Of a stretch of 64,000 nucleotides of DNA, positions 1 through 64,000 are shown piece after piece (the first letter of the stretch is position 1; every line of letters begins with the position of its first letter). The translations under genes were made by a program, and so were the position numbers. Origin of the DNA: Agelas oroides. Taxonomy: Eukaryota; Porifera; Demospongiae; Agelasida; Agelasidae. The notes under the pieces were generated by a model. It made no database searches. It saw only the letters and a program-made list of their open reading frames with translations, and had not been told where the DNA came from. The stretch is from NCBI GenBank assembly GCA_949130485.1, contig OX422191.1:4093754-4157753 (forward strand), read 5' to 3'.

Positions 1-1270
1 AGTGTTGCAAGTGCCCACCTCACAATTTTGACAGTGCTGTGGTTTTGGCTCAGTTTTGGAGTCCATGTAACTGTTCACTATGCAAAATGTTTGTATTGGG
101 TGGTGTATGTCTGTTTTGTGTTATCATTATCACTAAACATGTAAGCATCTTGCAAGGTTTGCACACAGAGGTTCATAGCCTTGTGCATAGCACTCATCGC
201 TTACAGTATTCTAATTTATACAAATTTCATACCTTAAGAATACTGTGGACACTAACAGCCCGTTTACACTAGGCATTAGAACAGTTCCAGAACCGTTTAT
301 CGAAGCAATGTAAACACACACTGAACCGTTCTAAACTGATCCGTTCCATGCAGAACGGTTCTAAACTGATCCATTCTAAACTGATCCGTTCCGTGCAGAA
401 CGGTACTACCTCAGATAGGTGGTCTGCAACGATCCAACGGTCCAATGTACCTTGACCTTGACTCATGCAGTTAAAACAATGTGAATATAGCCATAGCAAC
501 ACCAGTGTTGATGGCAAATACAAACTAGAGTGACACGGAGGTGCTAAATTTAATAGAGGTATGGGGAGAGGAAGGTATACAACAACAGCAGCTGGAAGGA
601 GCAAAGAGAAACAAACTAGTGAGCTACAAAACACAGGCAGTGACTGGACAAAATGAAAAAACTGAAACTTGACTACAGAAGAGTGAAAGATTGACACAAA
701 ACAAGAGAGAATTGGAGCAACTGGAAATTTGCAGGCTCCTGGCCAAAATTAGTGCCTTTAACACGAGGCATAGTCGTAGCCATGTAGTCAAACAATGTAC
801 TAATCCATGGTAGACACTTCTATTATGTTGCTAGTGTAAATGGAGGCGGAACTGTTCTTAGGAACCTTTACGTGAACCAGTTTGTAACCGTTCTGTGCTA
901 ATGTAAACAGGCTGTTAGCAACAAGGGCACTTGTTTATCTGCAGCTATAGCATGTAAGTTTGAATTGGGGTGAGCACTTGTGCCAACAGTTGAAATATTC
1001 AAACACTTCGTCTGTGTAAGGACCCATTTTTGGCGAATTCTCTATGAGGATTCATGAGTGTTTTATCAGGACAATACAGTAACAGCACTGGGCACGAATT
1101 TCCACTGTCCACTTCATTGCCCAGTGGGTTTTAGTGAGTTCTAGCAATTGTGACATTCAGCACACAAATACATTGGCAATACTCCTTTGCACCATCACTT
1201 TATGTAAAGCACCTTAGTGTGAGATTATGGACATTGCAATGAGTTTGCATCTGTACATATTTATGCCCAC
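1..1270. other. Non-coding, intron of upstream transporter copy
   Basis: No exon is recognised. By alignment with 50474-51780 this is intron sequence between exons 9 and 10 of the upstream transporter copy. It contains short repeats of the type ACCGTTCTAAACTGATCCGT around 320-395 and the inverted motif pair AGCCCGTTTACACTAG (near 258) and CTAATGTAAACAGGCTGTTAG (near 899), which look like the ends of an old ~660-bp element present in both copies. Confidence 0.5.
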
Positions 1271-2553
1271 CAGTGGCGTAGCCAAGCTGGGGCACACTGG
1301 GGCATGTGCCCTAGCAACTTGAGGCTGTGCCCCACCAGTGCAGGGTGCCTACAAATTATTGGCTCTGAATGTACCGTTGTCGATCGCAAATTGGGCGCTA
1401 AAAAGGCATCGAGTTCTTCAAATTGAGCAGCGCAGTATAGCTATCTGTATCCTCAGATTAAAGAAGTCTTGTACACTGCTCTGATCTCACTGTACGCAGG
1501 TTTGTCGTAAGCTGTAAGTAGTGAAGTGACTTTACACTGCGCACGCATCCGTACAAAGGCATGGTCGAAGTGCTCCAGATTCAATGCAACCGGGTACTGG
1601 CTTATACTCAGAATGATTAAGGCGGGCTTAACTTTATTATTCGTAACACGGAAGTACGCGAGGATATTGCAATAGTTTACAGAAACTGAATGGCTGCCGA
1701 GTGTAGTGTAGTGTGTTTGTCATCCTTATTCTGACCATTAGTACTTTCTCTATAGCTTTGTTTTAGCGCTGATTATGAAGTAGGTATGTCCGAGTTTCAG
1801 AAGGGATATCACTGAGAACAAGAGCTGCGTGTTTCAGCGAGCAGAAGACAGTAGTAAAGCTCAAGTCATTTCGAGCGACAATGACCAATCGTCTTTGGTG
1901 GTTTATGCGGAACACTCACCAGCCTTGGAACCAAGATCTGATGGCTTTTCTGTGTACAGGACGAGTTGAAGTTGTTATAACCTGGTGGCATTTGTGCTGT
2001 TAATGCTGTGCTGAGAAAAACTTTTGAAAGTTAAGGACCACCCGATAAGCCACAATTTTTACCTATTTTCGATTATATGTCAACCGTAGAAAGGAAAGCT
2101 GTTTCATGCCACTTGGTTTCTGTTAGACCATGACCGGTAGTAATAGTGGCTACAGTGGCTTATCTCTCAGGCTATGTCTTCATTTCAGCTGCTGTTAATT
2201 AGTTGCCATGACAACAAATTGTTTTCATTTACAGAATTGGGGAGCATCATTGTTGTCATTGTTACAAACCCCATGTTCATACTGCCATGGGTTCATGAGA
2301 TATTTAAAGTTAAATTCACCATGTAAAAACTTGATGGGTGTATAATTTATATGTATTATCCTGCCTTAACTGTTCTGAGTAATAGCTTAAGAACCAACCT
2401 GGGGGACACAAATTTTCCACGATTTCCTGGGGGAGCATGCTCACAGACACCCCCTTCCCTCCCACGTTGCTTCTGCGTTTACAAAGAAATTCTCGCGAAC
2501 GTAGTGTGCCCATGCTGTGCCCTGGCATCGGCTCTGTCCTGGCTACGCCACTG
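1271..2553. mobile_element. hAT-type non-autonomous transposon, filled site in copy 1
   Basis: The element begins CAGTGGCGTAGCCA and ends with the inverted form TGGCTACGCCACTG, a terminal motif typical of hAT elements. It is flanked by an 8-bp target-site duplication, ATGCCCAC (1263-1270) and ATGCCTAC (2554-2561), with one mismatch. Copy 2 has the single uninterrupted target at 51781-51788. Length is 1283 bp. No intact transposase frame is seen. The element lies in the intron before exon 10 of the transporter. Shorter relatives sit at 35453-35776 and 58048-58439. Confidence 0.85.
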
Positions 2554-2631
2554 ATGCCTACCTACTATAGCGTTTGTACTTCATTCCCTCTCTCTCTCCA
2601 CCTTCTTCCTCTACACACTCCACATATGCAG

Positions 2632-5214
2632 AAGAAACCACGATGTCTTATTATATCTGGCCTGTTGGTTACTATGATTGGATGTGCATTCATTGGTCCT
2701 GCAAAGTTCATCAGTACACCGTAAGATTTCTAGTCTGTGTTCTGTGTTCAAGGCTCTAAGAAAATATCTGGCATACATGTTACCGCCATTGCTGTGGACA
2801 TAGCTGGTGATAAACACAGCTGGTGATATGTGCAATGAACGCATGCTAGAATCTGTCGGGATGTACCCTTCCACCATGTTCATGTTGACCTTGATACTTG
2901 AATTGCTTCTGGGTATAGTGAGGCAAATATCTTGTGTTCTCAACAGGAAGTTGTGGCTGTCAATTCCAGCCATAGTGGTTGGCGGAGTAGGGATACCATT
3001 TGCAGTTGTACCCACTTTTTCAGACATGAATGAGATTGCAAAGTGAGTTGAGTTGGTTATCATGTCATAGAGGGTGTAGGTTTCAGTAGTGGGAGGAGGA
3101 GGAGGAGAAACTGAGTTGGCATTATACTGTGTCAAGTGGGGAAGTAATTTTAAGTGAGTAATTATTGAATATCTATAGTTCTATGTTCATATTATGATAT
3201 GACCCACTTGCTATTTTTATATGAACTTGTTTTCGATGATTTCCAGCCGAGTAGGTCTGATACAAGTGATGTCATATACATCAACACGTTGATTCAGATG
3301 AATCGTGTTGTTCATCTAGCTCTCAACAGCCACATAAATGCACTTTGGAGATCAGGACTAGCGAAATGTCTTCAGCACTGTACAACCTCCCTAACTCATC
3401 TTGATCTTGGCCATTGAGCCTTTCTGATTCTCATATTTACGGTTTTATAGTCTTTGGAATGTTTGCTAACATAGAACAGTGACCATGTTGGGCCTAGCTC
3501 CTTGGATTTCCAGTTTCATATTAGCTGACCTGTTTTGTTTAATGTTCATACAGGACAATACATGCAACAGAAGCAGATGTTGCAAGTACTCTCTCCGGGA
3601 TTTTCATTGGAGGTATTTCAGGAGGGTAAGCTTACCAATATACCATGTGATTGCTAATTTTTCATGGGCACAAATTTGCAAAATGGGCCAAAAATCTGGG
3701 TATTGAAAATTTCAACAGTTTTGTTTTTTCACAGTTAATGAGTCCAGAACCTGAATTTCTGATCAGTAAAGCATATTAGCTATAACATGTGTTAGCTAGC
3801 TTAATGGTGAAATGCTAAACCCTGCACTAAGAAGGTGGAGAGCCTGGTGCATTTCTCATGTGCATGATGTCAATGGTGGACACGAGGTAGGCATGACTGA
3901 ATTGCAATGTGCATATAGACATTCATGAAGTACACCCATTCAGCTTAGAGCTTGTGATTACAGCATGCAAACACACGAATCAGCATGACGAAATGAAGTT
4001 ACCTCTCCACTGTAGCTAGCTTTTTGATTGACTTCAGCACTAACTGTCAAAGGCAAACTTGCTGATATAGGCTTATACTGGAGTCAGGATAGCTAGAGAG
4101 TTTGAATCAGCCTAGCTTGAAATTTGGTTCAATAACAATGAGTGAAGGAAATAATTGCAGTTGTATTTGTTTTACAAATGGCTCTCTACTAACAGAATAA
4201 ATGCCTGCATAAACTACGGTATATATAATTGAATTTGACCTTTATCTAGTGTGTATATGTATAGGTGATCCTTGTGTGGATCAACCACGGTCTGCATGGC
4301 TTCTCTGAAGTTGACTGCATTAATGCCATCATTGCCATTTCCTACATTGCTTACAAGCAATTGTGCAAACAAAATGATGCAAAGAATGAACAGTAGCATA
4401 AAATCACTGCTCAAACCTGACCCCATCATTGTATACAGAGTATTTTATCAACCTAGTCACAACAATGTTGCTGTCAACAGCACAGTTTGCCATAGTATCA
4501 TGCATTGTGCATGCTATCCATATGCATGCTCATGCTCATTGTGTACCTGTTTTCAGAGAGAGTTTAGGAGCAATCATTGGAGGATTTCTGGATTACTCAG
4601 TGGGCTTCCAGTCACTAGGAGCAGTAAGATTCATCATGTGGTGTTTATAATGAGTATCTTCTGAAGTATAAAATAGCTTTGTAGTAGGGTGGTGACCAGT
4701 GAATGATTATTGTGTACTCATTTCCAGTAAAATGTATCTGAGTTTATTGCATGTGGCAGTCTCATTTAGATATTGAAGATTATTCCACCGCATATTTCGA
4801 TCACATTGCCATGTTTGAAGTGCCGTATCGCTGAACTTCCGTTATGGGCAGGGCTAATACATCCTTCGTAAACTTGTTAGATATTCACGCATCTACGAAG
4901 CACCTGCCTTTAATGTAAGTGCAGCCATATGGTGCTTCAAATACGGCGAAGCGATCAAAATATGCGGTGGAATAATCTTCGATTTCTACACAGGACTATC
5001 ACATATTAGTAATTTACTCTTTCTATCCCTACAGATAATCAGTCTAGCTCTCCTGATCTGCGTAAGTTGTGCAAAATCTTATTCAGTCCTGTATATGAAT
5101 AGTGAAACAGTCTTACTACCTTCACTGCAGGCTCTAGTATTGGGGACTGTAACTGTGGTTCAGAGAGTTTGGAAATCATGCTATAAGAACAGGAATACTA
5201 AAGAAGAAATTTAA
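2632..5214 (+). CDS. SLC18B1-like: SLC18B1-like MFS transporter, 3' part (exons 10-15), upstream paralog
   Basis: Six exons can be joined with matching phases: 2632-2720, 2947-3042, 3554-3625, 4557-4623, 5035-5061 (27-bp micro-exon) and 5131-5214, which ends in TAA. They encode the C-terminal half of a major facilitator superfamily carrier of the SLC18B1 type. Visible features are a hydrophobic helix starting KKPRCLII, a second helix containing AIVVGGVGIPFAVVPTF, the stretch ADVASTLSGIFIGG, the loop GGFLDYSVGF, a last helix around ALVLGTVTVV, and a basic tail. In this family the protein is a 12-helix vesicular carrier for polyamines; the substrate here is inferred. The 5' half lies outside the window. 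Exon lengths equal those of the 40672-54698 gene except that exon 11 (2947-3042) exists only here. Each exon is flanked by AG and GT. Confidence 0.8.
3199..3417 (+). other. Leucine-rich-repeat-like frame within an intron
   Basis: A 72-codon frame in the intron between exons 11 and 12 of the upstream transporter copy reads NSHINALWRSGLAKCLQHC then SLTHLDLGH. This resembles one repeat of an NLR-type leucine-rich region. The matching place in copy 2 (about 52595-52890) is rearranged and its frame is not kept. It is probably a gene-fragment relic or chance. Confidence 0.2.
4265..4396 (+). other. Second terminal-exon-like frame between exons 12 and 13
   Basis: After an AG at 4263-4264 a phase-0 frame of 44 codons runs to TAG. 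It ends in a hydrophobic stretch (AIIAISYIAY) followed by a charged tail (KQLCKQNDAKNEQ), much like the layout of true terminal exon 15. The matching frame in copy 2 (53743-53880) differs by a 6-bp indel, so the frame is kept. It does not fit the phase of exon 12, which leaves two bases, so it cannot be spliced simply after it. It could be an alternative last exon used with another donor, or a relic of an earlier gene end. Confidence 0.3.
4774..4981. repeat. Foldback MITE in the intron before exon 14 (copy 1)
   Basis: The left arm GAAGATTATTCCACCGCATA is the inverted complement of the right arm ending GCGGTGGAATAATCTTC, with further pairing inward. The same element is present at 54258-54471 in copy 2, so insertion came before the duplication. 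Confidence 0.7.
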
Positions 5215-6911
5215 ATGTCATAATGAGTCGATCACCAGGCACATTTAGCCATAAGGTTATTATTCATTCTGTATTTATTTATTTATTTCAAATGGTAACT
5301 ATACCCCAAGTGAAAGAATTGTCGACTGGACTAACCTGCTCATAAGAAACCATTTACAGTATCATACTTCAGTCTTCATACCAGGCCAGTGATAACGGAA
5401 TGGAGTCCCAACATAGTTACTCTACTCTTAGTTGATACTTGTTGGTTGTTTTGATTGAGCTACTGCACATCAACAAAATGCAGTGTTGTTTTGCTATAGC
5501 TTTACCTTTTATAGTTTGACCAACAATTTAGTCCTTTTGTAGTTTGATTAACTAAAATTTAAAGGATCACAATAACCAAGACAACTATAACTAAAATTAA
5601 TACATTTTAGTAAGGGTTTTTGATGTGGTGAAACCTGGAAACACAAGTCAGCAGTCAAGGTCAAAGTACAATGCCATGCAGTGTGAAGGGTTGAAATGCT
5701 TTATGAATATTTAATGAAATGATGTCAAACCCCGCCCAACTTTCCGTTTTCTGTACTGCAAGCGATGGAAAGCTGCGCGGGACCTGGGAACGAGGCTAGA
5801 GTTAGCTTAGTCTATGCAGATTAATTTGTGACTCAATCACACCCACTTGTCAATTAACTTTTAGTGGTCCGGGTTCTCAGGCAATATGAATGCCCGTCCA
5901 TATCACCACAACTCATGAAGTAAAATGAATGGCTTATTTGCTATACCACACATGCATGCAGTTTTCTGTCCTCTGTGATGACTTGGGGGCAATCCATTAG
6001 CTTATTGGCAGCCTACCAAGTCTCCGGCGTGAGTCTCACGCTTTGCAGGTCATTCTCACGCTCTCACACTCAGATACACAAATCTCATGCCTCTTCAACA
6101 CGTGCCAGTGCCTGTTCGTACAAGGAACGCTGTGCAAAGCTAGAACTGAACATAATGAAAGGCGCTGCTCTACAGAGATATCCACCGTCCTGATCGTCTA
6201 ATTTTACCAACTCATACAGTTTGCGAATTTTGCGAGCAGTATTGCCAGGATGCAACGAGAGGGCTTCCTGACCGCAGGAAATTTCTAATTTTTATTGCGT
6301 AACGAATGTAGATTGTGTGCTTTCATAGTGGTCTCTGAATGCCTCAGAAGCATGCTCAAAAGGTCTACCTTTTCTTTGGGAGCATGCTCCCAAATCCTCC
6401 TACAATGCTGTTCGCTACACACACAGCCACCCACATGTTACGTCCCCACTTTCCTTCTTCAATCTCTGGATCTGCCCATGGCAATCACTCACGCAGTCTC
6501 ACTTCTGAAGCTCCCTCCACCTTGGCAGCTATGTTATTGGTTTTCAAACACTCGAAGATGAAGGCTGGGTGCTTAGTCAAGCTTTGTATAGCTAGGTCAT
6601 AACATATTTATGTTTGTGGTGAGTTTATGGGTTTTACCTAAGTATTACGAATGATGACCAACTCTCTGATTATTAAAAGCGGTCTCATCTCAACATTGCT
6701 ATACTGCTGTGCTGTAGGTTATTATTGGCACCATCTCTCTAGCATTGCATGTGTAGTTACTCTCCAATTCCTCTTTCTTTATGCATATTAAACGTAAAGG
6801 ACACCTGAATAGCAAAAGCTTACTAATGTGATACATGTGCCCATAGAAATAAACTATAAGGAATGATTATAGTTCTTAAAACAGAAAGATATGGTGCAGA
6901 AGTAATAGCAC
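5215..6911. other. Non-coding downstream of transporter copy 1
   Basis: This stretch holds a partial TAGCCTCG-family foldback (about 5732-5798, left end eroded; the complete homolog is 56810-56898). It also holds a hAT-relic end near 6440-6480 (CAATCTCTGGATCTGCCCATG), which is also present in copy 2. A short frame with several cysteines (CEFCEQYC) at about 6180-6300 is kept in both copies but has no recognisable family. No exon is called. Confidence 0.4.
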
Positions 6912-6915
6912 TTAA

Positions 6916-7935
6916 GGTGGCGGTGAAGTCTTTCGGCGGAGGTTAACGAAAACATAAACATGGGTTACAGTCAGGACCAGGGTTACTCCTAGTTTCAGGG
7001 TTAGGGTTTGCTTTAGGGCAATCTTGCTTTGCCTAATTTTAAAAAGGGTTTTAGTAGCTCATTAATATATTCATGAACCCAAAATTGCCACTGGATGGAC
7101 GCATCCACACACTCACTGTAGGTAGCGTCCTAACCACCAACGTATCTCAAATCAGTCTTTGCCAGCTTTTGTTCAGAGCTACTCTCAAATTCAGGCTAGA
7201 CTCATGTTTGTCGCTACTCTTGGAATTGATAACTTTGACTGCACCAAAATGAATGCACATTTCAAAAAATTTCACAGCTTGTCTACGGGAGGGGCTCATT
7301 CACGAGTGGAAGCAAGCATTACTAGCCCCACCTCTCCCCCTTATGTCGCTAAACAACTCACGGCTCTGTTCCACACACAACCACCGTTCAGCTCCCTTGG
7401 GTCACCAGAGCGTAGCACCAACGATAAATTGCGTATTCTAGTTAAAGCCCAGCCCAGCACTCGAAGCACCTGGCCACGGTCACCAACTAGGCTAGGCATA
7501 CGGCCGCGAGACCTGGGCCTACTCAACAAATACAGTCTTGGCCACTGTGGCCTTTCTGCTGCTTCTAGACACAAGCTTGCTTTCACAAGCAGGCAGTACG
7601 CACTACTCACAGCTACTGACACTACAGCACTCTACTAAACTCCTCCCTTTTTTTTATTTTTTATTTTATTTATTTTAAGTCGATCTAAGCTTATCTTCAA
7701 AGTTCCGACTACCACATGAGGGGTTCCGCCAGGCCACATCTTAACTAACTTAATTATAAACTGATTATTGGATGTCAATGCCGACAGGAAATGGGGAAAA
7801 TCCCCAATTTTACGGACATTGAACGGATGAAGACTCCCAAAACGGACTGTGCGCTAAAAGTTTACAAGGACAAAGAATTCTATCAGCTTGGATTCCAGGT
7901 TTGTTGACCTTGAAAACACAGGGTTCCCTGCCACC
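6916..7935. mobile_element. TTAA-target DNA element, filled site in copy 1
   Basis: The 1020-bp insertion begins GGTGGC and ends GCCACC and is flanked on each side by TTAA (6912-6915 and 7936-7939). Copy 2 has one uninterrupted TTAA at 58522-58525 in identical flanking sequence. TTAA duplication is known for the piggyBac and Kolobok superfamilies. No transposase is recognised. A 159-codon frame (7159-7638) and its antisense shadow look like chance. Confidence 0.75.
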
Positions 7936-9499
7936 TTAAATGTGGGGAAAAGGAGTGCTGAAAATAATTAGTCTGCTGATTAAATTTAGTACTAGATTTA
8001 CCATTGCAAGTGGTTCCAATATAGTCACGTTAGCAAATATCCAGCTGCATGTGTATGAACCGAGAGTGTTGATGCAGATTTGGTCACAGTGATGTGTGCC
8101 ATCAGCACACTCATCAATATGAAGTGCTCAGAACCAGGGTGCATGGGCTAGCCAAAAACAAATCACATCACAGGTAACATCTGTAGGTTCACATCCTTTC
8201 CTAGATCCCTCCTATACGACACACCTGCCACAGGATATAGGTATGATACCTGATGTTGGTCATATCCATACACCAAAAAGTACGCAAACAAGGTAGGTAT
8301 GATATATATATGAAGTGCTCAGAACCAGAGTTCATAGGCTAGCCAAAAACAAATCACATCCTGCTTCCTTGGCGGGAATAGGATTGAACTCCATGGTCAT
8401 GACTGCACAGTAAATATTTGGACTGTTCCAGCTTTGGGACTCAATGTAGGTCTAACAAGCTAAGGTGTACACTTAGTCCTGCATAGTGGACACTCGGTCT
8501 CCACGTGAACATCCCACTTTCTAGAATATGGAGTTGTCAATATTCGGAGCAAAATGCAAGTAGATTCTTGTAGTATGATCCTTCAGGTTCACTGGACTAG
8601 ATTCACTAGAACAATAAGATGATGCAATGTAGTGACAGGTTACATGGAGAAACAACCAGATACTCTAAAATAGAGTAGTCTCGCAGCCCTTCACAACGTG
8701 CGTATTTGGCGGAGTCAAGTGCAGAAACGAGTGCTGAATGCAGCTGATGCATGGCTGGCAACTCTGAGAAAAAAAAAGCAAAGAAGTCAGTCCACCGTAG
8801 AAGCCAAGAGAGCAAGAAGAGAACAAGAATAGTTCAAAAGTAGAAAGCACATACTGGAGAGTCTCCACAAGCCAGGTATTAGGCTCACTCTTCACGTTAC
8901 CTTTCTTTTGTTCTTCCTCTTTGGGGCTCCCCCTCACTAAACCAGCAATCGGACACCTGCTCCGCGCGCCCCAACCGCATGCGCAATACGCTTAGACACA
9001 CTGGCGCATAGCGCGGCGCGAGGCATCTCATACGCTTGTAGTCCGCCTGATTTCGAGGTACAGTAAACTGTACGAAAATACTGAGATCTGCGCGTAGACT
9101 GTTGTACTTGTCTGAAGCGATATGTGGGGGTTGCTGCGCTCTATTGCCAAGCCACAGCCGTGGAAAGGGGTAGGTTGAAGTTTCACTGTCGTGTGACGAC
9201 GTGTTACTACTTATAGACCGTAGACTATAGCCTATCATACATGGGTGACTTCTTGCGTTCATGTAGCTACTGTAGGTCTATATGCAGGTGTCCTCCCCCA
9301 GTTGTAACTCCTTTAATGCTCGTTTATCTTTAGTGCATTGCCTATAAATTTTTTACACTGTTGCCGGGATTTGCATTCCTGAATGTCTAATCCCAGAAAT
9401 TATGTCTATTAAATAGTCTAAATGTCTAATCCCAAAATGTCTAATGTTCTGTAATAATAATGTTACTTAAGCTTTTGTCTTGTCTTCCACAGATACCGT

Positions 9500-9535
9500 C
9501 CATATCTCCCTGTCACACACAACAGGGAGATATGG
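9500..9535. repeat. 13-bp-stem hairpin (copy 1)
   Basis: CCATATCTCCCTG and CAGGGAGATATGG form a perfect 13-bp stem around a 10-base loop. Copy 2 (about 60129-60171) keeps the stem, but its loop is 7 bases longer. The function is unknown. Confidence 0.5.
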
Positions 9536-10690
9536 GGTATTTGTAACGGATATACAGGGGGATGGTACACAGGATTGTGCCCCAGGTATGGGAGCTTGTT
9601 CCATTAGGACACGTCAATTCCCCTCCTTTCCCCCATCAAGCCCGTAGGGCATACCACTGATGCACATGGTATTCAATGTCATTAAAACTTGGATAAAAAT
9701 AAAGAAGGTTGAGTTTTAACAGTCTTGCTCTCAGACCGTATTTTTAGCAGTGTTCTAGAGAAGCCTTGATAGGTGCATTAGTCTCAAAAGCCAAGAGTAG
9801 GTCTGGCTCAGGAGACTATAGCTTGTGGTGATGCACCCCCAAAGTGTTTTGGAATTAGCTACATGCTGGAAGATTACTTCTGAGGCTGTATATTTGGAGC
9901 CAAATTGCCATTCCTTCAGTCCTTATTAGGGTTTTGATTTGCTACACGTCTGCATGGAGATAATGACCATGGACTCTCTGTAACGTACTGCATATGCTGC
10001 ATGCAGTCAGGGTGTGGGTAATGCTACTCATAGATTGCTTATTTACTTCATGGTAGTTTAATCTTGACAAGCAGACTCTGATCCACTGGATGTCCATATA
10101 TATAGAGATACAGAATGTGCTGGCCAGCCATATAGCATATGAGCAAACTACAGGTCTCTTTTTGTAAGCAGTTGTTCCTATCACTTTATTCTAGAGAGTG
10201 CTCACTCCTTGATCACTTCAAAGACTTCCACAACTACCTCACTGCTTTTTTGTGTGCCACCCTATTAAAATGTGATTGTTCATATAGTTTCATACTATTG
10301 GCATTTCCATTCAGATAACATGCAGTTTTAATAATTGTAGCTGCCATGTTCATTGAGGTCATGTCAAAGTGTGTTGCAAGAGTATCTACTCTTGCTGTGT
10401 ACCCCGCCAAGTAACTGCATGAGCACAGCTAGGTGGACAGAAGGCACTAATGTTGGGTCAGAAACATTAAAGTTCATGTAATGTGGTGTCAAGTTGATCT
10501 CATGGCAAACAGATTTTGCAAGAACTGACCACATGACAAGTTGACCCCATGCATGAGGGTTGGTCTGGTGGTGACCGACCTTGTGGGAATATGAAGAGTA
10601 TTGTTAGTCTGGTTCTGAGCTCTCGACAAAGAGTGCAAGGAAGAGACCGAGAACTAGGCTACAGAGTAGTTTTTTTCGTGTGATTTTGCC

Positions 10691-10743
10691 AAGGGTGCAT
10701 CAACTCCGGCACATCGAACCGCTGAAGGCGTTGATGCGCCCTT
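10691..10743. repeat. Hairpin with covarying stem (copy 1)
   Basis: The arms AAGGGTGCATCAAC (10691-10704) and GTTGATGCGCCCTT (10730-10743) pair, with one G-T wobble. Copy 2 has AAGGGCGCATCGAC and GTCGATGCGCCCTT (61333-61346 and 61372-61385). One pair changed from G-C to A-T on both sides. Outer arms GTGTGA and TCACAC extend the structure beyond a small internal loop. Confidence 0.55.
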
Positions 10744-12591
10744 GATTTCACACACATACTTTATCTCCTAATGTGGTTGCTATGTCATGGTCTGGCGGCA
10801 CCTTGTAACTAATCACAATTATATGGAAAACCACTACATGGTTGTTTTACGCACCTTGGTTAAACCTTGTTGCAGACATTTGCTACTTCAAGTTGGCAAT
10901 CAACTAACCATTGTTTGGACGCCAATTCTCTGAGTAGCTTGTAAACTGCTACTACTGCTTTGCCTCAAGCCATGAAGGCTTTCTGTTCCAGACTTTGTTG
11001 AAAAATCCCTCCTAGGCAAGGAAATCCCAGGTGTGGGGTTCATGAATGTACCCGAGTGTATAGTTGTAGTCACCTTGTGTGGGCAGATCAAAGAAGCCAC
11101 ACACACTTTAAGGAAGCCAGATCCTGCCACGCTTGTGAACCTCACTTTGAACAGGTGTGATAGGTAGCCTCTTCCCAGGCCACTCCCAGATTTTATCTAT
11201 ATAGCAGCTGTGGAGAAAAATCGGGCTGGTACCATTACTATAGTCTCGTGCCCAGACAACACCCAGCTCTTGCAAAGAGAAGGGGTCTGGTGTCACAAGT
11301 CCAAATCTTTGGGCTAGCTCCAGAAACATGAAGTGACCAATGAAATCACAGAGCGGCGTTCACTAGAATATTGTGCAAGTGAGAGTAAGTACTTCAATCG
11401 GTCGCGATGTTATGAAATTCATTATTCACACCGATCAATTTGTAATCCTATACACTAACAATTACAAGGCTTCAATACAAGCTCATGTGCACAAAATATC
11501 ATACTCCAGAGTTGGACAGCAAATAGGTCTGTGTGTAATTGGCATTGGAGACGACTACAGAGGCGCCAATTATGCATGCGTGCATGTAGTCTCGTTCCCA
11601 GACCCTCAGTACGATAAACGCAACGAGACTAGCGTGTTGTCTTTCAATGTCTTGATCTCCAGCTACAAGTAAGCTGTAGACACTTGCTAAATACCAGTGT
11701 GTAGCTAAGTCCTCTCAGTAAAACACATCCAAGAATAAGGAAAATCTTCCTAAAAATAAGTTACTTCCAGATAAATTAGTGGGCGGGGCTTCAAGTGAAA
11801 CAATATCAGTGATCGCCTAGTTGCTTGCTTTTGTGATGTCTTGCTTGAAATCTGAGTAAAAAAGAACCATCATGCGTTTCTGCTACTGCTCAGTTAGCCA
11901 CTGGCTATTCTCTGCCTCATTTACTGTGCTGTGCACACAATGACAACTACTTCCGGTCATTCCGGGTTTTGAAGAAGACCGTATTCACTTTAGTGTTACC
12001 TTGGCAGAACGGCTTCTCATATCCCTTTACAAAAATCTTTAGCTGCAGTACGCAAGTGGCATATATGTTGCTATTAGTGCAGCATATGTGCAGGTTGTTT
12101 ATATGTGCACTATAAGAGTGAACTGCACACATCCTTACTGCACACGTGCTGCATACATTTTGGCTGCATGGGTGTGAGTCACAACTATGCTACACAGAAG
12201 TGCTATGCATGCATTCAATTGCATGCATTCAATTGCATGCATGCTGCTCATACTTGGTTTACATGTGTGCTTTAAACACATTTCGCACATAAAAACACTC
12301 TGTACATATAAACCGTAGTGTCCCGTTAATACGCCCCCCATTTTGTCATTATACATATGTGGCTTGAAATAGGGATCACATAACTTTAGTCTACAACCGG
12401 TTTTAGTGGTTTTGGAGGTTTTATGCTGGTTGTATATGGGTTGTGTGCTGGCACAGGTGATGGTGATCTGTGATCTGTGCATTATTGAAGTTGTTTGTGT
12501 TACTAAAGTTTTGTGATCTGTACATAGTTTTTAGTTTTGTGATCTGTGCATAGTTTTTAGGTTTGTGATCTGGAGGTTTTAGGAGTTTTTT

Positions 12592-12750
12592 GAGGTTGTC
12601 TGTGGGTTATGGAGGTTTTAGAGGTTGTATAGGTTTTATGAGGTTGTCTGTGGGTTGTGGAGGTTTTAGAGGTTGTATAGGTTTTTTGAGGTTGTCTGTG
12701 GGTTATGGAGGTTTTAGGGGTTGTATAGGTTTTTTGAGGTTGTCTGGGAC
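12592..12750. repeat. 48-bp tandem repeat
   Basis: The motif GAGGTTGTCTG recurs at 12592, 12640, 12688 and 12736, exactly 48 bases apart. It is G/T rich on the + strand and partly complementary to the adjacent minisatellite. Confidence 0.85.
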
Positions 12751-12783
12751 CAATCGTATTGAACTGTTTAATGAAAACATGTT

Positions 12784-13135
12784 CTAAAACTTCAGAAACC
12801 TCTAAAACCTCTAAAACTTCAGAAACCTCTAAAACCTCTAAAACCTCTAAAACCTCTGAAACCTCTAAAACCTCTAAAACCTCCGAAACCTCTAAAACCT
12901 CTGAAACTTCTAAAACCTCAGAAACCTCTAAAACCTCAGAAACCACTAAAACCTCTGAAACCTCTAAAACCTCAGAAACCTCTAAAACCTCTGAAACTTC
13001 TAAAACCTCAGAAACCTCTAAAACCTCAGAAACCACTAAAACCTCTAAAACCTCGGACACCTCTAAAACCTCTGAAACTTCTAAAGCCTCAGAAACCACT
13101 AAAACCTCTAAAACCTCGGACACCTCAGAAACCAC
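12784..13135. repeat. AAACCTCT-type minisatellite
   Basis: Short 9-base units of the form AAAACCTCT, GAAACCTCT or AAAACCTCA are repeated. They translate as Thr-Ser-Lys or Thr-Ser-Glu repeats on + and Glu-Val-Ser/Leu repeats on -, so the open frames on both strands are an effect of the repeat and not genes. Confidence 0.9.
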
Positions 13136-13489
13136 TGCGACCCATTCACAACCTCTCTACAACCTCAGAAACCTAAAACCACAGAATTCTGACTGTGTAG
13201 AACCTTTTACTTGAACTGCCTTGTACCACTCATCTTAAGACAAGAATATGGAGGGGTAGCTCGTCACTGCGCACGTACATTTCATAGCTTCTTACTCCAA
13301 AACCCAGAAAACCACTAAAACTGGTTGTTTAAAAATTAATTCGATCCCTATAATAAGCCAGGTATACATTTTGTACACTATACATCCCGCCTAAAGTGGG
13401 GGGGGGGGGGGGCTTATATTCGAGGATGCAATTAGTCTCGACTATAAGCCCCCCCCTATGAAATCAATGCCTTTCACTATCAACTAACT

Positions 13490-15194
13490 ATGGCGACGAC
13501 TTTCAGGATCGAGAGTACTGTTCGCGGACATCACGTTTACAAAGCTGCGTGGTCTCCCTACATCGGAGAAGAGCTGCCAGTTCAACGCGAGGTCAATAAC
13601 ATTCATGACGACTTCGCTGTAGCTGTCCTCAAGAACGGCAACACTGTCGGTCATGTACCACGGGAAATTTCCAGAGTCTGCTGGTATTTCTTGCACAAGA
13701 TAGGGTTGCCAATGTGAAAAATCAACCTCCGGATTTCGAACAACTTATACTATGCGCACGAAGAGCTCATTCATGCTTAAACAATCGCACACTAAAACTT
13801 CTCCTCCAAGCGTATATTGCATGCAAACTGCACCGAAACTGCTTTACGTCGCTAAGGGGTTAAAGTACGGGTGGTATCATGATGATGATGTAATATGATT
13901 TAGCACGGTGGTTTTGCCAAAACCTTGCTGGAGTGAAGGAGTTTCAAATTTGCAAATTTGAGTCACTGAGCTCGCTGTGCAGAGCCAGTGGAGCATTTTC
14001 TTTCTTGTGCGTGAGTAAGAAATTGCTGGTACGCTGAGGATTAGCATTTATTGCAGATAAGCAGTTGGAATGAAACAATCCCTCCTGGTTCACTTTTGTG
14101 AAGGTTGGTCCAAATAATATATAAAACAGGTTTGGTATTGATTGAAGGTTCTTTGCCATCTGGCTAAAAATGCAAACGTAACAAGGCTCTGGATGAGGCA
14201 AAGCGATTCAGGACCACCTTTTCAAACTTTTATGAGTAACTAGTTTTGGGTACAGTAAAATTCGTCATTTAATTCTGAATAGAACAGGGTTTTTTGCACC
14301 TAAATCGGTGCAGTAAGAGTGGAGATATATATTTTTGAAGTATTTTTGCAGTTAACTACACCAGGTTTGGTAACTTTCTAAGATAAAATTCTCAGAAGTG
14401 GTTGATTACAAATAAAAAATGATATCTCCACTTCTACAGCACCAATTTCGATAAAACAAAGACCATTACATTTAGAATTGAATGACAAATGTAGCTGTAA
14501 TCAAAATTTACAACTCATCAAAGACTAAAAAGTTATCACTGACCTGACCAATGCTAATGTCACAATTTCAATGGTGTTAGCCAGATGGCAAAGACCCTTC
14601 AATCACTACCAAACTTGATTTATATGTTATTTGGACCAAGCCTCACAAAAATGAACTAGGAGGGATTGTTTCATTCTAACTACTTACCTGCAATAAATGC
14701 TAATTCTCAGAGTTCCAGCAATTTCTTACTCACCTACAACACAGAAAAAGCTCCACTGCCTTTGCACAGTGACCTCAGTGACTTAATTTTCGCAAATTTG
14801 AAATTCCTACATCCCAGCAAGGTTTTGGCTTGTTAAATTGCATTACATCATCATGATGATACCACCCGTACTTTAACCCCTTAGCCACGTAAAGCAGTTT
14901 CGGTGCAGTTTGCATGCAATATACGGTTGGGGGAGAAGTTTTAGTGTGCGATTGTTTAAGCATCAGTGAGCTCTTTATGCGCATGGTACGAGTTGTTCGA
15001 AATCCGGAGGTTGATTTTTCACATTGGTAACCCTACACAAGAGTGGCAGCGAGATGACTTGCATCGTCAATGGTGACAGAAGACGTTCTGAAGTTGATGG
15101 GAAAGGACTCGTGGTTCCGTGCGTGTACATCTTCAGAGGGGAACAAAAACACCTTGACAGACTGATAAACCTGTTTGCTAAACTAGCAGCTTAA
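13490..15194 (+). pseudogene. HIRAN-domain protein frame, split by a nested element
   Basis: The frame starts at ATG 13490. Its first part (to 13700) reads RGHHVYKAAW, then GEELPVQREVNNIHDDFAVAV and VGHVPREISRVCWYFLH, which fits the HIRAN domain, a small domain known to bind DNA 3' ends in HLTF-type proteins. A 1335-bp foldback element interrupts it. The frame resumes at 15043 in phase with CIVNGDRRR, GLVVPCVYIFRG and a short tail, and ends TAA at 15194. The two coding parts total 363 nt, or 120 residues plus stop. Here it is a stand-alone HIRAN protein with no helicase or nuclease attached. It is carried inside the 12312-15431 transposon, so it may serve the element and not the host. Confidence 0.7.
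13701..15035. mobile_element. Nested foldback element inside the HIRAN frame
   Basis: Long inverted arms start TAGGGTTGCCAATGTG and end CACATTGGTAACCCTA; pairing continues for several hundred bases on each side (for example the arms around 13770-13935 and 14815-14975). It is flanked by a 7-bp direct repeat CACAAGA (13694-13700 and 15036-15042). Removing the element and one repeat restores the HIRAN frame, which confirms the boundaries. Confidence 0.85.
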
Positions 15195-15431
15195 AACTTG
15201 GAACATCTAACCGGCTTTTCTAAAAGCCACAAAACTTACAAAAGATTCACCGACTACTATAGTCTTACTGAACGCACTTGCAACGTATAGTAAGCACGTG
15301 TAGTTTTGATGTTCCAGAAGACGCTCACCGGGGGGCGTTATAACGAGTCAAACTACCCTGTGCAGGAACTTTGGCGGAAAAGAGGGGGGGGGCGTATTTT
15401 CGAAGGGGGCGTATTAGCGGGACACTACGGT

Positions 15432-16118
15432 ATTTGCACTTGCTGCATACATGTAAACTGATCATGATTGCATGACTAAACTTTGTGACTGGGTTAGATA
15501 CATCACACAACATTACTAGGCAACACATACAAATGATGTTCATATGTCTCTTGCACAGTGGTATTGCATAGGGATAATTGCATCTCTCCTTGGGGTGTGG
15601 CCTTGCACATTCCAGAAGGAGAGGAGTCAAATGCTTCTGAGGGAGAGATGTCCAAGGGATTGGAGATTCAGAAGAATTAGAGGTCCAAGGGTTCAGTGGG
15701 AACAGGTTTAGTGAAGAGGTCTAAGTATTTAAATTGAGGCATCCAGAGATTCTGAGAGGCGTTTTCAAGTACATGTAGTTACCCCAGCACATTCTACACC
15801 ATCCAGTTCATTATTTGTGTGCTTGAGTTCAGCCAGTTGCTCTCCAGGAACTAAAGCTCTCCACTGCCTTGTCGTTTCTGCATACTAATGGTACATGTAC
15901 AGAAATGTATAGAACATTCACACACATGTATTATTTCAGTGTTATGACAAATTAGTCTTGTTCCCTTGTCTGGTTCCATGACAAAGGATAAATGTGGAAA
16001 AAATGAAATGACCTTGACGTGGAATCCTTTTCAAACATTTCTTGTCAGCCGTTTCGCCAGCGACCGGAAGTGCAATAGGAGTGGTCATTTTTTAATTTTT
16101 GGCGTAAACACGAATACG
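15432..16118. other. Non-coding, end of copy 1 block
   Basis: Shared with the last bases of the window (to 15685), then unique. It contains the motif CTCCTTGGGGTGTGGCCTTG, related to the inverted repeat at 42088-42189. No exon is recognised. Confidence 0.4.
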
Positions 16119-16529
16119 TCATGAATTCACCGTCCACGTGGCAGACTCCATTTGGAGCACTTCGTTGGAGGGCAGGTGGAGTCGTGCGTGTGTGAGCACG
16201 CAGCAGTCGATCGGGTCTTGGAGGAAGAGCAAGGACTGTGCTATGTAACTGAACAAGTCCGGTATTCCTACGCCTTGGAACAGTAGAGAAATCGCGTCGT
16301 CTTCGAGGTATCCTCCGTTTTGCTGGTTCTGAATGAGGGACACGATCGCCTCCCCAATAGCGTTTCGCCAATAGCAGAGATGACGATTTTTGCTGTGGAT
16401 GGTGTCCTTTGGTGCAACTTTCCACCAAGTGAATAGTAAGTTGTTCCCGTACATAGTTTTGTGTATTTGAGACTCCAAAAACTTGCAATAATTAAGCAGT
16501 GTGACCTGGCTAGGTTGTGCAGCACTCAC
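16119..16529 (-). CDS. Hypothetical protein, single-exon ORF
   Basis: A 136-codon frame runs on the minus strand from ATG at 16529 to a stop at 16119. I do not recognise the family. The predicted protein starts MSAAQPSQVTLLNYCKFLES and has a mixed, protein-like composition with alternating polar and hydrophobic segments (for example RNAIGEAIVSLIQNQQNGGY and ISLLFQGVGIPDLFSYIAQS) and no low-complexity runs. It has no signal peptide or clear membrane segment. It may be one exon of a larger gene or a captured exon. It lies between the duplicated block and a TAGCCTCG-family MITE. The equivalent region of copy 2 lies beyond the window, so conservation cannot be tested here. Confidence 0.35.
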   Translation of the reverse strand: MSAAQPSQVTLLNYCKFLESQIHKTMYGNNLLFTWWKVAPKDTIHSKNRHLCYWRNAIGEAIVSLIQNQQNGGYLEDDAISLLFQGVGIPDLFSYIAQSLLFLQDPIDCCVLTHARLHLPSNEVLQMESATWTVNS

Positions 16530-16675
16530 CTTGCACCCCTCTATTTTATTAGACTATGGATGGTGCATGCTTCAAAACCTTCTGTAGGCCTTATGTCCAG
16601 ACTTTCACCCCAGCTTTTGTTACTTGATATGCCAGGCGGGCCTTGTAAAACTGGTTATGTACAGTGACATATCTC

Positions 16676-17254
16676 TAGCCTCGTTCCCAGGCTCTCCCCA
16701 CTAAGGAGGGGGAAAGCCTGCTACATTTTATCACGTCAAGGGTAGACACAAGGTAGACATGACTTAATTGTGCGTGAGCATGCACGGAATCCAGCCCACA
16801 TAGTTTGGAACTTGTGATCAAGGCAAGTACATGTGTAGCTACGATGGCAAAAAAGCGCTGGCTATAGTAGCCGTAAATCGCAAGGTAGACCGGTGTAGTA
16901 GATTCTCAGAGTGTCAGACACGGCACCTGACAGGATGAATGGCAAGAAATTTCGTGATTGTTGTGTGTTGTAAGCGTCTTTGTTGTTTGAGTTGTCACCA
17001 CTGAGTCAAGATATCGACTTGTTCTATGTGGACAACTATATATAGCTGACTTCAAAGATGAAGCTAACACACAAAAGCCATATTTACCTGAAAAGAAGAC
17101 TGTAGTAGTCTTGAAAACGCTTGTGCTTGAACGTGCGTGGGCGCCCAGCTTAGTCCACCCCCACATAATTAAGTCATGCCTACCCTTGACGTCATGCAAT
17201 AAAATGTACCAGGCTTGCTCCCTCCTTAGCGGGGAGAGCCTGGGAACGAGGCTA
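16676..17254. mobile_element. TAGCCTCG-family MITE, ~0.58-kb form
   Basis: Ends are TAGCCTCGTTCCCAGGCTCT and the inverted AGAGCCTGGGAACGAGGCTA, with subterminal inverted parts (AAAATGTACCAGGCTT and AAGCCTGCTACATTTT). A full relative lies at 44173-44769 in the transporter intron, and decayed remnants lie near 3830-3970 and 53290-53420. No clear target duplication is seen. Confidence 0.8.
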
Positions 17255-17582
17255 GCTGTTAGGCACACTTTGCTGTAAGGTACTCAGTTCCTTCCTGTGG
17301 AGATGTTAGTGTATGCACTTAACAATGTGTGAGTATGGAAACTGTAATAGGGTGCAGTAGCAATACACTTAACTCTCCTTTGATTGGTGTGCAGCTAGGT
17401 CCTCCCTGCATAGTCAAAAACTATTCTAACCATTACCAAGGAGACTTTGCACATGCATGAACAGTGTGTATCAGGTGCTCCCTCCGATTTTTGAGTGCCT
17501 GGGAACAAGGCTGGGTACGATATAGCCTCGTTCCCAGGCCATGTGTTGTTCACATATGGAGCCCCTCTATAGCAGACATCAA

Positions 17583-17812
17583 AAGAACAGGCGGCTAGAG
17601 TAAGAGCGTGTAACTACGTAAATTTGAAACCAGTCGGAATTATTGAACCGTACTAAAAATAGTAACATATGTCTATGCGTAGCTGCGCGTAGACATCAGC
17701 CGTTGTTGCTAAGCATGTGCCGGGTGTTCTATTTTTAGTAAGTTCAATAATTTTGACCGGACTGTGGGCTTCTATTGGAGTTACACGCTCTTACTCTAGC
17801 CGCCCGTTCTTA
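17583..17812. repeat. Foldback inverted repeat
   Basis: The left arm AGAACAGGCGGCTAGAGTAA pairs with the right arm ending TTACTCTAGCCGCCCGTTCT. Inner parts (AATTATTGAACCGTACTAAA and TTTAGTAAGTTCAATAATTT) also pair. It is likely a MITE. Confidence 0.65.
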
Positions 17813-19925
17813 TGCTTGCAGACACCATTTGGAACCAACATTTTGTCTCTTATAACGAGGTGTCCCTAACTCAGCGGCTTCCGGTATACTTCCGTGAGTA
17901 ACAGCGCTAATCTAATGTCAAGTTGTTAGCTCCAGCAGCGTGATGGACAATATTGCTGAAAAGGTCGACAAGTGTCCACTAAATCGGGGTCGTTAAGTAA
18001 TGTTTGCATACAATTGGGGGCGCGAAAGCTGTCTGTTATACGGAGTAGCGGGGTGTCCGCTGTTCAGGGGTTGCTTAAGTATTGAAGTGAATGGAAGAAC
18101 AGTCGGGACTTTCGGAATTGCCCGTTATATCGTGGGTGTCCGCTGTTGAGGGATGTCCGTTAAGCGGGGTTCCACTGTGCCGCTGAGCTGAGATGTACTG
18201 ACGTAGCACGTAGCTGTACATGCGCGTGCAAGATATACTTGCAGCTGTCCTTCTCTGTGTGGTTTGAAAAATGAGCAAAAACGGCTGAAGCTTGGCTCAT
18301 TCAGTTCTGCCGCACTAGCGATTCAATAAGCGAAAGGTCGTGGGTGGAGCACTACTCGTGGGTGGAGCACTACTATCAGCGGAAACCGCGTTTGGTAAGT
18401 TGTTAAGCTTCACTGAGCCATGTATTGTCAACATGCTGTTCACTTTTGAGCTTTTACTGACTGTGCCTTATTGTTCAGAGATACTATTGTAAAATCTGAT
18501 ACATTTTCAGGCCTCATAGGCCTTGAAATCTGTTAGATTATAGGTCAGCCTAATTTTGTCAAACCCAGAAATCTGGTAGATTTGACCTCTATGTACTTGT
18601 TGAGATACTTTGTTTATGCAACAATATGCTTATCCAATTTATAGGTATCACTTCCCATTGACAAGAATAACCTGCAGCCTGCAGAAGAAGGCTTACTCCG
18701 TACTTCACTCAGAGTGTAGCCAGTGTAAGAGGGCGGCAGCAAGCACTTCTGCAGTTAAGTGTAGCTGTTTAGGAGCAAGAGAAGAATTAAGAAAAGGAGG
18801 AAGGAGAGCACTACTATAAAGACAACAACAACCAAATTCTTTGAGGAGGAAATTGCTTCAGTGCTTTGGACGGACTACAATTAGGACTGCTGGATAGATA
18901 CACAAGAACATTCATGGAAATATGCATTATATATGTGTGCAGGATGTGATCTCTTTGAGTGCTGAATAAGTGCAAGATGCATTTAACTAGAATATTCTGG
19001 GCATGTGTGTGGCATGTGTGTGGGACACTTTAACTCACATAAGTTGGCTGTGTGCAGTTCACGTCTTCCATTTACATGTAGCACGAATGTCACATGTAAG
19101 CAGAATTAAGGTTTCACAGCTAAGCTACATGTATGCAACATGCACACATCTGCTTACATCCTGAGCACATAACGCACACAATTTTGATGCGTCATGTTTA
19201 TCACCATGTTGCGCATATTATGCGCACATGCCCAAATTTTTAGTTTGCTGCATATATAGTGCACACATGCCAGACAAGATTCTGATATATGCGTGTTATG
19301 TGTGCAAGTAGAGCTTTTATCCGAACTACAGTCGAATCTCTTGTATCTTCCTTCTTCTTTGACTTCTTCACAGTTTTATGTCTCTTTGATGGAGGAGGCT
19401 GAAAGTTATCATTTCTGCAAAACAGCTAGCTGTGGTTCAAATCGAGAAACCACACTGAAAACCATCTGTTTGACGTCATGCTTAGCAACAGCGCACTTTG
19501 AGTCATTTGCTTAGCAACCGGTGACATAAAACACTTATATCACGCCTACTCATTATGTCCACTGTAGACATATGAATGACAGTATTGTATGATGAAGGAC
19601 ATCATCTAGAGATACAGCACTTTGAGCTATAGCTAGTTGCAGCCAACAATATACAGTATACATGACTTGTGTGTAAATTGCTTCACTGATTGTCTCACAT
19701 TCTTATACAGTGGTCAAACTTTCAATTGGATGAATTGCAAGTCATTTTTAAAAATGACCTCATCATGCGCTCTTGTGCATCATTATTTACACCTGGAAAT
19801 TTAATCTATGTACAAAACTGTAGCTATAATGTTGGTAACTTGGTGACGACCCTTGCTTCACTGTCATCCAGTTACAAGAGCACCAACCATGCCTAATAAT
19901 TTGTGAATTGTGTTGACTGTTGCAG

Positions 19926-22900
19926 GTACTATGTTCAGTGGTGCCTAAGACCTCTCCAAGGATGCTAGTATCCTCAAACCTTCATGGGGCACACAAGCCA
20001 GTGAATGACAGGGTTCAGTTTCCACAACTCCCTCCGGAGTGGGAGGAGAAGTACAAGCCTGGACAGATGTACCGTCATCAGGCGTCTCTACCCCAGCTCC
20101 CCATACCCCCTCTTCAACAAACCCTGCAGAAGTACATCACCAGTGTGGAGGTATACTAAATGTTAATTTTCCTAGTGGCCACTAAGCCAAAGGGCACACA
20201 CTCCCCACATAAAACAGGATGTGTATGAAGGCTGCATTGTTGTGTGTGGAGATTACGTTTGGTCTGTGAACCAATGCATGCCCTGCCACACTCCACAGCT
20301 CCATCACAGCTTGTAAATTTTACTATATAGGAGCAACAGACATTAGCTGGTACACAAGCTCCCACTTTTAACTTACGGGTTATATATGACCTCGTAAGTT
20401 ATGTACAAAGTTATACCCCGTGCTTATGGGCATGCATTTAGTGAGCTTTTGGTTTAGCTTCGTCATCGAGTGTTTTCAAAAAAAGTGCACACTAAATCAC
20501 TAACCTAGATCGTTCGCTGGTGACTACACTGGTTTGCATAAGCTCGCAGTATGAAGGTCTTCCCCCGTCACCACTGACATTGCAAATTGTTTCTGCTTAG
20601 TATCAGCACAGGCGCCACTGATTTCCCATAGTACACGTTCAGTGAAGCAGCCGTTTTTCAAGAAAGCCACGGCAGTCTTCATGATTGTTGACCTCTCGTG
20701 GAACTGGGGGCATTTGCTCAAGACTAATCGAAAAACACCTCTTCCCCACTTTTGCCTCAAAGAAGTGTACAAAAATGGAGGGGCGTATTTTCAGGTGGTT
20801 ATGGTACATGAATGGGCAGGGTCTTTCCAGGGGGGGGCATGGGGGGCCCATGCCCCCCCCCCTTCAGGACTGAGCAAGCGCTAAACGCAGAGGTTTACTA
20901 GGCGCACGTAGCTACTCCGACGCAGCGCACATCTCTATATGAATCACTGCTTCATGTCCTGCAAACATAAAACACTCAAATCTGCAGCTCCCAAGACACA
21001 GTTCTGTGGCAGTGCGACTGCCTCATATACAAGGGCTGATTCCGAAGGGAAGGGGCTCCGAGAAACAAAGAAGACTCATCCCGCAGTCGAAATATTGAGA
21101 TTACTGAGCCACTCGGCTGTCTACTGTTAAAGTGTCTACCGCAAACTCGGACCGCCCGCAGCAACGATGGACACGCCAGCTACTTCGCGGAAGCGCCCTG
21201 CTTCCTCACCCCTCAACGCTGAAGCTTGCCAGCCTCCCGCTAGCGTCGGGAGCATCTCTCCGCCTCGCGTTCTACGCTTTGCACTCGGCCCCCAACCCCC
21301 CCTACAATTACTACTCTGTTCGTTATATGCGCAAAATAAATGCGCGCGCTGCGCGCGACGTATGTCCTCACCAACCCCCACTCTATGCTCCCCCCCTTCT
21401 TCAATCTTTGGATCCGCCCCTGCTTTCACTGTCCTCTCCTGCTCCCCCCCCCACCTTCTCTTTCCTCCTTCCCATTGTTTCTCCCCCTCTCTTTCTCCCC
21501 CTCTCTTTCTTCCCCTCTCTTTCTCCACTCCTGATTGCCCTCTCCCCCCTCTTCCACAGCCACTGCTCTCCCCTCAGGAACTGGAAAAGACAAAGGCAGT
21601 AGTGAAGGAGTTTGGCAGGGAGGGAGGAGCCGGGGAGAAGTTACAACAGGCTCTGCAGGAGAAGACAAAGGACAGTAATAGCTGGGTGGGTGCTAGGGAG
21701 TAGGGGAGGGAAGGGAATAATGGAGGGAGGAATAATAGAGGGAGGGAGAAGAGGAAAGGAAATGATGGGGGGAGGTAGGAAAGGGAGGAAGGAGAGGGAG
21801 GGTGGTGATGGATGGAGGGAGGAGAGGAGGAGGGTGATGGAAGGAGGAAGGAGAGGGAGGGGGGTGATGGAGGGAGAGGAGAGGGAGGAGGGTGATGGAT
21901 GGAGGGAGGAGAGTGTGTGGAGTGGGGAATAAGTGATTGCATGAAGCCACAGGAAGACAAGATAATTTATAATTTCCTGTTAACACCATTTTCTCTACTG
22001 CATTCTTTCCCTCCATCTCTTCTTTTTCCTCTACCTCATCCTACCCTTACTTGACCTCCTCACCAGCTCCCAGGGTGGCGTCAAAATGAGTACTACTTGA
22101 GCAATCGTCTTCCTTTGGTAGTCCACCACAACCCAGGTGTTGCATATCCACGGCAACCAGCAGGAGATGAGGACACATACATCAGGTAAACCCAAAGGCA
22201 GACAACTGAGAAGGAGGGTCTGGTCAGGAGAAGTATAAACTGTAGAAAGGTTGAGTTTTGAATAGTAGCTTGCACCTGGTAGCTAAGTTCTGTTGCCAGA
22301 TCTTTTATCCTGGACTTGAACCAGACACTCACAGTAGCAACCGTCTAGCTTGGTATTCACAAATACCTCCAATAAAGCAAAGTTGCACTGCACTCATGTG
22401 GTTAGTATGTCTAATACAGTCATTATTCTAGTACTAAGTACGATCCAATCTAATGCTTCATGATCAATTCCAGAAATTTATCATGAATCTAATTCTATGT
22501 AAGCTGGAGTCTTCATTTAGTGTAAGATAATGACTGAAGCCAACCTTCGTAGCCTTCTACCTGTCTCACAAACAGGTGTACTGTCTTCATAGTTCAGTGA
22601 GGTCTGAACACTATTCCAGGGGAAAAACCCAGCTCTGCACTGATCTAGCTACGCTAGGTACAACCTTCATCGGTTGTAGAGTTTCAGGAGGTATGTATGC
22701 AATTCAAGGAAAAGTCAGCTGTGCACTTATCTAGGCAGTGAAGGATGCTTGGTACAGCCTTCATCAGTTGCAGAGTTTGACAAGCTATGCACGCAACTCT
22801 AGGCAAATCAACTATAGCTACACTTAGGTAGCTTAGTATGTAGCTATGCTGATCCTGCCTTCATTGGTTACAGGGTTTGACGAGGTTTGCACACAATTCT

Positions 22901-25900
22901 AGGAAACAGCTATACACTTATCTAGCTTGCAAAAGCATGCCTTTGCATTTCCGCGTATTGTGATTCTTATGCAGCATAAGATCTAATTTTATGTAAGGTA
23001 TTCAATTTCGGATGTCCAATCTAACGTAAAATCACAATCTAATAATTATTTTTTAAGCTTACATAGTATTAGAATAATGATGGTAAACACACATAACAAT
23101 GCTATTTATTTCATGACTAGCAGGTTGGAAAGTACACAGGCCTGCCAACTTATCCACTTCAAAAAGACTGGATACTGACTACTCTGACAGCAAGCTAGTA
23201 CAAAATTCCACTTCAGCCAGTAACCTTCTTTGTTGAGAGTCCAGCTTTGTGACTAGAGGTGTGGGTTGAGGAAACGCTTCACAGAAGGGTCTCTCAGTGT
23301 TTGTGGTTTGTATTGTTTTTCTCTCTCTCCCTCAGGACAGCTGCAATGCTCCTACTTGCAGTTGTGAAATGGAACCAGCTGGCACTCACGTAAGCCATTA
23401 TTCCATAGAAGCTAGTGTGGTACAAAGTAGCAGAGCTGATTTGGACAGGTTTACAGTCTCGTTTAGGTTCTGAGTTTGTGTAGCTAGCTCTCTACCTCTC
23501 CTCCCTCCTCCACATCCAATTGGTTCTGATGTATGCTATCACTGCAGAAGTGTGGCAGGGTATAGAATGCTCAGAACATCACATGATTCTGTGTTAGTTT
23601 GCCACTAATGAAACATCAGTTGAAATTTTTACATTTTTTTATTGGCTAAATAATTATGTTTTTCTGCTCATGCAAGGCCAAGGCTTGCTGCTTGGCCACC
23701 AGTATCTTAAAGTTGCCCATCCTGTGAATTCCTCTCTACACTATAGACTAACATCCTCTCCTTCTCTTTGTCTTCCTCTCCCGACAGTGCTTCTGTTCCT
23801 CCAGATTTCTCCCGCAATCAGCCATTGTGCATGTCCCAGTTTGACATGTACTCCTGGTGTAGGATCCCAGGTTGCAGTATAGACACTGCAAGGAAGACAG
23901 CCATCAGTGACTCCAGACATATCATTGTCATGAGAAATGGACATGTATGTCACGTTCATTTAACAGAAGTTGAAATGAAGTAAATTCACAATTCTTGTCC
24001 GACCAAAGCAGTACATGCAGCATCCACTAGCTAATAAGGTGATATAAAATCATGCAATGACCTTCTTGGCAAAATGATGGCCAGCTTCAATTTTACCTCT
24101 TCTGCCTCCTGTTCCCCTCAAGAAATCTTCGTGAATATCTAGCTGCTTTATGGGACAATTATACCATGTAAGAGGCCATTATGTTTCTAAGCAGGAGAGC
24201 TGCAGTTAACTAGCACATTGCACTATATGGCAGAAGAGTTTGAGGAAGAGTAAGAGAGGAGGCAGAGAAGGGGAGAGTTAAGGAGGGAAGAAGCTACCTG
24301 GATGGCTCAACTGGAACTAAGCTCCTTTTTTTCCCGGCCCTTTCTTCTTTTCCTTGCTCCCTCCTCAATTCTTCTTTACCCTCTCCCCTCCCCTCCAACT
24401 CCCCCCCCCCACCCCCCCCCTCCCCCCCTCCCCAAGTTCTTTAAGCTGGATGTTTTGTGTGAAGTCCCAGGTGGTTGTCTGGCTGCAGCCCCTAGTAGTC
24501 ACATTGTGGAGCAGCTCCAACGTATCCTGAGGGCTGCCCCCACTCCTGCTGAGCACCCTGTGGGTATCCTCACCACAGAATACCGAAACACCTGGTACCA
24601 AGCCAGAGAGAGGCTCAGGGAAGGTAATGTGTGGGAAACAGCTTTTGTGCTTGTGTATTGTACATGGTCATTATAATACTGCAAATTCATTCACACACTT
24701 TTGTTTGTAGAGTACACACATCATGCACACAAACACAATGTAACATATAAGCATTTAAATGCAGGGCCGGGGCAAGCGCTCCGGCCACTCCGGCCATGGC
24801 CGGACCAATATTTACGCTACTTCACTTCCAGCAAACCTTTCAGACATGACTGTTGCTGTCGCCGTTTGGGCGCGGCTAGCTATAGGGTGTAGCATGAAAC
24901 AGCTTTGAAGGTGAAGGGGTGCATGCAGCAGCAGTGGTCTGACATTATTAGGCCCAGACGTAAGGTGAAGATCAAGGGCAATTTAACCAGTGCAGTGCAT
25001 GGTTGAAAAGTCTCACTACATTGCTAAACTCTCCTCAAACTGTACGTAAACAGCAAAAGCTAATGTTACTCTTCCTGGCTCCACAGAAACCAGGCAGTGT
25101 CAGTTTCGAGAATGGATCTTGTACTTCACTTAAACTATAACTTTTATAAATTTATCTGTTTGTATATGTCTTGTACCTTTGCACCTGTCATGGTGTGTGG
25201 CAATAATAATAATAATAATAATAATTGGTGCGACTGATGTTGCGTGCAAAGGGTAAGTTACACTACTTGTGGCACCTCACAAATGTGCGGCTCGCTCATA
25301 CAGTGTACAGATGCGCATATGTAGATAGAAGCTAAGGCTACTTGCTACTAGCTGCTGTCCACTATGGTAGTTACCTGAGGGTAGATGACAGGTACCTGTA
25401 CAAAGTTGTCAATCAGTTTCTTTAGCGAGCCGGCTTTCATACGTTTTTCCTCTAACCATTTCATAAAAATCCTCTATTCATACACCCCCCATTTTTGCAA
25501 ATTTGGTAATCTTCCGTACTGTAAGCTAAATTTCAATTTGTACAAACTATTAGACAGTATGTTGGTATGTCAGTAGTTACATGATTAAATACAATGTAGT
25601 TACTAGTTAATCTGTGATTGGTTTCATGAAATAGAACTTGGCAACATGAAGAGACTTTTTCTCCATATAGCGGGTTCTGCAAAGTGAGACTACATAACTC
25701 CATGCTGTTGCGATTTCCATAGACGGTACTTGCAACAGATAAAACCACTGCATTGCACATCATCTAGCTTTAGTAGCAAAAATCAGCCCTCTGTAAGTAA
25801 CTTAGCATTGCATGACTAGCAGAGAATAGATAGAATGTGTCAGTGCACTGCAAAAACAAATTGGTTGTTTTAACCACTGAGTGGTTACCCTGGTTGCAGA

Positions 25901-28900
25901 CCGAACTGAAGAGACAGTGGTTATGTTTGGTAATTGCATAAGACAACCATAGAGGAAGCTTCCCAGACTATCTTACAACCAGGATCATGCAGTTAGAAAC
26001 CACTGAACATCTGTGAAAGGGTCACACCTGCTTGTGTCAAAGAGCATCCAATAACCAACGCATGATCTTGCAGATATAGTAACCACTGAACATCTGTGAG
26101 AAAGTCACCACAAAAGCATCATATATTTGAAGTGTAGTTGTAGTGACTCTCTCACAGATGTTCTGAGGGTTGTCAGTTGTAAGGTATGGTTTAGGTTCAG
26201 ATTGCTTATGCAATTAGCCTCTAATACCAAAATAAACGTCTCGTAACCACTGTCTCCTCAGCTTGTCTGCAACCAGGGTAACCACTCAGTGGTTAAAACA
26301 ACCAATCATTTTTTGCAGTGTGGTTCATGGTGATTCAGCTTGTTGACAAGATGGAAATTTTGTGAAAGCTTTCTCCTGCGAAAGAAACCTGCTATATACA
26401 GTACTGCTTTGAAAATTTTGCTCTAACTGGAAATATAGACATTTTTATATTACAGAACAATTAGAGGATTGCTTGTGGTTGTCCAGTTGTCATAGCTCAG
26501 TGGTAGAGCACTAAGCTAGGGACCTAGGCCTGGGTTCGATTCATAGTGACTACTGTCTTTTGCCTTTCGCATCATAAGATCAAAATAGTTATACTGTTGT
26601 AGACTGTGCCATACAATGGACGATTTTGTGCACATACACCCACACACATACCACAGACCCTCTCAACCGTTGCTCCCTGGATGTGATAGAGCGTGCCCAA
26701 TTTGTTCTCTGCCTGGACCAGGGTCACCCCTCCATATCCTCCCTCCCGCCTCATTCCCCCTTCTCCGACACCCATTCAACAGTGTTACTCAACCGGTGCC
26801 TGCATGGTGGTGGGAGTGAATTCAACAGTGGAAACAGATGGTTTGACTCAGGCATACAGGTTGGTTATAGCATCCATACTCTGAGGTATCCGATATAGAA
26901 CAGCTAGAGATTTTTGAGAGGTGACATTTTCTGACTAGTGTTCAGCAGCGTATTGCAGAAGTTCACTGCAGGTGATAAATTTGCACTCTGCCTTCTTTTT
27001 CATGCCTTCACCTTGCACTGGACACTCTCAAAACAGGTCAGCTGTTTAGACAGCAGGAAGACCAGGAGATAACTAAGCATACCAAAGCCTGGGTCAATCT
27101 ATTTCTGGTGAAATTGATGTGCTATATTTGTTGCATTTCTCAGCATCTAATAGTAAATTGACAGGGGTGCCTGGTCTTCATGATACAGTTGCAACTTTTT
27201 GGATATATGACCTATAGCTCATGTGAGCAAAGGAGCCCAGTAATTTTTTGCGTCCTAAAAAGAGTAAACTTGGATACTACCAATAGCGGCCATTTTGGCT
27301 ACATATTCATGTACGTAGTTACTGTTCCAACTATTTGCAATGCCTGTGCATATATATGTGCACATATGCTCCAGTTATTTGTGGGTTCAGTTTTAGTATT
27401 ACAATGATCCAATCTAGCCCAAGAAATTCAATTCTGGGAATTTATGGGTGGATCCAACTTAGCTCAAGTAGCCACTAATTAATTTTGGGTTGATCCAATT
27501 TAGCACAATACCAGGAATGAAGCCTCTCAGGTGTCCCAGTTGTGACAACAAGAAATATAACCATCTGACCACCTCCCATCCCACTTCACCCCCACTTCCC
27601 TCTCTCCTTCTTCTCTCCCTGCTCTTCGTACTACTCTTTCCTCCATTCCCCGTCCCACCCACAGGTTTTGGTAGGTGAAGATGGGGGTTGTGGAAACAGT
27701 GTAGAACACAGTATAGTTGACGGTACTGCTGCCTTTGCTTCATTCATCTTCACCCTGGACCTGATCTCAAAGTGAGATAGTAATCTTTATCTGTTTGAGT
27801 AGGACTGCAGTGAGCTGACGTAACCTTGTTCCTGATCAACTTTCCTTCATTGCCAAAGTGCTGTGACCAAGGCTAGCTGTTATGTAAACAGTAGAACAAC
27901 ATTAGAAGGTTTTCCATTCTGGTTTTTGTCTCATGGGAAAAAATCAAAAGAAAAACGTGATGTGGAAACAGCACTCAACATCATGTACCTGTCTATACCC
28001 ACATTCCTTCACACCATCCACACCATGCATTTACATCACCATACCATCCACACTGCCTCAGGTCTATAAGGCATGTCCACGCAGCACAGTGTGTGCATTA
28101 AACCATGCCCAATACTTGGTTAACCAGAAGTGTGGAGTTGCCTAGATTCCAGTTTGCAGGAAACTGGCCAATTGCATTCGCAGTATGACATCCAACTCCC
28201 ATTCTGGCAGTCTGAGAACGTGTCCACGAGCTGAAAGCATTGGAAAATGACTTGTCGTGAAGCGGATGACTTATACTCAGTCCTTAGGTGTATCTCTGTT
28301 TCAAGACGTGAAGGTAAGCATTGAATCAGCTATTGGCCTAGGTGGAATAATACCAGTAGCTTGGTTCAAAATTATGCTGCGATTTATGTGCTCAAATGGT
28401 CTATTTAGAGCACAACTCACCTTAGAATAGTTCTGGTGGAAAGCATTAGCAGCTTCCATCTCGGTCATTTGGAAGTAGTTTGGTTCCTTTTTTTTAGTAT
28501 ATGTGCTGCGCACCGTTTCGTGAGTAGGAAGTCGTCTGCCTTTTGCCACCAAAATTTTCGCACATGTTGTTTACAAATACTAATTAGTGTGGGCATGGTT
28601 TTAAGTCATTAAGGATATTAAGTGTGGTGCATAAAACATTCTCACCAAGTTTCATACACAAAACAGTATGCCTTAGGCATCTACGTATGACCAATTTAGT
28701 ATTTGTAAGATCTTGGCCAGAGGTCCCATGCCTTAATAGTATCACCTGAGTGCAACCACATTCTCCACACCAACACACCTTCCATGTACTACATTTTACA
28801 TCCTCCACATGCACCATCCACACCACTACACCCTTCACACCATCCCCAACCCACTCCAGGTCTCTTCAGCTCTTTTGTTTTCTTCTATGCCTCCACAGAC

Positions 28901-30864
28901 TGAACTATGACCTCCTGGGGGAGCCCTCTGCTGTGGACCCCTCTCTTCTCCGTCCAGCAGAACTACTGCATTGGAGTATCTCAAGCGAGAGTGCCAAGGA
29001 CATAGACATTGCTAAGAAAAACCTGGACAAGTGTGTGTGTGTGTGTGTGTGTGTGTTTAAGTGTGTGTGTGTGTGCGTGCGCGCATTTTGTGATAGTCTG
29101 TTGAGAGAGAGCATCTCTAGCTCAACCACCTCCAGAAAGGTGAGAGAAGGTCTAGCATACATTATTAATATTTCAATCAGGTCCTACTGATCAATTTTCA
29201 GCTAGTGGCAACACCTTCATGCTTCAGTACATATGGGAACTAATACAATGCAATTTCTGGAGGTAAGTAGTAGATTAAGCACGCTGTGAACTCAATGACT
29301 TCTGTTAGACCTTCTGTCATGTAAGAGATGGTCCAGCTCGAAAACTGATTGTGTGATGAAGTGACTCCACAACCATACTAACCAACCAATGTTCCCTGTT
29401 CATTTTTCAGTGATTTAGATTCCATACACACGTATGCATACATGCACGCACACACACACACACACACACACATGATACATAGTTTGGTACAGGATACAGA
29501 TCTGGAGGCATTTATTTTCACTGACTTTGGGGTAAAGTTCATGAAATCTGTCAACCTGTCTCCAGATGGATTTCTTCAGCTCGGTCTTCAGCTGGCATAC
29601 TATAAGTAAGCAGCCGTGATGTGTGTGTGTTGTGGTGAGCAGAGCATATGTTTTGCATGTGCATTAATTTGTGTATATACGAGCAAAGTAACCACACCCC
29701 AAGATGCTCACGGAAGGTTAGTGCTGCAGGTTTACCTTGGCTCGAACACTTTAGAGTTCAGTGCTATACGTAGGTAAAATCTTTGTTAGTAGGCTTTAGG
29801 AAGGAAAAGTTCACTGCTACTTAGCTACAAGACCTGAAGTAGAAGGCTTAAGAGATCAGGGTTTTGTGCTGCAAATTTAGCTGAAGTAGGAAGACTTAGA
29901 GTTCAGACTTTTGTGGCCTCTTAAAAAAGCTTTATACCTTCAAGGGAGGAGCCAGACATCAGTTTATCAAATCGTGAATAGTCCTTCACCTGCTTTATAC
30001 TCGCGCATTACGCGTGTAATATCAGCCCGAAGCACGGTAGCGCGCTCAATACACGCAATGATTTTATACATAGGTATATTGAACGTGTGACATCACGTAA
30101 GCGGAAAAATCGCTTCGGGAGTTGCTGTGAGGGGTGACGGTGGTGTAGCTGGTGAAGGGAGAGTTGTTGGTGTACCAAAGTTTCATTCATGGGTTAAGTG
30201 CACCATGCCATTATCGAATATCAACTCAGATTGGATGTCCAACGCTTCCTCTGGCCTGTGTATTATATTAATTAGTTAGTTATATTAGTTATATTATTTA
30301 CGAGCAAAGTAACCACACCCCAAGATGCTCACGGAAGGTTAGTGCTGCAGGTTTACCTTGGCTCGAACACTTTAGAGTTCAGTGCTATACGTAGGTAAAA
30401 TCTTTGTTAGTAGGCTTTATGGAAAAGAATTTCACTGCTACTTGTGCTGCAAATTTAAAGTTTTGTGGCTTCTTAAAAAAAGCTTTACCCTCAAGGGAGG
30501 AGCCAGACATCAGTTCATCAATTGTGAATAGCGAGGCACGCTTTCACCTGCTTTATATTCACGTGCATTACGCGGGTAATATTAGCCCGAAGCACGGTAG
30601 TGCGCTCAATACACATAGCAATGATTTTATACGTAGGTATATCTGATATCTTCACAGAAGCACCTCAATTATCATACACCACCTTTGGCTTTAATGCTTT
30701 TAATTACAATCGATACCAGAGAACCTACACTGATACTGATAAAATGTGCTCAAATTTTATACGAGATGTACGGCTATTTCCACAAGAGAACAGAGGACTT
30801 ATTGACGAAATTTATTACTTGTGTACTTATTAATAGTAACTCTCATATAATATTTAACACTATC

Positions 30865-30898
<34 letters not shown>

Positions 30899-33493
30899 AA
30901 ATTTAATAATAATAATATTGAACGTGTGACATCACGTAAGCGAAAAAAATCGCTTCGGGAGTCGCTGTGAGGGGTGACAGTGGTGTAGCTGGTGAAGGGA
31001 GAGTTGTTGGTGTACCAAAGTTTCATTCATGGGGTAAGTGCACCATGCCATTAACGAATATCAACTCAGATTGGATGTCCAACACTTCCTCTGGCCTGCG
31101 TATTATATTATATTATTTATATTACGCGGGTCCTTTAAGTTGCATCTTGGGGTGTAATTATGTGTGTGACAGTGGCAAGGGCTACATCTAACTCTAATGA
31201 TACATGCTCCCCTCCTGTCACTCCAGGTTGTTCAACCGGCCAGCAGCTACTAGCGAGATGGCCTCCTTACGGCAGTTTAAACATGGCAGGACAGAAGTCA
31301 TCCGAAGCTGCACCAATGCATCACTAGCCTTCATGAGGGTCATGAGTGATCCCAAGGCTTCTGTGAGTAGGCAACACTAAACCATGACCTGTGGGTGTGC
31401 TCTTGAGGCAAACACTACCATATAGCAAAATTGTTACCCATGTGCATAACAGAGTTAAGCAATTGGTGTTGTTTGTGTGTCTGTCTGAAATCTAACTCAG
31501 GCTATTTACATGGCTTTATGGCTCATACACATGGCAATTGTAATGTATATCTTTGTGTATTAGTCCACATACCTGAGAATGGCTGAAGCAACTCTATTTT
31601 ATGCATTTCTTATTATTGGTGAGACTGTCCCCACCCTTCATTGTACATCTACAGTTTATTATCCAAAAAACATTACTGCATCCATTTCACCAAAACTTAG
31701 ATTTTGCAAATTAAACATGCAGACACACAAAATTAATACGAACTGTTCAACCTCGACAGCTTGCAGTTCATTAGCAAGTTATGCGGCTTCATGTAGTTGA
31801 AAGTTTTGTCTATATTGTGTACATGTTGCTGATGGGAAAGTATTCTTTCCTCAGGTTGAGGAGAAGGCAGATTCCATTGTGCATGCAGTGAAGGCCCATG
31901 TTGAATATACCAATGATGTAAGTTTCAACATGTTAACGTATATATAGGCATGAGCCTGTACAGGAACACCTTGGACTTCAATCAGTAGAGGGAGTGGTTG
32001 GTTAGCTTCTAGTACGTATGCTGACTGTACATTCACCATATCCTATTCTGTATTTCCTATTTTCTTCTTCACTCCATCCCCTCTACTCCCTCCTCCTTCC
32101 CCCCCCCCCCCCATCAGGCAATCTCAGGCCAAGCTGTCGATAGGCATCTCAATGGACTAAAGGTCATAGCTGCAGAGGCTGGGATGGAGATGCCTGCCTT
32201 ATTCAGAGATGTAGCCTACACAAGAAGTGTCTCAAACACTATCATCACTAGCAATGTATGTATAGTTGTAGATGTTCTTATAACATAGTCATGCATGGCC
32301 ACAAAGATAAAAGCTTCATAGGAAGTGAGGAAGGTATCTAGACATGTCCTGGTTTTTCTGTTTCTGTTGTCAGTCTCCAGTCATTTTGAATGCTGGATAT
32401 CTCCTTCCTTGTTGTCACATCAGTCTCATTTGTCACTCATGTCTGCTGTTTTGTCAGTGTACCATTCCAGACATGCAGCTGTGTAACCAGCTGGCAATTT
32501 GCTGAGCGATTGATTGTTCATGGCCTTGTGCACATGCAACTGTCTGCACCCTCAGCAACAAAGAACATTTGGAGGTTTGATTGAAATTTCTTGTCACTTA
32601 CAATTCCTCATCAGGAATATCAGATGTGAAATGAAATCACTGAGCAAGTTCATATAGTTTTGCCACCTAGTGCAATGGCTGCTTTTAATCCAAGGTTTGG
32701 GATTTTAGAAATGACGAGAGAACTGTGTCACTCAACCACTAGCGATTTTAGGGGGGGGCTGTTCCAGCGAGATTGTGTAACCTACGTGTACATGACGTTT
32801 AATTCTACTTGATGACTCTTCACAACTGTTTGGACGATGATGAGTCTACTAGCAAGCATCCTGGGATCACCAGTCTGAGTTACACAATAGCCAGCCAAAC
32901 CTCTGTAGCAGGAAATTTGAACCAGCCACCAGACTTTCTTTGCTGATGGGGCATGGAAGGGAAGAGCAACACTAGAATGAAATCTAATGTAGCATGCATG
33001 TTAATTTGGTGATTACCGTGTACCCATACATTGCATTGTAGAACATAAAACAATGATGATGCGTGCAGGAGGTCATTATAATCTGGACGGAATCTCTTGT
33101 AATGCCCCTGTGATCAAAATCAATCAAGTGCTTTCAAAAACCACAAGTTTACTGAAACCTTTGCATCATGGTACATTGCCTGTAGTTTACCTCAAACTAA
33201 TTAACCTTCCTCTCTCCCCCTCCCTGTTCTCACTCTCTCCTCTCCCCCTTCTCTCTCATTCCTCCCTCCCTATCTTTCCAAAGATTGCAGTTGCCCATCA
33301 TAAAGTCTTCCAGTGCTACGGTGCTTTGGCAGAGGGTGGCTATAGTGTAGCGTACATCCCTCAGGATGACCAGATTCTCTTCAGTATCAGCTCCTTTCAC
33401 CGTGTGCGACACCAAGGCACTGACAGCAAGCAATATATTCAGAAACTGAGAGACAGCATGAGGGAAATGCATAACGTCATTGCAGCTAACTAG
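19926..33493 (+). CDS. CRAT-like: Carnitine O-acyltransferase (CRAT-like), 14 exons
   Basis: This enzyme family transfers acyl groups between CoA and carnitine in mitochondria or peroxisomes. Exons: 19926-20150, 21560-21685, 22067-22185, 23336-23389, 23788-23944, 24437-24623, 26657-26859, 27665-27771, 28899-29030, 29483-29605, 31227-31362, 31855-31917, 32118-32255, 33284-33493. All junctions are GT-AG with matching phases and total 1980 nt, about 659 codons. Family marks are LPQLPIPPLQQTLQKYI at the start, PLCMSQFDMYSWCRIPG, NRWFDSGIQ, the catalytic-His motif VEHSIVDG (His codon 27707-27709), LGLQLAYYK, GRTEVIRSC and VDRHLNGL. An in-frame Met lies at 19962; an earlier exon may supply the true start and any targeting peptide. 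The C-terminus AAN is not a standard peroxisomal PTS1 signal. The usual GYGVCY-type motif reads GYSVAY. The acetyl versus octanoyl preference is not decided. Confidence 0.9.
20817..21421. mobile_element. hAT-like MITE relic in intron 1 of the acyltransferase gene
   Basis: The left end CAGGGTCTTTCCAGG, followed by G-rich then C-rich palindromic DNA, and the right end TTTGGATCCGCCCCTG resemble the CAGGGGCGGATCCAG termini of hAT MITEs. The flanking 8-mers do not match, so it is old or one end is misplaced. Confidence 0.4.
21425..21930. repeat. Pyrimidine-rich and purine-rich tracts flanking exon 2
   Basis: A C/T-rich tract (about 21425-21555) forms the polypyrimidine tract before the exon at 21560. 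A GGAGGG/GATGGA-type imperfect tandem repeat (about 21700-21910) follows the donor site. The long open frames seen here on several strands come from composition. Confidence 0.7.
22618..22930. repeat. About 110-bp tandem repeat, three diverged units
   Basis: Units share GGTACAACCTTCATCGGTTG-like starts, then GAGTTT..., a TGCA...CAATTC-type middle and a CACTTATCTAG-like end. It lies in the intron between acyltransferase exons 3 and 4. Confidence 0.6.
25846..26320. mobile_element. CACTGCAAAAA-ended MITE in an acyltransferase intron
   Basis: Inverted ends of more than 50 bases start CACTGCAAAAACAAATTGGT and continue with TTTTAACCACTGAGTGGTTA; the right end TTTTTTGCAGTG mirrors them. It is about 475 bp long with no ORF. 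Related ends occur near 49388 and 43605. Confidence 0.75.
26486..26553 (+). tRNA. tRNA-like sequence (pseudogene or SINE head)
   Basis: The A box TAGCTCAGTGGTAGAGC and B box GGGTTCGATTC are present. The acceptor arm GTTGTCA/TGACTAC pairs at 6 of 7 positions, the D stem GCTC/GAGC is perfect and the anticodon stem CTAAG/CCTAG pairs at 4 of 5. The loop CTAGGGA would give anticodon AGG (Pro). The T stem is poor and the variable loop has only 2 bases. It lies in an intron of the acyltransferase gene, so a decayed tRNA or tRNA-derived SINE is more likely than a working gene. Confidence 0.4.
29031..29078. repeat. GT microsatellite at a splice donor
   Basis: A (GT)n run starts immediately at the donor of the acyltransferase exon ending 29030, so the donor GT is the first unit of the microsatellite. 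Confidence 0.85.
29445..29472. repeat. CA microsatellite
   Basis: A (CA)n run lies just upstream of the acceptor of the exon starting at 29483. Confidence 0.85.
29685..31160. mobile_element. Partly doubled TIR element in an acyltransferase intron
   Basis: Left end AAGTAACCACACCCCAAGATGC and right end GCATCTTGGGGTGTAATTA are inverted. The interior consists of two tandem, diverged copies: the block starting ACGAGCAAAGTAACCACACC at about 29679 recurs at 30300. A (TA)n run lies at about 30869-30895 in the second unit. A single end of the same type is seen near 48602. Confidence 0.7.
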
Positions 33494-35339
33494 AAGATTC
33501 ATTTCAACACTGTGATTTCAGTGACACAATTGTTTATCAGTTGTTATAGTAACTATTGCCATGGTAACAGTGCTTCATTACTATCAATAATTGGGGTGAG
33601 CATGAGTGAAACATGAAAATACACAACAAATATGGACACAATGCAAGCTAATTCACAGTGTAAATTTGTCATTCCAAGTTTTGCTATGTTAGCAATATAA
33701 CTAAAAATTAAATGAGAAAGAGGGGAGATGCTCACTTTAGCCTGGGCTTGCTATGAACGATGCACACAAATGTTCAAAAAGTACTTCATGTGGAATAGTA
33801 AACCCTTTACAAGCCTTTGCTCCCGAATAGAGCACAAACTTAGGCCTCAAGAACTGACTGTACCAGTCCTTCGAATGGTCATCTCAGTTGATGCCTCTTA
33901 TGGAGGGCTAGCTCTGAAACTATTTGACATTAGTGTTTACCAACACTTTTCAGGAAAATTAAGGAAATGCACCAACAAAAGTTTTCCAGTGCATGATGTA
34001 TAGTGCTAGTGTTAAGGGATGGAGCTGTGTGTCTTCACCTTTGTGATATGATCTTGCAATTATTACTAGGTGCCATACTGAATGAGTGATAGCTTATGTT
34101 GCATATGGAATGGTTTGAATTTTGCGTGCTACCAAGTGCCTCACATAACTAAGTCCTATTTCTATGTTATACCCACTTGTTGCAAGTACTAGACTGGCAC
34201 TACTGTGTATAAATGTATATGGCCATGCCACCTCAAACTATATATAGGCAAATGTCTTGGGATAGAAAGGATAATGGTTGGTATATAATTGATGTAATTT
34301 GTAAGGCAAGACTTGTGTATGCTACAGTGATACAATGGTTGCCATGGGACCAGCATTTTTTTGCTGTTTCAGACAGGTGGTTGCTTTATACAGGTCATTT
34401 TGCCAAGATTAGTACAACTGGGAGCAGTAGTGGCCGTATAAACAAAAAAGAGGTGGCTGTCTTTAACATACAGTGGCCACTATAGATAGGTTTCACTATA
34501 GTGACAATACATTGCAACATATCAACTGGTAAGCGGTAGAATATAGGTAGTCAATGGAGATGGTACACATTCTATGAAGAGTTTGAATGCAGCACAGTTA
34601 GCTTGCAGTACATGCCGATATTAAATGCACACTGTCACTGCTGTGAGGGAAATGGTAGGGGATGGTTTGGCATTGTGAAGTCGGAGACTTTCTCAAATAT
34701 GTGAGAGCCTGGGTATAAAGCTAAGGCAGACCTATAAATATACGATCCATGTACCCTGAGGGACTGATCACTAAATAAATTTGCATCAGGATGCAAGATT
34801 CAATGAAGAGTTCAGCCAGACTTCTGATTTCTAATCATGCAATCACTACCACAACCTTTTCGCAGCAGACAGAGTACACAAATACAGACTCAACAATTCC
34901 ATCAAGTGAACAAGTGATGGAAGTATCTGTTAAGCCCCATCCAGGTAGAACAGCACAGATAGAGATCACAGGGCAGCACATGGGTCATGGGATGCCTGAC
35001 ACTTGAAGTGAAAGTTGGAACACACACCCACGATGCTTGTCTTCAAGTATAGGATGTCTCCTTCTCCAAGAGGGTTGCTAGAGGAAGGTTTGTTGTGTTC
35101 AGTCTGTTCAGGGTTCTATCTAGGATTTTGAGTTTTGGGGGGAAGCTGTTTGAAGCATTGTCTATATAGGGAGCCCCTAGACAATGCTTCAAACAGCATG
35201 CTCCTCAACAAAAATTTGGGTTTTGGTGATCTGATAGTGGTATTAGAACTTGTCTGCATTTGTGTAGTCATTTTGTTGGTAAAGTGGTGGGAAGTGCATA
35301 CACAAGTTGAGCATAGTCTCATTTCCAGGGAGCTTGCAT

Positions 35340-35836
35340 GGGAACAAGGCTGATTTCAAACATACAAGTATGCTAAAGTAATGATTGCGGAACAAGGCTG
35401 ATTTCAAACATACAAGCATGCTAAAGTAATGATTGCTATACTTGGGAACAAGCAGTGAGGCTGGGGCACACTGGGGCACGTGCCCTAGCAACTAGAGGCC
35501 GTGCCCCACTAGTGCAGGTACGCCTGCGAATTATCGGCGCTGATAGTATCGTTGTCGATCGCGAATCGGGCGCTAAACGGTCTTGAAATCGAAAGGCGCC
35601 TTATCGCTACGTATATCCACTGAATTACGAGTCTCGTACGCTCGTACGCTCACCTTACGCTGAAAAAGCATGCCCCAGACCCCCTAAATGCTTCTGGACT
35701 TTGCGCAGAATTTCGAACAAACGTAGTGTGCCCATGCTGTGCCCTAGCATCGGCGATGTCCTGGCTACGCCACTGCACTGGGAACAAGGCTGATTTCAAA
35801 CATACAAGTATGCTAAAGTAATGATTGCTATACTTG
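35340..35836. repeat. 47-bp direct repeats around a truncated hAT element
   Basis: The unit GGAACAAGGCTGATTTCAAA... occurs twice in tandem (about 35341-35440) and a third time at 35780-35830. Between them lies a hAT relative (35453-35776) of the 1271-2553 family. Its left end reads CAGTGAGGCTGG, lacking part of the terminal repeat; its right end GGCTACGCCACTG is intact. Confidence 0.65.
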
Positions 35837-36105
35837 TGTGTCATTGAGTGAGAATTTAGCATATCATTGACAATCTATAATTATTATCAAGTGTAATAGA
35901 ACTTAGAAGTAAGCAACATAAGTGTTCAGTGAAGATGGTAGAAATTCCATAGATAGTTTGAGTGCACATAGGGCCGTACATAACTTGTTTATCTGGGGGG
36001 GCAAAGTTGTTAGTGGAAGTAGAGAATATGGCCGCCCTGCAGTCCTTCACTCTAGGGGGGTCTGGAAATTTAGGGGATGTTAGGTGTTGTGAGGTGCATT
36101 CTGAG

Positions 36106-36820
36106 TAGCGATGTCAGAGTCTCCAGAAGTATGCCAGTTTTCGTCTACAGAGGCCGTATCTACACATTGCTACAACGCATCTGCATCAAATTGAGTACAG
36201 AGGTTTCTTAGATGCTTAGGTACATTTGCACTTACTAATTTTGTGAAAATGTCTGCCTTAGTCAAGAATGCATGCACTTTTTTCGTCATATTTCATCCCT
36301 TTTCTGTGTATTTTTGAGGTAATAACAGACTTTGTATTCCTGCTCACAATGACTTTCAATATTCAACGATGAACAACTATATTTGTATACCGGACTGGTT
36401 GCCCAAGGGGACAGTGCAGATTTTTGATTGCAACTTTGATCCAACTCCTGCGGAAATGCTACTATTTACAACCGAAAAACGCCGTTTTTTAAGCGTTTAT
36501 CAAGCCTAGTGCAGGCATTACACTAGGTATTCAAAATGAACAACCTTCACTGGACTGAATAGGTACTGACTAACCTTCACAGCGAGTTTCATCTCAATTG
36601 GACTAGCAGTCGCTTGCGGAACGTGCACCGGACGCATAATCACGCAAAAACAACGTATAAATTTTCTGCCAATCACTTGCATTTCTAAGCTCATACAACC
36701 TGCTATATGGACTCAAAGTTAATGATATTGGTACCGTTAGAATCGCCGTTTCATGCTCTTTTCAAAAATCATAGCTGTTAATGTGATAAATTAATTTCAA
36801 TTTTTACTCCGATATCGCTA
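36106..36820. mobile_element. TAGCGATGTC-ended element, ~0.7 kb
   Basis: It begins TAGCGATGTCAGAG and ends CGATATCGCTA, with a 7-bp direct repeat TTCTGAG on both sides. A relative lies at 55778-56486 with its own 7-bp repeat CTCGTAT. No coding frame is seen. Confidence 0.7.
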
Positions 36821-37005
36821 TTCTGAGGCGTACAGAGAAACACAGAGAGCTTCTTGAGAGGAGGGTCATCATTATAATCATCATCACTTCCTGATCGAGC
36901 TTACAGGAACTGGAAACCACGGCTAGGGCCTATACCGCGCATGCACAATGCATGCACACATAGCCGACTGGTCGTGTAATCATATGCATTATTAGAGAGT
37001 ATTGT

Positions 37006-37380
37006 AGTCTATCAAGCTAGACCCTCTCTCACCCTCCAGAAAAGTGAGAGAGGGTCTAGCAGATTTATTAGTATGCATGAGATGCTGACCAATCAGATCC
37101 TACTGTTCCATTTTGAGACAAGTACAGTAGCAACACCTAGCCTCGTTCCCAGGTCCCGCCCAGCTTTCCGTCGCTTATAGTACGCTTTACCATACTCTAA
37201 GCGACGGAAAGCTGGGCGGGGCCTGGGAACGAGGCTAAGCAACACCTTGGCTTCAGTATGTAAGACGGTGCAGTTTTAAGGCTGCAGATGAAACAAGCTG
37301 TGAACTATGAATACTAATAACATCTGCTAGACCCTCTCTCACTTTTCTGGAGGGTGAGAGATGGTCTAGCTTGATAGACT
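37006..37380. mobile_element. Foldback MITE with a nested hairpin element
   Basis: The outer arms AGTCTATCAAGCTAGACC (left) and GGTCTAGCTTGATAGACT (right) pair and include internal CTCTCTCACCCTCCAGAAAAGTGAGAG palindromes. Inside it at 37138-37237 is a complete TAGCCTCG hairpin element. Confidence 0.75.
37138..37237. mobile_element. TAGCCTCG hairpin element with 9-bp target duplication
   Basis: A 100-bp near-perfect palindrome from TAGCCTCGTTCCCAGG to CCTGGGAACGAGGCTA is flanked by identical 9-bp repeats AGCAACACC (37129-37137 and 37238-37246). Confidence 0.9.
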
Positions 37381-37429
37381 AAGAGTATTCGCGAACGAAC
37401 AATCTTTGAGTGCACACAACTTCATAACT

Positions 37430-39110
37430 TTGTACAATGTTTCAGTCCCATAGGACCTTCTTCAGGCATACAATGCTGGACACTCTGTACAAAACAGACA
37501 ATGCAAAATGTTCACAGTTATTGCTTAAATACAGAAAAGGCAGGCTAGAGTCAAATGTTCATGGCATACGCCGTGTTAGCATACGCTACAACGCTGTACG
37601 CTGTGATGGCGTACACCATGACGTCACTCATCCAGATTCAGCCTGTGTGGAGACAGCGTTCTGAGGGTGAAGATCCAGAAGCTCTCTCTTCTCCACTGTG
37701 TGCTGCTCCTGTGGATCTTCTCGATCCCCCTCACTTGAAGGTCCTCCATGGTGTGGCCAGGTTGTCAAAAGTGGGCTGCAACTGTTTTTTCTGTTTTCCT
37801 TGTTCTTATGTTGGAGCGGTGTCCGTTCATCCTCACGTGTAGGGCGTTCTCCATCTCTCCAACATACTGCAGGCCGCACTTCTTGCATGATATGAGATAA
37901 ACCAGATTTTTTGGTCTTGCGTGAGATGTTGCTTCGGATGTGGTACTTGTCACCATTTCTTGGCAGCACTTACACTGTAAGCTGTTACATTTGTTCTTGC
38001 CGGTGTTGGTTGAAGAGGCAGGTGTGGTCAAAGCCGAGCGGACCAGAAGGTCCCTCAGGTTCTTCGGTCGTCAGGGGTGGGCTGGGGATGGCTTATTTCA
38101 GCTTTTTGGAGGCATGTAGGATGGGCAGGTGTTTGTTGACGATTTTCGTCAAGCTGGTGAGTCCGGGGTGGTATGTGGTTACCAGGGGCACACGGCGTGG
38201 TTGTTGTTGCCGTGGGCGGGGTTGTAGGGCTTGTGGATGGGGTATGAGGGCTGCCCTCTGGATTTGGTGGTCGACTGAATTTGTTTTGTAGCCACGGGCC
38301 AACAGGTGATCTCTCAGCTCGCTCGATCTTTTCACAAAGTCCTCTCTTCTTGAGCAGATTCTCCTGAGTCTGAGGCCCTGGCTGTATGGGATTGAGGTGG
38401 TGCAGTGTTTGGGATAACAGCTATTGGGTGATAGGTACTGGTGGGTGTCAGTTGGCTTGGTATACAGGTCCGTGTGTAGCATGTCATTTTCCAGTATGAC
38501 CGTGGTGTCCAGGAAGGTGACACGCTCCGTGGAGGTCTCTGCCGTGAACTTGATGGTTGTGTGATCTGTTGTAGGAAGAGTTTGAGGGATTCCTGGCCGT
38601 GTTAAGAATACCTTCATAGAGCATGCAACAGCCACACTATTGAGAGAAATTTAGAATAAGTAGTTTTACACAAAAACACAGAAACTGCCATAACAAAGTA
38701 TCTTCAAGGCAACCCAGATGGCGAATACGTCGTCAATATATCGCCACCAGACTTTTGGTTTGGTGCTGTTCGTAGCCATTAGATCTTTTTCCAGGTTTGC
38801 CATAAACAGGTTGGCGTAAGATGGTGCCATTCTGGTTCCCATGGTTGTGCCCTGGGTCTGGAGGTAGTGGTCTCCGTTGAAGGAGAAGTTGTTGCAAGTT
38901 AGCATCAGCTCAATCAGATGGATTAGGTATGACGTGGGGGGTTCTGGAAATTGGTGAGTGTTCAAGGCTTGTCTGCACGCTTCCATTCCTTCGGTGTGGG
39001 GAATGTTAGTATAGAGGGAGGATACATCCAGGGTGACTAGGATGCATCCCGGGGGAAGTGTGCCCAGTGTTGCTAGTTTATCGAGGAAGTCGGTGGTGTC
39101 CTGTGGTGCA
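37430..39110 (-). pseudogene. Degraded Penelope-like retroelement (RT plus GIY-YIG)
   Basis: Read on the minus strand from 39110, the reverse-transcriptase part shows VTLDVSSLYTNIPHTEG, GTTMGTRMAPSYANLFMANL and the catalytic RYIDDVFAIW. The 38635-38093 frame continues with TDLYTKPTDTHQYL and RRICSRREDFVKRSSELRDH. After a frame break, the 38031-37765 frame shows the GIY-YIG endonuclease part (PKNLVYLISCKKCGLQYVGE, RMNGHRS). The usual upstream RT region is missing, so the copy is 5'-truncated. At least three frame disruptions (near 38640-38700, 38060-38095 and 37765) make it inactive. The order RT then GIY-YIG is the Penelope-like layout. Confidence 0.85.
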
Positions 39111-39532
39111 TGCATAGCTAGCTCACAATGCATACAGCTATTAAACTGTACACAGCAGGTTTGCCATGGTACTAACAGATTATGCACACAAATGCTTGAA
39201 ATCTTGATCGACGTGTGTGTGACAAGAAGTTATCATGTACAATGCTTTCACTGCCCAAATTTAGGCCTCATGGACAAGTATGCTGTACTCACTAGCTCTG
39301 CGCTGTACAGTCGATTTCCCCCTCAACAACTGCCACGAATATATACCTTCATCCTGACTACTTTATCTTATGCTTACTTGTTCTCTTTTACGTTGATATG
39401 CTGCATACTCTCTGAATGCATACCAGTTCAGAATAATTATGTACAAAGAGGGTTAAGTTCATAGCGAGCGGTGGGCAAGGGGAACTCCCATGTGAGGTTT
39501 ATGACGTAACCTCATGGAGGCCATATGGGCCA

Positions 39533-39590
39533 TAGTCTCGAACCCAGACCCACCTCCGAGTTGAAGGGGGGTCTGGGTTCGAGACTATGG
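39533..39590. repeat. TAGTCTCG-type hairpin
   Basis: ATAGTCTCGAACCCAGACCC and GGGTCTGGGTTCGAGACTAT form a near-perfect foldback of about 56 bp. It is a short member of the TAG[C/T]CTCG family. Confidence 0.7.
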
Positions 39591-40050
39591 ATGTGGCACA
39601 GACTCAGTATAATAGTGTGCTGCTTATTTTTTGCATCCGTGAACCCCTCTGACAGATGCAGCCTTGAAGGTAAACCTACTTGTATTCTGTGATCCGTGAA
39701 GTTGCTAGCTGATTGGTGGATTGCTCACACGACATTTCAATCGTCAGGGAAGTGACAGGTGAAGAGTTATCACGGTTCCAGCTACCCATTACAAGTGAGG
39801 AGATGTGTGCAATAACTACTAGGGCCTTGGTGGTTGAAATGAGTGGAGCCTGCAGCCTCCACACATGGTGTGGAATCTTAATGTAATAAACATCTGACAA
39901 ATTCCATTTCTGTCTATTGTTTTCACTGGATGTTAGTGTATTGTAATTATGTGTTCTGCAATCTGATTGGACAGCACTATGTTTTGCAATGAGTAGTTTG
40001 CAACTACCCTTGTGCCTTGTGCTCAGATCTGGCTTCACCAGGCTAGTTTG

Positions 40051-40499
40051 TAGTCTCGAAACCAGACCCTCGAAAAATCAAAAAGGAGGGTCTGGTAAAT
40101 GAGCTGGGGTGGAAGTGTATAGCCTCGTTCCCAGGCCTTCCCCGGCTCCAGTTTTATGATCGCTTGCAGTATGCAAAATACTGCAAGCGATCAAAAACTG
40201 GAGCTGGGGAAGGCCTGCGAACGAGGCTAGAAGTGTACACTGCACCTGATATGCAGGTGCATTCCAATTGGTGTTCGATTAGAATTCTGATGTGTGTCTA
40301 TTGGAAATGCTCAGCTGTCTTTGAATGTGGCTGCATTTTGCTTTGTTGTAGAAAGTTGTGAACAACTTTAGGTCCAGCAGAAGGCTCTCTGGTTATGGAA
40401 GATTCAAAATTCTTAATAGTCCACAATGAGCACTTCCACCCCAGCCAGTGTACCAGAACCTCCTTTCTGTTTTTTCGAGAGGGTCTGGGAATGAGAGTA
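40051..40499. mobile_element. TAGTCTCG-ended element with 9-bp target duplication
   Basis: It begins TAGTCTCGAAACCAGACCCT and ends AGGGTCTGGGAATGAGAGTA, flanked on both sides by GCTAGTTTG (40042-40050 and 40500-40508). Subterminal parts CTGGGGTGGAAG and CTTCCACCCCAG also pair. It lies just upstream of the SLC18B1-like gene. Confidence 0.85.
40120..40229. mobile_element. Nested TAGCCTCG hairpin element
   Basis: A 110-bp palindrome, TAGCCTCGTTCCCAGGCCTT to AAGGCCTGCGAACGAGGCTA, lies inside the 40051-40499 element and is flanked by 8-bp repeats GAAGTGTA (40112-40119 and 40230-40237). Confidence 0.85.
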
Positions 40500-40671
40500 G
40501 CTAGTTTGCAGCATCTATAAGGCTGCTGGGTCTAATTTCACTGCTCTATACCGGACACTGTGAACCATCCAGGGAGGCAAATGCTGAAACAAAATAGGAG
40601 AGGAAGTTAACGACTGAGAGAAGACTTGTGAAACATTGCAAGAGTTTAATGCCTTGTGTGGTAAATTTATC

Positions 40672-43600
40672 ATGTCAACTTCAGAAAAAGTATCATTGCA
40701 GCCTGTGAATAGCAAAGAGACAAGGGATGGCAATCTTGATGTACGAACTGAATCAGTGGAGCAGGATGATACCACAGATGGACAAGAAGTTGTAGCCAGT
40801 CCTAAAGTAGCAGCTGTCAGCCAATGGAAGAAAGTCTTCATTACAGTGATGACCTTGTTCACTTACACATCACTGTATGCTGCCATTTCCATGATCGGAC
40901 CTTTCTATCCTATTGAGGTCAGTATCCTTAAGGTTACCTTTCCTCACGTAATTAATTGGTAGCTTCTTTGTTAGCTACAAGTTGCCTGTGGGAACACGGT
41001 TTTAATAGCCTGCACTACATTTTTGGCAAATGATCAAGGTCGGACCAAGTTGAGTCACCTAGCTGATTACCAGAGGATGTTGGAAGCTAGTAATTAGTGA
41101 CATGCGTGAGGTAGCAACTAGTGCTACATGCATGACGTAATCTGTGGATACTGCCAGGTGTCTGAGCTCTAGATCGCCTGCTTAGCTCTTTCTTATACCC
41201 GAAGCATTTGAGTGTTTCCTTGGGAATCTCCACAGAGAAATGCCATAGCGGGCGGTCTAGAGCACACCTAGGCAGTATCCACTGAGCAAGTTTTGTTCCC
41301 AACAAACAAGGGCTGTTTGCGTAAATCGATTTCATCTTTTACTAGTGGCCTCCATGGCAGCCCGTGTGATTACACCATTCATGTTGCCCCAGTGCTACTC
41401 CACCCAAATCATCAATTACCAGCTTCCAACTTCCTCTGCCCGATTACCTATTAACCTCTCACAGTGTTTATATGCACATGGAATGTGGACCACCCATAAA
41501 TGGTAGTGAAATGGTTGCCAGTTCACATGCAACATTGTGGCAATGAAGCAACAGTTTGTTTGCTTGGTCTTGTATAACAACTAGCTGTTTCCGTCTGAAG
41601 ATGTGCTTTCTACAAATGGATTTTTGTGCAATTACATGTATTTCTTCCTGTATAACAGGCACAAAAACACCATGTTGCAACTTATATTACTGGATTTGTT
41701 GTTGCCATGGCTCCACTGTGTTTGGCGTTGATGTCACCTCTCATTGGATACTTTGTAAGAGCAAGTTGAATTCTTTGAAGGTCATCTTTGTCACAAAGTT
41801 TCTGTTGTACAGCTTCCTTACCTGGGAGTGAAGTTCACACAGCTTGCTGGACTCTTGTGGGCTGGTGGATCCCTCATTCTCTTTGGGTATACCTATATTG
41901 TAGCTACCGTCATATTAATGTACACACATGCAAAGTATAGTATGTCAGTATAGGCAGGTGTATAGTAACAGTGTGCAACTCCCATATGGTTTCTACACCT
42001 GCCATCTGGACAATATGATGCAGGCAATCAGCAGTGAATATGCTTAGAAATTTTATGGATAATTCTCTTTGAAGTGATAAGGTTACTAATAGTTATATCC
42101 CTCCATGGGGTGTGGTCTTGCACATTTGTGTCGGCATAGCCCGACACCAATGTGCAAGACCACACCCAAGGGAGGGATATAACTATTATATAACCTGTTA
42201 CCTAGGCAACATCTATGTAGAAGAGAGATATGAGCAACATTCTTATATGTTGCCTAGGTAACAGGTTATATATCTAGTAGAGTTCCTGTAGCAGACCAGG
42301 TCTCTAATTTCTCATTTAGATACCTGTTGGGTCATACTTAGCATGAAGCAATTCTATGTGCCTGTCTAATTAGCTGAGTAACACTGTGGCAAAAGCCTGC
42401 CTCTTGGTTGCTGTGTTTTCACAGCTGATTTCTACGTCATACTGTCCAGATGGTGGGTGTAGACACCAACACCATATGGGAGTTGCACTCTTACAGTTAT
42501 CACATGACAGTATAGGTTGACATTGTTCCCAGACCTCTACCCAACTTGCCATTGCTTACATTACGGAAAAGTGGACCTACTATCTTTCCTTATGTGTGAT
42601 GATGTAGATGGCGAAAATGAAAATTTTCAGAACAAACAGGCAGCATTTCACGCATTTTTAAGCTAACCCCATGCACACTCAATGCTTTGTAATTTGTGTA
42701 CGACAGTTACACCTCGACATGTGTTAGTGACGTCACTCTTCTTGCTGCATGTCATGAGCCTCCTGCACCCATGCAAATTAAAACCATTTTGCCATACTTT
42801 GTATCCTGACTTCAGGAAAGATACCAGGTTCTCTTCCGTTTTTCTGTACTGCAATTGACAGAAAGCTGGGCAGCGGCCTGGCTAAGTATAGGGAGGAAGG
42901 AGGGAAGGAGGAAAGGCTGGCAGAGGAGAGAGGGGAGGAAAAAGGGGAGGAAAAAGGGAGACGATATCACCCTCTGTGTCTCCTTAGTGATGCTTCTAGC
43001 TATAGCTTTACCACATTGGAAAATTGGAATCCAAGGTTGGGTCACTTCTGTTTTTAGGGCGAGCCTGAGCGAGCCCCACACTATAGCGGGACTGCATTGC
43101 AAGACGCGCGTGCATGTTTGTTTGTTGGTTTGAGACTGTTTCAGGTAAGGCCCGTGCATAAATGGCACTCATAAATGCTAGCGATTCAGCTCATGATTTC
43201 CTTAGTCTATTCATGTGTAGCCATGGTAGCTGCTTGCTCAGGCTCGCCCCCACAATGTTCTACATTTTCTAGTAGTGTTAGTGGCATACACCACCTCCAG
43301 TTATTAGAGTACTCAATGAAACAGAATAGAAGACTGTTCAGAGTTCATCCACTAGTACATGAATATAGCCAAATTACTTGATACCTGTAGTTGCTTTCAG
43401 TACCTTACTAGCAGGCTCCTCCCCTGCAGAGAAACGGGGACTTTTCCTGCAGTGGAGGAGTCTGGGTATGAGGCTATACCTTTCTGCGATACACATGTGC
43501 AACCCTAGTAATGTCTGTGGTTATGTTTTCATTAACACCCATGTATGTATAGCTACAATGCAAACATGGTAAAACATGGATCACTGGTTAACCACCTAAT

Positions 43601-46600
43601 TTTTGCAGTGTGCATGTACACTGTGATACAACAAATTCCAACATTGCCCCATGAGGCTAAAACTATCTGTGCTGACCTTACTGCCTGTAAGCCCTACACA
43701 TACAAACACACACTCTAACACACACAATCATACTCTTTTGCATACGTGCACATGCATACTGTCATACACACATATGCACATGTATACACACACATGCACA
43801 TGTATACACACACATGCACATGTATACACAACACACACACAGGTTTTTATCCATGATGCCTACTCCAACATCGTTCATAGTATTCAGTTTCTTGCTGAGG
43901 ACAGTGGAGGGTATAGGAACTGCAATGTACACCACAGTTTCCTACACAGTGCTAACTCAGCTATTTCCTGACAAGAAGGGTACAATCATTGTAAGTGTAT
44001 TGTAAACAGATAGCCTTTTAACTACCTTCAAAAGTTTGTTGAAATTATGTAATGAATGATTTTACAACCCAATGTTGAGTTATGATGTATTACAAGCTGG
44101 TTGGCTAATAAGCTAATGCAACTTCTTTATACACTTGAAGGGGGATAAATATTGACTGAAAATGTTCTTGTATAGAGTTGTTCCCAGGCTTTCCCTGCTA
44201 AGGAGGGGGAGAGCTTGGTACATTTTATCACGTGCGTGACGTCAAGGGTAGATGTGAGGTAGACATGACTTACTTGCACGTGGGCACACACTGAATCTTG
44301 ATTGCCCACGTAGTTTGGAGCTCGTGATTGAGGCAAGTACCCACGTAGCTATGATGGCACAAAAACTGCTGACCATAAATCGCAAGGTACACTGGTGTAG
44401 TAGATTCTCTGAGTCTCAAACACGGCACCTGACGGGCTGAATGGCAAGAAATTTTGTGATTTGTTGTGTGTTGTGAGCTAGCTAGCATTGTTAGTGTTCG
44501 AGTTGTTGACACTGACTCAAGAAATCGACTAGTTCTACATGGACAACTATATATCGCTGACAGCAACGATGAAGGTAACACACTAAAGCCATATTCATCT
44601 GAAAAGAAGACTGTAGTAGTCTTAGAAACGCTTGTGCTAGAACATGCGTGTGCATCCAACTTAGTCCAACCCCACATAATGAAGTCGTATCTACCCTTGA
44701 TGCCACACACGTAATAAAATGTACCAGGCTTTCCCCCTTCTTAGCGGGGAGAGCCTGGGAATGAGGCTACTTCTAGTACTTGTTACAAATCTTTTGATGG
44801 ACTATTGTATTCACAAAACAAACCTTTGTTATTACAACTTTCTGAAATTGTAAAAGAAACAAAAGATTGAAGGCTATAGGATGGTTTTCATGCTACTAGG
44901 GTACATGCATTCAGAGCCACTTTTTTCATTGTGCATTGTTACGGTAGTTGTCCTGTGTGTCCGTTTTCTGTATTCTGCCTTGTCGCGCTTTTAGGCGTTG
45001 TTAGTGACGAAAGAGAGAGACAAAAGTCCGCAAAGCGAGTAAGAGAGCTTCTGAAACCTGTGAGCAGACTTTGCACGGGCAAGAACAGAACCGAACACAT
45101 CTAGCTTATGCCGAGGGTTCTGCACTTCAGTGCTGTTCATTTCATATCTGCAGGGTTGTGTGCAGCTTGCAATTGCTGGAGGGTTTGCTTTAGGACCGGC
45201 AATAGGTGGAGGGCTTCAACAGGTACACACATTGAATGCAGAGGTTGTTATGCCAGTGCAGTATATGAAAATTTTGTATACCTTACATAAATGTGTTTGT
45301 AAGGGGTCAGTTTATACTGTGGCAGATTTAAGGCGATACCAAATATAGTGGTGAGCAGATAACTGTAGACACCAAACCAGTGCTGGTAAAATGTTACTAG
45401 AGTTATTTTGCCAATCAATCGGTGCCAACCCCCCAACCTAAAACTTATGACCTGAACTGAAATATCTCTGGAACAATTCTTGGATGCTTTTCTGAGATGC
45501 CTTTGCCAAATTTGATGTTTAACCGTTACACTGTACGTTTGGACAGTGGACACATTTTTTCATTACTTGGACTGCTGAAATTGCCCATCACCAAAAATTT
45601 TACCACTGTACAGTACTAGCCACAACTATTCTTTGAGGATATTGTTTTATGTCAGCTATTCATGGGTGGTGAGTGACTATGATGTCTGATTAAAGAGAGT
45701 GCCACACCCTCTGTCTGCATTACCTCAAATGTGTGACTGGATGGGTCCATATGTTCCTTAGGCACTGGAATTTTGAGGTTCAATCCCACAGAATAATTAT
45801 CTCCACTGCCACCCAGGAGACACACACAAGCTCTTACAGCTGCACATGTGCACCTGCACTCCACAGATTATGTACCAAAAATGTGACATTGCTCTAATAA
45901 TTAATGGTTTGTTTTCATGCTGAGCAACTGGATTTGAAAGCATTTCTTTCTGTTGTACAACAAAGTTGTGAAACTAAGCTGAGGCAATATCAGAGAGTCG
46001 GTAGACTCTCTATGTCAGGGATGGCACGGACGCGCAATATATACAATACTTAAGCAAAAGCCGTATAACTTCACCCCAATACGCTAAAAGCTTATTTAAG
46101 CACACAGCCTTCCTCTTTGCGTGCTTTTATGATCAGCAAGACTAATACAGTTGCCCAAAAGCAACGCGAAAGACAGTTAAATGCAAAGTGTGCAGTAGCA
46201 AAAATGCCATTTTTCGTATTCTTCTTCAACCCACTATGTTCAACAACGATATCTCGCAAACGGTTTAAGTACTCACCGTCATTGTAGCACGAAACTGATG
46301 CTTATCACAGCGTGGAGTCCTACGACTACACTCAGCATCTTTGTAGCTTCAAATTCACCCTGGTCAACAAAAGCCATTCACAACACTCTGTGGCTGCTGT
46401 CCGTTGTGTAGGATGCCATTTCCTAATTTTGTACGCATGCGCACACGTATTCTCGTTCCCAGACCAAATACCACGATCATTGGTCTGGGAACGAGACTAG
46501 TGCACAAGCGAAATCGCGAGTTGACGATGCGCACGGCTGGCACGGTTTTCTTTCCGTAGTAGTGGGCATGGTTTATGAACACCACATAGGTAAGACGCAT

Positions 46601-49600
46601 TCAGCTGCCAACTTATAGCTACAGTAAATGAGGTAGCTACTCACAGCTTTAGTAAACTGTCATGCTATGATGGTCAGTTGTCAGTATAGTTTTCTGTGAT
46701 GCAGCTGGTCAGTCGTCATGTGTTCAGGAGATTGGTGTTTGGTACAGAACTCCGGAGAGTGGTTGGCCTTCATCAGATTCTAGCTGGCAAATGTTATTAC
46801 ATGCTTGGAACCACTACTAAATTGTCAATGCCGTTTCAAGTTCTGGAGTTGTGGTTACACTTGAAAGAAATATCCTTCTTAGTCTTAGGTCTAACTGTAA
46901 CTGAGATCAAGATCAAGATCAAAAAAGTACAGAAACAAGACTTAAACAACATTAAAAATGTAGAAAGATGTAGGGATGACCTGCCGAAAAGTATGCAAAC
47001 AAGGTAGGGATGATGTAAAAGTGAAGGTAGCTATACAAAGCCCCATCCCTGCGTCTTTACCACACTGGAGTGGAACTGTAGTGTAAAAAGATGAAGGGAT
47101 GGAGCTTTGTATATTTACCTTCACTTTTACATCATCTCTACCGTGTTTGCATACTTTTTGGCATGTCATCCCTACATCTTTTTACATTTTTTTTAAAGTC
47201 TTCATATAATATTTTTTATTTAGTGAATGAGTCATGTTTGCTGAGCCACTTGATATTCTTACTCATTACATGTAGGCTGGTGGGTTTATGCTTCCCTTCA
47301 TAGTAGTTGGCGGATGTATTCTTGCCTCATTTCTACTTCTTATGGTGCTAGTCGTACCACCAGGTATGGTTTATCCCTAAGGTACGTGTAGGCTATCATG
47401 GATTTCTAGTTAATGATGTCATTCTTTTACAATGAATGTAGCCCTCCACTAAATGATCTGTATATTGCAGTTGCATGCAGTAGTGTGAAGCAACCATGGC
47501 GACTCATCTTGAAGTTATTTTGCAACCCTGCATTTTCCTTACTAGGCAAGTCACCATACACCTGGGAGGTTATGGTTTGTGCACTGCAGGCCTTACTGTG
47601 CCATCTCAAGAGTATGTATGTAGTTGTGATTGTACTGGACCTTCTGCACACTTGGTATGCGTTGACACGGACCAAGAGTGTTTCTTTTCACAGTTGTATC
47701 TCTCATGCTGGCAAATGCTGCTAGTGCTGCGGTCCTTACGTATTTTGCAAAGTTCATTCACACGCAGGTGAGTTTATGCTGTTTGTTGAGAGAAATTATT
47801 TGTCACATGTTGGTATGTTTGCTACACAGTTGTTGGAAATTTGTCTTCCCCATGAATGTGTAACTATACTGTATGCAGATTGGTTGCATCATGGCAGGAA
47901 TTCATTTTACATCTTGAGTCCTTACTAAATTCTACTATGCAGTAGTTAAGTTAACCCATTACGCCCAATAGCGGCCAAATGCACCCACACTTCACTTCCG
48001 CTATTTATCATGATCGCTGCGCCTTTTTGGACTTGGAGTTAGTTATTACGTGTAACAGGATCGAAGTCAATCAAAGCATAATTAGCTGAGGTGTCTTATA
48101 GGTACTTCCCCTCAAAATTGCGTTCAAAGTTTGCCTGGCAATCATAGTTGGCCACATTACAGCTTATATCCACACGCCACTTGTTCTATCGTCTATAAAT
48201 TATACTATCTAATCGTGTCATGAAACGTACCTTCACTGAAACTGTTTGCCAACTTTTGCCGTGTATTATCGGTCATTTTCAGGTACACAGCGGGTACCTA
48301 CGTTTCCACCGTTGTAGCTTCTTTGGACTTCACTAGCAGGTCTTCTGACTACGTTCTGAGTAAAGCATGTTTGTTTTCAATTAAACTAAGCCTAACTATC
48401 ATTGCCTGAACTTACAAGATGTAGCGCAATTTAATCAACACTAAATCACCATTACATGTAGCTTCTCTCGTAACCACGTGATCGATTTCTGTGCATGCAC
48501 GTCGGAGTAAAAGGGTTAAACTGTGATTGATTGATATATTGATGAGCTGGCTAGCTGCTACAATATTTCATAGAATGTTTGATTGTTGTTACTTGAATTT
48601 AAACCACACCCCAAGGTGCTCACAGAACTTGTGTTTTGTACTGCTTTAAGCCTTTTTGAACATGATTGTGCTGCTTATCAAGCACCTACGGCAAAGCCAA
48701 CATGAGTGTACTTTTATGGGGCAAGCCTGAGTGTGCCCCACACTAGTAGAAATTCATTGTGCATATGTGTGTGTATGCTTGCTTGCTTGGACCATAAAGT
48801 TGTAATGAGTGCATTCAAGTAGTTTATGAAGGTTGAGTGTCCAAGTCACGGCCATGTGCAAATTCAGCTTAGCCGAGAGTGAAAATGAAGGGTGTGTTAC
48901 TGCCAAAATGAGCATGGGGGCATAAAAGAGACAGGGGGCAAAGACGAGTGAAATGGAAGCACACATGGCAACTTCCTTCTGGTTTCTGAAATAGTGTACC
49001 ATAACAGACAAGGTATAGGCTGCTCAAACAGCAGAAAGTAATTAATGCACGGTGGTTAAGGTGAAGGCCATGAATGAACAACACTCATAAATGGCAGAGT
49101 TTCAGCTTATGATTTCAGTGTGAAACTTGGTCCATGTCTGCCTGACTGATTGGTTGATGGATTGATTATTTGGTGAATAGAGGGTTCAGTTGATATGTTG
49201 CTACTGTGTTTAAATTCTAACTGCAGTTTAAACTCAGTGTGGGCATTATAGGAGCTATCTACCTTGGTGCAAGTGTAACATACGGAGTGGGCACCGTATG
49301 TGCTGGACGACTAACAGACAAACTGGTAAGATCTTCTACTTACTTGCCCATCATGGAAGTTCTAGTGTGCACTGATGTTATATATATCACTGCAAAAACT
49401 ACTTAGTTAAAGCAGAGTGGTTTCAAGGTTCATTGAACTGGTGAGTATATACTATGAAGAGAATTTTAAACACTGTAATAACCATCCATCGTCCCTCTCA
49501 AAATTCCACCAAGCTTCATTCAATAGCAAAGAGCTAGCACAGACACTTGTCTGCTAGCTAATCCACATGTATTCCACTTCTTATGTTAATTCCATCTGCT

Positions 49601-52600
49601 GGCTTATAACTATTTATCATGCCCCTCACAATTCCACCAAAGAAGCAAAGAGCTACCACAGACAAGTGCTCCTTACGTCTTAATGAGGTCTGATGGAATT
49701 GTGAGCGTGATGATGGATGGTGAGGAGTCTCTTCATAGTATTCATGCACCGGTTCAGTGAACCCTGAAACTCCGGTTATTTTAACTCTTTACCGACCAAT
49801 GACGCCGTTCGAGTACTTACCTGCCTTTGCGTGTTTCCCCCAGAAGGTAGTGGTTTAGTACGCACTGCACACACGTGTAACAGTATTCATTACACCCACC
49901 GGATGCTAATCGTGCACATTTTAATTGAAACTAGTACTTCAATGAGGCGGAAGTTGAACGTAGCGTAGTGTGTCGTGCTACCGCAATCGACCGGGCCGTG
50001 TTTGTCGCGACCGATCTCAAGAAGTATACAAGCTACGAAGATGCGATAAAAAAGCAATATATAACTAAATGAAAGCTTTAACTTCGCTACAGATCTCAAA
50101 GGAAGCAGAACTGTAACATCAAAGTTAGAGACGCCAGAACAGACTGAAGGTAGCAACTTCTGGTATAAAAAGTTCGGGTTTATCTCCAAGCTTGTTTTTT
50201 AATGGTAAGCTTCAAAACTACAGCGAGGCTAGGCAAACCCTTTCCAATGTTTTTGACCAGAAGTCTGTAGCTGGTTTGCAACTGGAGATATGACACGGAG
50301 TATACAGCATGTTGTTTAGGCCGCTTCCGGAATTCCTGTGTGGTCATTCATGTAATATTGCAATAAGTAGTTTGTGCAGTACCACAGCATCATTGCAGAA
50401 GAAACGTACACCCAGAGCATTTTAGCACACAATGTATGCATTGCAAACTCAGTTACTAAATATTTAGCATTAAAGTGTTGCAAGTGCCCACCTCTCAATT
50501 TTGACAGTGCTGTGGTTTTGGCTCAGTTTTGGAGTCCATGTAACTATTCACTATGCAAGTATTGGGTGGTGTATGTTTGTTTTGTGTTATCATTATCACT
50601 AAATATTTAAGCATCTTGCAAGGTTTGCGCACAGAGGTTCACAGCCTTGTGCATAGCACTCATCGCTTGCAGTATACTAATTTATACAAATTTCATACCT
50701 TAAGAATACTGTGGACACTAACAGCCCGTTTACACTAGGCATTGGAACAGTTCCAGAACCCTTTATCGAAGCAATGTAAACACACACTGAACCGTTCTAA
50801 ACTGATCCGTTCCATGCAGAACGGCACTATACCTCAGATATGTGGTCTGTACCGGTCCAGAACAGTTCCTAGTGCCAAAACCGCTGAAGTGGAACACAGT
50901 ATTAAGCATGGGGTTTGTACCTTGACCTTGCTCATGCAGTTAAAGAAATGTGAATATAGCCATAGCAACACCGGTGTTGATGGCAAATGCGAACTAGAGT
51001 GACATGGAGGTGCTAAATTTAATAAACGTATGGGGGGAGGAAGGTATACAATAGCAGCAGCTGGAAGGAGCAAAGAGAAACAAATATATATCTGAGAAAC
51101 TAGCTAGTGAAGTACAAAACACAGGCAGTTACTAGACAGCTGAGCAGTGCAGAGCAAAGACGAAAAAACTGAAATTTGACAACAGAAAAGTGTAAGATTG
51201 ACACAAAACAAGAGAGAATAGGAACAACTGGAAATTTGCAGGCTCCTGGCCAAAATTAGTGCCTTTAAACACGAAGCATAGCCGTAGCCATGTTGTCAAA
51301 CAATATACCAATCCAGTATCATGTGTGGTAGACACACCTATTATGGTGGCTAGTGTAAACGGAGGCAGAACGGTTCTTAAGAATCATTCCGTGAACCAGT
51401 TTGTAACTGTTCTATGCTAATGTAAGCATGCCGTTAGCAACAAGGGCACTTGTTTATCGCAGCTATAGCATGTAAGTTTGAATTGGGGTGAGCACTTGTG
51501 CCAACAGTAGAAATATTCAAACACTTTGTCTGTGTAAGGACCCATTTTTGGCGAATTCTCTATGAGGATTCATGAGTGTTTTATCAGGACAATACAGTAA
51601 CAGCACTGGGCACGAATTTCCACTGTCCACTTCAATGCCCAGTGGGTTTTAGTGAGTTCTAGCAATTGTGACATTCATCACACAAATACATTGGCAATAC
51701 TCCTTTGCACCATCACTTTATGTAAAGCACCTTAGCATGAGATTATGGACATTGCAATGAGTTTGCATCTGTAAATATTTATGCCTACCTACTATAGCTT
51801 TTGTACTTCATTCCCTCCTCCCTCCACCTTCCTCTACACACACACACCACACTCCACATATGCAGAAGAAACCACGATTTCTTATTATATCTGGCTTGTT
51901 GGTTACTATGATTGGATGTGCATTCATTGGTCCTGCAAAGTTCATCAGTACACCGTAAGATTTCTAGTCTGTGTCCTGTGTGATCAAGGGCCAAGGAAAA
52001 TATCCGGCATACATGTTACCGCCAGTGCTGTGGACATAGGTGGTGATAAGCACAGCTGGTGATATGTGCAAATGAACGCATGCTAGAATCTCTCAGAATC
52101 TCTTCCACCATGTTCATGTTGTTGACTTTGAGGTTCTTTTTCTGCTAATTTCTGTCCAATGTTTGAAGCTTTTCTAGAACCATAGATACAGTCAGCAATC
52201 AATCGATCGTTGGCAACCCCCGCCCACCAATGTAAAGCGCTTGGAACCGACGAATCCGTGAGAGGGTTTTGCTGAGGTGAGAGGGTTGTGCTAATTCCTA
52301 GATATGTTTTACCAGAGGCCTTGCCTAAATTTCGTTTTTTTATCGTGTGTCGATAGCTTGCTTACAATCGGAGATAGACACTGGCAAAAAGTAGCCGCTA
52401 TGTTCGAAAAAGCCGATTCAGCAAATTCACTTCCGTTTGCATGGAACAGGTGCCTTTTCATGTGGGGTGCCTATTTTTATATGGGTGCTTACAAATGCTA
52501 TATGGTGGTTGTTATCAAAATGGGGGTGCCTATATTCATGGGGTGCTTATTTTGTGTGGGTGCTTAGTATCTTGATTTTACCCGATATGACTCACTTGCT

Positions 52601-54698
52601 ATTTTTATATGAACTTGTTTTTGATGATTTCCAGCTGAGTAGGTCTGATAGTCGTATACATCAACACGTACTGCATTCCATCATTTCAACAGTGATTTCT
52701 TGGCATCAGAAGCTGCTAGATTCATTCGGTTATTTTTGATCATGCTAAACCTGCCTACTTGATTCGGATGAATTGTGCTGTTCATCTAGCCCTCAACAGC
52801 CACATAAATGCACTTTGGAGATCACAAAATTTTATTGGAGTAGCGAAATGTCTTCAGCACTGTACAACCTCCTTGATCTTGGCCATTGAGCCTTTCTGAT
52901 TCTCATATTTCAGTTTCTTTGGAATGTTTGCTAACATAGCACAGTGACCATGTTGGGCCTAGCTCTTTGGATTTCCACTTTCATATTAGCTGACCTGTTT
53001 TGTTTAATGTTCATACAGGACAATACATGCAACAGAAGCAGATGTTGCAAGTACTCTCTCCGGGATTTTCATTGGAGGTATTTCAGGAGGGTAAGCTTAC
53101 CAATACACCATGTGATTGTTAATTTCTCATGGGCACAAATTTGCAAAACGGGCCAAAAATCTGGGTATTGCAAAATTTCAACAGTTTGGTTTTTTCACAG
53201 TTAATGAGTCCAGAACCTGAATTTCTGATCAGTAAAGCATATCAGCTATAACATGTGTTAGCTAGCTTAATGGTGAAAGGCTAAAACCTGCACTAAGAAG
53301 GTGGAGAGCCTGGTGCATTTCTCATGGGCATGATGTCAATGGTGGACACGAGGCAGACATGACTGAATTGCAGTGTGCATGTAGACATTCATGGAAGTAC
53401 ACCCATTCAGCTTAGAGCTTGTGATTAGAGCATGCAAACACATGAATCATTATGACGAAAAAAAACAACAAAAAGCACATTTTGCTACCTCTCCACTGTA
53501 GCTAGCTTTTTGATTGACTTCAGCACTAGCTGTCAAAGGCAAACTTGCTGACAGGCTTATACTGTAGTCAGGATAGCTAGAGAGTTTGAATCAGCCCTAG
53601 CTTGAAATTTGGTTCAATAGCAGTGAGTGAAGGAAATAATTGCAGTTGTATTTTTGTTACAGATGGCTCTCTGCTAACAATAAATGCTACCAGCTGTATG
53701 GTATATAATTGAATTTGACCTTTATCTAGTGTGTTTTTGTAGGTGATCCTTGTGTGGATCAACCACGGTCTGCATGGCTTCTCTGAAGTTGACTGCATTA
53801 CATACAATGGGCTCATTGCCATTTCCTACATTGCTTACAAGCAATTGTGCAAACAAAATGATGCAAAGAATGAACAGTAGCATAAAATCACTGCTCAAAC
53901 CTGACCCCATCATTGTATACAGAGTATTTTATCAACCTATATAGTCACAACAATGTTGCTATCAAAGTACAGCACAGTTTGCCATAATATCATGCATTGT
54001 GCATGCTATCCACATGCACGCTCATGCTCATTGTGTACCTGTTTTCAGAGAGAGTTTAGGAGCAATCATTGGAGGAATTCTGGATTACTCAGTGGGCTTC
54101 CAGTCACTAGGAGCAGTAAGATTCATCATGCGGTGTTTATAATGAGTTTCTTCTGAAGTATAAAATAGCTTTGTAGTAGGGTGGTGACCAGTGAATGATT
54201 ATTGTGTACTCATTTCCAGTAAAGTGTATCTGCATGTGACAGTCTCATTTAGATATTGAAAATTTTTCCACCACATATTTCAATCACATCGCCATGTTTG
54301 AAGTGCCGTATCGCTGAACTTCCGTTATGGGCAGGGCTAATACATACTTCGTAAACTTGTTAGATATTCACGCATCTACGAAGCACCTGCCCTTAATGTA
54401 AGTGCAGCCATATGGTGCTTCGGATACGGCGAAGCGATAAAAATATGCGGCAGAATAATCTTCGATTTCTACACAGGACTATCACATATTAGTAACTTTA
54501 CTCTTTCTATCCCTACAGATAATCAGTCTAGCTCTCCTGATCTGCGTAAGTTGTGCAAAATCTTATTCAGTCCTGTATATGAATAGTGAAACAGTCTTAC
54601 TACCTTCAATGCAGGCTCTAGTATTGGGGACTGTAACTGTGGTTCAGAGAGTTTGGAAATCATGCTATAAGAACAGGAATACTAAGGAAGAAATTTAA
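40672..54698 (+). CDS. SLC18B1-like: SLC18B1-like MFS transporter, complete except for one missing exon
   Basis: The family comprises 12-helix vesicular carriers; SLC18B1 is linked to polyamine uptake. ATG is at 40672. Exons: 40672-40917, 41659-41754, 41813-41886, 43843-43990, 45154-45222, 47276-47363, 47471-47545, 47694-47767, 49227-49325, 51866-51954, 53019-53090, 54049-54115, 54519-54545, 54615-54698 (TAA). Phases match throughout and total 1308 nt, 435 residues. Marks include a polar N-tail, helix 1 ending SMIGPFYPIE, the loop SPLIGYF, LLRTVEGIGTAM in helix 4, ALGPAIGGGL, and the half-repeat loop GRLTDK. The intron after 47545 uses a GC donor (AG/GCAAGT), the only choice that keeps the frame. 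Compared with the paralog at 2632-5214, the 96-bp exon between 51954 and 53019 is absent. Splicing stays in frame, but one helix of about 32 residues is lost, so transport may be impaired. Confidence 0.85.
41077..41455. mobile_element. Relative of the 55126-56632 element in intron 1
   Basis: Inverted arms GTTGGAAGCTAGTAATTAG and TAATTACCAGCTTCCAAC frame an inner palindrome (GAGCTCTAGATCG and GGTCTAGAGC). It matches the 55126-56632 element but lacks the nested TAGCGATGTC insert, giving an empty site near 41365 (GCAGCCCGTGTGATTAC). Confidence 0.65.
42088..42270. repeat. Two adjacent inverted repeats
   Basis: 42088-42189 pairs AATAGTTATATCCCTCC with GGAGGGATATAACTATT and includes TGGTCTTGCACATT/AATGTGCAAGACCA. 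42192-42270 pairs AACCTGTTACCTAGGCAACA with TGTTGCCTAGGTAACAGGTT. Both are in the intron between exons 3 and 4. Confidence 0.7.
42882..42962. repeat. Purine-rich tract
   Basis: An imperfect GGAGGAAGG/GGAGGAAAAAGG repeat. It produces long frames by composition only. Confidence 0.7.
43760..43845. repeat. 20-bp tandem repeat before exon 4
   Basis: The unit CACATGCACATGTATACACA is repeated about four times, directly upstream of the acceptor AG at 43841-43842, where a polypyrimidine tract would be expected. Confidence 0.8.
44173..44769. mobile_element. TAGCCTCG-family MITE, ~0.6-kb form (intron)
   Basis: Ends TAGAGTTGTTCCCAGGCTTT and AGAGCCTGGGAATGAGGCTA are inverted. The interior matches 16676-17254 along most of its length. 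It lies in the intron between exons 4 and 5. Confidence 0.8.
46450..46501. repeat. Short TAGTCTCG-type hairpin
   Basis: TTCTCGTTCCCAGACCAA and TTGGTCTGGGAACGAGACTA form a foldback of about 50 bp in the intron between exons 5 and 6. Confidence 0.7.
46960..47184. repeat. Foldback inverted repeat
   Basis: GATGTAGGGATGACCTGCCG (left) pairs with the right arm ending GGCATGTCATCCCTACATC, with good pairing inward (AAGTATGCAAACAAGGTAG and CTACCGTGTTTGCATACTT). Confidence 0.7.
49420..49771. repeat. MITE-like inverted repeat
   Basis: The left arm GTTTCAAGGTTCATTGAACTGG and right arm CCGGTTCAGTGAACCCTGAAAC pair, as do internal AATTCCACCAA-type parts. It lies just downstream of the exon ending 49325. 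Confidence 0.65.
52120..52590. other. Replacement of the exon-11 region in copy 2
   Basis: Homology to copy 1 stops near 52125 (CATGTTCATGTTG) and resumes near 52590 (CTTGCTATTTTTATATGAAC). About 460 bases of unrelated sequence replace copy 1 bases about 2887-3205, which include exon 11. The inserted part has repeated GGGGTGCCTAT/GGGTGCTTA motifs near 52460-52570, suggesting a transposon end. Confidence 0.75.
53743..53880 (+). other. Second terminal-exon-like frame (copy 2)
   Basis: Homolog of 4265-4396: 46 codons from an AG to TAG, 6 bases longer than copy 1 and still open. It shows the same hydrophobic-plus-charged tail, LIAISYIAYKQLCKQNDAK. Confidence 0.3.
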
Positions 54699-55125
54699 AT
54701 GTCATAATGAGTCGATCACCAGGCACATTTAGCCATAAGGTTATTATTTATTCTGTATTTATTTCAAATGGTAACTAAAAACTATACCCCAAGTGAAAGA
54801 ATTGTCGACTGGACTAACCTGCTCATAAGAAACCATTTAGAGTATCATACTTCAGTCTTCATACCAGGTCAGTGATAACAGAATGGAGTCCCAACATAGT
54901 TACTCTACTCTTAGTTGATGCTTGTTGGTTGTTTTGATTGAGCTACTGCACATCAACAAAATGCAGTGTTGTTTTGCTATAGCTTTACCTTTTGTAGTTT
55001 GACCAACAATTTTTAGTCCTTTTGTAGTTTGACCAACAATTTTAGTCCTTTTGTAGTTTGACCAACAATTTTAGTCTTTTTGTGGTTTGATTAACTAAAA
55101 TTTAAAGGATCACAATAACCAAGAC

Positions 55126-56632
55126 TAGTCTCGCGTGGCCACACCCCGTTCCGCAAGAGAGGGAAGGGGTCTGGTAACTTTCGCTGCAGCTGCTTGTTGC
55201 ACAGGAATTTCATTTACTCGCATTGCGCTCGCGCTAAGGTCGCATATTTGTCTCGAGAAGACTGCTGCTTGTGGTTTCACAGTTGATTTACACCTTGTAA
55301 TTTCCTATTGAAGTTGTGGTAACAGCACACATGTGACCGAATACTGCTCTGTGATTGGTCCCGCACTCCACAGTGCGAGGCAACAAACTGCCAGAGAGGA
55401 GGTTGGAAGCTGGTAATTAGTGGTACGCGCGAGGTAGCAATTATGCTACGTGAATGACATAATCATACGGGCTGGCCCATAGTGAAAGGTGAAATCGATG
55501 TACACAAACAGCTCTCGTCTGTTTGGGACGAAACTCACTCAGTAGATGCTGCCAGGTGAGCTCTAGATCGACCGCTATAGCTCTTCCTGATACGCGAAGT
55601 ATTTGAGTGTTTCCTTGGGAATCCCCGTGGAAGATTTTGCGCGCCATAAAATGCCATCGCTGTCGGTCTAGAGCTCACCTGGCAGTATCCACTGAGCAAG
55701 TTTCGTCCCAAACAAACGAGAGCTGTTTGTGTAAATCGATTTCACCTTTCACTATGGGTCTCTATGGCAGCTCGTATTAGCGATGTCAGAGTTTCCAAAA
55801 GTATGCAAATGCTCTTCTACCCAAGCCATTTCTCCACAAAGTCTTAATGTATTCACATCAAATTTAGTATAGAGGTTCCTTAGAGGCTTGGGTATATTTC
55901 CTTGCACAGCTTTGTTAAAAATATCCGCCTTGATCAGAACTGCACACAATTTTTTGGCACATCTCGCTACTTTTCTGCAAATTGTTGAAGTATTAAGACA
56001 TTTTGTAATGCTGCTCACAGCTACTTATTCAACAAAGCACAACCAGTTCTGTATACTAGAGTAGTTGCCCAATGGGATGGTACAGGTTTTTGATTGGAAT
56101 CTTACTCCAACTTCCCCGGAAATGCAACTATTTATGGCCACAAAATGCCGTTTTTTAAGCATTTATCAAGCCTAGTGCAAGGATTATACTAGATATCTAA
56201 AATCCACAACCTTCATTGGACTGAATAGGTACAGACTATCTTTCACAGCGAGTTTCATTCTGATCGGGCTTACAGCGGCTTCCGGAAAGGTAGTGACCGG
56301 AATATTGCGCTAAAATGACGTAGAAAAAATTTGGTAAACCAGTTACATTTCGAAGACCGTACCGCTTGCTGTATTCACCCAATCCCATTGATATGGGTAC
56401 CGTTGGAATCGCCATATTATGCTCTTTTCAAAAATAAAAGTTGTTGTTGTGATAAACGAATTTTGATTTTCACCCCGACATCGCTACTCGTATGATTACA
56501 TCATTCACGTAGCAATAATTGCTACGTCGCGCGTACCACTAATTACCAGCTTCCAACCTCCTCAACTGCTGTAAAAGAAGTTACCAGACCCCTTCCCTCT
56601 CTTGCGGAACGGGGTGTGGCCACGCAAGACTA
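55126..56632. mobile_element. TAGTCTCG-ended element, 9-bp target duplication, filled site in copy 2
   Basis: The 1507-bp insertion begins TAGTCTCGCGTGGCCACACC and ends GGTGTGGCCACGCAAGACTA, with terminal pairing of more than 50 bases. Identical 9-bp repeats AACCAAGAC flank it (55117-55125 and 56633-56641). Copy 1 has the single target at about 5575-5583. It contains a nested TAGCGATGTC element (55778-56486). No transposase is seen. Confidence 0.9.
55778..56486. mobile_element. Nested TAGCGATGTC element
   Basis: Ends TAGCGATGTCAGAG and CCGACATCGCTA are flanked by a 7-bp repeat CTCGTAT. Related to 36106-36820. The related host element in the transporter intron (41077-41455) lacks it. Confidence 0.8.
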
Positions 56633-56809
56633 AACCAAGACAACTGTAACTAAAATTAATACATTTTAGTAGGGTTTTTGAGTTTTAGTAAAATAGTGGT
56701 GAAACCTGGAAACAAAAGTCAGCAGTCGAGGTCAAAGTACAATGCCAGAGCGAAGGGTTGAAATTCTTTATGAATATTTAGTGAGAGATGATGTCAAACC
56801 GGTTGTATC

Positions 56810-56898
56810 TAGCCTCGTTCCCGGCCCCCGCCCAGCTTTCTGTTTTCCGTACTGCATGCAAGCGACGGAAAGCTGCACAGGGCGTGGGAACGAGGCTA
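56810..56898. mobile_element. TAGCCTCG hairpin element (copy 2, complete)
   Basis: TAGCCTCGTTCCCGGCCCCC to the inverted right end GGGAACGAGGCTA, with inner arms GCCCAGCTTTC/GAAAGCTGC. The copy 1 homolog near 5732-5798 has lost its left end. Confidence 0.7.
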
Positions 56899-58047
56899 GA
56901 GTTAGCTTAGATTTGACTCCGGCCACTTGTCAGATACAAATCTCATGCCTCTTCAACACGTGCCAGCGCCTGCGCCGTGCTTCGTACAAGGAACGCTGTG
57001 CAAAGCTAGAACTGAGCATGATGAAAGGTGCTGCTCTACAGAACAAGTTCTGTAATATCATATAAGTCGCTGCATGCAACACTAATTAATGAGGCCCCAA
57101 TATACATGACGTATTAGCTCTCTGCATTTTCGTCCCCAGACCAAATCTTTCGCGCGGGACCTGCGGGCTCGTCAGGCACAACGCACGCGAAAAGTTTGAT
57201 CTCGGAAATGTAATGTACGCTTGACGCTGGTGTTCATGCACAGCAATATATGAAGGCAGAGCGGCCCACCTTTTTGACTCTTAGCCTAGGTAGACTAGTA
57301 CTCGTGGTGTACATTTCACGTTACTATACAATACTAGCTTGGTTCTTCCAGGACAGTGGACAAAAGCAAAAGCAACAGCAATCATGCAGAGATGTTCACC
57401 GTCCTGATCGTCTAATTTTACCGACTCATACGGTTTGCGAATTTTGCGAGCAGTATTGCCAGGATGCAACGAGAGGGCTTCCTGACCGCAGGAAATTTCT
57501 AATTTTTATTGCGTAACGAATGTAGATTGTGTGCTTTGATAGTAGTCTCTGAATGCCTCAGAAGCATGCTCAAAAGGTCTACCTTTTCTTTGGGAGCATG
57601 CTCCCAAATCCTCCTACAATGCAGTACGTTCGCTACACACATGCACAGCCACCCACATGTTACGTCCCCCCCTTTCCTTCTTCAATCTCTGGATCTGCCC
57701 ATGGCAATCACTCACGCAGTCTCACTCCTGAAGCTTCCTCCACCTTGGCAGCTATGTTATTGGTTATTCAAACACTCAAAGATGAAGGCTGGGTGCTTAG
57801 TCAAGCTTTGTATAGCTAGGTCATAACATATTTATGTTTGTGGTGAGTTTATGGGTTTTACCTAAGTATTACGAATGATGACCAACTCTCTGATTATTAA
57901 AAGCGGTCTCATCTCAACATTTGTGCTGTAGGTTATTTTTGGCACCATCTCTCTAGCATTGCATGTGTAGTTACTCTCCAATTCCTCTTTCTTTATGCAT
58001 AACGTAAAGGACACCTGAATAGTGAAAGCTTACTAATGTGATACATG

Positions 58048-58439
58048 CAGTGGCGTAGCCAGGCTAGGGCACACTGGGGCACGTGCCCAGGTCGTGCCCC
58101 ACCAGTGCAGGTACGCAATCGAATTATCGGCGCTGATAGTATCGTTGTCGATCGCAAATCGGGCGCTAAACGGTCTTGAAATCGAACGGCGCAGTACGGC
58201 CATGTATATATCTACAGAATTACGAGTATCGTACGCTCACCGTACGCGAGTTTGCCGTAAGTGACTTATACGGTGTAGCCTCAGAACCGACCTGGGAGGG
58301 TGTAAAATTCCAAAATTTTCTGGGGGAGCAGCCCCCCACACCCCCCTAAATGCATCTGCACTTTGCGCAGAAGTTCGTACAAACGTATAGTGTGCCCATG
58401 CTGTGCCCTAGCATTGATGGTGTCCTGGCTACGCCACTG
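58048..58439. mobile_element. hAT MITE with 8-bp target duplication, filled site in copy 2
   Basis: The 392-bp element starts CAGTGGCGTAGCCAGG and ends CCTGGCTACGCCACTG. The target GATACATG is duplicated exactly (58040-58047 and 58440-58447). Copy 1 has the empty site near 6829. It is internally similar to the ends of 1271-2553. Confidence 0.92.
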
Positions 58440-61332
58440 GATACATGTGCCCATAAAAATAAACTATAAGGAATGATTATAGTTCCTAAAACAGAAAGAT
58501 ATGGTGCAGAAGTAATAGCACTTAAATGTGGGGAAAAGGAGTGCTGAAAATAATTAGTCTGCTGATTAAATTTAGTACTAGATTTACCATTGCAAGTGAT
58601 TCCAATATAGTGCAGCAAATATCTAGCTGCATGTGTATGAACCGAGAGTGTTGATGCAGATTTGGTCACAGTGGTGTGTGCCATCAGCACACTCATCAAT
58701 ATGAAGTGCTCAGAACCAGGGTGCATGGGCTAGCCAAAAACAAATCACATCACAGGTAACATCTGTAGGTACACATCCTTTCCTAGATCCCTCCCATACG
58801 ACACACCTGCCACAGGATATAGGTATATATGATACCTGATGTTGGTCATATCCATACACCAAAAAGTATGCAAACAAGGTAGGTATGATATATATATGAA
58901 GTGCTCAGAACCAGAGTGCATAGGCTAGCCAAAGACAAATCACATCCTGCTTCCTTGGCATATCTGAAGGGGAATAGGATTGGTCATGACTGCACAGTAA
59001 ATATTTGGACTGTTCCAGCTTTAGGACTCAATGTAGGTCTAACAAGCTAAGGTGTACACTTAGTCATGTATAGTGGACACTCTCAGTCTCCACGTGAACA
59101 TCCCACTTTCTAGAATATGGAGTTGTCAATATTCGGAACAAAATGCAAGTAGATTCTTGTAGTATATGATCCTTGAGGTTCATGCTACTGGACTAGATTC
59201 ACTAGAACAATAAGATGATGCAATGAAGTGACAGGTTACATGGAGAAACAACCACCTTCATTGCAGCTACTCTAAAATAGAGTAGTCTCGCAGCCCTTCA
59301 CAACGTGCGTATTTGGCGGAGTCAAGTGCAGAAACGAGTGCTGAATGCAGCTGATGGCTGGCAACTCTGAGGGAAAAAAAGCAAAGAGGTCAGTCCACCG
59401 TAGAAGCCAAGAGAGCAAGAAGAGAACAAGAAAGAGTTCAAAAGTAGAAAGCACATACTGGAGAGTCTCCACAAGCCAGGTATTAGGCTCACTCTTCACG
59501 TTACCTTTTTTTCGTACTTCCTCTTTGGGGCTCCCCCTCACTAAAGCAGCAATCGGACACCTGCTCCGCGCGCCCCAACCGCATGCGCAATACGCTTAGA
59601 CACACTGGCGCATAGCGCGGCGCGAGGCATCTCATACGCTTTTAGTCTGCCTGATTTCGAGGTACAGTAAACTGTACGAAAATACTGAGATCTGGGCGTA
59701 GACTGTTGTACTTGTCTGAAGCGATATGTGGGGGTTGCTGCGCTCTATTGCCAAGCCACAGCCGTGGAAAGGGGTAGGTTGAAGTTTCACTGTCGTGTGT
59801 GACGACGTGTTATACTACTTATAGACCGTAGACTATAGTATCATACATGGGTGACTTCTTGCGTTCATGTAGCTACTGTAGGTCTATATGCAGGTGTCCT
59901 CCCCCAGTTGTAACTCCTGTTTATCTTTAGTGCATGTGCCTATAAATTTTTTACACTGTTGCCGGGATTTGCATTCCCTGAATGTCTAATCCCAGAAATT
60001 ATGTCTATTAATATAAATAGTCTAAATGTCTAATCCCAAAATGTCTAATGTTCTGTAATTACTTCCTTACCATTAGCTTTGCTTATAATAATGTTACTTA
60101 AGCTTTTGTCTTGTCTTCCACAGATGCCGTCCATATCTCCCTGTCACACACTGTGCACAACAGGGAGATATGGGGTATTTGTAAGGGATATACAGGGGGA
60201 TGGTACACAGGATTGTGCCCCAGGTATGGGAGCTTGTTCCGTTAGGACACGTCAATTCCCCTCCTTTCCCCCATCAAGCCCGTAGGGCATACCACTGATG
60301 CACATGGTATTCAATGTCATTAAAACTTGGATAAAAATAAAGAAGGTTGAGTTTTAACAGTCTTGCTCTCAGACCGTATTTTTAGCAGTGTTCTAGAGAA
60401 GCCTTGATAGGTGCATTAGTCTCGAAAGCCAAGAGTAGGTCTGGCTCAGGAGACTATAGCTTGTGGTGATGCACCCCCAAAGTGTTTTGGAATTAGCTAC
60501 ATGCTGGAAGATTACTTCTGAGGCTGTATATTTGGAGCCAAACTGGCATTCTTTCAGTCCTTATTAGGGTTTTGATTTGCTACACGTCTGCATGGAGATA
60601 ATGACCATGGACTCTCTGTAACGTACTGCATATGCTGCATGCAGTCAGGGTGTGGGTATGCTACTCATATAATTATTTATAGATTGCTTATTTACTTCAT
60701 GGTAGTTTAATCTTGACAAGCAGACTCTGATCCACTGGATGTCCATATATATAGAGATACAGAGTGTGCTGGCCAGCCATAGCATATGAGCAAACTACAG
60801 ATCTCTTTTTGTAAGCAGTTGTTCCTATCACTTTATTCTAGAGAGTGCTCACTCCTTGATCACTTCAAAGACTTCCACAACTACCTCACTGCTTTTTTGT
60901 GTGCCACACTATTAAAATGTGATTGTTCATATAGTTTCATACTATTAGCATTTCCATTCAGATACGTAACATGCAGTTTTAATAATTGTAGCTGCCATGT
61001 TCATTGAGGTCATGTCAAAGTGTGTTGCAAGAGCATCTAGTCTTGCTGTGTACCCCGCCAAGTAACTGCATGAGCACAGGTGGACAGAAGGCACTAATGT
61101 TGGGTCAGAAACATTAAAGTTCATGTAATGTGGTGTCAAGTTGATCTCATGGCAAACAGATTTTGCAAGAACTGACCACATGACAAGTTGACCCCATGAG
61201 GGTTGGTCTGGTGGTGACCGACCTTGTGGGAATATGAACAGTATTGTTAGTCTGGTTCTGAGCTCTCGACAAAGAGTGCAAGGAAGAGACCGAGAACAAG
61301 GCTACAGAGTAGTTTTTTCGTGTGATTTTGCC

Positions 61333-61385
61333 AAGGGCGCATCGACTCCGGCACATCGAACCGCTGAAGGCGTCGATGCGCCCTT
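61333..61385. repeat. Hairpin with covarying stem (copy 2)
   Basis: AAGGGCGCATCGAC and GTCGATGCGCCCTT form a perfect 14-bp stem. See the copy 1 partner at 10691-10743 for the paired substitution. Confidence 0.6.
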
Positions 61386-62148
61386 GATTTCACACACATA
61401 CATTATCTCCTAATGTGGTTGCTATGTCATGGTCTGGCGGCACCTTGTAACTAATCATAATCATATGGAAAACCACTACATGGTTGTTTTATGCACCTTG
61501 GTTAAACCTTGTTGCAGAGGTTTGCTACTTCAAGTTGGCAATCAACTAACCATTGTTTGGACGCCAATTGTCTGAGTAGCTTGTAAACTGCTACTACTGC
61601 TTTGCCTCAAGCCATGAAGGCTTTCTGTTCCAGACTTTGTTGAAAATCCCTCCTAGGCAAGGAAATCCCAGGTGTGGGGTTCATGAATGTACCCGAGTGT
61701 ATAGTTGTTGTCACCTTGCATGTGTGGGCAGATCAAAGAAGCCACAATCACTTTAAGGGAAGCCAGATCCCGCCACACTTGTGAACCACCGCTTTTAACA
61801 GGTGTGATAGGTAGCCTCTTCCCAGGCCACTCCCAGATTTTATCTAGCAGCTGTGGAGAAAAATCGGGCTAGTACCATTACTATAGTCTCGTGCCCAGAC
61901 AACACCCAGCTCTCGCGAAGAGAAGGGGTCTGGTGTCACAAGTCCAAATCTTTGGGCTAGCTCCAGAAACATGAAGTGACCAATGAAATCGCAGAGCGGT
62001 GTTCACTAGAATATTGTGGAAGCGAGAACAAGTACTTCAATCGGTCCCTTGAAGTGATGTTATGAAATTCATTATTCACACCGATCAATTTGTAATCCTA
62101 CACTAACAATTACAAGGCTTCAATACAAGCTCATGTGCACAAAATATC

Positions 62149-62724
62149 TTACTCCAGAGTTGGACAGCAAATAGGTCTGTCATGATTGATCCCCAAGCGA
62201 AAAATCAACATGGAAGAAGATAAATGCAGTTTTAGTGTGTAATTGGCATTGGAGACGACTACAGAGGCGCCATTTATGCATGCGTGTAGTCTCGTTCCCA
62301 GACCCTCAGTACGATAAACAACCGGTCGCTTTTGTGCTGGAGGACGAGACCGTGGTGTACTGGACGTTAGCAGCGAGTCGCTTGCACTTCTCTTCCTACT
62401 GGTACTATCCTTCGGCGAGAGAGTGGACGTAATTCGCGCGCGCAGGCAACCTACAAAGCGCGCTTTCAATAGTGCCACGGTAGTTTGTGCCTTGCGTAGC
62501 TTCTCAAGGTCTTGAAAGCAACTTCTGCACACTGGGCCTTGCACTAGCTGCATTCTGCGGCAATCTAACTCTTGGCACAAACCGTCCAACGCAGCAGTGG
62601 CGCATTCTGATGTTCTTGTGCCTAGTTTCCGCAGGTATTTGCTGTCGGTGACTTCGCATCTGCACAAATGGCAACTCACTGAAAGCTGCCGTGGAGCTGC
62701 AGTAGCCATCGCTGATACCAACAC
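62149..62724 (-). CDS. Zinc-finger-like frame carried by a TIR element
   Basis: A minus-strand frame whose likely start is the Met at 62709 (MATAAPRQLSVSC). It shows a Cys pair (CHLC), then a second pair about 55 residues later (CRSC), followed by the helix-like FQDLEKLRKAQ. This layout suggests a treble-clef zinc-binding domain similar to those at the N-terminus of some invertebrate DNA-binding or transposon proteins; the family is not certain. A Ser/Arg/Lys-rich tail follows. The frame runs through the left terminal repeat of the 62287-62896 element, so the last part (62286-62149) is probably not protein, and splicing would be expected. It is absent from copy 1. Confidence 0.4.
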   Translation of the reverse strand: MLVSAMATAAPRQLSVSCHLCRCEVTDSKYLRKLGTRTSECATAALDGLCQELDCRRMQLVQGPVCRSCFQDLEKLRKAQTTVALLKARFVGCLRARITSTLSPKDSTSRKRSASDSLLTSSTPRSRPPAQKRPVVYRTEGLGTRLHACINGASVVVSNANYTLKLHLSSSMLIFRLGINHDRPICCPTLE

Positions 62725-62896
62725 TGAAGTTGTGATGTATGTATGGTTTCACACACCTACTTAACACCTACTTTTGTTTCGTAATTTGTGAAACCCCATG
62801 CCGCCAGCCCGCCACAAGTGTACAAGTTGTACTATATTCACGAGACCCTCTTCTCTCGCGTGCGTTTATCGTACTGAGGGTCTGGGAACGAGACTA
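62287..62896. mobile_element. 610-bp TAGTCTCG-ended element carrying an exon-like frame
   Basis: Inverted ends of about 33 bases: TAGTCTCGTTCCCAGACCCT and AGGGTCTGGGAACGAGACTA. Copy 1 (about 11587-11628) has only a short hairpin of this family. A second short member, 62918-62957, follows in copy 2. The sequence GCATGCGTG beside the left end recurs nearby. Confidence 0.75.
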
Positions 62897-63596
62897 GCAT
62901 GCCGCCATGCGTGTAGGCTCGTTCCCAGACCCTCAGTACGATAAACGCAACAAGACTAGCATGCGTGTTGTCTTTCAATGTCTAGATCTCCAGCTACAAG
63001 TAAGCTGTAGACACTGTATAAATACCAGTGTGTAGCTAAGTCCTCTCAGTAAAACACATCCAAGAATAAGCAAAATCTTCCTAAAAATAAGTTACTTCCA
63101 GATAAATTAGTGGGCGGGGCTTCAAGTGAAACAATATCAGTGATTGCCTAGTTGCTTGCTTTTGTGATGTCTTGCTTGAAATCTGAGTAAAAAAGAACCA
63201 TCATGCGTTTCTGCTACTGCTCAGTTAGCCACTGGCTATTCTCTGCCTCGTTTACTGTGCTATGCACACAATGACAACTACTTCCGGTCGTTCCGGGTTT
63301 TGAAGAAGACCGTATTCACTTTAGTGTTACCTTGGCAGAATGGCTTCTCATATCCCTTACAAAAATCTTTAGCTGCAGTACGCAAGTGGCATATATGTTG
63401 CTATTAGTGCAGCATATGTGCAGGTTGTTTATATGTGCACTATAAGAGTGAACTGCACACATCCTTACTGCACACATGCTGCATACATTTTGGCTGCATG
63501 GGTGTGAGTCACAACTATGCTACACAGAAGTGCTATGCATGCATTCAATTGCATGCATGCTGCTCATACTTGGTTTACACATGTGTGCTTTAAACA
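62897..63596. other. Non-coding shared block, copy 2
   Basis: Colinear with about 11587-12278. No exon is seen. It contains a short TAGGCTCG hairpin fragment (62918-62957). Confidence 0.4.
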
Positions 63597-63698
63597 TAGC
63601 CTCGTTCCCAGGCCCCACCCAGCTTTCCGTCGCTTATTAGTACGGCTTTTCCGTACTGCAAGCGACGGAAAGCTGGGCGGGGCCTGGGAACGAGGCTA
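63597..63698. mobile_element. TAGCCTCG hairpin element, 9-bp target duplication, filled site in copy 2
   Basis: A 102-bp palindrome, TAGCCTCGTTCCCAGGCCCC to GGGGCCTGGGAACGAGGCTA, is flanked by CTTTAAACA on both sides (63588-63596 and 63699-63707). Copy 1 has one CTTTAAACA at 12270-12278, the empty site. Confidence 0.95.
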
Positions 63699-64000
63699 CT
63701 TTAAACACATTTCGCACATAAAAACACTGTACATATATATGTGCACTTGTACCTATGCTGCATACATGTAAACTGATCATGATTGCATGACTAAACTTTG
63801 TGACTGGGTTAGATACATCACACAACATTACTAGGCAACACACACAAATGATGTTCATATGTCTCTTGTACAGTGGTATTGCATAGGGATAATTGCATCT
63901 CTCCTTGGGGTGTGGCCTTGCACATTCCAGAAGGAGAGGAGTCAAATGCTTCTGAGGGAGAGATGTCCAAGGGATTAGAGATTCAGAAGAATTAGAGGTC

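Follow-up and report, generated by a model that had tools for sequence, protein, structure and literature searches.

A HIRAN-domain gene as the conserved second gene of a pogo-type transposon in the sponge Agelas oroides

Introduction

CENP-B and other animal genes are descended from pogo-type transposases. Harbinger transposons carry a second, Myb-like gene and so combine a transposase with a small DNA-binding helper, an arrangement paralleled in the element described below; the transposase superfamily, the target site and the fold of the helper are different. Pogo elements are described as 1.2-5.2 kb long, with a TA target in most families and transposases of 300-977 residues (PMC7386202). 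The Passer transposases of this superfamily (IS630-Tc1-mariner group) contain BrkDBD together with HTH_Tnp_Tc5, or HTH_Tnp_Tc5 alone, and almost all are reported as DD35D (PMC7386202). Like the element studied here, the TBE and Tec elements of ciliates are Tc1/mariner-type transposons with additional frames; unlike it, they are described with a zinc finger protein and a recombinase as the extra proteins, no HIRAN, and a DD34E signature (PMC7325037). In HLTF, a fork-remodelling protein, the HIRAN domain is described as holding a dinucleotide between Y72 and Y93 (PMC4666394). Neither PMC7386202 nor PMC7325037 contains the word HIRAN in its main text. No paper with both words HIRAN and pogo was found in the open-licence literature, and no description of a eukaryotic transposon with HIRAN was found there by titles and the starts of abstracts.

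In this study, an insertion was analyzed in a stretch of 64,000 nucleotides of the Agelas oroides genome (contig OX422191.1, positions 4,093,754 to 4,157,753 of the forward strand; hereafter, the window). The original prediction, made from the letters of the window, was of a transposon with a stand-alone HIRAN gene and no recognizable transposase, possibly of a little-described class. To our knowledge, similar frames are present in public genomes of sponges and corals without having been described. The genome searched comprised 259 Mb in 141 contigs.

The insertion in the window

The predicted insertion is real and is bounded by terminal inverted repeats (TIRs; Table 1). Its inverted ends are CCGTAGTGTCCCG...CGGGACACTACGG. 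In the second copy of the duplicated segment, the flanks are present but the insertion is missing; when joined, the flanks of the window copy differ from this empty site by small indels. The target duplication is TA: among the 45 elements for which both ends are exact, 42 are flanked by TA/TA and two by TA/CA, while the window copy has AA/TA. These 45 paired elements consist of 44 with both exact ends from about 100 listed places, all on contig C1, plus the window copy; places with a single exact end were excluded.

Apart from two nested insertions, the window copy matches the ordinary genomic copies of about 740 bp. The HIRAN domain (Pfam PF08797) was detected in the window's 75-residue frame (E 5.2e-7) and in the intact copy L015 (9e-8). 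A frame of 120 residues had been predicted, which is indeed the length in the family; in the window, however, the frame is open for 75 residues only, because the second nested insertion splits it after codon 70. The feature in the window is a dead non-autonomous derivative, struck by two later insertions.

Table 1. Coordinates of the features in the window.
Feature	Position	Strand	Basis or remark
Left target dinucleotide, AA (TA in most copies)	12311..12312		Flank reading
Non-autonomous element of pogo type (deletion class B), containing two nested insertions	12313..15430		Ends and flanks, three-block match to intact copy L015, class B junction
Left terminal inverted repeat	12313..12338	+	26-bp counterpart is perfect in the complete element L109
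Nested insertion 1, about 1.0 kb, 9-bp minisatellite, flanked by CATTTTGT	about 12347..13358		Match to L015; exact ends approximate
HIRAN codons 1-70; frame open to residue 75, stop inside insertion 2	13490..13699	+	Translation and HIRAN profile match
Nested insertion 2, 1335-bp fold-back element, ends TAGGGTTRCC, flanked by CACAAGA	13701..15035		Match to L015
HIRAN codons 71-120 and stop	15042..15194	+	Last 50 codons at 15042-15191
Right terminal inverted repeat	15405..15430	-	End comparison
Right target dinucleotide, TA	15431..15432		Flank reading
Empty TA target, second copy of duplicated segment	63738..63739		Position good to a few bases (neighbouring small indels)

A complete two-gene element

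Pieces of a second frame were found in some elements with the same ends (e.g., L068), and their use as a query led to two 455-residue open frames adjoining HIRAN genes. The element L109 (C3:1982219-1984591) proved to be complete: it spans 2373 bp (locus positions 220-2592), with a perfect 26-bp TIR and TA on both sides. Its minus strand codes for a 451-residue transposase; the HIRAN protein, of 120 residues, is encoded on the plus strand (E 2.1e-8). Three domains were identified in the transposase (450 residues scanned): DDE_1 (4.2e-28), HTH_Tnp_Tc5 (6.5e-13), and BrkDBD (1.1e-6). Its spacing is DD36D, with 36 residues between the second and third D (the three D were picked by eye). The closest solved structure is CENP-B for the transposase (2.9e-4) and HLTF for the HIRAN protein (E 0.003, residues 10-74; PDB 2mzn, 5bnh, and others).

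The TA target, the DDE_1 domain, the D-D-D spacing, which is within the described range, and the lengths of transposase and element are those of the pogo superfamily. L109 further resembles Passer in its TA duplication, short TIR, size of 2.4 kb, and DDE_1 transposase with both BrkDBD and HTH_Tnp_Tc5; unlike Passer as described (PMC7386202), it has DD36D instead of DD35D and a second, divergently oriented HIRAN gene, the comparison being one of features and not of a tree. Because of the DD36D spacing and a placement by features without a tree, L109 was not filed as Passer. A longer relative with a transposase and matching 26-bp TIRs thus exists, and the predicted lack of a recognizable transposase holds for the window copy but not for the family.

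The genome search with the L109 transposase (94 of 176 candidates scored) returned two full-length matches without stops, on C3 (100%) and C5 (99%). The C5 copy is known from its transposase and the neighbouring HIRAN gene, the TIRs and TA having been read in L109. The scored matches also included an internally deleted close copy on C2 (83-96%), decayed relatives (e.g., 51-63%), and further frames of pogo-like type (about 22-36%), several of which are long and open. The transposase and HIRAN genes are head to head in all three close copies (C3, C5, and C2), with 183-184 bp between their starts. No transposase frame was seen by eye in L065, an element of 2749 bp with the same TIRs. Pattern searches of viral contigs gave five matches for HIRAN relatives and three for transposase relatives, none of which was confirmed.

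Copies in the genome and related families

The 14-base end has 355 forward and 335 reverse exact matches in the genome (690 in total; reversed control, 0), far more than chance would give. With the intact 120-residue HIRAN frame as protein query, 1095 first-look candidates were obtained, and the best 150, which were scored, have 95-100% identity. Among 70 loci chosen by their ends (L001-L030 and L061-L100; the 30 loci L031-L060, chosen by protein score, were left out), there were 50 distinct HIRAN matches. Thirty-two of these are full length. In 18 of the 32, the ATG is present and the frame has neither an indel nor a stop; among the remaining 14, some have indels in multiples of three and may still be open. 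Matches to immunoglobulin I-set (8.9e-11, 1.5e-12) and fibronectin type III (1.1e-6) domains were found in neighbouring loci and point to an animal host.

Most of the paired elements can be mapped onto L109 as products of three internal deletions. Class A joins L109 position 159 to 1770 and accounts for 19 of the 45 elements (20 with L063, whose place carries the class A junction). Class B joins 113 to 1746 and was found in 12 of the 45, including the window copy (junction at C9:4107205, window position 13452), and in a further four in which a second internal deletion has taken out part of HIRAN. In class C, position 170 is joined to 1757 (3/45). Three elements (L072, L073, and L083) are cut into the HIRAN start, and three belong to the other subfamily. 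Genome-wide, 223 junction matches with at most two mismatches were detected, of which class A accounts for 137, class B for 73, and class C for 13, against none for the reversed controls. Copies between the same ends are thus numerous.

Classes A-C have lost the transposase and almost the entire spacer, and the cuts lie 9-33 bp upstream of the HIRAN start codon. The chance of such HIRAN-sparing cuts is about 2e-4 under a uniform breakpoint model, in a test devised after the data had been seen. The HIRAN frame is not needed in cis, since copies with a damaged HIRAN exist. A TATA-like stretch, identified by eye in the L109 spacer, is lost in all three classes; for this reason, expression of HIRAN from its own promoter is unlikely in these copies. 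Lacking its native upstream region, the HIRAN frame of the short copies is probably a passenger.

Two related branches were identified. The ends of subfamily 2 are CCGTAGTGTCCCGCA in most listed places, and a wider pattern gave 163 matches (reversed control, 3). One member, L076, has a diverged HIRAN with 63% identity to many first-family copies over 64 residues. L103 and L110 on C19 form a single, internally deleted element with near-identical ends (one base is changed in the right end), in which HIRAN and an N-terminal part of the transposase are arranged head to head, as in L109. The transposase parts of the two subfamilies share 54 of 97 residues, and the L103 HIRAN lacks an ATG where one would be expected. 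A full transposase of subfamily 2 was not found in the genome search (94 of 176 candidates scored). Family 3 (L104 and L105) has the ends CCGTATTGCC, TA, and a HIRAN relative without the N-terminus. Against a PF08797 gathering cut-off of 24.7, L109 scored 34.3 bits, L103 18.8, and L105 gave no match; the family 3 relative was placed by 46% identity to L109 and a genome search, and not by Pfam. No second exact end was found within about 2.9 kb of the CCGTAGTGTCCCGGG sites L101 and L102.

Selection on the HIRAN gene

The HIRAN proteins of the first-subfamily majority sequence and L103 are identical at 75 of 117 residues, with 63% DNA identity. Differences between the subfamilies amount to 29, 22, and 60% at the three codon positions, and synonymous sites are saturated. 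When neutral evolution was simulated 2000 times to an equal divergence, 41.9 residues on average and 55 at most were identical, and 54 runs were without a stop. As the observed 75 of 117 exceeds the neutral maximum, HIRAN was under purifying selection during the divergence of the subfamilies, a result that rests mainly on one pair of subfamilies.

Young copies behave differently. The 32 full-length burst copies have 74 HIRAN substitutions, of which 21 are synonymous (21.7 expected). Among 38 paired elements, substitution density in the HIRAN frame (89/12969) was compared with that in the 3' non-coding part (53/5742; P 0.10). HIRAN drifts neutrally among young copies, which behave as passengers. 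The purifying selection that was to be checked is therefore seen between subfamilies but not among young copies.

The neutral drift and the loss of the native upstream region in the three main short classes would both fit a HIRAN gene that is a fragment of a host gene, picked up by chance and carried without function. Selection between the subfamilies argues against this explanation, as does the head-to-head linkage in 3/3 close copies and in subfamily 2; for the full element it is already largely refuted, and we regard it as very improbable. A host exon captured once, with no other copies, is ruled out by the existence of a complete element, by the number of copies, and by the selection between subfamilies.

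Discussion

Taken together, the window very probably contains a dead non-autonomous member of a two-gene pogo-type transposon, in the full form of which HIRAN would be an accessory factor kept by selection. Internal deletions took away the transposase and almost the entire spacer while leaving the HIRAN frame, and the resulting short copies occupy hundreds of sites. By analogy with pogo biology, the short copies would be mobilized in trans by the transposase of full copies, through a TA-specific cut-and-paste reaction. With lower confidence than this movement in trans, we suggest that the full element makes the HIRAN protein as an accessory DNA-binding factor. Selection would keep the gene for helping the full element to persist, and the likeliest route would be binding of the DNA ends or fork structures that arise in excision, integration, and repair.

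The HIRAN domain of the element resembles that of HLTF in sequence over the matched residues; unlike HLTF, it is a stand-alone protein without a helicase or RING domain, and two pocket tyrosines appear to be replaced. The positions of HLTF Y72 and Y93 are occupied by A and H in L109 and by L and F in L103, according to a weak alignment, numbered by hand, in which the first position is poorly supported. The apparent replacement would weaken the idea, part of the original prediction, that this HIRAN recognizes 3' ends. Since the pocket tyrosines appear to align to other residues, we consider handling of element ends and steering of host forks or repair about equally likely.

Within the same two-gene transposon, HIRAN could instead take no part in the transposition reaction and act on the host, for example by binding stalled forks or break intermediates and so biasing repair after excision, or by countering silencing. 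The best solved relative, HLTF, is described as a fork-remodelling protein (PMC4666394), and a separate divergent gene fits a trans-acting role; yet nothing in the data separates this action from end handling, and we put it forward as a tentative, minority explanation. A stronger form of the helper idea is that HIRAN is a dedicated, required partner, reading DNA ends or forks, in a two-component pogo system of Tc1/mariner type, and that short copies keep an intact frame because they spread better with it; the cuts of classes A-C, 9-33 bp upstream of the start codon, would fit this. We consider this somewhat less likely still. That HIRAN-only elements form a separate class moving without a DDE transposase might be read from 223 junction matches against two full transposases, but it is hardly credible: the TIRs and TA are common to the two-gene element and the short copies map onto L109 as deletion products, and a transposase-less class is ruled out by the domains of the L109 transposase, the deletion mapping, and the genome search.

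The element is thus a pogo-type transposon with a second gene. The transposon type itself is known; what is novel here is HIRAN as its conserved second gene. Where a HIRAN frame lies alone between these ends, as it does many times in this genome, it is a transposon remnant and not a host gene. A pogo-type transposon with a conserved second gene from a repair-linked domain family would offer a way to study how such elements are coupled to the DNA ends and forks of the host; with both frames open in a complete copy, this question can be put to a direct test.

Duplicated segment and related elements

The window carries two copies of a roughly 12-kb segment (1-12300 versus 50500-64000), which lie some 50 kb from each other and are 94-99% identical in the blocks listed. 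The HIRAN element, a pogo-type insertion, is confined to copy 1. A short palindromic element is present in copy 2 and absent from copy 1 (Table); sequence resembling it was observed in another locus, L007. The minisatellite in nested insertion 1 comprises about 36 register copies of its unit, and its open frame is of low complexity. Element L065 has tandem repeats in its interior; what looks by eye like a decayed HIRAN fragment lies close to its left end.

Coordinates of repeat features
Feature	Position	Description
9-bp minisatellite	window 12557-13135	within nested insertion 1; both strands open
L065	C1:13028898-13031646	2749-bp element; TIRs same as HIRAN element
Palindromic element (CCTCGTTCCCAGGCC...)	window ~63597-63698	copy 2

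Genome searches

Among the matches listed by the pattern search for second-subfamily ends are five sites reading CCGTAGTGTCCCGGG, including L101 (position 100) and L102 (position 83). No exact second end was found near these two, which perhaps represent another repeat family. Searching with the transposase of L109, the complete two-gene element, revealed several further pogo-like transposase frames (94 of 176 candidates scored), including C6:123846-124262, open across 428 to about 680 residues and merely 22-36% identical to the query.

Near the ends of L109 (284-340 and 2551-2592), the motif GGGGC(G/T)TAT is followed by TTCGA, with one copy and a nearby inverted partner at the left end and two copies at the right. 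By eye, L105 of the related family 3 has a similar layout. The L109 motif copies are possible binding sites for the transposase or the HIRAN protein.
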